Below are positions 1 through 64,000 of a stretch of DNA of 64,000 nt, piece after piece. The notes beneath the pieces were generated by a model. It saw nothing but the letters and a program-made list of their open reading frames with translations. It was not told where the DNA came from and did no database searches. The stretch spans positions 43,601,473-43,665,472 of the forward strand of contig OX419758.1 in NCBI GenBank assembly GCA_948567375.1. Reading direction: 5' to 3'. Within the stretch, counting starts at the first letter, position 1, and each line of letters starts with the position of its first letter. Source of the DNA: Lunularia cruciata. Taxonomy: Eukaryota > Streptophyta > Marchantiopsida > Lunulariales > Lunulariaceae. A program made the position numbers and the translations under genes.

Positions 1-979
1 ATGCACTTTCAAAAGACTTTGCAGTCCATATGTTGTTGGTGGCTATGTTGAATGTTGTGATGTGCAAGGATATAATCAACTTCATACTCCTTATGATTGT
101 TGATAGGGATGGGAGGAAGAAGGGGTTGGACACAAGAGGAAAAGCAAGAAGGATTAGAAAAAAAGGGTTTCAATTTGAAAATATGAAAGATACGATGGAT
201 GCGCACATGACAAGGCAAGGCAAGTTGATACACAATATGCAAAATGATTTGGGTGACATCAAATGAACCTATCCAATTAGGAAAAAGTTTACAAATTTGG
301 GTATCAAGTGGGAGGAATAGGTTACTAGAAGAAAGCATGACCTTATTTACAAGTTGAAAGGTTAGATCTCAATGATGTTAGTATGTGTATTTTTTCTAAC
401 AATTTTGACAAGAAGGAGATGAGATTTGACTTGTTGTAGGGATTGAGATATTGTGATCAAGAAAGTGGAAGTATGAGAGACATGAGATGGAGGAGGAGCA
501 AGGAGGGAATTTGGAATCTTGGCCAAAATTAAGGAAGAAGGGAGAGAATCTAGAGCTTGCCCATTTGGAATTATTGTAAGTAAACTCAACAACTACAAGA
601 CATTCATCCTAATTGTCAAAATGAATGTTATTAAAGGAAAAAAGCATATCCTCCAAGGTGCAATTTTCACATTTAATTTGTCTATCAGTTTGAGGATGAT
701 AGGCCATGGACAAAGAAAACTTGATGCCAAGTAGCTGAAAGAGTGTCTGACAAAACTTTCCAATGAATCAAGGATCACTATTGGAGATGAGTGTATGAGG
801 CATCACATGATGCTTGAAGACATCTTCAAAGTAGATCTGGGCCAATGTGAGAGTATCCACTATATCAAAGTTTGGTGCCAAAGGATTTGCTTACTAAGCT
901 TAATAACAAACTCCATGATTGTTATATGACCTTGCTTTGTCTTGGCAAGGATGTGATGAGATCTAAATTCATGTGTTCC
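1..979. other. Unassigned AT-rich stretch, probably decayed retroelement
   Basis: No coding region or RNA gene can be supported here; open frames are short and lack family motifs. The stretch lies directly downstream, in the minus-strand sense, of a decayed gypsy integrase zinc domain. It may therefore hold the rest of that integrase and the missing 3' LTR, but no readable motif confirms this. Confidence 0.4.
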
Positions 980-3900
980 CATCAAGTAGATAGGATAGTG
1001 GGTGGTTGAAGGAGTCCACTTAGGAAGGCAGCTCTTACAAGATTGTACAAACTCTCAAACATCTCATGCCATGTTAGGCTACCACAATTGGCTGTGTAGG
1101 GTACCCAAGGTCTTGTCCACACCTATGTGACCAACAATTGGAAAGTGATGGGCTTCTTGAAGGTGCACAAGTCATAGATCACCCTTGGCTAGAACAAAAA
1201 TCCGGTTCTCATGGAATAAAAGGTCTTCCTTGAAGAAGAAGGTGTTGTTTTCCTTGTCATGTGTTGCAAGCCAATGTTATACCATTTGAAAGAAGTGATC
1301 TTGTTGTAAAGTGGTCCTAAACTTGATTTTCACTTGTGATTTGATTGACACTGTTGTAATTACCGCCATGATGAGAAGAAGGGGCTTCAAATTAGGTCAT
1401 TATGATAGGGCATTGGGGATGACATGGAACCTGGGTTTGTACTCAAGTTTGAGGTCAAAAAATTGCAATTGCTCCTCCCATTGATGATGTTGACTCTTTG
1501 TGTGCTCTAAATATAATATCTACAACAAGGGTATGTGGTTGGTTGTATGAGCACTTGTTTCCATAGGAGATAATGCCTCAATACCTTAGTGGCATATACT
1601 ATTGCTAGTTGTTCTTCATCTTGAGTAGAGTAATTCCCTTTTATGGTGTTTAGTCAATGAGACGCAAAGGCAATAGGATGTAACCCATCTAGAAATTCCT
1701 ATTACAACACAACTCCAATGGCAAAGAAAGAAGCATCAAAATCAACCACACAAGGTAGTTGAAGGTATTATGATTGAAGAATGAGTCTTTAAGACACCAT
1801 ATGTTTCAAGTTCTGGAATGCTTCTTTGTGCTTGGTAGTCCATTAAAAGCTTGAGGTCTTCTCCAAGAGGTTGGTCAATGGTTTGATCACATGCATAATA
1901 GTGGATGAATCTTTTATAAAAACTTGCCAATCCATTAAATGCAAGCAATTTTGTGTCATCCTTTAGAGTAAGCCAATCATTAATGGCCTTGATTTTCCAT
2001 TCTTCCATCTTAATCTCCTTTGATAAGATCTTATGACCCAAGAAGGTAAGTTCCTTCTACCAAAAGGTACACTGTGACTTCTTGCAGTAAAACTTCCATT
2101 GGCATAGCCGTCTTAGGACTTCTCACACATGATTTGCATATTTTGCCTCTGCCTTTGCTATAGATTAAAATATCATCCAAGAACATCATCATGCAAAAAC
2201 CCAATATATAGCTTATCCAACACCCAATGCATTTGATCCACAAACATTGCTAGAGCATTAATGAGCCCAAAAGGTAGAACTATCTATTCAAAATGTCCAT
2301 ACCTTGTACAAAAGGTAGTCTTTTGCACATCCTTTCTATCAATGGGAATCTACCAATAGTTGCTTTAGAGATCCAACTTGGAGAAGTATCAAGCTCCATT
2401 CAATTGACCAAGCAATTCATCAATTCAAGGCTAGTGATATGCACTCTTCACTATTTGTTGATTGAGGCCATGATAATCAATACAAAAGCTAAGTACTCCA
2501 TCCTTCTTTGGAACAAATAGTATTGGTGCTTTCCAACGAGATGTACTATGTCGTATGAAATCCTTCTCCAACAAATCTGTCAATGTTATTTGGAGCTTGT
2601 CTAATTCTGTTGGTGAGAGCCAATGGATTGGTCTACTCACTAGACTACTTCCTAGCAATAACTTAATCTTTAAGGGCATACCACGATCAAAGGGTAATGC
2701 CTTTGGCAAATCATCTAGAAACACATCTATAAACTCTTGAACTATTTGATCAACCACTACTTGAAAAGGCTTTTGGACCTCATCAGATTCTCCATGCACA
2801 ATCAACTTGATTCACATCACAAAAATAGGCTTATCTTCTTCCAAAGCTTGATTCACTAATAAACTTCTAATCTTGGGATTGAATGTTCTTAGGTATCTTA
2901 CTCAAAGGTGTCAAACATCCCAATTGGTAATTCCTATCTTGGTGTTGTATTTGAATTTATTGTTGGGTCCAATCAAATTGAATCTTATGACATTTAAGCC
3001 AAGGTAAACCTCAAATGATATCATAATGTAGAGGTGCTACTACAAACCTCATACACTCCAAATACTCCTTTCTAATCTTGAATGTAATTAGATTTGAGGT
3101 ACATAATATAGAACACTTTCTACCATCCATCATCAATCATCTACTTCTAATTATTGGCTTGATAGGAATACTTAATTCTCTTGCTAATTGCATGGACATG
3201 CGAGTCTTTGAACTTCTTGAATCAACAAAAATTTTATAATCATGATCAGATATCATACCATGCAAGTGAAGTAAACTTGCATAGGTCAAGCTTTCAAGCG
3301 TATTGGAACTAATCAAGTTCCCAATAAGTGGCCCAAATTCTCCTCTTGGGATTCTTTGTTTCCCTTATTACTGCACTCCACAAACTCCATTTGGGCAATT
3401 TGTTGGGATCATCTATACTTGAGTGGATATTCAACAATGAAATGTCCACTTTGGCAGTAATAAAAGCAACCACCATTTTTTCATAGTCTTTTCACTATCT
3501 GCTATACAAAGTGATCTCCATTGGATGGCATCAATCTCCATTGGTGCCGGCTCCTCAACCCGTATGTAGTGTGTTGGCATGTTCTATGAAGGTCAAGGTC
3601 AAGACCAAGTTGTCACAACTAAGGAATCAAACCGTTTAGCCAATTGCATGGCTTCTTCTAAGTGTTTGGGCTCTCACATGGTCACTTCAAACTTGGTGTA
3701 TGACTTTAAACCCCTCACAAATCTATCCAAAGATTCACCTTCTTGTATATTTAGATTTTGCATTATGGTTTTCTAGAATTGAGTAATGTAGTTTCTGATA
3801 GAACCAATTTGCTTCAATTTTTCCAATCTATCATGTGTAGTTTGTGTGGCATTTATAGTTTGAAATTGCCCAACTATTGCACTCTTGAATTCATCCAATG

Positions 3901-4486
3901 TTGAGATTGGTGCAACAAGATACCATTCAGCTCACTCCACTCAGAATTGCCACTATAGTTTTACCACTCCATCTAACTTTCTTGAAGCAAAGAGAATCTA
4001 TCTCCTTTCATCTTGAAGATCTGTAACTTCAAAATAACATTCACAATTAAACACAAAATTCTCCACTATGCTTGCAAGATTTTTGCCTTCAAATATCTTG
4101 GGCTTTGTAAATTGTATTTTCTTTTCTCCTTCTCAAAATGGTACTCTCTTTACATGCTCTTGTTGTTGATGGTCTTGTTCTTCCAACAATCAAGCTTGAT
4201 TTTTTATTGCATAGTAATGATAACTTTGAACATCACTGCCATGGCCACTACTCTATTAAACTACCTACAATTCTCTAAGTTAACATGTAGATGCAACACA
4301 TCCACCATTTTCCATAAGTTATAATTGGAAGTACCAAGTGTTCATTAGATAGAGTGATTGCATTCAAAAAATATTGCCCAAAGTGTGAGATGATAAGTTG
4401 TGTGAAATGATGCTTGGGTAGTACATGGACATGAAAATCCCAATGGTTAGCAAGAATGGATTTGGTGGTCTATAAATTCCATCTCA
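980..4486 (-). pseudogene. Decayed Ty3/gypsy gag-pol (element 1)
   Basis: Heavily mutated gypsy polyprotein read on the minus strand. From high to low coordinate: gag-like sequence (about 4330-3500); a degenerate zinc knuckle near 3435-3480 that keeps a QSGHF-like core; then RT from about 2805, with WKAPILFVPKKDG and CIDYHGLNQQ, and FLDDILIYSK (the YLDD-type catalytic motif) near 2150-2190. The RT/RNase H connection LASFYKRFIHYY lies near 1900, followed by RNase H (DASFFAIGVVL-like, about 1740-1480). An integrase HHCC-type region with GHVGVDKTLG lies near 1100-1150. Frames are broken many times, so no product is expected. Order and motifs fit a gypsy element; the clade cannot be told. Confidence 0.8.
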
Positions 4487-4491
4487 TTCAT

Positions 4492-4503
4492 GCTTTGATA
4501 CCA
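4492..4503 (-). other. Primer-binding site of element 1 (tRNA-iMet type)
   Basis: The minus strand reads TGGTATCAAAGC, one base from the plant gypsy PBS TGGTATCAGAGC complementary to initiator tRNA-Met. It lies between the decayed gag and the LTR-like block to its right, as expected for a minus-strand element. Confidence 0.7.
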
Positions 4504-5065
4504 ATATAAAAATCTGAGAAGAGAAATAAAAGAAGTGAAGATCACATTGAGACTCTTGAATGAGGAAAACTCCAAATGCCTTGCATGAGCTTGGGCATTG
4601 TTATTTATAAGAAAAATATGAAATAATGAAACAATGAAACGATGAAATATAAAGTCTAGAAGACCCAAAGAGTCAAAAGGCTAAGAACACAAGGATCTTG
4701 AGATAAGGCTCTTGAGAAGGCTTGAGGCTCTTGAGAAGCTTCCTAGAAGTTGTTTTCTTAGAGTGTATGCCAAGCTAACCAAGAAACTTTTTAAGAAATT
4801 CTCTTCTAAAAAACACTTACTTTGCATGCAAGCTAAGCTAGTTGGAAAACTTCCCAAGAAGCTTCCTTCTAGAAACCACCTGCTTGGTGTGCAAGTTAAG
4901 CTGCCCAAGAAATTTTCCAAGAAACTTCCTCCTATAAGTCACCACTTGGCATGCATATCACCCAATACTTGGAAATACCAAGTAGCTTCCTAGATACTTC
5001 TAGAATATTTGTATAATTCTTGGCTAATTTAGCTTGCTACTTTGTTAATCTTGACTAACTTATCG
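4504..5065 (-). repeat. Probable 5' LTR remnant of element 1
   Basis: Sequence immediately upstream (minus sense) of the PBS. It has a TATA-like TTATAAATAA on the minus strand at 4601-4610 and many short AAGCTTC/CTTGAGAAG-like internal repeats between about 4690 and 4930. Clean TG...CA ends and a matching second LTR were not found, so the outer limit is approximate. It ends where homology to the family D integrase begins. Confidence 0.5.
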
Positions 5066-5069
5066 GTAA

Positions 5070-6154
5070 CCTCCACGGGTTATAGCTTGTGTTGTTATAG
5101 CTTCTTAGTCATTTTGGTGCACCAATTAAGGTTTTGACTAATCAAGGTAAATATTTCTTGGGAGAGTTTTAGGTCTTTTGTAACAATGCTTTGATTGATC
5201 ATTGTACTACCTCCCAAGATCACCTTGAAACAAATGGCTTAGCAAATAGAGTGGTTAGACAGTGAAGTTGACTCTTGGGGATTATATAAGTATAGTTTGC
5301 AAAGTGATCACTTGGGATATTGGGATCTCCAATTACCTTGGCTGGACATGGGCTATCAGCTCAGTTGGAAAGCCTCCTTAGCATCCTTACTTTCTATTCT
5401 ATGGATGAGATCTAAATTTACCTATAGCCATTTGTCATGATATTATTGTAGTTTTGGACTTAGATTATCTAGAATATGGGTGAGTGCATATTCTCAATGG
5501 GTAGAGATGTTTCAGAGTGTGATACCAATGGCCTTTGAGAACTTAGCAATTGCTCAACATAAGAATACCTTACACTATGCTACTATTCAGGGAGGAGGTT
5601 ATAGACCCTCAATCTATCAATTTCATTTAGGTGACTATGTGTATCTATAATAGATTGCATTGACAACACTTGATGTTACTAAATGACGCATGATCTTGAG
5701 AGTGCACAAGTTTTTGTCTTCCAAAGTCCTCATATTGGAAGGATATGATGGTGTACATAGAGGATCTTATGCACTATCCGCCATACCACCTCCTATAAAT
5801 TGATGCCACTATCAATCCAACCTTGGCTTGGTATGTGTAGGTTTGCAATCTATGTTATATGGCTCTTTTAGTGGAGCTACTATTTTGTTGGTGTATGATG
5901 GTTGTTTGAGAGGATGGCATATGGCATATTTGACCCCCTTTCAAGGTGGTTCCTCAAGGTCAATGGCTATGTTCTAGATGTACTTGACCTATAGCTAATT
6001 CATCCTTTATGTGATATAGATTGCAAACATATGACTAACAATGGGACTCTATAGCACCCAATCTCTTGATCTTGGTCCACCATATGGCATATCACATACT
6101 TGGAATAGATGACTATCTAGAGTTAGAGGAACCTAATTGCCAATTAGGGAGGCA
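5070..6154 (+). pseudogene. Old 5'-truncated copy of the family D gypsy element: IN and PHD relics
   Basis: Plus-strand homologue of the 3' half of the element at 48,512-58,433. Integrase residues can be followed from about 5070 (LSHFGAP-like, then a degenerate TDQG site, ALIDHxTTSxDH and LANRVV) through about 5650 (GGGYRPSI and GDYVYL). A PHD relic follows at about 5700-5950; GSFSGATILLVYDGCLRGWHMAYLTP-like residues are readable, but several zinc ligands are lost (for example Cys to Tyr). A purine tract AGGGAGG near 6146-6152 precedes the terminal repeats. Stops and frame breaks are frequent, so this is a dead copy much older than the 48-58 kb one. Confidence 0.75.
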
Positions 6155-6816
6155 ATTGTGGCACTTTAGAATTCATGTATGACTTATATATGAGTTTTGC
6201 TTCTATAGTGTATGATGTTGACAACAATGTTTGTTGTGTAGTGAAGTATATGCATGAGAGTTATCACAACATTTGTAGCAATGAAAGTAGTTTGCTTGGA
6301 TATTGGAGTGGTAATGTTTGCAATCATAGTTATTTTGGTAGTTGCTCATGGATTACTTGATGGTGGCCAGATTTCATGTTAGGTTAGAGATCACATGATG
6401 AGACACACTATCACTTGCACTATTTGCACTATAAAATGGACCATAATTGATATTATTAGGGCTAGAGATCTAAGTCAAATAGAGGAGTGTACTTTCAAGG
6501 TGCAGCTTCAAAGAGCTCACTTCTCTCATGTTGAGCCTTTGAGTTCCTAGCTATGGTAGATAAAGGCCAACAAGTTTCACCTAGAGTCTTTAAGCTAGAG
6601 TGCATGTGGCGTGATTGTAATCAATGCCCAATTGTTGATAGATTTTTGAGTGGAGGATGAAGTTCAAATCCAATTTGAGTGTGATTCAAGTAGAAGATTG
6701 TGAACTAATATTGTGGCATTTTAGAGTTTGTCTATGACTTATGTGTGAGTTGTACTTCTATGGTGTGTAATGTTGATAGTGACATATGTTGTGTAGCAAT
6801 GTATATATGCACAAAA
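6155..6816 (+). repeat. B1-A2-B2 terminal repeats of the old family D copy
   Basis: A roughly 107-bp unit starting ATTGTGGCAC (B1, about 6155-6261) is followed by a roughly 450-bp unit (A2, about 6262-6709) and then a second copy of the 107-bp unit (B2, 6710-6816). The same order, in reverse orientation, ends the element at 48,512-49,175. The copies here are strongly diverged but line up over their whole length. The 5' A1 unit expected for this family is absent because the copy is truncated. Confidence 0.75.
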
Positions 6817-7212
6817 TGGAGTTATAGTGGTCACCATTTTCAATTGAGGACTTTCAATCTTGGAAATTTTTGGGTATCAATACTTGTAGTAATATCTCAA
6901 TGTGTCAGCACTTCAAGGAGAAGGAGAAAAGTTTAAATATGTTGGCTTTTCAATTCTCTATGTTGAAGCAAATATGGAAGGTACAACCCTTCCTTAACAA
7001 TGTCCTATTAGTCTCAATACCAATGTTGAAATTCCCTTGCTCACAATTGCATTCTACTTATGCCAATTGTAAATTTCAAGATCTTTTAAACATGGTGTCC
7101 ATGGGACCTTTGGGTTGTCTTCATCAAGACTGAAGAGTAAAATTGTGGAAGCTTGAAAAAGGTGTAAATTAGTGGAGATTGAAGCACACAAGATAGTAAA
7201 AGCGGAAAAGTT
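6817..7212. other. Unassigned stretch
   Basis: No gene, terminal repeat or recognisable transposon domain was found. It separates the family D relic from a short copia-like coding fragment. Confidence 0.4.
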
Positions 7213-7458
7213 ATGTTTAAAGATGAAATAGAAAAGAGTTTATTCATTTCGAAGTTAGATAAGGGAAGAATCAAAGAGAGAAATGCTAAATCTCAGAAAT
7301 ATCATTCTATGATCTTAGAATTAGACAAAGCGAGAAAGACATTGGATGAAATCAAGAGTATAACGATTATACTCTCTCATGTAGATACCACCCTTAGTGA
7401 GAGTTTTAGTAGCAATACAATGATTAGTGATCAATGGTTGATTGATTCATTTCACTGA
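7213..7458 (+). pseudogene. Possible Ty1/copia gag-protease fragment
   Basis: An open frame of about 80 codons rich in Lys, Glu and Ser. It ends in LSHVDTTLSESFSS...ISDQWLIDSFH, which resembles the linker leading to the WxIDSGA protease site of copia elements but has lost the Gly-Ala after Ser. No zinc knuckle or other copia domain was found nearby. The resemblance is weak and could be chance. Confidence 0.3.
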
Positions 7459-7739
7459 GTGATTATTGTGATTACACTAGTCAAATGTAGTTATGTACAA
7501 AAAGTTAAATAAATTGATTTTTACATCTAAATTTTGCTCAGCCACACCTCTTTTCCCACCTAAACTAGAAGTTGCAATAGTGTTTGTCTTCTTGCTCAAA
7601 ATTTCAAGTTGTGGTATGCGGTATGGTTTTTCCTTGCCTATGCTAGCTCTTATTTCTCCTCATGCATTGGTCTCCCATTGTTTGGAATTTTTCCTTTTTA
7701 GCAATGCTTTTTATTTTTGCAATGCTTTGAATGATAACA

Positions 7740-7985
7740 ACATGTGTCGTCGGGGTTTTGTCCAGATTCCGCCAAGGTTTTGCTATATTTTTTTCTGGAA
7801 AAAAGTTGTGTTGTGGTTCCACCTAGGTTCTGCCATCCTTTTGTGGGTTGTGGTCTGGTTCCACCCAGGTTCTGTCATGATTGTGTTGGTTCTGGTCAGG
7901 TTCTGCATGGGTTTTGTTGTGCTTTTGTTATTTCTTCTCGGGTTCCACCATGGTTTTGCTGGACAAAAATGTTTAGGGTTGGGTT
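7740..7985. repeat. Degenerate short tandem repeats (GGTTCCACC / GGTTCTG units)
   Basis: The plus strand repeats variants of GGTTCCACCTAGGTTCTGCC at roughly 40-50 bp spacing (near 7816, 7857, 7888 and 7940). Read on the minus strand this gives a degenerate EPRWN/EPGWN peptide repeat. The open frames over this tract, in both directions, come from the repeat and are not taken as genes. Confidence 0.55.
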
Positions 7986-10080
7986 TTGCTTGAGTTTTGT
8001 CAAAATTTTGCAAGAATTTTTGCCATTGTTTCAGTAGGCTTTTGTTTGACCTTAACAATCAAGCTTACACATGGGTTTGGTTTGGAAAAAAAGACTTGGT
8101 TTGGAAGAACATTGTGGAGATAAAGGGTGGCCAATGTAATAATGGGTTAAGTTGGCAAGAGAGAGCTCTGAGGTGTGTAAAAACATATCACAAGGAACTA
8201 AAACATGGTCAAAAGGACTCAAGAATAAGTACAAAAAAAGACAAAAAAAAGAAACATATACAAGATACAAGCAAAAGAACATCAGCCATTCTTCAGAACT
8301 CTTGACTTATGACTCTCAAAAATCTGCAATCACACTCCGTAACAAAAAAAACCTCTAAGTCCTAGTTTCCCGTTCCTTCCTCTCTCCTTTCAGATCAGCC
8401 TCAAGGTTTTCTCAGAATTTCAAAACATGAAGCAAATGTGACTTGGCTCCTTCCTCTTCTCTCAAGAGATAAATGCCTGAAAGCAATTTTTGAAAGTTAC
8501 CCTCTTCTTTAAATGTTTTCTCCTTCTTCATTTTGCTTCCTCTTGCCTCAATGGATCACTGTTCAACTTTGCTGCCTCTCAACGGATCAATCTTGAACTT
8601 TGCTACCTCTCTAATATTTGAAAGTTGACCTATGAATATTTCCTTTCTCCATCCTCGTCCAATCAAAACTCAGATTTTTGAAAATTCTGCTCTTCCTAAA
8701 TTCTATTCTACTTCCTCCTCCTGAACTCTGTATCTGAATACTGTGCTTCTTGACTTGGCTTAAATTCTCCTTCCTCCTCATGGCACCACAACACTCTTGA
8801 ATCAAACCCCCTTTCTTGTACCACTCCACTCTCAAAACTCTTGCAGATCTTTAATGCTATTCCTACATAATCTAAACTCCCAATATATATAGGGAAGTTG
8901 CTTTGAAGGGAAAAGGTGTTTTTTTGTGTTCACCTTTGATACAGCAAAAATTATCTCTTATATAGTGACCACCCTTGCTCTCAAGTACACATTTTATTTA
9001 TAGTGACTCCTCTCTTCACACACCTTTAAACTAGTTTTCAACTAGGCAAAATATGGATATCCGGCTCACTTTGGAGTAGTTTGCAACTGGGTAAATATGG
9101 ATATCCGGGTTCACTTTATAAAAGTTAACAACTCCATAAATATGGGTATATTTCTCACTTGCTATAACCAACTAACTACTAATAAATCCACACCAACTAA
9201 TAGACACACTAACAACAAGCTAACCAAAACACACAACATTGAACAAAAGATCTTTGCTCTCTTCAGAAATGCTCTTTTCAAATAATCATCACTAATTATT
9301 ACAGTTGGTTACAAAAATATAGCACATCTAATATCTCTTGGTTTCAAACTTTTAAAACTAACCAAACATTAGAGGTTCAAAATCCCAACTTGCCTATTAA
9401 AATTGAGACACATATTCACTGCCATTACACCTATTTCCTCTCTATCTTGAACATGACTTTTACCATAAATATATTAGTCATGTTTGCATCTGCTTCTTCA
9501 TCTAAACACTCTTCTTCTTCCACACATTTGCTCTATGATCAAAATGTTATGCAAAATTATACACACACTGATCCAACAGAATCCAACATAGAAGATACAT
9601 ATCTCTACTTTTCTGAATTCTTAATTGAACTCAAAATTCCCACAAGGAATGCCATCTACCTTTAAAAACTCAAATGCAATGCTTGTTAACAACACAAGTC
9701 CTAGCTACACATTTATTGAAATCTATGTTATCTAAAGTCTGTGGCACTTGAAATCATTGCACCAAATGCATCATAAGAACATATCTAGAATCACCTAATA
9801 GTTATTGATGGTGTTCAAATCAATTATTTACTCCTCAATGATTCAAATCCTTCCATAGGGGATGGTAAGAGGGTGGCATACCTACATAACAACCAACGAA
9901 ATAGTGAGTGGAGAGTAATACAAGGATCTCACAAAAAATGCTCTTACCTACATGACAACCAAGAAAATGGCCAATGAGAGCACCATACAAGAATCTCATA
10001 AAAATTTGCTCAAGCAAAATATAAGGATCACTATTCACATATAAAAAATTAAACAAAACCCTAAACCCTCTCCTCTTACC
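7986..10080. other. Intergenic, no gene recognised
   Basis: AT-rich sequence with short unsupported frames. It contains a TATATATAGGGA motif near 8885 and a three-unit tandem repeat (listed separately). It may include a decayed LTR, but no matching partner was found. Confidence 0.45.
9030..9165. repeat. Three-unit tandem repeat, about 46 bp per unit
   Basis: Three successive diverged units share a core of CAACT...AATATGGATATCCGG followed by TCACTTT, beginning near 9030, 9078 and 9127. The first two are close and the third is decayed. Confidence 0.65.
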
Positions 10081-10880
10081 TATATCCCATTCCTTCCCAT
10101 TTTGACATTCGCCCTAGCTGCCATCCCTGCCTGGACTGTCGCATCTCCTTTGCACGTGGGCCCAGCGGGATATGTTTTGTGAGAAATTTTAGCTGGACTA
10201 CTGGTAAAGAAATTGCCCAAAATTTTGTGGCGATAAAGAGCGAATTAAACTAAAATTTGACGGCCCTTTTTGATCTTGAGGTCCGTTGTTTGACCTTTGC
10301 ATGTCGCAATCCGCTCCACTAAAACTTTTGATTCTTCACGAACTCCACAGGACGAAGACATGAAGGGTAATTTATATCCTGCTCAGTTGGCTGTCCATGG
10401 ATCCTCGTTACCTAGTGATTGAGTCATTGAAAGACGTTCTGATTGCTCTACTCATTCTTCTCAGGTTATCGATAGCTGATACGTTTAGTGAAATTGTCCG
10501 TGCTTTCCCAGCAGGTTCTTGCTACACTGCCACTCCTCACCACGACTCTCTTACTTAGATTGAAAATTAAAGGAAATCTTATAGAAACGTGTCCATACTT
10601 CATAGAAATTCCTGAGTTTCAAAGAGTGCGCCGAGCTGCAAATGAGATGGTTGAGAGTGGTTGAAGGGTGTTAACACTCTTCACGTGTATGGAGGCCTTT
10701 CTCAGTAAATTATGTACATATGTACAGTATTGCTGCCATCATGCCATGCATAGCGTTGCCTTGCATGCTGACATTTTGTAAGACTTGCTTTGAAGATTCA
10801 GCTAATCAAGTGCAATGTCCACTTAGAGCTACTCACGATTGGAAACAGGACAGTAGAGCTTGCATATTTGGCGTTTGCTC

Positions 10881-10903
10881 CCTATCTATCTATCTATCTA
10901 TCG
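10881..10903. repeat. TATC/CTAT tetranucleotide microsatellite
   Basis: About five perfect units of CTAT. It lies just left of an 18-bp match to the 3' tip of the RLE LINE. Confidence 0.85.
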
Positions 10904-12069
10904 AGTGTATGACGAAGGCGACCGCGTAGGACTGTGTGTCTAGTATTGACTGTCGATTACGTCGATTACGTTAGCACGAGAACCACGAGAACCACCAAAG
11001 TATCTCTGTTACAATTGAAGATACTTTCCATGAGAAGGAAGCAAGTACTACTTTCACAAATTCTAAACTAAACTTCTTCATTTACATTCGCGTCACTATC
11101 GTTGGGAGTAATGTAACAGTATGTGCAGATAACTTCATTTCTTCATACAGGAGATAAATCCAATTCAAATTATGCGGCACGATATCCACGTAGCCCCACA
11201 CGCAACCACACAAAAATGCAGGGTTGGTCTCACAGAGATCCAGATCTGTGGTATCCTTGAACCTCTTGCGGAAAATCAGGATTATTGAACTTTGGCTTTC
11301 CCCGTGCTCGGCAGGTTATTCAATCTTCTACGATAAGTATACAAGTACTCTGTCTTCAACATGCAACACTGTCAGTAACCCACACATCCAAGAATGGGAA
11401 TAAGGTTGAGATCAGTCCACTGGTGCCGTAATTAAACGCCGCTGAAATCGAATATCCATCTCTTCGAGCATATGCACGAGCTTTATAATGTGCCAGACCG
11501 ATTGACGGTTCATCACCGCCGAGAATCCACAGGTTGCGTATGACCGCCAGTGTGACCTTGTTGATACGAGAACTTGACTTTCACTACAATCGAGAATATT
11601 AGTCAGATAAATATACCCAGCACAATGAACTGGCACATTATCCGTCACTTCAATCGAATATATCTAAGTGGAGAGAGAACGGATCAGAACAACATATGCG
11701 AATCGTGACCCACTAGAAAGTGGTAGAACGAGCAACTATATCAGTGGACAGAAGATTTGAGTCAGATACAAGAAGGTGTCATCACTCATTGACAAACCTG
11801 CCTTTTGGGCCAACCGTTTGGACTCCGGGTACCCACTTACTTTACGCTTAACAATTATCCACTAGTTGATCCAAAGTCTAGATTCCACCCACCGAATTGC
11901 AGATCCTATATCCAGAAACTTTAACGTAGCTGAATCAATTTGGTCTGTGAGTTGGTCTCACTCAGAGAAAGGAGCCAGCCATGACGTACGTTAGATTGGG
12001 AGTTGGAGAGTTGTCCTCCAATCTGGAGTGGAAGAGGTCGTGGACGCCTTCTAAGTTTTGTTTGTATTA

Positions 12070-12225
12070 ACAGTCGTATGCAAGCTAGGAGGCGGTTGGA
12101 CTTATGAATGCCTTTAGTCGAGGGCGAGTGAGGATAGGGCAGAACATATACAAGCTATGAGGCTGTTGCGATTGGAAGTTTGAATGCTTTTTTAACTGGA
12201 GGGCAAGTGAGGATAGGGGAGAAGG
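12070..12225. repeat. Tandem duplication of about 75 bp
   Basis: Two diverged copies share ATGCAAGCTAGGAGG / ATACAAGCTATGAGG near their start and GGGCGAGTGAGGATAGGG / GGGCAAGTGAGGATAGGG near their end. There is no coding potential. Confidence 0.65.
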
Positions 12226-13323
12226 GAGATTAGAAGCACAAGAGAGAAAGAAACCCCATCAATTACTAATACAATATATAGTACATCACTTATAAACAGA
12301 TAATGTAATATTTGTCTCTGTTTTTTATTTTATTATAGGTTATTTTGAAATTTATAAATAATTTCAAAATAAATATAGGTGTAGGTTCTTTTAGCGTTTT
12401 AGAAATATGTTAATTTGTTCTAGTTTTACTGATATTAAATTAAATTGAATTTTATTTAGTTTCTTTTATTGTTATGCAAATATGGTAGAGCACAGTGATT
12501 AATTTATACCTTTTTATTTTGAATATCTTGGTTTTAGAACGCTTGTTCTCTTATGATTTTGTTAGACAACTATACATATGAGAAATGAAAGTTACGAGTA
12601 TTGTACTTTTTTGCTCTTTGAGAATTAATACTTATATATGTGAAATGAGGGATTTAATTTTTTAGTGGTTTGGTTGATTCAAGAGGTACACTTTCGAGTC
12701 TGTTATGCAGCCTTGTGCAAGGCATGGGTTTTACTCCCATGAGGTTTTAGTTTGCTCTATCAGCTGCGCCAACGAGAGCGTGAGAGCTGAGCATGAGAGT
12801 ATGCGCACTTAGTGAGGAATTAAAGACTTCCATCAGCATGAGAAATTGAAGGTGATTCACAGTACATAGTATGGTCTGTGAGGGTGAGAGTAGTGCGCTT
12901 GAGAGCTCTTTGAGAAATTAATCAACGAATAATTTCCTACCTTTCAATAGCTGTCGCCCTTTTCCAACAGCTGTTGTTATGAATGTGAGTAATTATCGGC
13001 GCTTGTCATCCTCACGGGAATGGAAGGAATTAAGCAAACGAGTAAGCTAGATTAGCTCATGACACCTTGAAAGCTTTATCCAGTTGAGTTAATCAAAGAG
13101 TAACTAACTGGCATACACCCAGTGCACGTTTTCTACTAGGTCCTGTGTTGGCCTGCGGGTCATTGAAGAGGTCTTGTATCGAGCGGCCGTCCTGTTAGGA
13201 TCCATTTTAGCATAATTTCTAGAGCTTTTTCCCGATAAGATGGCGTGGTATTGGTATAGCATTGACTGTATGGGTGAATCTTAAGCATGCGGTTTGGCTG
13301 CAATTGTATAGTCTCATGATTAG

Positions 13324-15284
13324 ATGCAAAGGCGACCGCGTAGGAAGACGAAGGATGGGAAGACCCCATAAGGCCGCACAAGGGAGAGAAAAAAAGTAAC
13401 ATGGGGCTAAGCCCCAATAGAGTCTATATGAGAAATCTGCCCTCCCACACCTAAGATATACGAGCTATGCAAGTTGTATGGTCTACACACAACTGGAGCA
13501 TCGGAAGAATGGAGCTCTCCTATGGATTGCACCAGCCATTACCCTTTGTAGAGCAATGGACACACGATGTCCAAAATATACTACAAAGTATGAGAGTGAA
13601 AGTGGTACCCCCTGATGCCTAACATGATAAGCTCTTGCACACTCCTTGACAAATGTGTCAAATGTCGTGTCCATCGCTCTATATAACTCCAAGGCTAGAG
13701 GAACAAAGAGGTGACCTTGCTGCATGCCCCTATACTTGGAGACCTTGCAACCTACTGCTGCAGGTTGCAAGGTCATCCAAGAGGATGGGTAATCACTCCT
13801 TCTGAAACTGTATCCCATGTAGGGTCCGTAAACACGACATCCGCTACTATCACTTGATCATTTTGGACCATGTATAAGTCTACCCTGACATGTGTTGTCT
13901 ACAAAGCATACGAACGCTCCTTCCAAGCCAAGTATACACTCTTTTGTGCCATAGCAAACATTATGTCCCTAATGGAATCATGGGTAGCTATCCTCTGGCC
14001 CCAAAAAGGACACCATGTCATGTGGACCGCTGCTGCATCTAGTGTAGAACCACACTCACAAGTGAGTAATGAAGATGCAGATGGGTGGACCAAACCTAGG
14101 CAAAACCTCATTGTTGTAGAGAAAGTAGTTGTGCGACTTGGAATGCACTAATGCACGGTCAAGCTAGGATCCAAGAGCATGCACCCTTGCCGGAGCAAGA
14201 GCAAAGATGTGCTCTAGTAGCTTGAGGAATAGACGAGTTGACCAAGAGAGAATGTAGCATATGCTCACACTATCGCTCCATCAAGGAAGACTGTAAACCT
14301 CTAGTCCAATTTGACAATAGTGAAGCAAAAGGTGGAAATTCTTCTTGTGCTTGTGGGGATAGACTATCTCTTGTATGCCGTAATAACACCTAGAGAGAAA
14401 AGGATCCTCCTTCCACCTCTATAACATAAGTCTCCAAAATTGGCCTATCAGTAACCACAAAACGAGAGGAAAGTAGGGGTGTTGAGAGAGTACAACTACC
14501 CAAAAACACTTTAGGTGATGTCTCCTCCATAGATAGCAAGCCAACCCCACCACATGAGATTGGCATAGCCATCTATTTACGTGCCAAATCCCTTGTCACA
14601 CACTCAAAAGTCCTTGGTCCAATAAGATCACCAAAGACTCCTATAATCCTCATATCAAATGCTCTCAGATGTGATAGGAAGGACGGTGAGGGGGGTACTA
14701 TACGGATGAGGTAGGATGGTCAACAAGCAAAACTGGAGGAGAGTATACCAAATGCCACCTGCGGATCTCTTAGTAATAGAAGGTCATTCACATGGAGAAC
14801 ATCCTCTGCAAGAGCAGCATCTAAGAAGCATGTGACAAAATCCTCCGATCCTACTGGCACTCCAAGAACACAAAGTCCATCTGTGGATGTGACACACCCC
14901 TCTAGAAGCTCAAGGTGGAGAGGGATACCTAAAGGGGACCATGCCTTACACTTTGACACCTTGACTCTCAAGCCTACTAGATGTAGCTTAGTAGTGAAGT
15001 AGTCAAAGGCCTGCCTAATTTTGATCTATAGGGCATACGATGTGTGTATCATCTATCAAGGAGAGAAATACACAACCTGGCATGGCCAAAGTAGTAGATA
15101 GGAGAGCTCTAAAGTGAGCCATGGCAAATAAAGGCCCCCCCAAAGGATCTCCCTGACATGTACCAACAACTGACTCCAAGACGGTGACTCCCTCCTGTGA
15201 ACCACCATGCTGGTAGTAAAGGGAAGCAAGAGAGCCATAAAAAGACCGCACAAAAGGAATGAGACTCGCCAAGGATCCACCAAC
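13324..15284 (-). mobile_element. RLE-type LINE, 5'-truncated copy 1
   Basis: Non-LTR retrotransposon read on the minus strand. The reverse transcriptase part at 15,284-15,015 has GTCQGDPLGGPLFAMAHF and the catalytic-loop variant LIDDTHI. RT thumb-like sequence follows (WSPLGIPLHLELLEG, VLGVPVGSEDFVT; 14,971-14,720). Then comes a CECG...H...C zinc finger (about 14,060-14,010), and a PD-(D/E)XK-type nuclease segment continuing to about 13,483. The zinc finger plus nuclease after RT is the R2-like (RLE) LINE plan, not the APE-type L1 plan. Stops and frameshifts make it inactive. The 3' tail ends near 13,328 in TCCTACGCGGTCGCC on the minus strand. It shares most of its length with copy 2 at 42,714-44,450. 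Confidence 0.75.
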
Positions 15285-15295
15285 CTCATGATTAG

Positions 15296-16649
15296 GGAGC
15301 AATTGTTATAGATATATCAGGTTGGGGACCAAGACTTTTGTGAAGGCCATGTGGCACTATCACTCCATCTCCAACAGTTTGGCAATATGGGATTAGGAAT
15401 TATGTGATTAGAGTTGTACATTTTACCTTAAGATTTTTCTTTTTAGAATAAGGTTGAGCACATTTTGGGACTTCCTGACTTGACATCAAACTTGACAAAG
15501 GCAGCTAGACATTGGTGGCACCCTTACAAAACCATGGTGGACTAGATGGTGTTTGGGAGCAGGTTTTTGGGTATTTTAGATGACCCACATTTGCAAGATT
15601 CAACACCAAGCATTTAAGGGTGTGGACTTGGGTGGGCCAGAGTACTGTTTCAGCATGCATGTGAGTGGACCCCTTTTGGCCTTCATCAAAGAGTTGCTAG
15701 AGACCTCTGCTGATTTTAAGAACCTACTACAACGGGGTTGGGAGCAACATCTTGTTTACATTGAGTTGATATTGGAGGATGGGGGGAGTCCACTTTGAGT
15801 CAAAAATAGGCTTCTCTCACACCTCCTATCTATCTTTTCCTATCTTTCTTTTCTTATTTTGTCCTTTCTTTTCTTTGTCTTTTTTGTTGAGACACATAAC
15901 ATTTTCTTTGTACATGTCATGGCATTTTCTTTGTACTCTTAGGGGTATATATCCTTTCAATAGCCTATCGCTTGATGCCCCCATTTCATTCCTTGGTATG
16001 GGGCCATAGTGGGACTACCTTAGATATCACTCCTCATCTAGCACCCCACACCCCATATGTGCGAGTGGGGGTAGACCCTTATGTCACATTTTTTAGCATA
16101 CACCCATAATTGGTGAGATGTATCTCAATGGATTCACTTTGATCCCCAAGTCACGGCCTCCTCCTATACCAATGGAACACCCTATAGGGTGGACTCCCTA
16201 TGGAGGATACCCAACCACTTGTATCTCCTTTCACTCCTCCTCATATCAAGGACACTCTACACTTTCCTCCACCTCATGTCCTCCTCCCACCACACAACCT
16301 CCATAGGATCATTTGGAGCTTCATCTCACTCCTACTATCCTGCCATCCCCTTAGGATCATTCTCCGCTACATGGATCCTTATGACCACCTCCTTAGGATC
16401 ATTCCGCTCTACCTAGGCCCTCAACCCATTCTTATATCCCACTCTATCAACATCCCACATAATCTTGTCCTGATTGTCCATGAGTAGGGATTGGTCTTGC
16501 TCAACACAAAGGGAGATCTCATTGGTTTTGTATGTAGGCGGAAGCAATCTCTATTTCTATCCCCCATACTCCATCCATAATCTGGTAGTATTTTTATATG
16601 CTCCTTCCTTCTCAAATTCATACTCTTTGTTACACTCTTTGGACCCTAC
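15296..16649. other. Unassigned stretch between LINE copy 1 and a solo LTR
   Basis: No family could be assigned. Open frames are short. Near 16,310-16,400 the motif TAGGATCATT recurs three times at about 40-bp spacing. It may be upstream debris of the plus-strand LINE that continues after the solo LTR. Confidence 0.4.
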
Positions 16650-17387
16650 TGTAATACTCTGAGGACAAGAGAAGAGAGAAAACACAGATTGCACACTCAA
16701 ACATTCGATGTCCCAAGGGAGCACCTTCTCTTTCTTATATAGACAAAGAGGATCTCCTCCAAGGAAGCTCCACCATAGGATTAGGGACACAGATAGGTGA
16801 CATGTCAGCAAGCTCCACCCTTGGATTACTTACTTGGATGGGTGACCTGTCTGGTCTAGGTCCTATCTGGTTGGTCAAACAAGCTTTGACCGGAGGGAAT
16901 CTTTTAGGGAATCTTCTTGTAGGAATCTCAGAATCACGTGAGTAAGGTACCGTTGGAAAGCTCTCGATGAGACAAAGCAAGGGGGAGGGAAGGCCAGCCT
17001 TTCCTCCATTGGGGGGGCGTCCACACATTTTTGAGGTCTAATTCATCCGTTTAGGCCTCCAAAATTGCCTTCAAAGATTTCAGGTATATTTCGGTTCCTA
17101 CTCTATTAGTAGAAGTCCCCTTTTGGTGATACCTCTTTCTGATCTGTTTAGTCCATCATTTGTAACATCCTTCCAGATGTTACCAAACCAATTCTCACCT
17201 TTAAATCATATGTCTTGCTATTGGTTCTAAGGTTCTCAAGTCTATTTCGGTTTCTGCCCTATTAGTAGAAGTACTCTTTTGGTGATACTTCTATCTGATC
17301 TATTTTGACCATCATGTATAACATCATTCTAGATGTTACCAAACCAAATTTCACATCTAGATCACATGGCTAACCCTTGGTATTACA
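16650..17387 (-). repeat. Solo LTR of the family C chromovirus
   Basis: Begins TGTAATACTC and ends TATTACA on the plus strand. It is the reverse complement of the LTRs at 44,800-45,550 and 60,591-61,332 and of similar length (738 bp). It is flanked by the perfect 5-bp duplication CCTAC at 16,645-16,649 and 17,388-17,392. With no internal sequence it is best read as a solo LTR left by LTR-LTR recombination. Its minus-strand TATA region corresponds to the TATATAA of the complete element. Confidence 0.92.
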
Positions 17388-17392
17388 CCTAC

Positions 17393-20350
17393 CCAAGCAT
17401 TCCTACTAAGTTTTTTGTAACCATGGATGTATTCAAGGATCCTTATGCCTTTACTTCCTCTCATTGGATCCACATTCTCCTCCCTAGTATATGCTATTAT
17501 GGTTGATGACCACAAGAGAGGTGTTCCACCTGTATGTAATTGGACCTTTTCCCCAATGGACATTACTCCTTCTACACATGGAAGTGCTTTAGGACATTGA
17601 GAGACTACCTCATAGATTCTTGAGAGGAGACTAAGCAGCCCTCCAAGAGTAGTACACCATTAGGGCCCAAGTTGTAACAAGTGGATTATAGAGTCTCCAC
17701 AACCCCATATCCTACTTCCAAAGCATTGTCACCTCCATTCCTCCTTGATGTTAGATCAAATAGGAGAGTATAAGCAGGCAACCCAAAAGCTCTCACACTC
17801 TCAACCAATGCTCTTTTCCTCTAACACCTTATCAAACTTATAGACCCTATATCCATCCACCATTGAGTATCTTCCTTTGTTCCTCCATGATTATCAACCA
17901 TATGACAAGTTATAGTTGACAAAAGTCTTGCTCTCCATATTCTCTACTCCACTCTTTGTGTTTCTCAATGAGTGGACCATTAGGGCTAGTGTTTTAACAC
18001 CTACAGAATTGCCCCTCACCAAATGTTCAAGATTTGGGTTTTTCTCCTATCTTTGCTTTTTTTCTGTGCATGGCTTTTGATCATGTGCCCCCTAGAGTAG
18101 CATGCTTTTTTGGAGCTTCTTGTCACCTTAGGTGTGTGCATTATTGCCGTTAGGGATGTGTTTTTGTATTTGGTTTCCCATAGTATTTGCTTATAGTTAT
18201 GGCAATACTGTTTTTCCTTCTTGCCTCCCCATCAATTTGTTGTGACTACTCCAAGTGGATACAAGATGGTTATAGAGTGCATTTGAGCATCCTTGGACAC
18301 TCATCCAAATTGGGTGATGGTATAAGTTGATGTCTCTAATGCTTTCAAATACCATCTCTTGTTATTGTTGTTTGGCACCCTTTTCTCAACTACCAATCAG
18401 ATCCCCTCCTTGATCTCATTTGTACATATTTCTTATGTTATCAGGACACCTCTATTGTATAACTACCATATTGTTACAAGGTTGATATGAACCAAGGGCA
18501 TATGGCAAAGGGATCCCTTAGGGAGGACTCTCTTTTCCATAACGCTTTACAAAACTTTACTACAAGCTGCAATAGCTTTTCTATCTTGTCTTTTTCCATT
18601 CATCTCCGATGATACTCATATAGTGGTCCCTTTAGAGGACATATTTGTGGTATCTGCTTTCACACTCAGCTTAGGGGCCTTGGGTTAACAAGTCCAGACT
18701 TGTAGATGCAAGATCTAGAGCCTTTGCACAGTCCTCACTTCCTCTGACTTCACACCAAGATTCTAGTTCCCTATTGGATGTTTGTGAGTTTTGGGCTCTC
18801 TTTTAGGACAAGAGGATTTTTTTTGTTCATTCATATCAGACACCTTACTTTAGGCTACAGCCTATGCTCACCTCCTCTCCCAATTGAGGAATACCCAGGT
18901 GGCCTGTTCCATTCTTACTCCCTTGGGCCTCATATTTGGATGAACTTTCTTGCCTATAGAGGCATTGATGCCATATTTGTGAATGTTTGAGATTACTATC
19001 CACCATAATTTTTCCACTTTTTTAGGGCCATGCATGCTCCACAGTTAACAAATGAGTGGTGTAGGCAGTAGACAACTCTCCCAATTGTCATGGGCAAATT
19101 GTAATGGCAATAGTTAGACAGATTATCTAGAGGTGGAAATTGGCTTGGTAACATCTTGAAGGATTTTATATATGATGGACTGAGTAGATCAAATAGAGGT
19201 GTCACCACAAGAGTACTTCTGGTAGGACCCAAGAACACCCTGAAATCTTTAGAGTTAATTTTAGAGACCAAAATAGATGAATTAGGCCTTGAAATTACTT
19301 CTTGACCCATGGGGAAATAAGTTGGTGTGCCCCTCCCCTGCCCCAAAAAAACTGTTTTTCTCATTGAGAGATTTCCAATGGGACATCACCCATGTGATTC
19401 TATGTTTCTTATATAAAGATTCTCTAAAGATTCCCTTTGGTCAACCAGATAGGATTAGGAATAAAATGTCCCATGTAGGCAACTAATCTAAGGATGGAGC
19501 TCATTGATACATCATTAATCCATATATCTGATCCAAGAGTGGAGCTTCCTTTGAGAAGATCCTCTTTGCTATATAATACAAATAAGGTGCCTTTGGGGCA
19601 TCAAAGTATTAAGTGTGAAGCTTTGTATTTCTTCTCCTATGTTTCTCTTGGGGGTTCTCCTATCCTTGGAATATTACTTAAATGTGGCCTCATAGTGTAG
19701 GAGCTTGTGCTCTAGTGGTCCCTTGTTTAGCAAACATGTTCTTAAATTAGGGCCATCCTTTTCTATTGGGACCTATCAAGATAGTGGATTCAAGCACTTA
19801 CAACTTTTAGGCATATTTTTTATTGGCTCACATCCTACTACCAAGCCTTGCATGCATGTCACTCCTTAAGTTTATTAACCTTGTATCCTAGACTCTAGGA
19901 AGCTCCAAGTGGATCTCAATGAGTGTATGCACACTCACACACATACCAGCATCCTCACTATTATACCTCTACCTAATAGAGCTAGGATCTCCTTGTGTGG
20001 GAGAATGGATCTGGAGCTTGGCTCCAAGCTTCACGTTTGATTTGACAACTTTGGTTTTAATTATGAAGAGTTTACCACCACATTACAATTGAGGTTGGGT
20101 CTCCCACATCTAGCTCTCACATGCCTTTTGGCCTAGTGCGCATGTAGTTTCCCATATGATGTGGAGGGGAAACACTTTTTATGATGTGCAGTAGGTGGAG
20201 AGGAAAGCCCACTAGAGTCCATGATGCAATTCTTGATACCGTTGCTCATATCTTACAAGCTACACGTGTTCGTGTTCAGATTGAATGATGGTTGGATCTA
20301 CCAAGACCAGCTATCCATTGGGTGCAAGTGGTTATTTTTACTTTCATGGA
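17393..20350 (+). pseudogene. Old plus-strand RLE-type LINE remnant, interrupted by an LTR
   Basis: Decayed RT and nuclease sequence on the plus strand. Near 18,505-18,525 it reads KGDPLGRTLFS, matching the QGDPLGGPLF motif. Near 18,605-18,640 it reads ISDDTHIVVP, matching the catalytic DDTHI loop. At about 20,090-20,290 a second block reads LRLGLPHL...CSFPYDVEGKHFL, then GGER and a His-Asp-Ala segment. That is the C/C/H zinc finger and start of the RLE nuclease of a LINE related to, but distinct from, copies 1 and 2. A 579-bp LTR splits the two blocks. Many stops; no product expected. The upstream limit is uncertain. Confidence 0.65.
19100..19678 (+). repeat. Old solo LTR of family C, plus orientation
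   Basis: Starts TGTAATGG and ends GAATATTACT. It follows the family C LTR through landmarks such as TTGGTAACATC, GATGGACT, ATTAGGCCTTGAAA, GGTCAACCAGATAGG, GTGGAGCTTCCTTTG and GCTATATAATA. It is shorter (579 against about 745 bp) and much more diverged than the other copies. The flanks CAAAT (19,095-19,099) and TAAAT (19,679-19,683) match at four of five positions and are likely a decayed target duplication. Confidence 0.75.
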
Positions 20351-21399
20351 TGGTCATTGCTCCTTATTTAGAGTAATTTAAAATATAAAAAATTTATAAC
20401 ACACCAAGCATGCATGGTTTAACACACCATGTTTAATGTATAAAATTATTTTTATCTACCCAAGGATAAAGAATAATGTCTGAAAGATGAATAATAATGA
20501 ATATTGGACTATTGGGATGTATAAGTGGTATACGATCATACGCCGATTGTTAACACTAGGCATCATTGATCTCTTTGTTGACTATTCTTCTTGATATATA
20601 TATTTTCATGAAAGTAGTTTTCATGTTAAAGTTATTCTAGATTAGTATTTTTATATTTATGTTTATTTTAAATGCTCCTTTTGCATCTCATACTAAAGCT
20701 TATAATCTATTATTCATCTATTGCATGTCATCCATAGACAAATTAGTATGGTTTTGTTTCTTTTATTCCCTCAATAATATTTTTGTTATACTAGTGGAGC
20801 ATGTTGGGTAAAGAGAGATGCTTCTCAGATTCTAAAGATCTTGAGTTAGGGATATGGCTATATTAAGAAAGGACCATACATCTTGTATAGGTTCTTAAAT
20901 TATCTTAATTGTAAGATATTACCAAATAATGAATAGTCTTTTTGGAAAGGCTATGGAGTAAAGTAGAGTTAAATCAACCTTATACCTTTCTCTAAATCTT
21001 ATCTCATTATAAATATTGTTTCTTCTATATACTTATTAAACCCTTTTGCAAGAGAAAAAGTACCATTAAAGGTTTTAAAAATGAAAATGAAAGGTACTAA
21101 TATGTCTTGGAAGATTACTCTTTTCCTATGTTTTGTGCTTAGCTCCACATTTCATTTCAAGAGCTTTGTGAGTGATTATTTATATGCATCTTAGAATTAA
21201 CTCTCAATTGACTATCCTCAAGTAGTTTCACATAAGTTTAGGCTTGTAAGTGGTTGCAATTGTAGCATGAAGAAGATCTCTCAATCATTATCTGGTATTG
21301 TATGTTAATTGACAACTCATCATAGAGATGTACACAAGAGAATTAGATACTTGTTATTATCCTTTAGTATCATTCTTACTATTCTCACTTATAACAACA
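20351..21399. other. AT-rich stretch, nothing recognised
   Basis: No coding motif, terminal repeat or RNA gene was seen. It separates two old LINE remnants of the same orientation. Confidence 0.45.
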
Positions 21400-23215
21400 G
21401 TTCTTTCCATATTGGTTTGGAATCTCTTTACTAGGAAATTTTGAGACAATGTCTCTATGCATTAGAGCAATCTTGGTTTATCAAGCAAATGGATTTGGAG
21501 AATTCTTTTAAAATCATCTCAAGTACATCCATCTCAAACATATATTTTTGTATAGAGGTTAGGGTAGCTTGTAGACCCATGGTAAGCCTATTTCCTTTTT
21601 GCAAACCTTCCAAATTTTCCAAAGAGCTTAGAGAGAAGACTGGATCCTTGTGAGAATTTTTTTCTTTATGTGGTCCTTCAATAATACCACCTCTTAAAAG
21701 ATTTTAGGTATGCTTTATTCCCTTTTTCTAGTGCCATGTGCAATATCTATAATGATTAAGGAGCTAATGGTTCATATGCAAGTCTTTTCTTTGGTGTGGT
21801 CACTCCACAGATCTCCTCTTATGCTTTCTATTAGCATGGCTTCTCACAAAAGGAGTTAATATTCTTTCTTAAGAGTATTGTACATACAAAATGTGAAGGT
21901 TAATTAGGAGGTCCTCTATCTATTCTATTATTAGGAGGTCCTCTATGAGAACTCATTTAAGAGCTCTTTTGTCTACTATATTAACCATTCTAGGTTGTGT
22001 CTTTTCTTTATTGGTAGATGATACTTACATTATGGGTATTATGGATTAGATAAGGCAAGTTTTGATCACTTGACTATTAAGCTTTTCTTGTAGGCTTGAG
22101 AATAAGGGTATCAATGGGTTTATGATTCTCTTTAGATATTTCCTTTGATCTCCAAATAGCATAGTATGGCATATTACACCTAAACATGACTTGCACTCTT
22201 GGAGTTCCAATAGGGTTTCAGTACTTTGTCTTGCTCCACTTAGATATTGCTCTTCCAAAGTATATTGTATATATGATTACCTTCCTTCATTATAAGATCT
22301 ATAGATGTTCTTTTGTATACTCTGTTTTAGTATTGCTTGTTGACTCACTTATCTATTTTGTATAATTCTCCCTTCTCTTACCTTTCTATCATACTTAAGA
22401 ACTTTGATAGGAGGATTAAGTGCATTTTTGGTGATAATATGAGACCATAAACATTTGAGTGAGTAAGAAAGGACTTTGCTTATAGACAAATATCTTTGCA
22501 AATGATTTTTTGTGGAGAGGAGATTACACTTGTAGTAGTTTTAGATTGATATGCACTTTCTGAACCTTTGTTTTCCTTCCATTTTGTGGTTGCTAATAAA
22601 TATATCTTTAAGAGGTTTTTTTGGAATTTGAATATGTATTCTTTCCTCTCCATGCATTATTATGATGTACAAGAGAAGTTAATTCCCTATGACATGGGAT
22701 GATTGTCATCTTTTGTCTTTATCTTCTTATTATACTAGTAAGTGATTTTCTATTCTATTCTTATTATACTTGCTTAATGTACCAAGACCTTTAATAAGCT
22801 ATATATGGTATTCTAGTTGATCCATTTATTCCTTGTTAGTAGTAGTGCAGTTTTTTTCTCTTACTCTAGCAAAGATGTAGGTTCCTGGATTCTAGTTTAT
22901 TATTGGTACTATTGAGGTACTTATGTATTAGGGTATTCTGATTTCTACTAATTATTTCTTCTATGATTGTAAGGCTTTGCCTTGATTTGATCCATTTATT
23001 TTCATATTTGTGACTCACTTGTAAGTGTAGCACCACCTTAGATACTATAGAGTATATATAACCCAATGCTCTTTTGGAAGACAAAGAACCCATATCAATA
23101 CACCTAATTTTATTTTTGTAATTCACTTGTGAGTGTAGTACTACCTTAGATGCAACAAGGAGTGCACGTGACTCAACGCTCTTTACCAACACATTATGCT
23201 ATTAAGGATGTAGGT
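21400..23215 (+). pseudogene. Old plus-strand RLE-type LINE remnant, same family as copies 1 and 2
   Basis: Very decayed. Near 21,900-22,120 the plus strand still follows the RT block around GGPL, the catalytic loop (now LFFIGR) and LDKASFDHLTIKLFL, comparable with DQIRQAFDYLTTEL in copy 2. Zinc-finger sequence appears at 23,103-23,190 and again at 23,006-23,070. Each resembles the CECGSTLDAAAVH region (ACTTGTGAGTGTAG...TTAGATGC), so that part seems duplicated in tandem. No reading frame survives. Confidence 0.55.
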
Positions 23216-26200
23216 TTGCAATATATAAAATAAAATGAATACTTAATATAGAATGAGGATTGATATCGCTTCTTGATAATACAAGTTAGATCAAACTTGT
23301 ATATGGTCCAAGTTGATCAGGTTAACGGTGGATATTATAGTTAATTGAAATGCCAATGAAAAAAAGATGATTCCCTATCTAGAACCACTCACCCTCTTGG
23401 ATGGATCACGTGCAAAATATACAATAACTAAGATCTCTAAGTATATAGATATGTAGCCAAATCACTTCTACTTTTCACTAGTCTTTGAAACATAAGAAAC
23501 TATAGATAAAAAATTGAACTATTGTTAAAAATTATGCAAGATTTTACCACATTAGACGGTAATGGGATCATTTTCCTGTTTATAATTTACCTTAAACATT
23601 GGAAGGCCATTGCTCTATACCATTGTGCAATCCAAAAGAGAATAGTTATCTTAGGTGGTATTTCCTTACATGTTACGATTATATGTAAACGGCAGAACTT
23701 ACATAATTCTGATATCTTCCACTCTATTTTGCTATCCGACTCTTACAACCATGACTTTTGATTGAAACAATTTTCTTGCTGAACTGATTACTTGATTATT
23801 CCGAATACCTTGTCAAAGAACGACCAAGTCACATAGATCTAGTGAGCACATTTGCATATCATCGAAATGTGGTGTAAAAGTCAACCAGGGTACCAATTTC
23901 CTTGATATGATGAAAGTAACCGTAGACCGATCTAATTGCAGCAATATGTGCTATCCGACTACTTTGCATACAAAAACTCTAGATCTAATCGCTGGTAGGG
24001 TGTACTGTTGTCTAAGTTTGATAATAAACTAACAAGAATCGAATGTGTATGATATGAATTGTATGTGCTTACAATGGGCTATCATAAAAGTGGAAGCGTG
24101 GTCGAAATCGCTCCTGTCCCTACACCCCAGAGGAGCGATACCGACATGGTCATTTACCATTGTAGAAATGTAACCCTATGCAACAAATCCACCAGTATAC
24201 CGGGAGATACACAGATCCGCATATAGTATTATCCGGATCTGAACGTGTTCGAACCTGGACAACCTTTCAATTGCAGTTTTATTTGCTTCTATGTGTCTCC
24301 CTCGCCGACAATTATATGGCTTCGTAGTTTCTGAAAGGTAGGATACTCATGAGGAGGGACAAAACCTCCCGTCATCGCGATTAGAATAATCACGCCTTGA
24401 ATCAAGTTAGAGATTTAAACCTTTGCAAGTTCTACGGTATATGAAAGCGCATGAAATCTGGAGTCATTTTGGTTTATAACATGGAACCGGACTAGAACAA
24501 ATGTCGGACATAATGATCAAAACCTATTGGCTTAAAACAGTTCTATCACATCCGCCATTCGTTCCAACTTGTGATAGGAACAGAAACTTTTAGCCTCACG
24601 TCATTCTATTATCAGGTTCCCTGATGTAATCGTTTAGGTTATCTCAGAATCCGCTCGAGAAACAGGGAGGATGAAACGACAGGTCCAATGCTTCACCACC
24701 TCTCTATTACTCGTATCGATCGAGCCCAAGATAACCAAGTTAAAAGAACTCATCTCCCTAGATTTGTGGGGCACCGTCTCCTGTCTCGAATTATTCTTTG
24801 TCAGCGCATCTAATGTACTGTATGCTTGGATCCAAATTTTCCTAGTGGAAAGCCACAAACTTTCCACACACATGTTTTTACAGTTTTTTTTGTTGCATCA
24901 CTCGTCTACATGTGTGGTACATAACTTTGTCCGCAGTACTTTCAGGCTACAGTCGTACTCTTGACCTGGTCGAAGTTACTGACGTTGGAAATCATAATGT
25001 AGGTCTAAAACGTGTACTCACTACTGTCAACTGATGCTTATCGATACCGTGGAACAAACCTGGCGAGTCTCACAACCGACCTGAAATTCTATGTCCCCGG
25101 TTATATCGTTAGAATATTCTGAGAAGTCCTAGAATAACTCAATAAGAAGTCTGGTCGGTCATGATTCATAACCGTTGATGGTTGGCATTAAAATAGACTG
25201 ATTTTGCCGCCTCGTGGTTATCATAGTTCATTCTCAACTACAATTTATCGCCTTTGTGATGTGCCTTCAGACAACTTATTAATGCACAGACTATCGAGTT
25301 GAAAGCTGTCCGCATTGCAAAATGAGCTGTATCACGTATCTGCTGGGAGGTAATTTTCAAGACCTCGTCTGATGTCTGATTATTCGCTCCCCAACAACTG
25401 ATGACAATTTCTTCGGTGGGATAACCTATCGACATGAGGCACAGACTCCTACATAGATCTCGTTGGATCGTAAAGCTTCATACTATGATAGTCGATCTCA
25501 TGGCAGCCATACGCGTTCAACCTGGAAAATCTTCACTCATACTTATATGTACCATCCAATCTACGCTGAAATATTAGAGAATATGCGTCACGAGATATCC
25601 TGATACACTATATAGAGTTTGGAGCGATGGCGTGTGCCTTCTTACACCTTACTCTTCCTTTACATTCAGAGACATAAACATTGCATCAGGTGATTCAGTA
25701 TAGAACTTACTACCGGTTGACTGTGCAATGCTTTCATATAGAAGAAACCGCGCCAAATTGTATACATTGCCGGTTCAATCATAACTATAGTGGCGATATC
25801 AAGTCAATGATCATGACCATACAACTTGTGAGAAACATATTGGATCTAGTACTATTACAGTATACACTCTTCAGCTTTTAGGCGGGGAAGAGGATGAATT
25901 GAGCAGCTTATGATTGAAAGACAACTTTATAGTTGTTCTTCAATCAAACTTACCCAATATCTGCGATTCTAGCAGTGATAAGGAAAATCATAATAAATGT
26001 CACCATAATGGATGACAAGGAGATAGGTCATATACACTACATAAACTGTGAAGGAATAATGGTTGATATCAGGTCGCAGGAAATTGAGCTGTGTGGAAAA
26101 ATAGATACGTCCTACCAAATAGGAAAACCTAATAAAATTGGAACCAGAAACTAAAACCTCTTTTGTCAAACAAGTTTGAAAATATGTTAAATATGTTAAA

Positions 26201-29200
26201 GAAGAGGGAAACAATTTGATGGCCAAAACACCCGTAAATTCATATGGGATGTCCCATTAAACATCCGTTGAAACTCTCCGATACGGGCACTGCTGTACAA
26301 CAGATAGATGAAGAATAAGATCCTCATCATCATATCCTACACATTTTTAATCAGATTGATGGATAGATCGAATTCAGATATCTTGAAGTAAGAAATGAAT
26401 AATTCTGAAAACCTTTTTTACCAACTACTATTGATCAATTAGAACAAAGCGTTACAAAATGTGTTATATCTATGTTTGTGGTTATTACGAGGTCATAGTG
26501 GACAACCTTAGCAACCCGTTCACCCACAAATTAAATATAGCATCCTTGGTAAGACAAGGAAAGTCGCATCTGCTTCTAAATATAAATCCTTCTAGTTCTA
26601 CCCGTGCGGTAGAAATCAAGCAATCATATCTTCAGAACAAGCTCTTTCTTTCGAATAACGCAAATGATTATCAACTCAACCTCTTCTCTTACAAATGTCG
26701 TATACGCTTCCTCTCGTTGAATAAAACTGGCTTGAAAGCATTAGCTTATTTGAACTTGGAAGTTGATATAAAAAGTAGGCAGAATATAACAAGAATATAG
26801 TTTGACATTTAAATGTTAACATCATGAATCAATGATTTAGAGTCGGTCTCGGCTACCCTCTCCAGGTCCCATCTCTGTAATTGTGTGCACAGAGATGGGA
26901 CCTGGAGAGGGTAACTATTTTTGCATTTTATCTCTGCTATAATAGTGTTAGTATTGAATCTTACAACATGCCGGCTGCAAATTTGATGCCCTAGTGATTT
27001 TGGTCATTGCAACATTTCTTGTTTTCGAACGACCTAATGTGGGTCATTTAGACGGGCAGCCTTGTACGTATTCCACCGTGGGAATTTCCTTTTCTTGTTT
27101 CGAATTCGTCTTTCCCTACCTCGTAGCAGGCGGCCGCCACGGTGTAAACGTGGAAGGTGTCGTCCACGAAACGGCTCTCTCAAGTCATACGGTGTCCATC
27201 GATCCGTAGGGCATCTAGATCGGGAAGTTACTTCCGTTATCGAAAGGCTTCTAACGGAGTTTTGAGTTGCAGTTGAGGTCCCATAGATTTCAGCAAGATA
27301 TTGAGTAACTCATTACTGCGTTGGAAGTCAACGAACTACAGAACTGGATGAGCCCAGAAGGTCACTGGAACCCAGGTGCCCGTACTTGTACTAACTTCCC
27401 TACACGCCATAGCACGTGCAACCGCCGATCCCGGTTACCTATTCTTTGAAGTTTGCGAAGCTTTGCGCGATAGAAGTCTACAACTGCAAGGAGAGTTGGA
27501 CAGGCGAATCAATATATATGTGATGGGAATTTTGAATTTTAGCACGACGAAAGCATCACCGACACTGAAAGGCCACCAGATTTCTACACGTATGTCGTTG
27601 TAAAGAGACAAAGTTGAGTGTTTCTACTGAGTTTCTCAAGAGCACGACCAAGTAAATCGTAGTATTTTAGCGGGTTCATGTTGACTGAGAAGACCTTCAA
27701 TTTCAAAGTAATTTGCTTATTTGATTGTGCCAGAGAGAGGCGTGGGGCTATATCTGTAGCATAGACAAAGTTAGCTAGATGGATGTGTGGTCCTTCTTGG
27801 ATCATTTGTCAGAAAAGAAGATAAATAAATAAAGTGCCCCGAAAGAAAGGGTAGACATTTGTTAGGCTTTTATTTTCCCGCTGGCCATAATACTTCCTCT
27901 TATCTTCTTGTTCTAGGTTTACTGTGGGGATTCCAATAACAGAGGACCCTCAATAAAGGGTTAATGTATGGACTCCAGGTTTTGATGACTCTAGTTGTGA
28001 TATTGGAGGCTTTTGTGACAGTTCTTTTAACAAAGTTGTTTTTTCGTTCCATTCTGTGGCACATGTTTTTGACTGAAGGATAAGGTCTGTGTATTCCAAG
28101 GGCTCTAATGAATCTGTGGAGGCATAAAATTACCCTTTTTCATGTCAAGATAACTAAAGTTGAGAGAGTTTTTATTTAGCCTCGCTAATTGTAACTGTAC
28201 AAATAAAACAGAATTAAATTTATAATATTTTATTTTATTTTATGAATTCAGGATAAATTATAAGACCAAAATTCATCTAAAAGGATTTTCTTTTCTACTT
28301 TCTTTTCATTATTTTTGTTTAATTTTTTATCACTTATAATAATAATAAATAAATTTATAAATTTATAATAAATGATTATTATACTTGAGGATTCAAGTAG
28401 AGCAATGAAGAATACCAAAATTGTGATTAGAAGAAAGATGAGTCTTTTGAACTTTTCTAGTTTAATATTTTATTAATTTATGAGGACTCTAGTTGTATGA
28501 GATTGTGGAACAACTAACTAAAGTATATTATATTTTGGTATTAGAAATTTAAGTATCAAATTTATCTGGAAACTAAAATAATTAAAATTCTATTCAGTAT
28601 TTTAAATTATTGCAATTTTTTATGTATCTGTTGATATAGAAATTTAAAATTAAATTTTAATTTCTTTGAATCATAAAGTAGATACACTCGCTGTGTGTAA
28701 ATAAAAGTATTGGTATAACAAGGTCTTAAAATTCTTACATGCTCTAGGTCCAGTTAAATATAGTGAAAGGGTTTAGGCCAGTCTAAGGTAGATTGGCCTA
28801 AATGTTATACCCAAATTTGAATATACTTGTGCGGAGATATCTATGTTAATTACTGTGTTTAGAATAGCTTGAGTAGTAAAAGTGGCTTGAACAGTAAAGG
28901 ATCCTCTTGAATAGCTTTATTAGAAGCCCACTAGAAGACGATTTCAACAATCTCCTGCTTCAGATTGGTGTACCATCTAGTAGTGATAGAGGTTATACCT
29001 TTATATCTATATCCTATATTATTAATTTAGATTCTCGAAAGGATGAAGATGTCAAAGTATTAAAACTTGTTTAAATAAATATATCTACTTCTTTTATTAG
29101 TATACGTCTAACTTAATGCAATTGGGTTTCCAATAATGGAGTAGTTTAGCAGTTTTCCAATATATGTTCAGATTATGTAACTCTTATTCCTTCAAAACTT

Positions 29201-29767
29201 ATTAAGCCAAACATCTAAATAAAAGAAATTTGAAGTGTAACTATTCAAAATTATAATTTTATTTATAATATATGAAAAATTGACTAGCTTATATAGAATT
29301 TTATTTTCTAAATGTTAAAAAAAGATCTTATATATGGATACTCAAACATATTCTCAAGTATTTTCTTTATTATGATTGATATCAACATATCAAACATATT
29401 CTAAATAGTCTGTTTATTTTAGATACTATCAAAACATTTATCTCAAGATGCAATAGATACGAAATATCTGTAGCAATGAAAATGTCACCAAGTCATTTAA
29501 ATTATTTTATAACCCATTCCCTAATTTTTAGTTGTCCTTGTAAATCAAATTAATGATCATTGAAATACTTCTTTTGCTTCTATTAGAGTACAAAAGTTGG
29601 ATTTTACAACTGGATAAAATCACAATAAACCCAAATTCTATGTAAAAAAAATCTTAAAGTACAAATTTACTTGAAACTTATAAGAAAAGAAATAAGTAAG
29701 TACAAATCCTAATTGATATAGAAATTCAACAAAAATGTTCACATTTGTGACATGGGATAGTCTAGTC
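23216..29767. other. Long intergenic stretch, no gene recognised
   Basis: From about 23,200 to 27,830 the composition is balanced and looks single-copy. From 28,150 to 29,740 it is strongly AT-rich. Frames such as 26,459-26,800 and 27,376-27,603 have no recognisable domain, splice context or family. A perfect hairpin at 26,854-26,913 is listed separately. Confidence 0.45.
26854..26913. repeat. Perfect 25-bp inverted repeat with 10-nt loop
   Basis: The left arm 26,854-26,878 (TACCCTCTCCAGGTCCCATC, then TCTGT) is exactly complementary to the right arm 26,889-26,913. The loop is AATTGTGTGC. There is no flanking transposon and no open frame across it. It could be a very small foldback, part of a small-RNA locus, or an assembly snap-back artefact. 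Confidence 0.9.
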
Positions 29768-29801
29768 AAGACGGGTTCACGTAACGATATGAACCCGTCT
29801 T
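29768..29801. repeat. 12-bp inverted repeat with 10-nt loop
   Basis: AAGACGGGTTCA (29,768-29,779) pairs perfectly with TGAACCCGTCTT (29,790-29,801). It sits exactly where AT-rich DNA gives way to a GC-richer block extending to about 30,130. Confidence 0.85.
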
Positions 29802-30187
29802 CAGGGAACCTCTTTCCCTTTCTTCCTCGCCTTGAGTCTCCTGTTTTGGCTTCGGCCTTCCGTCTAGGCTCGCCTAGTAGTCGCCCTTCACGTTTCCCGT
29901 ACCCTCTTTCACCTCCTGTATCCGGTTGTCACATGCTCGCGTACTTTTCCTTCTCTGGTGTTTCCCGGTAGTTCTTTCTTGCTTCCGTTGCCCCGGTTCT
30001 CAGCTGCGCCTGTTTAGACGTCTCGCCGCCATTACGCCTCCGGGATATTACCGGTTTGTATCTGGCCTCTGGCCGCTATCCATTATAAAGATGATCGGGC
30101 CTCTGTCTCTATTTGGAAGGAAAAAGAAATAATGGCTAAAGTATGCTGCCTTAAGACCGAAGTGTACGGCCGATAATTGGATGCAAT

Positions 30188-30620
30188 TGTCTCATTCAGT
30201 GATTTAGTCATTTGGTCACGTTCTGTTCACCGCGGTGAACCTCAAATTGGATGCTCAAAGGCATGTAACACATGACACCTGAAGTACCTCTTACAAGTAA
30301 TCTTTAAAGATCCGTTGACTTTTCTACACTGAAGTAATAATCAGTAAAGCTAAAGAGCTGCGCATGAACAGTAACATAAAAAGGTTGTCGATTTCCCTTA
30401 TTATAATCTCACTCCAGATCTAACCCCATGTTGAAAAGACAAAGATATTGATGCAGCTCTTTAGCTTTCCTGATTATTACTTCAGCAATTCAGGTATGAA
30501 GTCAAGATATTTCCAGATCACTTTTAAGAGGTACTTCAGTTGTCATTTGTGGAACATGCCATTTCGAGGATCCACATTGAGGTTCATCGCAGTGAACAGA
30601 GCGTAACTAAATGAGACGAT
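30188..30620. repeat. Large imperfect foldback (arms about 170-175 bp)
   Basis: The left arm (about 30,188-30,362) and right arm (about 30,452-30,620) are inverted copies along their whole length. The inner part is near-perfect: GCAGCTCTTTAGCTTT then CTGATTATTACTTCAG on the right arm matches the left arm with one mismatch over about 33 bp. Other conserved blocks are TGAAGTACCTCTTA and GTTCACCGCGGTGAACCTCAA / GTTCACTGCGATGAACCTCAA. The loop is about 90 bp. No transposase is present; it could be a non-autonomous foldback/MITE or a hairpin small-RNA precursor. Confidence 0.85.
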
Positions 30621-33224
30621 TCTTGTTGTGAAGTTTGAGTAAATTATTAAGATAATTTGAATTAGCAACTAACGGATTAATTCAAACCTGGCGAGTTTAG
30701 GACCACCCAGTACGGCGATTCAACTTCGAGATCTTGTGGTCGAAAGCTCGTAACTCCTATAATAGACTGACGATGGAACTTAGAAACTTCAACGAAAACG
30801 AAATGCGAATGAGAAAGTAGGTAAATGGACATGGATCCCTCCCCCCTGCAGGAATAAGAGGAGCATCAAGATGACCTAACTGCCAGAATCATGCCTCGTA
30901 AATTAACAGGGACATACCCATCTGGAGGGCAAATCGAAGGCCCGCAAACTCCAATCTGCATAGGTAAGATAATAAAGGAAGAAAGTATCACGGACAGGAC
31001 TAGAAGGTCCACCATAATTAGAGTAGTAGCATGTGCAATTCGCGCAGACAGTACAAAGTAGGTGACAACAAAACTAGAAAGAAAAAGGAGAAAATGGAAA
31101 GTTTTTTTTTTTTTAATAAAGTACCACCGTTGGAAAGTACCACTGTTGATACTTAAGGGATATCCTCAGAACACCCGGAAAGTATAGCCGCACCGGCCAA
31201 ATTAAGTCAGTACTTAATAACTGGTCCGAATGCTGCCCTTATTTCCTGTTTGCTGGGAGCCACCACAGTGCCGCATTGGAAAGAAGTAAAGCCGGGTGAG
31301 ACGAAACTAAAGGCGCTAAACGTACCCGCCACTACCTTAGGCTATATTTATGCTTTAGCGTATAGATGGTTATGTGTCTATATCCAAACGTATCCAGTGA
31401 CAGTTTAGGATGGCAGCTTCATCACCGCCTTGCAGAGATACGAGATTGATACGTAGGTTTCACTGTATTCTTGTCTATGTCATTGATCATAATTAACGTG
31501 CTAGTAAAACATGTCTCATCGATACAAATCTTGTTCTATCATACTTGTTTGATAATTAAAAAATGGAGATGGAAACGTATGCAGGATGTCGAGACATGCC
31601 AAAGATTGATATCTGTATGACATTACAGTCTCTCAATAAAAGACACTATATCTCTGATATTTGTTGCTTACTACGATCAAATTTTTTTTAAGAGATTTTG
31701 TTTATGATAACATCTGGCAAATGATTGGATATGGCAGTGCGTATTTGCTTGTCCATCTCTGTGGGGTATAGAAATCCAATGACAGGGTGTCATCAAACCT
31801 CTGCTGGAAGCAATATGAGCATCTCCTGATAGTAGCAATATATTTCGCAAATAGTAATTTGAAAAATATATCAGTCAAGTAATCGGTCCGTTTGTACACG
31901 TGCCTGTTTTCTTTTAAGTCGTCATGTTTCGCTCTTTATCTCGTGTGCTCGGTCGTTAATTTTCTCATAGTTGCTAACATGTTCACTGGCCAAAAAGATG
32001 AACCTACTTCTTGCTCGAAGAATTTTTAAATCCTAATTCACAGAGAGAAAGTCAAATGAAAATGACTGATTCTTGACGAACCTCTTGATACACCAGAAAC
32101 CCGATTGAGGCGTATCTGATCTGAATCAAGTACAACACCCGTCCTGCATAGATGAAAATGCTGATCGGGAAATTTTCGTTCTTTGATCCCTCCCTTGTGC
32201 ATCCAAAGTCTTATTCTCGTCCAGTTCTTTAACTTCGTTTAGAAATAACTCAATCACTCACGAGCAATGCCATCCAATAACTACTCATCGTAGGACAATA
32301 CTGCTATACGGCTCCGCTAACGTGAGGTAGCTCCGTTTCAACTAAGGAGATGAAAACACCGAGCGATCATGGTAACTGGAAATCTATTTACGGAGGAACG
32401 GCTAGCTAACGTACGAAGAGCCAGACTTTTCTATTCCGACCAAGAAAAGGTCCATCGGTTTCATCGAAGGCCGAGAACGGAGAAACACTGGATATAGTTT
32501 CTCGGTCTACATCCAGACTCTATCGGCTGACAAAGAATCTGCAACGTGTCAGTTTATATGCGGAGGTTCGGACATGGCCTGCTACAAGGAGGACCCGCAT
32601 GGTTTCAGCATACTTCGAAGAGCCGTTGATTGATCGTGACGCTAGAGCGAGAGCGCGACTCCAATACCGTGAGTCGTTAGATGATCTCGAGAACACTTCC
32701 TAAAGTCTCGAGTTCTGATTGAATGTAGCAGGGTCGAAGTAACCGGGAGCCGCCACGTGGTGCGGTGAATGGTAATAATAATCATGAGGCTAGAGGAGAA
32801 ATAGGAAGACCTTAACTTACGATACGGCAAGCATATGGCGCGAACGCGATGTATAGTACACTTAAGAGCTTACATGGACGGCCCGATAGCAAACACTTTA
32901 ACAACCGCTCCCTTGTTTCTAGAGGCAAAAAGTGAGGAAGGGGAGGGAGAGTAAAGACCAGAGACGGGGTTCGAAAGGAAAGGAAAGGGGAGGAGAAGAA
33001 GAGGAGCAGGAAAGAAGGAATTTGAGAACAGAGGAGGGAGGAAAGACGAAGAAGAAACAGGGGTGGGGGAGACGGGAGAACACTGTGAGGATAACAGGGG
33101 TAGGAACGTTCTGAGGACAAGCAAGGAGGAGGAAGCGAAGTGGAAATTGAACATAAATTTCGGAAGGTGGGAAGGTAAGGTAACGATCGAAATCGGAAGT
33201 ATTAGCAGGTGATCGTGGGTGTAC
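30621..33224. promoter_or_regulatory. Upstream region of the hydrolase gene, with GA-rich leader
   Basis: No gene is recognised between the foldback and the hydrolase start. The last 300 bases (about 32,930-33,150) are strongly purine-rich on the plus strand (GGGGAGGAGAAGAAGAGGAG-like), typical of a plant promoter or 5' UTR tract. A clear TATA box could not be assigned. Minus-strand frames in this stretch only mirror the GA tract. Confidence 0.4.
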
Positions 33225-36200
33225 ATGGAGATAGTGAAGATGCATCATCCACATCAGGCTGCAGCAGCAGCAGCAACTGCGGTGATGGTATCAAGTAGTG
33301 GTAGCGGGGTGAAGAGAATATCCTTTATGAATGTCTTTGCGACAACCAGGGAAGTGACATTTCCCCTCAGAGCGATCAGGACATTAGCGTTTGCAATTTC
33401 CTCTCTCGCGTCGTTCATTCCTGTGTGGAAATTGTACCTCCCTGGCTACTGGTTGCCCAAGGTCTCGTTGGATTTGAGGTACAGGTTCTTTACCACGCAA
33501 GCGAAATCTTCTGCCAGCAGCAATCCGCTGCAATCTGCTAGCGTGAAGGCGCACAATGAAGAAAATGACCCGCTAGTGAGACGGAGTTTAGCTCAGATTG
33601 CTCAAGCTCTGTGTGCGGAGACACTGGTCACTGAACGGCGAGTGTGCTCATTCGTCAACTCGCGCAAACAGACAATGTTCACGCAGTCATGGATTCCTGC
33701 ATCAGCAGAGAACATGAAGTGAGTATCTGCAAACAATTCCTACTACCTGCCTTCGAGTTGTTTCTATTTCGTAGATTTGTTCACTCAGATTAAGCTTTGC
33801 ACAAATTCCGGATTGTTCGATGTCATAGTTGATTCTGAAGATCTTTGTGTTTTGATATCCCTCCACACAATTGCCGCATCCGTTAGGACTCGAAATTGAG
33901 TTTGTCCGTTGGCATCATGAAATGTAGTCCCAACAAAATAACGTTAGTCTGTTGTCCATATCCATAAACTTTTTGCGCGTTTGAGAGGACAGGGTTTGGA
34001 AAAGAAGCGCTGACTCAGAGATTATAGTTTTCAACGAATGGATTATATTAACCTATGGAAGATCTTGCCGAATTTGATTCCCGGATTGGAAGTAGAACCT
34101 CTTCTTCGAGGTGTAGAGCATGCCGTTCAGCTTGAACTTTCCTCTTCCAGTTTTCGATATTTTGGCGCTGCAATGAGGATTCCTTCATGGTCTAATAACG
34201 TCGATACCTTAAATTGGTTTGCCATCAGGATTTCAAAACCTAGTTTGTAGGAGGTGGACTGCTCAATGTTACTTGTCCAAGCGGGTTGTTCTTTGCAACG
34301 ACCGTCAACTGAAACTTGGCTGTACCATCGACGCAAAAAGAGATTTGGTTGTCTTGTATTTGTACACCGAAGAGTCGTGTCTCACAGCTTCCCTGCTAGG
34401 GTTGTGCTTATGTGCTTAGGTCTCTTTCAATGAATACTGACTCCGTTAATATGCGATTGTTGGCGTTGAGTTTGCAGAGGACTGGTCATACTTCTGCATG
34501 GGTTAAATGAACACAGGTATCCATTCGTAACTGATGTCCAAGTATATAGAGATAGATAATGAATGATTCCTTGACATCCAGAAGAACTGCAATTTGAGCG
34601 TGTGATGGAGGTGTTCATGGCAATTGCACAAGTTGCTAAGCTTATAAAACTCGTGATGTGTATATTATTGTGTTTGCAGCGGGAGATATGCGTACTTTGC
34701 AAGCCAGTTAAACGTAGAAGGATATGGAGTTTTTGGCATGGACTGGATCGGTAAGGATTATAGTTGTTTTGGGAGTAAAGTATTTCTGCGACACTGTTGG
34801 CATTCTAGTACTTTGTGCAATCTTAGGAATTCCGAGGGCTGATGAACGAATTATCGCTGTTCAGGTCACGGTGGTAGTGATGGACTTCACGGCTATGTTG
34901 AGTCGCTTGATCATGTGGTGCAGGACACGGTAAGCAGAAGCGCCTTCTATAACTATATCCTGCCTTTTGTTTCCTTTTTCATGAGGTGTTTCCAGCTGAA
35001 TTTCTCAATTGTGCCGCAGCTTATGGGAATTGATCACTCCGTCAGTCGTGAGGTATTGCCGCTGTATGTCACAAACATTTCCCGTCCTATGTCGCCGAAG
35101 AGTTTTTGTTCAAAACCATTGACATTAGAGCTCCTCATGAATGCCTGGAAGTTGTACAAGTGGTACATGCTCACATTGATGCATGGTTTCCGTTTCGCAA
35201 TTCAGAATTTCTACATGAAGCAAGTCATTCGCAAATATCCAGGTCTTCCCGTTTTCCTCTTCGGACACTCAACAGGTGGTGCCATTGCTTTGAAGGTACC
35301 TATTCCTCTACACTACGCTCTCTACCCCTCACCTTCTGTCGTTTCTGCGTTAAACATGGTTTAATGTTACTGCTGGGGACTTCCGGTTTTATGCAATGTT
35401 CCAACTGCAGAACCATCTGTCTTGATTGCAGACTACATTCATGGCGGGTGAAGACACGATGTTGAAAGGCGTTGTTCTCACATCCCCTGCGGTCCGAGTG
35501 AAGCCGGCTCACCCGCTTGTCGCTGTAAGTTCTGAATTTCCAGCTCCGCGTGTTAACTGGGTCCTGGGTAATCCCACAATTGATGGAGAAATCATGAGGC
35601 GAAGATCTACCCATTCAGCACTCTTCGTCCAATTGGGTCCACTTCCACTTGAATAGTAGTCTAGCTCAGTCCCACGACCACCTGTGATTCTAGTGGTAGT
35701 TGGCTGGTCGGTAGTTCGTTTCTTCGCCCATTGAAATTCTCCTTCCAATTCCTCCAGAGAGCCCACGACAAACCAGACGCAAGAAAGAATTGGAGCTGGG
35801 TGTGACGAACCCGCACCGTAAAGCTCACTACAGTCCAGTCTGTCCATTGTGGGTTTGGCTCACCCCATGGATGAGGAGTGTTATTACTACTTGACTGCAG
35901 TCTCACTTCCTCCTCTGGTTTTACCTCGAGGGTGCAATACATGTGGACATCTGGCAGGCTGACTTACGTGAGGTGGTTGGGTTGTGGCAGGCTTTGGCTC
36001 CAATATTTTCATTTCTCCTACCACGCTATCAGTTCAAGGGGGCAGCGCGGTCTGGTGTTACTGTGTCGCGAGACCCTCTGGCGCTGGCCGCGAAGTACAG
36101 CGACCGGCTTGTATACACCGGGCCTGTCCGCATCCGAACGGGGACCGAAATCTTAAGACTGGGCGCGTTCTTAACAAAGAATCTCGAAAAGGTAACGACC

Positions 36201-36398
36201 CCGTTCCTTGTGATGCACGGCTCGCAGGATCAGGTCACGGACCCCGATGGATCGCGGGAACTGTTCACCAGGGCTTCATCGCTTCACAAGAACATTCAGA
36301 TCTATGACGGCCTCCTGCACGACCTGCTCTTCGAGTACGAAAAGGACGAAATCATTCGCGACATCATCCAGTGGTTGGACTCTCGGGTGCAGCAGTAG
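33225..36398 (+). CDS. Monoacylglycerol lipase / caffeoylshikimate-esterase-like alpha/beta hydrolase
   Basis: Seven exons with GT-AG introns give 419 residues: 33,225-33,718; 34,478-34,516; 34,680-34,750; 34,865-34,929; 35,206-35,295; 35,432-35,524; 35,991-36,398. The joined length is divisible by three and the phases agree at every junction. The serine-hydrolase fold shows HGLNEHSGRY (oxyanion HG at 172-173), GMDWIGHGGSDG (about 196-208) and the nucleophile elbow GHSTGG with Ser245. Asp368 (VTDPDGS) and His394 (LLHDLLFE) complete the triad. The family cleaves monoacylglycerols or lignin-pathway esters; motifs do not decide which. The N-terminal 164 residues include a poly-Ala tract coded by GCA repeats and a hydrophobic stretch at about 50-75, perhaps a membrane anchor or targeting region. 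The first ATG in frame was chosen as start; an in-frame GTG lies two codons upstream. It is convergent with the 6-phosphogluconolactonase gene. Confidence 0.92.
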
Positions 36399-38153
36399 CT
36401 GATTCATTCATTAATTTCATCCCTATAATCTCTGTTCATTTCTAGGATTATTTCATCTCAGACTAGGATCATCGATGTGATATTCTGAACTTGTGACTTG
36501 ATTACCTTACGTAAAAGTCATCATCATCATGCATAGAGTAGTGCACTACAACAAACCTGCTCGACCCCCAACAAAGGATTTGTACAGAACCCGGGCATGT
36601 GTGGTTAGTTCGCTGGTTGATTGTGGTTCGTGTTCACCAACTGGGTTTGATGCGGTAGCTGTAGACGAAGAAATACTGAACCACTTCTTCGTCATGCTGC
36701 TCATTCTTGCTTCTCGAATCAGGGGTAAAAAAGTCTATTGAGTGGGGTGAGGTTTAGATCTGATCTAGGAGTTGAGTAATGCGACCCGGTCAGAGTTTTA
36801 TATAGCAAGCAAGTCAGCCGAGCCTCTCGTAGTTAAGTCAGGGCTTGTGCAATGTCAATAGAAACAAACATTTAATGGTGAGGAGAGGAGAGAAGAGGAG
36901 AGAAGAAATCGAGGGCAGTAGCAAATATGTAAGTTACAGAGTCCAGCACATGTCTGCAGTCCAGTTCGGTGTTCTGAGTCATATAGAAGTGCTGGCACCA
37001 GCTACTGCCCCTACTGAATAGCGTCTTCTGACTGTTGTTGAGAAGAGCTTCTTTTTGTACCATGTACTTTGCAGGCGAAATATAAAGTTGTAAATTTTAA
37101 GGAGTAATTTACCAAGAAAACATTGTCCTTCATTGTGTATGTGGGAAGCCAGTAGTATCGGGGCAGAAGCTACTTCTTATCCTCCAGAAATGTCCTTTCC
37201 CTTACACCAAAAGTAATCTCCCACTTCTGCGGTGTAGAAAATTGGTTCGTAGATAGAGGTTTCTGCCGTAAACAGTGAGTGTCTGGAAGTTGGACTATGT
37301 AGCCGGATGTCTCGCAGTGTAGCGATACCTTATTTCCTCCCAACTAACTGGTATAGTAGTGTCTGTGATGGCGTGTTTCGAATCTTGCGAGCCCTAAACT
37401 TAAGGCCAATGCGACACTCATGCGGAACCTCGTGTTTCTCCCTGCATGATCAATGTCTACATATCTTGTATTGCATGATTTATTGGATTGCTGTGCACAT
37501 ACTCCTCAAATGCGCAGGAGAAACCTCAAAGACGTCTAGAAACTGTATACCCATTGACTTCTCAGCCAAGATTTGAATTGACAGTATCACTTGGACATGA
37601 GCACCGGTCTGCGCTTTTCTTTGACAACGCAAGCTTTGTGGAAGATTCTGCGTGGGGACGGGATGTCTAATCGCGCATTTGTACTCAGTGAAACCCTTAT
37701 GCCCTAGGTAGATACACATGGAGTACCCATCAGGTAAAGCGAAAGATTAAAGCGAGGAGCACTTCAAAAGCGTATGACTTGCAGATATATAATCCGTAAA
37801 AGTTTGAGGTGGTGTCTCAAACTTTTCACCGATTATGGAATGGAACGGGACGGGGCTTTAGAGGTGATACTCCTACAAATATCTTCAAGGATTTTCATTA
37901 ATTGAAGGGACCCTTATTCAGCGAGATGACCATAAAATTACTTACAAAAGATCATATTTTCTCATTATATTTCCATTCCACGATGTGACGGGTCTGTTCG
38001 CAAGATGTTCAGGAGATTTTCCCCAACTTATGATGGACTAGGGTTTCCCAGCCTACCCGCTAGAAGGAACCTTCAAAACTCGAAGTAGATCTCCCTGAGT
38101 GTGTTTCAGAGACTATATCAAGCAGCTCCCTGACCAGAATTGACACCAACTCT
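36399..38153. other. Intergenic region between two convergent genes
   Basis: It holds the 3' ends of both host genes; UTR limits cannot be fixed by eye. Short frames here (for example 36,529-36,741 and 37,307-37,576) have no family features. A short hairpin at 37,798-37,826 is listed separately. Confidence 0.6.
37798..37826. repeat. 11-bp inverted repeat between convergent genes
   Basis: AAAAGTTTGAG, loop GTGGTGT, CTCAAACTTTT. It lies about 330 bp past the 6-phosphogluconolactonase stop codon. A role in transcript 3' ends is possible but not shown. Confidence 0.6.
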
Positions 38154-39561
38154 TCATAACTTCGAAACTGCAGCCTCGTCAGCAAACCACACTAGTTTCC
38201 CTTTCTCAGGACTTACAAGCTTTGAAGGAACTTGTCCAAAGGGAATATCCCCACCAAAGACTAGTTTCAATTTGTCTGCTTTCCCTGATCCAGTAACTAC
38301 GAAGCCAATATTAGCTGATGCATTTATCACGGGAAGAGTAAGCGTAATCCTCTCTGGTGGTGGCTTAGGCGAGTCCTCGATCGAAGCAACCCATGTATCT
38401 GTTTTTGACACAAGGGGATGATTAGGGAAGAGAGAAGCAAGGTGTCCATCTGGTCCCATTCCCAGAAGCATGAGATCAAAGCGGGGATAATCGCCGGCCT
38501 CATTCAGCGGCACAACATTCTTCTTCACCAGCTGCCTAATGCCAGATTCGTAATCCTCGGCAGCCTTTTGCGGTGAAAGCTGGTCGTTAATGGCGTAAAT
38601 ATTACCAGATGGGATAGGCACCTGAAAGCAGAAATCGTGAAATAATCGTAAACTACAGAAAATTTCATCATCATATCATCATAATGACACCACAGTTATT
38701 GCCGTAAAACCTTAAGCTCTCCTTTTAGTCAGCGGCATACTGCAATGCGTCACTTTGCAACCTTGCAAACTAATTGTAGGTATTGTTCGTAATACCTTTC
38801 CTCAAGAACTCAGTGAACATTTAGTGACGAAGAGGGAATATGCATACCTTCGATAACAATCCATCGAGAGCGAGTTTGTAGTTGCTATCGGGGTGGTCAA
38901 GAGGAACTACACGTTCATCGGCCCAAAATACATGCCATCTGGACCAGTCGATCTTCTCCAGGTATGGGGCCTCTGTCAATTTCCTGAAAAAGAGAATAAC
39001 CGAGATCACGCTTCCGGAGTGACAAATGCACCACGCATATACATACATCCCATGGAGCTACCAAACTCTGTGATTGCCGATGTGCTTAGTTTCCTCAAGC
39101 AAACTAATCTCTAGTCGGACAAAACGATAATGAGAAAGAAAAGAGGAGCGTTCTTCTCACCCCATCGTACTTATCAGCGAACCCCCAGACAAGACGACGC
39201 TAAAGACGCCCCTCTCCTCCACAGCAGCTTTGGAAATTTCGGCAACATACTCCGCTAGATCGGGACTAAGGTTATCCACATTCTCATAAACCCTAAGCTC
39301 CACCCCCTCCTTAACCTGAGTCGTCTTCGCCATTGCACTGTTTCTCGTCAAATTCGACCACGAATTCCTGCCTGAAATTCTATCTTCACCAATTCTTGTC
39401 GAAAATTCACCCTTAAAACCCTTAAAACTACCCGCAGATAAACTCGAAGATCTCTCCCAACAGTGGGTGGCGTTGTATCCCAAACTCAAAGGTAACGATA
39501 CAAGGGCTCCTGAAAGGGCCAGGTTCGGTCGTGCTAGAGTACTCAAACAAGGGAAGTCCAT
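38154..39561 (-). CDS. PGL3: 6-phosphogluconolactonase, plastid/peroxisome type
   Basis: Hydrolyses 6-phosphogluconolactone to 6-phosphogluconate, step two of the oxidative pentose phosphate pathway. Three exons on the minus strand (39,561-39,161; 38,983-38,848; 38,621-38,154) with GT-AG introns encode 334 residues. Family motifs: SGGS at 125-128, WADERVVPLDHPDSNY at about 154-168, and the signature LGMGPDGHLASLFP at about 232-245. The first 76 residues are Ser/Arg/Leu-rich with few acids, like a plastid transit peptide; Met77 begins a MAKTTQVKEG segment close to the usual cytosolic start. The protein ends in SKL, a canonical type 1 peroxisomal signal. Arabidopsis PGL3 is known to combine both signals, so dual targeting is inferred. 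The start at Met1 is chosen because it supplies the leader. No damage is seen. Confidence 0.95.
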
Positions 39562-42500
39562 TCAGCTCAGCTGAAGTAGATCCGTTTTACTGCTCCTGCT
39601 TGAAACTACGAAACAATGCGTGGGCAGCTTTGATTCGAGGAACACTCTCCAGAGCTTGCATGATACTTGCCCTCGACAGGGAAAGCCAATCCTCTTCTCT
39701 TGCTCGTGTGATTTTCTGGTCTCCTCGAGGAAGCACTTGCCTTTCGTCGACTCCGACAGGCAGACTTGCAATGCTACACGTGGCCGCATACAGACTCGTC
39801 TACCCTGTCTAGTCCACGAGGATCTACTCCGTACCCCCTCGGGGCCTACGCTCCCTGACTTTTGATTCTGGAATCAAAATATTTCTGATGATGTTGACGG
39901 GACTACTCAGGGCTCTGAAAAGTATAGTTGCAGTCGCCGTTTCCGTGAGCACTGCATTAGAGGAAAAGTTACTTTAATGTAATACCGAACAAAATAAAAC
40001 TATTTCACACGCTTCACACTTCAACGTGCTACACGTTCCAAATTACCTCGTTTTATTTTTCAACCAGGAAGTTTTTCGAAGTTTATGTCGTTCAATTGGA
40101 TCAGCGTATCTGCAGACCATTCCAGGTAAAATAGATGATAAAAGTCAACAATGCGTTTAATAACCAAGTTCAAAACTGTCTAGGATAAAACATTTTAAAG
40201 AGAAGAAAATACACATTTGAAATTTATTGTAGCACACCATAGTCTATCTTCAGTAAAGGAGCAAGCATTACCATATTATGAATAAATCTAGAGTTAGATT
40301 GATGAATTTTGAGTACATCAAAAATTAATGATGACGGTCAAAATATAATTATTGAAGTTGACTTGATTTACATATAATCTCATTTACCACCTAATAAAAT
40401 ATTTAGATGCAAATATACATACCTGTTACATAAAAAGTTTCCTTTAATTAGATTTACAGAATAATTATTTAATCATAGAAAGCTCATTTCAAACCAAAAG
40501 ACCAAGTAAAATGAATCACCTACTCATTTTACAAGGTTTATTCATTTTCAGTTCGACACTGTGACCTTCCTTTGAGACTTTTAATAAATGATATGTTATT
40601 CCATACGATATATCGTTAGAATTATGTGCAGTATACTTCAAGTAGAATTGGTATAATCAAGATAGTCGCTATTGTTACAAAATTCATGTTTTGTATGTAT
40701 ACTAGGAACCATCTTAACCTTCAATATGATTTGTGACGTGGATGCTTTGATAATGTCTGGATGCAGTAAAGGTACATTTTATAACATCATTTTCAAAATC
40801 CACAGAAATGTAAATCAAGCTCTTTACAGTACATTTACATATTATTTAATTTATAAAATCTAATGTTTGAATGTTGCCTTTTTGAAGCAACTCTATTGAC
40901 CAATAATTTTATTAATAAATAAATTTATAATACAATAATTTATTATTGAAGGATAAATTTATAAATCTCATTCAGTTCCCAAAAGATGAATAAGCCCTTA
41001 ACCACTGTTTGGCTTTATATTATTTACTGCGAGTTGATAACATATATTCATAATATATGTTATCAACATATATTCTGATATGTTGATATCAGAATATGTA
41101 CTTAAAGACTTAAGACTAAGATCTGTATTTCATGTTGTGAGGATGAACAGCAATAAACTTCATTTTTTTCTATTCAGACGAATGATTGTTAGGCTCTGTG
41201 GTTTAGATTTCATTGTTTAATAAGAATATTACTGATATATTAATCAGTTAAAAATTTCCTTACCAATGAAAGGTAAATTAATTTGCGCAATAGGCCAAAG
41301 ACTATTCCATATTAGTTATTTGACATTGAATGGAATACTAGTAACCTTAGATGGAATAATCCATAATATCTTGGGCTAACTCAGCAACCCATCTGAACTA
41401 ACTTAGCATATTGTCTACTAATATCAAGAAGAAAGAGAGAGATATACATATATATAGAGAGAGGCTATATTGGCCATCCACTATTTATAATCGAGTAGAA
41501 GAAATAACAAACTTTCAAAATGAGAAAGTGTTTTTATGTAGCAAATGCACTGTTTGTATATGACAAAAATGTTTGTTATCTATCCCAATATGTCTCATAT
41601 ATTTAATTAAACTTCCCAATAAGTTTACTGTTATTATTTATTTTCTACCCAAAAATCAATTTAAGAAATTAGTTAAACCTAGTTATCATGACTTTTATCA
41701 TAATTTAGAATAAAATTTCATAAATTAAAGAAAAATAATAAGTAAAATGCTACCTTCAATTCAATGCATGTTCAGAATTGAAAACATAAGACATTCATTT
41801 CAAAAGACGGAAACATGAGATTGGGTGTTGAGGTGGAACTTAATCTAACGAAGTGTATGTTTTATATTTGGTTCAAGTCTTAACAAGTGTCTCTAGGAAA
41901 AAAAAACATGAAATAGAGTGATACACAAATAAAGGAAGAGAGAGAAAGAAAGAGAGAAAGAAAGGCTAAAACTTACACAAAAATTTCATGTGAGTGAAAA
42001 TGTTTGAAAATTCATGCTTATCAAAGTTTCAAAATCTTCTGCAGAAAGAAAACATAGAGTTGGAGAGGTGTAACACAATAAAATGTAGAAAATAGAGAAA
42101 AAATTCATTAAGAGAAAATTACATATGCATACAAAAGTTGAATCCTTTACTAAAGACAGTATTTATATATTTATATATTTATATATAGCTCTAATTGTTA
42201 TGCACAGGTGCATAATTCTACCATTATGTATTATATCACTTAGATTAATATACTCATGGGCATGTGCTTATACAATCAATTATTATGCAATAGCTTTATA
42301 AATGAGCCCAAATACTATAATAGAAACATAATAAAAACTATTAAATCTTTAAATTTTCATCTTAAGTATATAGATTAATATATTCATGAGTGCATCATAT
42401 ACAGTAACAAAAACCTCCGTATCCAAACTCATTACTTTATATTAGAAAAAAAATAAATATTAAAAATATTATTAATATTAAAAATTTCTTAAGGAAAAAT

Positions 42501-42699
42501 GTCATTGTATATATTTTTCTTACCGATAAAATATATCAAAGAGAGATTCAATAAAAATTCAATTAGAGATTTTTTATGATTTTTTCTACAAAAGTGACAT
42601 CTAGTATCACAATCAAGAATTAAGAATGTACATTCAATGATTAATCATTTAAATTTTTCCTTATCTCTTTTTTATGATACTAGAAACCAATTTTGTTGA
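39562..42699. other. Promoter side of the 6-phosphogluconolactonase gene, then AT-rich intergenic DNA
   Basis: The first roughly 400 bp are the likely promoter and 5' UTR of the 6-phosphogluconolactonase gene. From about 40,000 the sequence is AT-rich with no gene. Simple purine tracts (GAGAGAAAGAAAG near 41,930-41,970) and a pair of palindromes (41,033-41,097) are the only structure seen. Confidence 0.55.
41033..41097. repeat. Two adjacent AT-rich perfect inverted repeats
   Basis: The first has 15-bp arms (GTTGATAACATATAT, 41,033-41,047 and 41,053-41,067) with a 5-nt loop. The second has 12-bp arms (ATATTCTGATAT, 41,070-41,081 and 41,086-41,097) with a 4-nt loop. Only two bases separate them, so the block could form a double cruciform. 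Confidence 0.85.
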
Positions 42700-42713
42700 G
42701 AAGATCATCAACA
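42700..42713. repeat. Target-site duplication, left copy (GAAGATCATCAACA)
   Basis: Fourteen bases identical to 44,451-44,464. They flank LINE copy 2 exactly where its homology with copy 1 ends. Such length is typical of target-primed reverse transcription. Confidence 0.85.
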
Positions 42714-44450
42714 GAGAAAAAAGGTGACCGTGTAGGAAAAACAAAGGATGGGAAGACCCCATCAAGCCGTACAAGGGAGAGACAAAAAGGTAACATGGGG
42801 CTAAGCCCCAATAGAGTCTAAATGATAAATCTGCCCTACCGCACCTAAGATATCCGAGCTATGCAAGTCGTACAGTCTACACACAACTAGAGCATCCAAA
42901 GAAACATCACCTAATGTGATTACTCTCTTATGGATTGCACCAGCCACTGCCCTCTGTAGAGCAATGGACACACGCTGTCTAAAATATGCTACAAAGTATG
43001 AGAGTGAGAGTGGTACCCCCTGACGCCTAACATGATAAGCTCTCATGCACTCCTTGACAAATGTGTCAAATGCCGTATCAATTGCTCCATATAACTCCAA
43101 GGCTAGAGGAACAAAGAGGTGACCTCGCTGCATGCCCTTGTACTTGGAGACCTTGCGACCTGCTGCTGCACTCGCCACCCATCTAGGAAGATGGGTAATC
43201 ACTCCCTCTGAAATTGTATCCCACATAGGGTCCGTAACCATGACATCCGCTACTATCACTTGATCATCTTGGACCAAGTATAAGTCTGCCCTGACATGTA
43301 TCGTCTGCAAGGCATACGAACGCTCCCTCCAAGCCAAGTATCCACTCTCTTGTGCCATAGCAAACATTATGTCTCTAATGGCATCATGGGTAGCTATCCT
43401 CTGTCTTCCAAAAGGACACTATGTCATGTGGACCGCTGCTGCATCTAGTGTAGAGCCACACTCACAAGTGAGTAATGAAGATGCAGATGGGTGGACCAAA
43501 CCTAGGCGAAACCTCATCGCTGTAGAGAAAGTAGCTGGTGCGAGTTAGAAAGCCCTAATGCAGGGTCGAGCCATGATCCAAGAGCATGCACCCTTGCCAG
43601 AGCAAGAGAGTAGACGCGCTCTAGTAGCCTGAGGAATGGACAAGTCGACTAAGAGAGAATGTAGCGTATGCTCACATTGTCGCTCCATCAAGGAAGACTG
43701 TAAACCTCTAGTCCAATCTGATGATAGTGAAGCAAAGAGTGGAAATCCTCTTGTGCTCGTGGGGATAGACTATCTCGTCTGCCGCAATAACATCTGGAGA
43801 GAAAAGGATCCTCCCTCCACCTCCGTCACATAAGTCTCCAAAACCGGCCTATCAGCAACCACAAAACAAGAGGAAAGTAGGGGTGCCGAGAAAGCCCAAC
43901 TACCCAAAAATGCTATAGGTGCCGTCTCCTCTATAGAGAGCAAGCCAACCCCACCACATGAGATCGACAGAGCCGTCTGTCTACGTGCCAAATCCCCTAT
44001 CACACACTCAAAGGTCCTTGGTCCAATACTATCACCAAAGACTCCCATAATCCTCCTATCAAATGCTCTCAGATGTGACAAGAAGGACGATGAGGTAGGA
44101 TCTATACGGATGAGGTAGGATGGTCAACAAGCAATACTAGAAGAGAGTATACCAAATGCCACCTGCGGATCTCCTAGTAATGGAAGGTCATCCACATGGA
44201 GAACATCCTCTGCAAGGGTAGCGTCTAAGAAGCGTGTGACAAAATCCTCCGATCCTATTGGCACTCCAAGAACACAAAGTCCATCTGTGGATGTGATATA
44301 CCCCTTGGGAAGCTCAAGGTGGGGAGGGATACCTAAAGGGGACCATGCACTACACTTTAACACCTTGACTCTCAAGCCTACTAGATGAAGCTCGGTAGTC
44401 AAGTAGTCAAAGGCTTGCCTAATCTGATCTACAAGGCCTACGATGTGTGT
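42714..44450 (-). mobile_element. RLE-type LINE, 5'-truncated copy 2, with target-site duplication
   Basis: Minus-strand LINE of the same family as 13,324-15,284. Left of its 5' break it has RT thumb sequence (THIVGLVDQIRQAF at 44,450-44,410; WSPLGIPPHLELPKG; VLGVPIGSEDFVT). Next come a further conserved block (about 44,080-43,800), a CECGSTLDAAAVH zinc finger near 43,470-43,440, and the nuclease region in a clean 188-codon frame (43,367-42,801). That frame has RADLYLVQDDQ and VIVADVMVTDP, which carry the spaced acidic residues expected of a PD-(D/E)XK (RLE) domain. It is cut off just inside the RT catalytic motif. A GAAGATCATCAACA repeat lies on each side. Inactive because of truncation and a stop in the zinc finger. 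Confidence 0.82.
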
Positions 44451-44464
44451 GAAGATCATCAACA
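44451..44464. repeat. Target-site duplication, right copy (GAAGATCATCAACA)
   Basis: Matches 42,700-42,713 exactly. The last bases resemble the LINE sequence that would follow (ATCATC), suggesting microhomology at the 5' junction. Confidence 0.85.
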
Positions 44465-44794
44465 AGGATAAATAAAATCATTAAATATTAAATATAAATA
44501 ATTTTTTCTTGTGAAAAGAAGTAATAATCAAATCAATAAAGGTAATAGTTTTGTAATTACAATAAGTTATTCAAGATTAAGTCCATAATTATACATCTTA
44601 AAGGTTTGAACTATGATAAAGTTGATGTGTATAACATTATTTCTAGATGAATTAGATTAACTGATAGAGAAACATATGCTTGGAGTATGAGGTATTATCT
44701 TGAGGGAACATATATGAGAAGTGATGTATATCTCTAATAATTGGTTGAAATTATAATAAACAAGTAAAAGTAACTTAAAAGCTATTACTTGTAG
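44465..44794. other. AT-rich flank between LINE copy 2 and the chromovirus
   Basis: No feature recognised. The last five bases before the LTR (AGTAA, 44,795-44,799) are the left target duplication of the chromovirus. Confidence 0.6.
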
Positions 44795-44799
44795 AGTAA

Positions 44800-45550
44800 T
44801 GTAATACCAAGGGTTAGCCATATGATCTAGATGTGAAATTTGGTTTGGTAACATCTAGAATGATGTTATACATGATGGTCAAAATAGATCAGATAGAAGT
44901 ATCACCAAAAGAGTACTTCTACTAATAGGGCAGAAACCGAAATAGACTTGAGAACCTTAGAACCAATAGCTAGACATATGATTTAAAGGTGAGAATTGTT
45001 TTGGTAACATCTGGAAGGATGTTACACATGATGGACTAAACAGATCAGAAAGAGGTATCACCAAAAGGGGACTTCTACTAATAGAGTAGGAACCGAAATA
45101 TGCCTGAAATCTTTGAAGGCAATTTCGGAGGCCTAAATGGATGAATTAGGCCTTGAAAATGTGCAAATTCCCACCCCCCCCAACAAAGGAAAGGTTGGCC
45201 TTCCCTCCCCCCTGCTTTGTCTCGTCGAGAGCTTTCCAACGGTACCTTACATGATTTTGAGATTCCTACAGGAAGATTCCCTAAAAGATTCCCTAAAAGA
45301 TTCCCTCCGGTCAAAGCTTGTTTGACCAACCAGATAGGACCTAGACCAGACAGGTCACCCATCCAAGTAAGTAATCCAAGGGTGGAGCTTGCTGACATGT
45401 CACCTATCTGTGTCTCTAATCCTATGGTGGAGCTTCCTTGGAGGAGATCCTCTTTGTCTATATAATAAAGGGAAGGTGCTCCCTTGGAGCATCGAATGTT
45501 TGAGTGTGCAATCTGTATTTTCTCTCTTCTCTTGTCCTCGGAGTATTACA
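44800..45550 (+). repeat. 5' LTR of the chromovirus
   Basis: TG...CA ends, 751 bp. Relative to the 3' LTR it carries an extra CCTAAAAGATT-type duplication near 45,285-45,300 and a deletion in the TTACTCACGTGATT region. Confidence 0.95.
45459..45466 (+). promoter_or_regulatory. TATA box of the chromovirus 5' LTR
   Basis: TATATAAT about 85 bp before the LTR end, repeated in the 3' LTR at 61,241. A transcript start roughly 30 bp downstream is inferred. Confidence 0.65.
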
Positions 45551-45551
45551 A

Positions 45552-45563
45552 TGGTATCAGAGC
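45552..45563 (+). other. Primer-binding site, initiator tRNA-Met type
   Basis: TGGTATCAGAGC one base after the LTR, the standard plant gypsy/copia PBS for initiator tRNA-Met. Confidence 0.95.
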
Positions 45564-45690
45564 GAGTGTTCTAGTCCAAGAGAGTGGATCACCCCTCTTG
45601 GAATAGCACGAACTACTGAAACTGAGTAATGTGAGGTGGAGAACATAGAGTAATTGCAAGACTTAGGAAGGACTTTAGAGAGCGGATGGG

Positions 45691-46120
45691 ATGGATGCGC
45701 CGGGGGGACAATTTCCCGCACCTAACTTTCCATTCTCAAACCCATTCCACATCAAGGTTATGTACATCCAGCGTGAGCAGATGAGGGTATCACTAGTTTA
45801 TCACTTTGGTGCGGAATTCATGGACAAAGTGATGAACTCACCAAACCCGGTGATTCTACCTATGGTGATATACGACAAAGAGTGGGATTTGACAATCTAC
45901 ATTCTATTATGATGTAATGGATATGAATGTTCCGAATCCTCTCCCTTTCAATACTCAAGTAGAAATTTGTTATGTAGTGAGACCGAAAGTGATGTTTAGA
46001 GATTTTGTGGTTAGGAATTTTGGTGAGGAGTATTATCAACAAGTGATATCTTCGGAGGTCCCAATGGTAGTTCCGATAGTTCGTGTGCCTTCCAGAGTGA
46101 TCATATTGACTCTGTATTGA
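45691..46120 (+). pseudogene. Chromovirus leader frames with an internal repeat
   Basis: Two short frames (45,691-45,912 and 45,917-46,120) lie between PBS and gag. Each contains a related segment of about 30 residues (VYHFGAEFMDKVMNSPNPV... and VRNFGEEYYQQVISSEVPM...), so they look like two diverged copies of one small unit. They may be the broken N-terminal part of gag, since the second shares its frame. No function is assigned. Confidence 0.5.
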
Positions 46121-46135
46121 AGTAGACATTAGCAG

Positions 46136-46867
46136 TTGAGTGTCGCAGGAACCATGGATCCGCAATTGCAAGAGTTGGTGCAAGGAATGCAAGGCATGTT
46201 GAATGAATTTCGAGAGATTAAGATGACCATGGAGACATTACAAAGTCAAGTGCAGATCCTCAGGAACGATCAGGCCATGCAAAAAGAAGAGCCATCTCAA
46301 AACCCAGTACCTGCGACTGAAGTACTTGGAGAGGCACCCGTGCCTACGAACCCTATCAATGATGAAGCCACATTGCTACTTCGGATGAAGAAGACCTGCA
46401 ACATCGAGCCTTACAAGGGGCAACGTACGATGGGAGTAGTGGAAAATTGGATCTCAAGAATGAATCGATATTTTTGCTTGTTCTCAATAGAGATCACAGA
46501 GCATGCTGCAGGTGTGTTTGCATGTGGATACTTGACCGATAAAGCCCTCACATGGTATGATGCTTCGGAACGATCCATGCTGGCAGAGAGAAGGGAGGTC
46601 ACATGGACAGCAAAGCAAGAAGGACTGCTGAAGAATTTCCAATTGGTGGATTCTGTGCAGATGGCTCGAACCCGACTATGGGGATTGAGACAGAAGAATA
46701 GTGTACAAGAGTATGTGGAGGCATTTCTGGATCTACAAGTCGCAATTACCAACATGAGTCTAGCAGAGGCTCTCGACAATTTCAAACAAGGGTTGAAAGA
46801 GCGGATTCGCCAAGAAGTCATGGTGCAAAACCCTCGCATGGTATTTGAAGCTATTGCTTGTGCGTAG
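46136..46867 (+). CDS. Chromovirus Gag (capsid region)
   Basis: About 240 codons; the first ATG is at 46,154 (MDPQLQELVQ). A coiled-coil-like N-terminus (residues 1-50) is followed by the Retrotrans_gag fold, marked by YKGQRTMGVVENWISRMNRYF, ALTWYDA, and LRQKNSVQEYVEAFLDLQ. It would assemble the virus-like particle and package RNA. The frame stops at a TAG (46,865-46,867) inside the gag domain. The zinc knuckle that should follow lies in another frame at 47,077-47,124, so Gag is broken here. Confidence 0.85.
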   Translation: MSVAGTMDPQLQELVQGMQGMLNEFREIKMTMETLQSQVQILRNDQAMQKEEPSQNPVPATEVLGEAPVPTNPINDEATLLLRMKKTCNIEPYKGQRTMGVVENWISRMNRYFCLFSIEITEHAAGVFACGYLTDKALTWYDASERSMLAERREVTWTAKQEGLLKNFQLVDSVQMARTRLWGLRQKNSVQEYVEAFLDLQVAITNMSLAEALDNFKQGLKERIRQEVMVQNPRMVFEAIACA

Positions 46868-47076
46868 AGAATAGCAGGAGCATTAGGTGGAGGTGAAGGA
46901 GTAGTTCCACCTCAACATTATCGGGCAAAAATACCACACATGGGTGGACCGTACCGATGGAATTGGGCAACCTTTGATTCCGGGATCAAGGAGCACGGCC
47001 GCTTCAAAGGGAGCGGGGACGGGTAGAAGAACAAAGAGATGGAGTCCCACGAGGAGAAGGGACTCAAGGAGAACAA

Positions 47077-47240
47077 CGCTGTTGTTACAATTGTGGCCAT
47101 ATTGGGCACATATCTACCAATTGTTGCACTTGTTTCCCTAGAGGCCCTCGGCCTTTGTACAGGCGATCTTTGAGCAACATGGAGAGGCACATTGAAGAGG
47201 AGAAGGTGGAAACCACTTCGGAAAACAAAGATCGCCAATA
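47077..47240 (+). pseudogene. Chromovirus nucleocapsid zinc knuckle
   Basis: CYNCGHIGHISTNC matches CX2CX4HX4C. It sits in a different frame from the capsid part, showing at least one frameshift between about 46,870 and 47,020. It would bind genomic RNA in an intact element. The frame ends at a TAA near 47,239. Confidence 0.8.
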
Positions 47241-47335
47241 AATGTACCTCGCGGCCTTACTGGCTCAATAAGGAAGTAGAGAAGCGAGGGAAGGAAGAAG
47301 AATAATGCGCAAAGATCCCGAAGGCAACCTCACAA

Positions 47336-47575
47336 TTGATTGTCGTGAATGGAATCCTAGAAGGTAATCAAGTGAGAGTATTAATAGATCCGAGAGCAAC
47401 AAAGAATTTCTTGTCTCGCTCTATTGCAATAAGCTTGGGAATGGATCTAGAGAGAGATGGAAGTGAAGAAGTAGAGTTACCAAATGGGCAAACAGAGAGG
47501 ATTGAATCATTACCTAGACAGGTAACTCTCTCTGTAGGAGAATATCAGGAAGCAATTGAGTGGCGAGTGATATAG
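47336..47575 (+). pseudogene. Chromovirus aspartic protease, active site damaged
   Basis: Sequence NGILEGNQVRVLIDPRATKNFLS aligns with the retropepsin site LIDSGATxNFLS, but Ser-Gly is replaced by Pro-Arg, which should kill catalysis. A following LPNGQ and the downstream [13 protein letters not shown] region are typical of plant gypsy proteases. A TAG at 47,573-47,575 breaks the frame. Confidence 0.8.
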
Positions 47576-47602
47576 TTAGCCCGTTATGATGCAATCTTAG
47601 GC

Positions 47603-48570
47603 ATGCCATGGATGGAGCAGTACAATCCAATGGTGGATTGGAGGAAGAAAGTAGTGAGAACCCACCAATGGTCAATCATTGGGGTTAAAGAAAAATCACA
47701 CAGGCAGAAACTACCTCTATATGTCGTAGGGACAACAACTGTCTGTAAGACCGATAGATGTTTTATGAGTCTATTAAGAGAAGTCCAGAGTGCACAACTC
47801 GCTGGACAAATTCCTGAGAAATTGAAGGATGTGGTGGATGAGTTTCAAGATGTCTTTCCCGATGATCTACCCTTAGGATTACCACCTAAAAGGCGAGTAG
47901 ATCACAAAATAGAGACACTCCCGGGGAAGACACCTCCTTGTAAGGCCCCATATCGCCTATCACCTCATGAGTTGGAGGAGTGTAAGACTCAAATTGAGGA
48001 GATGCTACAAAAAGGGTTCATCCAACCTAACGTATCACCATATGGGGCCCCTGTCTTGTTTGTGAAGAAGAAGGATGGTACAATGCGCATGTGCATTGAC
48101 TATCGGGGTCTCAATCAGCAAACATGAAGAACAAATACCCCTTACATCGCATGGATGACCTGTTTGATCAACTCCATGGAGCGAGATACTTCACCAAACT
48201 GGACTTGTGGAGCGGTTACAATCAAATCCAAATTGCAGAGGATGTGTACAAAACTACCTTTCAAACCAGGTATGGCCACTTTGAGTATCTTGTGATGCCT
48301 TTTGGCCTCACCAATGCGCCTGCCACTTTCATGAGCCTAATGAATGACATATTTCGTCCATACTTGGATAAGTCTGTTATCGTCTTCTTGGATGATATCT
48401 TAGTATATAGTAGCACGATGACAGAACACAAACAACATCTCCAAGAGGTCCTCCAGATTCTAAGACAGAATCAGTTGTGTGCCAAAATCTCAAAGTGTGA
48501 GTTTGGCAAGTTGTCGTGCGTATATACATCGCTACACAACATACATCGCTGTCAACATCATACACTATAA
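47603..48570 (+). pseudogene. Chromovirus reverse transcriptase, N-terminal part, cut by nested insertion
   Basis: From protease tail ([14 protein letters not shown]) into [47 protein letters not shown], then after a frameshift near 48,122-48,127 [23 protein letters not shown], and the catalytic [11 protein letters not shown] copies the element RNA into DNA. Element sequence ends at GGCAAGT (48,511); the next codons belong to the inserted element. RT resumes at 58,434. Confidence 0.9.
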
Positions 48571-49175
48571 AAGCACAACTCACACATAAGTCATACATAG
48601 ACTCTAAAGTGCCACAATAATCAGATTGCTTAACACTCTCAACTCAACTCAACTCAGATCAGTACTTGATCTGTCACTCTATAAACTGCCAACAACTAGG
48701 CACTGATTACAGTCAAGCCACACCCACTCAAGCATAGAGAATCCAGGTGATGCTCGCCGGCCTCTGTCCACCATAGCCAGGAACTCGAAGGCTCAACATC
48801 AGAGAAGTGAGCTCTCTGGAGCTCACTTTGAAACTATACCCCCTGGACTCGAGCTAGCCCTGAAACCCTAACAGTCCCGCTGACGGCACACTCGACGGTG
48901 CAAACGGTGCAAAGTGACGGTGGGCCCCATCGTGAAGTCAGTACCCCAAACACAAAATCTAACCGTCGGAAAGTAGTCCCTGAGAAATTGCTAGAATAAC
49001 TCTAACTACCATCACTGGAACTCCAGTATCCGAGCATCTAGATGCGGAACTACAAATGGCGTGATAGTTGTCGTGCGTATATACATCGCTACACAACATA
49101 CATCGCTGTCAACATCATACACTATAAAAGCACAACTCACACATAAGTCATACATAGACTCTAAAGTGCCACAAT
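48512..49175 (-). repeat. B1-A2-B2 terminal repeats at the 3' end of the family D element
   Basis: In minus-strand order: B1 49,175-49,069, two bases, A2 49,066-48,619, B2 48,618-48,512. B1 and B2 (107 bp) look identical. A2 differs from A1 (57,986-58,433, both 448 bp) at 14 positions by eye. A polypurine-like AGGGGGG (minus strand, about 49,179-49,185) stands just upstream of B1. Confidence 0.92.
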
Positions 49176-49342
49176 TGCCCCCCTAGCTGGCGGTTAGGTC
49201 CCTCTAACTCCAGATAGCCATCTACTCTAAGTATATGGTATACCCTCTAATGGGCAAAGATCAGGAGGCCGGGTGCTATGGAGCCCCATCGTTAGTCACC
49301 TGTCTGCAATCTATACCATATAAAGAATGAACTAGCTATAGG

Positions 49343-49642
49343 TCAAGTACATCTAGGACATAACCACTGTCCCTGAGGAACCACCGTGAGGGGAGGAGTC
49401 ATACATGCCATATGCCATCCTCTCGAACAGCTATCACACACTAACATAGTAACAGCTCCACCAGAAGAGCCACATAACATACACCTCAAGCCTGCACGTA
49501 CAAGTGCCAAGCTTGGGTCCATAGTACCATCAATGTTTGGAAGGTGGCATGGCGCACAACTGCGCACATGATCCTTCCAAACAACACCATCACGTCCTTC
49601 TAACACAAGGACTCCAGATGGCAAAACCTCACGCACTCTCAA
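49343..49642 (-). CDS. PHD finger at the C-terminus of family D Pol
   Basis: Zinc ligands follow C4HC3: CMLC, 11 residues, CDSC, SRGW, HMAC, 14 residues, CPRC, with the conserved Trp two residues before the penultimate Cys (WLCPRC). PHD fingers read histone H3 tails, often its K4 state. In the pol frame it follows the integrase after a TAG at 49,685-49,687, joined by an SH3-like tail (LRVREVLPSGVLVLEGRDG) like the integrase C-terminal domain. Chromoviruses use a chromodomain at this place to choose target chromatin; a similar role for this PHD finger is inferred. The old copy at 5.7-5.95 kb keeps its relic, so it is a stable part of the family. The frame ends in TGA right after the last ligand. 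Confidence 0.85.
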   Translation of the reverse strand: MRVREVLPSGVLVLEGRDGVVWKDHVRSCAPCHLPNIDGTMDPSLALVRAGLRCMLCGSSGGAVTMLVCDSCSRGWHMACMTPPLTVVPQGQWLCPRCT

Positions 49643-49684
49643 GATAGTGCGGCCTGTAGAAACATCAAGTGTCGTCGGTGCTGT

Positions 49685-50530
49685 CTACTGTAGATATACA
49701 TAGTCGCCTGGATGAAATTGACGGATCGAGGGTCTATAACCTCCTCCTCGAATGGTAGCATAGCGTAAAGTATCTCTATGCTGAGCAATCGCCAAGTTCT
49801 CAAAGGCCATCGGCATCACTCTCCGAAAGATCTCTGCCCGTTGAGAACATGCGCTCATCCATACATCGGGGTCATCCAAGTCCAAAACTATAGTAGCATC
49901 TCGATGAATGGCTGCAGGTAAATCTGGATCTCGTCCATAGAGTAGGAAGTATGGAGAGAAGGATGCTAAGGAGGCTTGCCGGCTGAACCGATAGCCCATG
50001 GCCAACCAAGGTAACTGGAGATCCCAATCTCCCAAGTGGCCTCTCTGCAAACCATACTTTTGCAATCCTCTCTTCACCGTCTGAACCACTCTCTCTGCTA
50101 AGCCATCTGCCTCAGGGTGATCTCGGGATGTAGTATGATGATCAATCAAAGCCTTGTCACACAAGACCTGAAACTCTCCCAAGAACTCTATACCCTGATC
50201 AGTCAAAACCTCAGCTGGTGCACCAAAATGACTAAGAACTTGATCTAGGAACGAGTAAGCTGTCCCTTCACTAGACTTGTCAGGAAGTGCCACCAACTCA
50301 ATCCACTTGGAGAAGTGCTCCACCATCACCAAAACATACCAATGATGTCTCACAGTCAGCGGTAAAGGTCCGGCAAAGTCCAAACTCCAACGGTAACCCA
50401 ATCCCATGATAGGTAATGGGTGTAACTGTGGCGTAGGAGCATTGAATGATGCTCTAACTTGGTCACAAACCATACATCTGGCAACAAACTGCTGTACCTC
50501 GGTCTGCATACCGCGCCACCAATAATGACT
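49685..50530 (-). CDS. Family D integrase
   Basis: DDE integrase core in a 274-codon open frame starting near 50,509. Catalytic residues: Asp44 (WSLDFAGPLP), Asp104 (VLTDQGIEF) and Glu139 (DGLAERVVQ), about 35 residues apart as in retroviral integrases. CMVC near residues 12-15 gives the last two ligands of the HHCC zinc domain; the two histidines (HEELGHFG) lie before a TAG at 50,531-50,533 that splits this from the RT frame. It inserts element DNA into chromosomes, and the AAGT duplication fits such activity. It contradicts a tyrosine-recombinase mechanism despite the split repeats. Confidence 0.92.
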   Translation of the reverse strand, partial: SHYWWRGMQTEVQQFVARCMVCDQVRASFNAPTPQLHPLPIMGLGYRWSLDFAGPLPLTVRHHWYVLVMVEHFSKWIELVALPDKSSEGTAYSFLDQVLSHFGAPAEVLTDQGIEFLGEFQVLCDKALIDHHTTSRDHPEADGLAERVVQTVKRGLQKYGLQRGHLGDWDLQLPWLAMGYRFSRQASLASFSPYFLLYGRDPDLPAAIHRDATIVLDLDDPDVWMSACSQRAEIFRRVMPMAFENLAIAQHRDTLRYATIRGGGYRPSIRQFHPGDYVYLQ

Positions 50531-52222
50531 CTAGAGTAAGCTATATGTACGCTTTACTCCAAAATGTCCTAGCTCCTCATGAGCATGACGGACCAACTGT
50601 GGTCTCTGTGATGGAAGTGGTACTACTCGCACTCTACCATCCTCCCATACACGCAAAAGGTGTCTACCCTCCAATCTGAACCGTCTGGCTCGCTGAAGAA
50701 CACGGTCTCTCTCCTTGGCCCCAACTGTGCCACCCACAACACCAGTGCAAAGATAGTCCATCACTAAGACATCATCATGAATGTCTCGCTGAACTGTACC
50801 AATATCTTCACTCTCTGGATCTGTGACCTCAACAACTCCTCCTGTATGCGCTGAGAGAGATACCACCAAAGTCTCTGCAAATATACACAGAAAGGCCGAT
50901 GCATGCCAACCTCGCACCATCTCCTCATCTGTCTCACCATGCCAACGTGCTCCGGTCTGATCCTGCTGGCTGGGACATGGGTTTCTACTCAACCCATCTG
51001 CATCACGGTTCACCACTCCAGGTCTGTGAACAACCGTGAAATCATACTCCTGTAAAATCAGAGCCCATCGTGCAAGCTTCCCTGAAAGCTTGTCGGACTC
51101 CATCAACCACTTCAACGGCTGATGATCAGTGATGAGAGTGAAGGGGTTACCAAATAGGTAACATCGGAAATGTGCTACTGCCCAAACTGCTGCCAAGCAC
51201 TCTCCCTCATATGAACTATACTTCGCCTCCGCTGAATTGTTGGAGTGACTAGCATAGGCCACCACAAACTCCTTCTCCTCATCATCATGCTGGGTGAGCA
51301 CCGCTCCAAGCCCCAACATACTCCAATCAGTGTGAACCTGAAATGGTCGTCCCTTGATCGGTCTCCTCAAAATAGGAGCAAATGTCAACCTCTCCTTGAG
51401 CTCTACAAAAGCTCTCTCCTGCTCATCTCCCCAACACCACTCCTGTGTAAGCTTGGTCAGCTTTGTCAAGGCCTTGGCAATGGCACTAAATCCTCTAACA
51501 TAGCGGCGATAGAAGTTTGCCAACCCAAGGAATGCTCGCACTCTACTCACATCCGTAGGCCGAGGAATACGTGCAATAGCCTCCACCTTGGTCTGCTGGA
51601 CACCAAGTCCTCCGAGGTAGATTGTGTGACCCAAATACTCAACCTGCTCGTGGAAGAACCTACACTTCCCGAGATGTAGTTTGAGTCCATGAGATCTCAA
51701 CCTCTCAAACATCTCCAACAACTGTCTCTCATGCTCCTCCACAGTAGTGCTATAAACCAAAATGTCATCAATATAGCACCGAGCAAAATCCAATCCAGCT
51801 AGGATCCTATCCATGACCCTCTGGAACTCAGCAGGAGCATTCTTTAACCCAAATGGTAAGAACCTCCACTGATATAACACATCCTTGCCGTGAGGATCAA
51901 TAGCCCAAAATGCTGTCTTGGACTTATCTTCCTCCCTAATCGGCAACTGATGATATCCTACTCGAAGATCCAAAGTACTGAAGACCTTTGCATGCCCAAT
52001 CGCATCAAAAATCTCCTCCGGTGTAGGCATGGCATACCAATCAGCCCTGGTCTGTCGGTTGATAGGACGGTAATCTCCCCACATCCGCCTATCTGTATAG
52101 TTGCCATGCATATCCTTCTTGGCTAGCATCACTGTCGCTGATGCATACTCTCCATGTGAAATCTCCACCAAACCAGCCTCAAAAAGGTCACTACTCCGGC
52201 TCTGAATCAATGTCCTCTCCAT
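50531..52222 (-). CDS. Family D reverse transcriptase and RNase H
   Basis: Intact 563-codon frame. RT landmarks: GDYRPIN (49-55), FSTLDLRVGYHQ (81-92), FLPFGLKNAPAEF (121-133), catalytic YIDD (150-153), and the LGLANFYRRYVRGFS connection (232-246). RNase H has Asp299 (VHTDWS), YEGE (338-341) and Asp366 (TDHQPLKW). The frame continues upstream to about 52,705 through three stops (52,457; 52,244; 52,232), so the true pol start is earlier; there it overlaps the methyltransferase frame. It is Ty3/gypsy by domain order, distinct from the chromovirus RT that hosts it. Confidence 0.95.
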   Translation of the reverse strand: MERTLIQSRSSDLFEAGLVEISHGEYASATVMLAKKDMHGNYTDRRMWGDYRPINRQTRADWYAMPTPEEIFDAIGHAKVFSTLDLRVGYHQLPIREEDKSKTAFWAIDPHGKDVLYQWRFLPFGLKNAPAEFQRVMDRILAGLDFARCYIDDILVYSTTVEEHERQLLEMFERLRSHGLKLHLGKCRFFHEQVEYLGHTIYLGGLGVQQTKVEAIARIPRPTDVSRVRAFLGLANFYRRYVRGFSAIAKALTKLTKLTQEWCWGDEQERAFVELKERLTFAPILRRPIKGRPFQVHTDWSMLGLGAVLTQHDDEEKEFVVAYASHSNNSAEAKYSSYEGECLAAVWAVAHFRCYLFGNPFTLITDHQPLKWLMESDKLSGKLARWALILQEYDFTVVHRPGVVNRDADGLSRNPCPSQQDQTGARWHGETDEEMVRGWHASAFLCIFAETLVVSLSAHTGGVVEVTDPESEDIGTVQRDIHDDVLVMDYLCTGVVGGTVGAKERDRVLQRARRFRLEGRHLLRVWEDGRVRVVPLPSQRPQLVRHAHEELGHFGVKRTYSLL

Positions 52223-52679
52223 ATCACTATATCAATAAGGACGTCAGAAAACTGGTGTGTCGCTAGTCAGCTCAATCCGTATACTAGGTCCCTTCAGAGC
52301 ACCCAAATCCTTCATACTGAAGGCAAAACAACTTGTGTGACTCCTCAAGAACCTCCAAACCCTCCGTCTTTCCTCTCCAGTAAGCTTGGGTCCAAGATCT
52401 GGCTCCCAAGTATCCTCTGTAACTGTAGTAGGAGTGGAAGACGTACTGACTGGCTGCTACACTGGGCCCTTGGGAGCAATGGTGTCATGCTCCCGACCAC
52501 TAGAGGTCCCAACCTCTCTGTGAAAAACTCCCTCCACTCTGGCTGCAAGCTCCATACGTCCTCTGGTTGCATCCCATGTGGACCAAGGGTGTAATCCAAG
52601 TAGCCCACGCTCACCTGGATGGACTCCAAGTAGACCACTCTCCCTAGTAGCTACTGGATGTGTCCCAAGAATACCATGT

Positions 52680-53747
52680 CTACTCGGTCCATCGCTCCCC
52701 AGCATGTTCCTGAATCGTCTCGATAGGCACAGGGCTCACAAGTGTCCGAGTGGTGATGCCTACCAAGCGCATCCTACGCTGCTCTGCCAAACCAAGGCTC
52801 ACAATCCAGGTCAAACAGTTCAGGTCCATAGCCTGACCTAACACCTAATGCCTGGATGCCTCTGACACTGTTGGAACAATGGTAATACCGGTGCGAAAAC
52901 CCATCGCCCACTCTCTCTCATCAGCATTGGGCTCCACCAACTGCTGTAACTGTGAGTCCCAAACAAGTCCAGGTCCTCCCTCTCGAAAAGCATGAGAGCC
53001 TGGGAAACTCATGAGTGTGGGAAATGCAGCTCTAGGCTGTCCAACTAGGTTCACCACTGCCATAGGTGACCTATCAGCCACTGCCACTGTCTGAGACTGA
53101 CGTCCAACATCCAAGATATCATCAACAAGAATGTGGTCTAGTCGCTGAATCCCATCATAACTACGCTGTAGAACCTCTCTGGGTAAAAGGTTCGTCCACC
53201 AAAGACAAAGACGATGAGCCCGTGATCCTACTCTGGCTGCATCTAACAATACAGCAGGTCCCATCCAAGAATGGACCTGATGCGTACTCGCCACCACTCT
53301 AGTGCAAGAATCACCCATCAATGGAACGTTCTCCAAAAGGTAAGCTAGAGAAACAGACTGATGAACTTGGAGATGTCGTAGTCTCCGTAACATCTCCCAA
53401 AACACACCAGAACAAGGATCCTGAAGACCCAAACCGCGGCCCGCACGTGTATGTCCCTGACATGGCCATCCAAAAATCACCAAGTGAATAGGCCCATGTC
53501 TCTCTAGGTCATGCGTCCCCAGTAAGGAAATGTCTCCTGGTAAGGCCTTCTGGTAACCTCTGACTGCTGACATCGGTAATAACTCCGGATACCGATAGGC
53601 CAAGTGTGCCACATGATGTAGAGAGACTCACCTAGCAGTCTCATCTCTCTCTACATACAAGTACCTCTGTACTTGGATACCCGCCTGTAACACCGCAGCT
53701 AGTCCGGTGCTGATCCCACCAAACAACTCCAATAGGCATATCCCCTC
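52680..53747 (-). pseudogene. C5 cytosine DNA methyltransferase within family D gag-pol
   Basis: Catalytic domain between protease and RT, in frame with gag. Motif I LELFGGIST with GLAAVL (about 53,735-53,680); motif IV WPCQGHTRAG, catalytic Cys codon at 53,460-53,462; motif VI LLENVP (about 53,335); motif VIII RAHRLCLWWTN (about 53,215); motif IX-like EREWAMGF (about 52,905); motif X VLGQAMD after a TAG at 52,845-52,847. Between VIII and IX lie about 110 residues that may recognise DNA. The motif order is the normal I-IV-VI-VIII-IX-X, not the permuted plant DRM order; motif I and the AMGF...LG end recall DNMT3-like enzymes while PCQ is the general C5 form. All catalytic residues are present; TGA at 53,628-53,630 and the TAG break the frame. 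Likely role (inferred): methylate element or target DNA. Confidence 0.88.
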
Positions 53748-54467
53748 TACTGGGTACTGCCAAGCAATGAGTGTGGTATCCAGAGGTGTCAAAGCAATCG
53801 CCTCTGGAGGCTCATCCTCACACTCATCCCCTGATGGTACGAAGGCTCCACTCCAAGCCTGCTGCACCAACTGATCTGCATGCTGCTGCAATGCCTCCTC
53901 TGAACTCCACAATGGAACATCCAAGGTGGATGGAACAATCCCACTCGTACTCCATAACCGAGTGATCTCCTCTGGTACTGGAGTATCCTCTGCATGGGCG
54001 TTCCCCTCCAACAAGTCACCAGGCCAAGTAACTGCATCGCTGAAAGCCAAAACTGATGCTGCCATGGTCCCGGACTGTAGTGAGCCAAGATTGCCACTAC
54101 TGAAGCGTACTGGTAGGCGACATACCCGTCCCTCACCAGACTGCCAACCAGGTCTATAAGAGGCTGTCTCCCCCCAATAGTCAATAATGAAACCCATAGG
54201 GTATAACACTGCTCCCCCAACTAGCACATCATAGGACTCAGCTATCGTCGCAATAGCCTGAGCTCTCACCACCAAGCTATCAGTCGGATGACCAGGCTGA
54301 ACTTGGACAACAAGCTCTCCACGTGTGATGTACTGTGTCGAACCACCACCAAGAGATGTCTGGATCTGAAATGGACACCTCTCCACATCGGTCTTCCGTA
54401 ACTCCAGACCAACAACTGCAGCCTTCCCCAACATAAGGGGCTGCGCACCAGAGTCTAACAAGACTCT
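53748..54467 (-). CDS. Family D aspartic protease and linker
   Basis: Starts just after a TAG (54,468-54,470) that separates it from gag in the same frame. The retropepsin site is LLDSGAQPLM (catalytic Asp in DSGA), with DVLVGGAVLYPMGF as the later flap or ILG-type motif. It would cut the polyprotein. After about residue 110 comes a linker of about 120 residues of unknown role, rich in acidic residues, leading directly into methyltransferase motif I without a stop. Confidence 0.85.
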
Positions 54468-56690
54468 CTATGGTGTATAGACCTTCCTTGAAGGTCCCAC
54501 CAAACAAAAGATCCCCCTCTGGTTATCCAATAGGACAACACCAGGTGTAAACCGCGCTCTCTCAAAGGCCGGTCTAGCTGGCAACTCCTCCAGTCTAGCC
54601 GCTGTTGCCTGCCATAAACCACTGGTCGCTGAACGGATCCCATGCTCCTCAACCAAGTCAGCTCCACTACCAACCACCTCTGCTCTAGTAGTAGGAATTG
54701 CACCATCCCTACTCTCACACAACGTGGCAGCCAACCGGAACACTGGGGCTGGGTCCACTCCCAATGTAAACATGTCACTGGCTGAAAATAAAGGATGCCG
54801 CATAATCAGCTGAGCCGCCCCCAACATCATGCTAGACTCAGTCTGTGTAGTAGCAGGTGGCTGACTAGCAGGTACTCCATCAGGTACTCCATCACCACCT
54901 ACTACACCTGCACTGGGACGTCTAGGAACCATGGATGTTGTCTGCAATGCCTCAGATAGCGTGAAAGACTGGGGAAGTCTGACCTGTCTCCCAACCTCTC
55001 CTCTCTGTGGGTCTAACTCCACTGATGCTCCTCTAGGCTCTGGAGCACGTACTGCACTCCTAGTCACTGCTGCAGATGCATCCACTTGTGCTGCTCCGCA
55101 CATGAAGTCCAAAGCATCTCTATCACCAGCATATGAGGTGGAAGCCTCAGCACCCGAATCTGATCTCCTCTGAGCAATAGCCATACTAGCCAATCTTTGC
55201 TCCAACTGCTCAATCCGAGTAGCCATAGCTGTGTCAGAAGTAAGGGCAGGTACTGCACCCCTACTAGGTGTAGATCCTCTACCACCACCTCTACCACCTC
55301 GTCCTCCATGAACTGGAGCTCCTCTACTACCTGTCATAGCAGCCCTACCACTCCGTAACTCCGAGTGTAGGTCAAAACACCGATCACTAGTATGACCAAA
55401 TCTATGGCAGTGCTCACACTGCCTCTGTGCTGGCTGTGATGCACCAGAGGTATCAGGTCCGCTGCCCTGAGTACACTCTCTCCTATGGTGAGGTCCACCA
55501 CAAGTCCAACAAGCAACACCACCACTCATTGGCTGCTGCTGACCCAAAAATGAGGGTAAGGGTCTAACTCCACTAGGATTTCCACTCGCTCCATAGGATC
55601 TGGGCTGTCCACCCTGTCCTCGAAAACCAACTGGGCGTGGTGCACTCTGCTGCACTTTAGAAGAAGTCACAACCGTGGATGAGGTCTCCCTACCAAATCC
55701 AGATGTCACCACTCTCTCCTCCACCATGTTGAGCTCAATACGCTCAGCCAAACCAAAGACTACTGCCAAAGTGGGCAAAGTAGCCTGCAACAACGTAGCA
55801 TCACAAACTCTACGTCGCAACTCGCTGTCCAATATCCCATACCAAAACTGGACTGCCTGGGCCTCAGTAACTCCCTGAGTGAAACTGATCAGCCGCCTCA
55901 TGCGAGTGTATGCCTCGCGTAGGCTCTCTCCAGCCTTCCGCTGGAACTCCTGCAAGCTCCTCAGCTTGTCAGTCCGCACTCCCTGGTAGTTCTGCCTCAA
56001 ACATAAGAAGAACTCCACCATGGGGTTAAACCCCGGTACCACACCACCTCCTGCAGCGGTACCTCAACTCGTAGTAGCACTATCTCCAGCTAGTGCACCT
56101 CCACTAGCTCCACCAACACTACTCGAGCTAGAACTCGTAGGTACAGCCGATCTACTCCTGGCCACCGAGCCTGAAGTGATGGAGACATAGTGAGGAGACC
56201 AATACTGTCTCCATAACTCAATCTCCTCCAAATGAGCTCTCCTGAACTCATGGTAGTCGTCCATCGGTGGACCCTCCAAGTGCTGAAACAACCCCTTCCA
56301 TGCCATGAAGGGTGTGAACAAAGTCGGGTTCCGCATCTACTGCAGATCACACCAACTATCGAACTCCTGGATGAAATCATCCAACTCAATAGTACCCACT
56401 ATACCAGAGTAACGCCTAGGGCCTTTGGAGGCCCCATAAATCTCGTCCATGTCCCACAACAACGGTGCGGACACACCAAGTGCACTCTCAACTGAATCAG
56501 CTCCTATGTCGAACTCCAACTCAGAGTCAATCTCCTCCCTCATTGGGACCTGAGATACAGGCTGATACCGAGCACCACTCCAAGTAAACCCACTGCGTAC
56601 TGCAGGGCTAACTCCTCTGGAATCTCCAAAGAACTCCGTCGTGACCACGTAACTGCAACAGCAAACCCGAACCACCAACTGCAACCGCAA
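54468..56690 (-). pseudogene. Family D Gag with two zinc knuckles
   Basis: One frame with stops at 56,337 (TAG) and 56,064 (TGA). Capsid-type Retrotrans_gag sequence runs from WKGLFQHLEGPP through VEFFLCLRQNYQGVR, LREAYTRMRRLISF and VQFWYGILDSELRRRV. After a low-complexity Gly/Ser/Arg linker come two knuckles, CWTCGGPHHRREC and CEHCHRFGHTSDRC (CX2CX4HX4C), then an RGG-like GGRGGRGGGRG tract. The C-terminal third (to 54,468) is unassigned. It packages RNA and assembles particles in an intact element. It shares its frame with protease and methyltransferase, so a Gag-PR-methyltransferase polyprotein is inferred. Confidence 0.88.
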
Positions 56691-57985
56691 GTCGCAACTG
56701 CAAGTGCCCCACCAAGTGCCAACACCAACTAGACACCACCCACTAATGTAACTCTAACCGAGATAACTACACTAGGGGAAGGGCAACCTGTAACCTGCCA
56801 TCATAACACGCACTCTCACGGTCTGCAGGTCATCACTTCCTGCCTCACCGGAGAGAAACAAAGGTAGTCTGACTGGTCATCACTCCAGCCTCACCACCGA
56901 GAGCACACTAGAGCACCAACGCTCAAAAGTCAAGGCACCTCACACAAACGTGGTGCACAAACAGGAAGCAGAGAATGGAGGGGATCCAATCACAAGAAAT
57001 CTAAACGAAAACCCTCCATCTCATAACACAACACGGGACTGACTCTGCCACCATTTGGCATTTGACATAAGAGTAGTTCGTATCTAAGTCCTAAGCTACC
57101 AGGATCACCAAGAATGGGATCAAACTGCCTCTCCTAGCCAAAGCTACATGTGTATAGATAACAGTGGCACAGTCACTATGACAACAAGTGAGGGTGGACC
57201 AGTTGGCTAGGGCACCAGTCTAGGAACAAGAGATCTAGGGGTCAAACCCTGTTGCGCACAATCTAGCAAGAAAGGCAGATTTTGCCAACCAATGACCAAG
57301 ATCTACACTAAACTAGCTAGCCTCACGACAGCAAGCTGGCTTGCTGGCCCTTCTAGGCCTTCGTAGCCTCTCATAGCCCACAGCCCTATGCCTCAAAACG
57401 CCAAAATTCAGCCAAATGAGGCCTTTCTTGTTGCCACTTCGAACCTCCTCCAAAATTGGCGAAACTTCTCCAAATCTGCGAAACTCCTCCAAACTAGCAA
57501 AACTTCTCCAAATCTGGCCAAACAGCAAAACTCCTCCAATTCTGGCCCAAAATCTGACGTAAATCTGATGTAAAATCTGACGTAAACCCTAAAGATGGGT
57601 GTCCGCCAAATCCCCCGCTAACTTTCCACTCGAGCCAAATTGACAAAACGGGTTTTTCCAAATCACAATTTCATGAGAAGAGCTTTCCAACTCCACCTTC
57701 AATTTCACTTTTTGAGCCCAACTCGCAGCAAATTGGTCCTGCCTTCACCTCCTGAGCTCAAAATCACAACACTGCTCGAAAATTGCTCCTTCTTTGCTCA
57801 AAATTTGGCCAGCGCTTCCGCACACCGTCCGCCTAACTACCAAATCTGCATCAACTGAACAAGCTTCTGCACACTAGGGAAACACATAACTTGAATCGAG
57901 CTACCACGATCCACCGAGCTTGGAGATACCACCAACACTCAACGTTCCTGCACCCGATTTCCCCCTGACTTCACTTCTCTGATGT
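56691..57985 (-). other. Family D leader between A1 and gag
   Basis: About 1.3 kb with no long frame. Just inside A1 the minus strand reads ACATCAGAGAAG, which resembles the ATCAGAG core of the initiator tRNA-Met PBS. A second candidate, TGGTGGCAGAGTC, is at 57,041-57,053. Neither is proven. A tract near 57,400-57,550 repeats AACTCCTCCAAA/AACTTCTCCAAA units on the plus strand. Confidence 0.5.
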
Positions 57986-58433
57986 AATCAGATTGCTTAA
58001 CACTCTCAACTCAACTCAACTCAGATCAGTACTTGATCTGTCACTCTATAAATTGCCAACAACTGGGCACTGATTACAGTCAAGCCACACCCACTCAAGC
58101 ATAGAGAATCCAGGTGACGCTCGCCGGCCTCTGTCCACCATAGCCAGGAACTCGAAGGCTCAACATCAGAGAAGTGAGCTCTCTGGAGCTCACTTTGAAA
58201 CTATACCCCCTGGACTTGAGCTAGCCCTGAAACCCTAACGGTCCCGCTAACGGCACACTCGACGGTGCAAACGGTGCAAAGTGACGGTGGGCCCCACCGT
58301 GAAGTCAGTACCCCGAACACAAAATCTAACCGTCGGAAAGTAGTCCCTGAGAAATTGCTAGAATAACTCTAACTACCATCATTGGAACTCCAATGTCCAA
58401 GCATCTAGATGTGGAACTACAAATGGCGTGACA
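57986..58433 (-). repeat. A1 terminal repeat at the 5' end of the family D element
   Basis: 448 bp, homologous over its full length to A2 (48,619-49,066). It begins TGTCACGCC on the minus strand directly next to the AAGT target duplication. The 107-bp B unit that follows A2 is absent after A1. Confidence 0.93.
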
Positions 58434-59027
58434 AAGTCTGAAGTAGACTACTTAGGGCATAGAGTAAGTGCAGAGGGCATTCAAGTATTGACAGATAAAA
58501 TAGAGGTCATTCAAAAATGGAGTGCCCCAGAAGATCAGACTCAACTTAAGAGCTTCTTGGGGTTGACGGGATTCTATCGTAGATTTGTCAAGGATTTCTC
58601 CAAGGTGGCACAGCCTTTAACGGCACTACTTGGCAAGGGGAAGAAGTGGACATGGGGAACTGCACAAGAGTTGGCCTTTCAAGAATTGAAGGCCGCCTTG
58701 CTACATGCACCAATCTTGAAGTGGTATGACCCAAAACGTCCAATCAAGTTGGCTATAGATGCATCAGGCGTAGCAATAGGAGCAGTCCTACAACAAGAGT
58801 GGCATGACGGATGGCATCCAATTGCATATTTCTCTTGAAAGTTGTTACCGGCAGAGCGCAACCACCACACCACAAAACAAGAAGAGCTGGCCATCGTTCT
58901 AGCAACCAAGCATTGGAAGCACTACCTAGGCGAGAAGGCATTTGTAGTAGAGACAGACCACAAACCTCTAGTCTACCTTGAGACGCAGAAGGATCTATCT
59001 CGTCGCCAAATTTGGTGGGCAGAGTAG
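58434..59027 (+). pseudogene. Chromovirus RT end and RNase H, after the nested insertion
   Basis: Resumes with KSEVDYLGHRVSAEGI, exactly continuing the interrupted KCEFGK. LGLTGFYRRFVKDFS connects to RNase H: AIDASGVAIGAVL (catalytic Asp), then after a TGA at 58,836-58,838 HHTTKQEELAIV (Glu) and VETDHKPLVYL (Asp). A TAG at 59,025-59,027 precedes QRFNMTITYVEGKKQLADAFTR. Confidence 0.9.
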
Positions 59028-60577
59028 CGACAACGCTTCAACATGACAATCACCTACGTGGAAGGTAAGAAGCAACTTGCAGATGCATTCACCCGCATGC
59101 CAATGGCCAACAACTTGGTGACAGAGGTTAAGATTAACCCTGAATTCTGGCAAGAGATTCTGGCTGCTACAAAAATTGATCCACAGATTGTAGAAGCGCA
59201 ATCGTCCAAAGGTGTCACCAGCACCCAAGGACTCACCTTTTGGGAGGGCCGATTGTGGATCCCAAATGTCCCAGAATTACGCACCACCAATGTCATGATT
59301 CGGCCATTGCAGCTCATGTCGGAGTGGACAAGACCTTGGAGGCAGTCAAGCGCTATTACTATTGGCCCAAGATGAGCAACGACGTGATGGACTATGTGCG
59401 TAGTTGCCTACTTTGTCAACAGAACAAAGCTTCTAATCAAGCTCCTGCATGGCTCCTTCAACCTCTCCCCACTCCTACCCAACGTTGGGAACAAGTGAGT
59501 ATGGATCTCGTTTGTGAATTACCCAAGACCACCTCAGGGTTTGACTCCATTGTGGTCTTTGTGGACCGGCTCAGCAAAATGATTCATGTACGCCCTACCA
59601 CCAAGGAGGTGACCGCTCCACAACTAGCTCAACTATACTTAGATGCAGTCTTTGCTCACCATGTCTTGTCTCGAGTACTCATCACCGATAGAGGCACCCA
59701 ATTCACCAGTTTGTTTTGGCGAACACTCTTTGGTTTCTTCAAAACCAAGTTGGCCATGTCTACAGCTTACCACCCACAAACAGATGGCCAAACAGAGCGG
59801 GCCAATCACACGATCAAAGACATGTTACGCGGCTTCACCTTGGAAGAACAAGAGAGGTGGGACACCTTACTACCGTTGGTGGAATTCGCTTACAACAATT
59901 CAGTGAATGCCTCCACCCAGGTCACTCCGTTCTTCCTCCTATATGGTGAGCATCCCTTCACACCTTCTAGCTTGATGAAGATCCGTCCAGTGACTACCAA
60001 GGTTGATGCAATCAACACATTTGTTTCTAGAATCCAACAAGGTGTGGAGAGCACCAAGCACAGGTTACAGATTGCACAAAATCGACAAAAGTAGTATGCT
60101 GATGCACACCATAGGCACATGGAGTTCAATGTTGGGGATCAAGTGTGGCTATCGACAACCAACCTCACATTAGTTGGATCTCGTAAGCTCAGACCTCGTT
60201 TTATTGGGCCTTTCTTGATTCATCGTCGCATTGGCGTTGTGGCCTATCACCTTGAGCTACCACCACACATGAAGATCCATCCAGTGTTCCATGTCTCCCT
60301 ATTACGCAGATACGCTCCCCGATCAGGCCAATGTCCTTCCACACAGGACATTTGACCTTGTCCGACAGTCATTGATGGCATAGAGGAATATGAAGTGGAG
60401 CGGATTCTCCAAAAGCGCATGCGTGATACTCGCCATCCGCGGGTGGAATATCTAGTACAATGGAAAGGTTACCCCCTCTATGAAGTAACTTGGGAACCCC
60501 CTGCCAACTTGGCACATGCACCGGTGTTGGTGCAAGCATTTGAGCAACAATTGCACAACGAGGACGTTGCGTCTTAA
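59028..60577 (+). pseudogene. Chromovirus integrase with C-terminal chromodomain
   Basis: After a frameshift near 59,280-59,310 the HHCC zinc domain shows AAHVGVDKTLEAV and CLLCQQNK. The catalytic core has Asp in VSMDLVCELP, Asp in LITDRGTQFTS and Glu in DGQTERAN, with 35 residues between the last two. The C-terminal region has [19 protein letters not shown] and [12 protein letters not shown]. The chromodomain lies at about 60,385-60,555 (EEYEVERILQKR, EYLVQWKGYP, VTWEPPANL) and would guide insertion to marked chromatin. In-frame stops at 60,092-60,094 (TAG) and 60,353-60,355 (TGA). Confidence 0.93.
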
Positions 60578-60588
60578 AAGGAGGGAGC
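60576..60588 (+). other. Polypurine tract of the chromovirus
   Basis: AAAAGGAGGGAG directly before the 3' LTR; it primes plus-strand DNA synthesis in such elements. Confidence 0.85.
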
Positions 60589-60590
60589 TC

Positions 60591-61332
60591 TGTAATACCA
60601 AGGGTTAGCCATATGATCTAGATGTGAAATTTGGTTTGGTAACATCTAGAATGATTTTATACATGATGGTCAAAATAGATCAGATAGAAGTATCACCAAA
60701 AGAGTACTTCTACTAATAGGGCAGAAACCGAAATAGACTTGAGAACCTTAGAACCAATAGCTAGACATATGATTTAAAGGTGAGAATTGGTTTGGTAACA
60801 TCTAGAAGGATGTTACACATGATGGACTAAACAGATCAGAAAGAGGTATCACCAAAAGGGGACTTCTATTAATAGAGTAGGACCCGAAATATGCCTGAAA
60901 TCTTTGAAGGCAATTTTGGAGGCCTAAACGGATGAATTAGGCCTTGAAAATGTGCGAAGTTCTCCCCCCCCTACGAAGGAAAGGTTGGCCTTCCCTCCAC
61001 CCTGCTTTGTCTCGTCAAGAGCTTTCCAACGGTACCTTACTCACGTGATTCTGAGATTCCTACAAGAAGATTCCCTAAAAGATTCCCTCCGGTCAAAGCT
61101 TGTTTGACCAACCAGATAAGACCTAGACCAGACAGGTCATCCATCCAAGTAAGTAATCCAAGGGTGGAGCTTGCTGATATGTCACCTATCTGTGTCCCTA
61201 ATCCTATGGTGGAGCTTCCTTGGAGGAGATCCTCTTTGTCTATATAATAAAGGGAAGGTGCTCCCTTGGGGCATCGAATGTTTGAGTGTGCAATCTGTGT
61301 TTTCTCTCTTCTCTTGTCCTCGGAGTATTACA
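60591..61332 (+). repeat. 3' LTR of the chromovirus
   Basis: 742 bp, TG...CA ends, followed by AGTAA (61,333-61,337), matching the bases before the 5' LTR. The TATATAATA box is at 61,241. Confidence 0.95.
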
Positions 61333-61337
61333 AGTAA

Positions 61338-64000
61338 TTAGATTTCTAGTATGATGGAGATGTTTTTTACCTCAAGTATAATTGATATTTACAATATAAA
61401 ATAGAATCAAGACATTGGTTAGCTTGGTAAAGAATCATAAATTAAAATAAGGGTAAAATCAATTCTACTAACGTTGTTTCAAAATATCTCATGAGCACAA
61501 GGAATCAATCATAAAATATAAGTATGGTAACATTTTGATTTTTGATAATAGCATACAATATGTATCATCAAGCTTTAAATTTCCTGCAAAACTTAGGAGA
61601 TTAACGTTAGATTTACACATGAATATCATCTTTGGTAATATAATAATACATTTGCATGGATACTATCCCAAGTTACTTTGCAACTTAAGAGATTAAGCTT
61701 AGATTGATAAATGTATTTGATTTTGGGTAGTGCAGATAATATTTTTATGAATGGTGAACTCTTCTGATAAGAAATTCCTATTGTTTGATATTCAAAGGAG
61801 GTACTAGAATTTATTTTTCATTTAATATAATTATTTTTTTATTATTTAATTCAACTTGAGTACACACTCAATTTATCCATCTAAAGTCCAAACTTTGTCT
61901 AAGTAACAATCTTCTTTGTTGAATGTTGAACCATAACTAATTGTTACCCTTTTTTTATTAACGTAACAAGAATATAGCCACCTACTCAGGCATAGAAAAT
62001 AGAAAGAATAAAAAAATGATTTAAGATTGAATTATAAGATAGAAGTTATGGATTTACAAACATTACAAATTCAATATAGAAGTATATTTTAGACAAGCAA
62101 AGTGGAGTTTTGGACTTTATGGAGGATCCAAAATTATACATGAGAACCATACCTATATGGTCTAGATCTATATGTAACTTACTACCTCATTAAATTAAGC
62201 TTCAAAAAGCTCTCTTTAAATTCTGACATTGACCTTAGAGTTTACCAAGGACAAGAACCTAAATTACTCAAAAACTAAACCTAATCCATAAATGGTACTT
62301 CCAAACTTGCACATCCTAAACTTTCTAAAATCAAGCTTATGACTTATACTTTTTAAATGAAGCTAGTCAATAGAAGGGGTATCTAGTTCATAGTTCATGA
62401 TAGCATCTGCTTGGTTCATGATACTTGGGGCTTCACAAGTTACCTTTCATCACACAAAGTCAAATAACAAGTATTTTGCCTACATGTCACTATGATAGTC
62501 AAGGTCATTCTTAACGTAGTACCATCTAGTTTATTAATCAAAGGCTGTATTATTCATTGATATGTCTTTCATTCTAGTCACTATCTTCAACTATATCAAA
62601 GCTTTAATCTTAATCATGACTGACCAAAATTATTAAATATAATATAAATATATACCACAATATGAAAATTTGGTTAGTAGGTGAGTAACATTTACTCCTC
62701 CATATATTGGGTAATGAAGGCAAGAAGACATTTGTGGAAGTAATTCATTTTCAGTACACTAGAAGCATTGATTTAGTTTATCTCTATGGGGTTGAGTCTA
62801 TCTATTATTCTTATTAATTAGAAAATCATTGGCAAGAGTTTAGAAACAAACTGAGTGGTTCACATGGTATCATAGAATACAAATAAAATTTTCATGTAGA
62901 TATTTTAAAAATAGAATAAGATCTTGTCAAAACTATGCACAGTCATGGAGAATTTAATGACCAAAGTAGTTGAAATGTTGATGAAAATGTAGACCAAGTA
63001 GTTATTTTTTACAAAAATAGTTATCCATATTGCAATAAAATAACATATTGAGTTGACAAAAATCCAATTGTAACTATTCCAATTTATCATTCTTTATTGG
63101 AACTGTTTCTAAGAGAAATCTCTGAGTCAAATAACTCTCCATTTATTCACCCTTTTCAATCTCAAAACTTAACTAAGAACTCAACATAAGGAAGAATTAA
63201 GGTGCATAAAGCTCCAAATTATCACGGTACCTTATCTTCAAGTTGGATTATTTTATTTTAGTCCTTATAGATGAGCATGGTGTATACTTCTTTAAACTTC
63301 AAGTCATGATATGAAAGGTGAAGGTTAACATGAACCTACATACGTTTATCCTTTCTGTTAACCTAAGGGACACCTCAAGTATAAATTTATTAGTTTGATT
63401 ATGAATAAAATGATATATCTCAAGATAAAGTTCTCTAGCTTATCATCAAATTTGAAATTTATGTTGGAGATATTATTATTACACATGGAACCATCCGAGG
63501 ATGCATGTGTTAATACATGCATCTCACTTCTCTCATTTGCCTTAGGTTGCACTCTTAAGTATGCCTCATATGAATTATGTGCTCCTTATGATCTTTCTAT
63601 GACAAAAATAAATCAAGGTCCTGAATGCTTGTCTAAAAATTAATAAAAAATGGAAGATATTTTATTTTGGGTTTCAAATTAAATTGATTCCAGCGTTATT
63701 TATAATCTAGTGAGAAGAAAAAATTTTCCTCTAGACTTGTGCTAGGAGGAATATTCAGATCATGCTCCTAAGTATCTAGATATAAGAAGATGTATGTATA
63801 TGTCATTAATACACACTCGTTTTATTTTCTTTTTTTGCAGGGAGGTATACTTTTAAACTATTTCCATATTCTTTATGAGATTTACATTAAAATTACTTTC
63901 CCTCTATCTCTTTTCTGCATTAGCATAACATCTTTCCTAGCTATTTATATTTGATCATGATTATGTGTCTCTCATAATTTAACGCTGAAAGATGTTTAGA
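61338..64000. other. AT-rich intergenic DNA, nothing recognised
   Basis: No exon, RNA gene or transposon domain could be supported. The short frames at 62,905-63,090 and 63,395-63,643 have no family features. A TTTTTGCAG splice-acceptor-like sequence at 63,831-63,840 stands alone without an adjoining coding segment. Confidence 0.45.

Follow-up and report, generated by a model that had tools for sequence, protein, structure and literature searches.

Retrotransposons are normally targets of DNA methylation, and the locus studied here raises the question of why one would carry the enzyme. It lies in a 64,000-nucleotide stretch of the Lunularia cruciata genome (the window, to which all coordinates refer), for which an earlier note had proposed a Ty3/gypsy retrotransposon encoding its own cytosine DNA methyltransferase (MT), with the MT motifs in order between a DSGA protease and a gypsy reverse transcriptase (RT). 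All of these motifs were located on the minus strand, close to where the note had placed them. Matches to PF00145 and to gypsy Pol domains, together with 147 scored genome matches, show that the locus is a copy of a multi-copy Ty3/gypsy-type retrotransposon with its own Dnmt3-type C5 cytosine MT domain.

The features of the window copy are given in Table 1. The same ends were found in eight other copies, and the Pol domains follow the Ty3/gypsy order, i.e., RT, RNase H, and a DDE integrase with H2C2 zinc binding. ORF1 encodes Gag, protease, and MT and ends at a stop (UAG), after which ORF2 continues in the same frame (e.g., L039 and L040) and encodes RT, RNase H, integrase, and a PHD finger. 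A weak PF03732 match upstream of the zinc knuckles (0.024) falls below its Pfam cut-off. The possible primer-binding site directly after A1 partly resembles the complement of the initiator-Met tRNA end. The element has inserted into a second gypsy element, on the plus strand, and splits its RT between 48504 and 58440; this interrupted gypsy occupies 47576-48570 and 58438-60094 (+), and its flanks give the AAGT duplication. The window also holds a distant RT fragment at 1624-2685 (-), about 23% identical to the element RT and belonging to a different retroelement, and an older 5'-truncated relative at 5102-6812 (+), 77% identical, that retains the integrase C-terminus, the PHD region, and two B stretches.

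Table 1. Coordinates of the retrotransposon in the window and of its parts.
Feature	Position	Strand	Basis or remark
Whole element, 9,922 bp	48512..58433	-	Ends TGTCACGCC...GCACGACA; repeat ends and flanks
Target-site duplication AAGT, left	48508..48511	.	Read from sequence
Target-site duplication AAGT, right	58434..58437	.	Read from sequence
Repeat A1 (5' terminal, without B)	57985..58433	-	97.1% identical to A2 over 447 nt
Possible primer-binding site CATCAGAGAAGT, directly after A1	57973..57984	-	Inferred
Gag zinc knuckles (CWTCGG..., CEHCHRFGHTSDRC)	55377..55511	-	Located in sequence
Protease active site LLDSGA (DSGA)	54444..54461	-	Located in sequence
Dnmt3-type MT domain, 330 codons	52770..53759	-	PF00145; ungapped against L039 copy; two in-frame stops
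MT motif I, LLELFGGIST	53706-53735	-	Located in sequence
MT motif IV, WPCQGHT, catalytic Cys	53448-53468	-	Located in sequence
MT motif VI, LLENVP, Glu-Asn	53322-53339	-	Located in sequence
MT motif VIII, HRLCLWWTN, altered in this copy	53190-53216	-	Located in sequence
MT motif IX-like	52896-52919	-	Located in sequence
MT motif X, VLGQAMD	52824-52844	-	Located in sequence
UAG-CAGCCA, ORF1 stop in type I (CARYYA) readthrough context	52442..52459	-	Located in sequence; published motif definition
RT and RNase H	50531..52231	-	RVT_1 8.7e-31, RT_RNaseH 4.3e-36 (Pfam)
RT motif YIDD	51758-51775	-	Located in sequence
Integrase	49685..50530	-	rve 7.6e-13 (Pfam)
PHD finger, C-terminus of Pol	49346..49483	-	PF00628 1.3e-11
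Probable polypurine tract, a purine run immediately preceding B1	49178..49184	-	Inferred
Repeat B1	49069..49175	-	110-nt repeat identical to B2 stretch
Two extra bases between B1 and A2	49067..49068	-	AC in this copy
Repeat A2	48618..49066	-	Repeat comparison
Repeat B2 (3' terminal)	48512..48617	-	Repeat comparison

The MT domain contains the C5 MT motifs I, IV (with the Cys), VI (with the Glu), VIII, IX, and X in linear order. A profile search with PF00145 (DNA_methylase) matched 52845-53627 just above the cut-off (6.2e-5; 23 bits against 22). A copy with an open frame elsewhere in the genome scored 9.8e-7 with the same profile and 7.9e-11 against DNMT3A, which rules out a chance motif match. 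The note had assigned the MT to the gag-protease frame; it does keep to one frame, but stops at 54468-54470, 53628-53630, and 52845-52847 break ORF1. The last two fall within the MT, so that motif I, motifs IV-IX, and motif X lie in three separate open stretches. Further lesions outside the MT include a frame shift downstream of it near 52698 and a break near 56740, and ORF1 continues to the UAG at 52457-52459. Motif VIII, although present as claimed, is altered: it reads HRLC in the window, compared to HRLR in 9/9 divergent relatives. The window copy is dead.

Other copies are numerous. Scanning the 565.8-Mb assembly with PF00145 gave 123 scored matches among 2,161 candidates; the 147 scored matches obtained with a 260-aa MT segment came from 11,884 first-look candidates and were 93-96% identical (the window's own, 100%), with open frames of up to 1448 aa; they are spread over eight large contigs. 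We also sampled copies blind to the MT, using an exact 20-base pattern of the B-GC-A repeat junction that occurs 595 times in the genome and 0 times in a reversed control. For 20 junctions, the first in the list and all from contig C1, the expected MT place was fetched; an MT was present in 19 (18 full length, one partial); a one-off capture, which copies lacking the segment would have indicated, is thus ruled out. At the remaining junction (L063), a reverse-oriented copy occupies the expected place, so the copy there must be truncated or interrupted.

Many of these domains have decayed. The MT was fully open in three of the 20 junction-anchored copies, with stops in 16, and in 22 of 40 other distinct copies, which were picked by similarity or a long open frame and include the window copy (25/60 overall). 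Three copies had been entered twice; they were dropped from the residue and C/T counts and kept in the 61-row dN/dS and copy alignment. The catalytic Cys was kept in all 58 copies covering the site, and the Glu and Asn in 59/59 each. The motif VIII arginines were lost more often (R183 in 10/59, R185 in 21/59); all but one of these changes gave Cys or His, the residues that CpG decay would produce. A1 and A2 were 96.5-99.1% identical in eight copies and 97.1% in the window; the insertions therefore look recent.

We compared the MT with known methyltransferases by similarity, profile, and phylogeny. As a single sequence, its best solved relatives were DNMT3A (7.9e-11) and DNMT3B, with HaeIII (0.0012), DRM2 (0.006), and HhaI (0.02) further away. 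A nine-row MT profile gave 58 matches, led by DNMT3A (2.6e-21) and including DRM2 (1.1e-10), HhaI (1.9e-9), and DNMT2 (5.8e-8); no DNMT1 or CMT was found among them. In the tree that the earlier note had suggested (24 rows, including four provisional reference sequences; L003 and L004 are not among them), the 17 transposon MTs, i.e., 16 relatives and the L039 copy, formed one clade (99/97), which joined host Dnmt3, human DNMT3A, and host DRM in a wider clade (100/98). Its placement as sister to Dnmt3 plus DRM was supported at 49/65 only, with long branches flagged. These comparisons indicate that the MT is Dnmt3-type and on the Dnmt3/DRM branch, with DNMT1, CMT, DNMT2, and bacterial enzymes all more distant than DNMT3A. 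A bacterial-type or CMT-type MT, first suggested by the PCQG motif, is disfavoured by all three lines of comparison, and DRM identity is ruled out by the linear motif order, I to X, without the rearrangement that places VI-X before I-V. The genome's own MT genes, named from motifs read by eye, are Dnmt3-like (L001 and L004), a CMT-like exon (L003), and a DRM that reads rearranged (L002). They share C5 MT motifs with the transposon MT, and host Dnmt3 belongs to the same broad family; the host genes, however, appear intron-split, and the transposon MTs form a separate clade in the tree.

The branch leading to the transposon clade is long (1.31 changes per column), and the motif IV Pro is Glu in three of nine divergent members. 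Such divergence would fit an MT that acts on something other than element DNA, i.e., one that is a passenger, methylates the tRNA primer or genomic RNA, plays a structural role, or, as proposed in PMC6338049, protects the host cell from DNA viruses. We consider these uses very unlikely, given that none of the nine divergent members departs from the catalytic Cys, Glu, and Asn or from the two motif VIII arginines, and that the domain is closest to DNA enzymes, DNMT3A and DRM2, rather than to DNMT2.

Rates of substitution were compared across the element in nine recent copies from this one genome (eight with a long open ORF1 and the window). The MT had a dN/dS of 0.39, compared to 0.31 in protease, 0.37 in the linker, 0.22 in RT, 0.45 in RNase H, 0.65 in Gag, and 1.19 in integrase. 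Neutral simulations, run with C-to-T rates from the 61 MT rows (doubles included), gave 0.79 +/- 0.20 for MT and 0.75 +/- 0.22 for integrase. Across all pairs of the 61 MT rows (doubles included), the MT dN/dS was 0.37. The integrase value is at odds with uniform selection along the element.

The position of the MT within ORF1 bears on how it would be made. ORF1 stops with UAG at 41/42 loci, i.e., in 39/40 distinct copies including the window (L017 differs), and CARYYA follows in all 39 distinct UAG copies. UAG-CARYYA matches the type I readthrough motif described for tobamoviruses (PMC5382211). Because the copies are close kin, its recurrence counts as one observation, for which a hand estimate with equal bases gives a chance of about 1 in 512. 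In this context the MT should be made with Gag; if readthrough operates as in tobamoviruses, RT, integrase, and PHD finger would follow at a lower level.

The PHD finger, whose pairing with the MT the earlier note had also read correctly, is closest to that of CHD4 (3.7e-14) and also matches PHF21A, KDM5, AIRE, and UHRF1, as well as KMT2D, DPF3, and KAT6A. The CHD4, PHF21A, and UHRF1 readers prefer H3K4me0; the KMT2D, DPF3, and KAT6A fingers read other marks. No chromodomain model was found after the integrase among Pfam matches with E up to 1 in the window and up to 0.1 in the open-frame copy.

These features suggest a model to which we give even chances: the ORF1-encoded MT is made in Gag-like amounts and, since it lies before a leaky stop, is packed into the particle and methylates the element's own cDNA, while the PHD finger steers the integrase. 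Within the particle or the nucleus, the MT would methylate the double-stranded cDNA de novo; new copies would therefore arrive already marked as silent, host-like DNA, which would hide them from the sensing of foreign DNA and make them less of a burden on the host. The PHD finger, which occupies the chromodomain position of chromoviruses, would probably guide the integrase to chromatin with unmodified H3K4. Self-methylation of cDNA, which de Mendoza et al. proposed (PMC5890265), seems to us the likeliest function on the sequence evidence; in the same work, a yeast assay of the MT domain of a Klebsormidium nitens retrotransposon showed no methylation, a result described there as inconclusive.

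The same domains could instead serve targeting or tethering, with MT and PHD finger modifying or recognising target chromatin so that insertions land in silent DNA and cDNA methylation is not the point. The PHD finger follows the integrase both in the window and in 20 of 24 relatives with an integrase core, it is close to the CHD4, PHF21A, and UHRF1 readers, and the window copy sits inside another gypsy. We nevertheless regard this as unlikely, since MT and integrase-PHD are encoded by different ORFs with different expected amounts and the finger resembles KMT2D, DPF3, and KAT6A as well.

If the MT marks its own DNA, the copies might bear its trace. Over all pairs of 58 low-gap MT copies, with the direction of change left unassigned, C/T differences per site were 7.9% at CG, 5.4% at CWG, 2.1% at CCG, and 1.2% at CHH; the copies therefore probably lie in CG- and CHG-methylated DNA. 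A low CCG value is the trace expected from plant CMT3, and we take the pattern, high at CWG and low at CCG, to reflect host CMT and MET rather than a Dnmt3-type enzyme; it shows no sign of the element's own. CpG observed/expected came to 0.45 for the window copy; eight others gave 0.44-0.47, slightly below the neighbouring gypsy (0.48 and 0.49), and CWG was enriched in the element copies (1.41-1.54). The host-like C/T pattern and the CpG ratio near that of the neighbouring gypsy, along with the three of 20 open MTs and the R185 losses, count against self-methylation of cDNA. Elsewhere in the window, 32000-40000 has a CpG observed/expected of 0.82, compared to 0.25-0.49 in most other stretches measured, and is possibly less methylated or genic.

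The terminal repeats are not those of a standard gypsy element. Rather than two matching full LTRs, the 5' end has A only and the 3' end has B-GC-A-B, and the order A1-coding-B1-GC-A2-B2 held in 8/8 further copies and the window (the two bases between B1 and A2 are GC in 7/8 other copies and AC in L044 and the window). Such split direct repeats, A-coding-B-A-B, are of the DIRS type. In place of the DIRS tyrosine recombinase without target duplication, however, there are an rve integrase and clean 4-bp duplications in 7/8 copies (ACAA, GTGC, CACT, CCTC, CAGA, CATA, and CCTA; not in L040). A starts with TGTCA and B ends with GACA, which makes the B-GC-A junction GACAGCTGTC a perfect palindrome (GACA-GC-TGTC) resembling a retroviral circle junction. 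This palindrome holds two CHG sites in other copies; in the window (49064-49073) both are altered, G-to-A, as methylation decay would give.

Ordinary reverse transcription from primer site to purine tract would yield linear DNA with a terminal repeat B-GC-A. The integrated ends fall at the GC inside B-GC-A, with B2 at the far end, and the simplest route would be joining of the linear ends into a circle that is later cut at one of its GC junctions. A cut at the second would produce A-B-A-coding-B, a form seen at 0/20 sampled junctions (19 with MT, as in the first form, and one truncated or interrupted). We know of no such circular route of replication for retroelements with a DDE integrase.

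A circular intermediate suggests another use for the enzyme, namely that methylation protects or licenses the circle from which copies arise by opening at B-GC-A; this would also give a shared reason for the MTs of DIRS elements (Dam and Dnmt3) and of the Klebsormidium gypsy element. We find this doubtful. The repeat order in every copy studied, the 4-bp duplications in seven of eight copies and the window, the palindrome with its 595 exact pattern matches, and the DIRS and K. nitens architectures (PMC5890265) all fit it; but the circles are deduced from sequence only, the alternative opening that random junction choice predicts was absent from the 20 junctions, and DIRS elements without a DNMT exist (PMC5890265). 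The fuller version, in which an old streptophyte gypsy-type lineage inserts from a circle, its DDE integrase cutting GACA-GC-TGTC, and a Gag-made Dnmt3-type MT methylates that circle, appears rather improbable. If true, MTs would recur in split-repeat elements, i.e., DIRS and those described here, because each kind goes through circular DNA irrespective of its integrase.

Whichever function applies, the MT extends beyond Lunularia. Three protein searches returned 107, 61, and 217 matches (the best 120 of the 217 were taken in). The hosts named among the matches listed were Marchantia polymorpha, Marchantia paleacea, Riccia sorocarpa, Calypogeia fissa, four Sphagnum species, and Closterium sp. 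NIES-53; every organism named there is a streptophyte, and no Klebsormidium sequence was named. MT identity across all the relatives was about 30-76%. Two scans of viral contigs for DNA relatives confirmed none. Among the 61 polyprotein matches, 24 had an integrase core, and it was in these that precomputed Pfam annotations placed the 20 PHD fingers; for the named bryophytes among the matches listed, the PHD finger occurred only on one partial Marchantia protein (P0232).

The MT precedes the RT in the Marchantia and Closterium relatives too, so its place between protease and RT is not confined to the Lunularia genome. Three proteins (P0138, P0145, and P0161) have a second position for the domain, in the order RT-RNase H-MT-integrase-PHD. 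Tree distances for MT and RT agreed (Mantel r 0.835, 0 of 2000 permutations) across 22 rows, i.e., 21 relatives with both domains near full length and L039, and each tree shows a single change of MT position, although 10/19 inner branches per tree are weak. The MT has thus probably accompanied the element from a time before the two layouts diverged, as if both had been inherited together. A single MT clade and a matching RT tree make the MT look like a long-term property of the element; membership of the clade is by tree for this genome, Marchantia, and Closterium and by sequence similarity only for Sphagnum, Riccia, and Calypogeia.

The principle has been known since 2018, when separate MT captures were reported in dinoflagellates and one charophyte (PMC5890265); here it is more widespread and differently built. 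The nearest described system, KnitGypsy-Dnmt3 of K. nitens, likewise combines gypsy domains, an unrearranged Dnmt3-type MT without introns and under purifying selection, and DIRS-like repeats, as described in PMC5890265. In contrast to the Lunularia MT, which lies in ORF1 before a UAG in readthrough context, the KnitGypsy-Dnmt3 MT lies in the Pol ORF, and the main text of PMC5890265 describes no PHD finger; that element is from one charophyte, with fewer copies than in Symbiodinium, whereas ours is present in many copies and has relatives among liverworts, Sphagnum, and Closterium. In Symbiodinium, SymbioDIRS-Dnmt3 and SymbioLINE-Dnmt are also retrotransposons with a C5 MT, and the former shares split repeats and a Dnmt3-type enzyme; they rely on a tyrosine recombinase or on LINE machinery, not on a DDE integrase that leaves 4-bp duplications, and the SymbioLINE MTs are an orphan lineage (PMC5890265). 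Chromoviruses such as moss RLG1 (PMC7466625) have the same gypsy Pol order and a histone-reader-type domain after the integrase; the Lunularia element differs in having a PHD finger for the chromodomain, plus an MT and split repeats. MT-carrying transposons are described as absent from tracheophytes (PMC6338049), and DNMT3 members inside streptophyte and dinoflagellate retrotransposons are mentioned in PMC12344493. Among the published titles and abstract openings listed, there was no bryophyte element of this kind beyond PMC5890265 and its citers, and the integrase-PHD finger was not named. One study of methylation in Marchantia lists five methyltransferases, grouped into three classes, with no DNMT3 match in its main text (PMC5784723); these Marchantia genes may therefore have been overlooked. 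The same MT domain is present in annotated proteins of Marchantia, a plant grown in laboratories, and the PHD finger, readthrough context, and split repeats make the role of the MT testable there.
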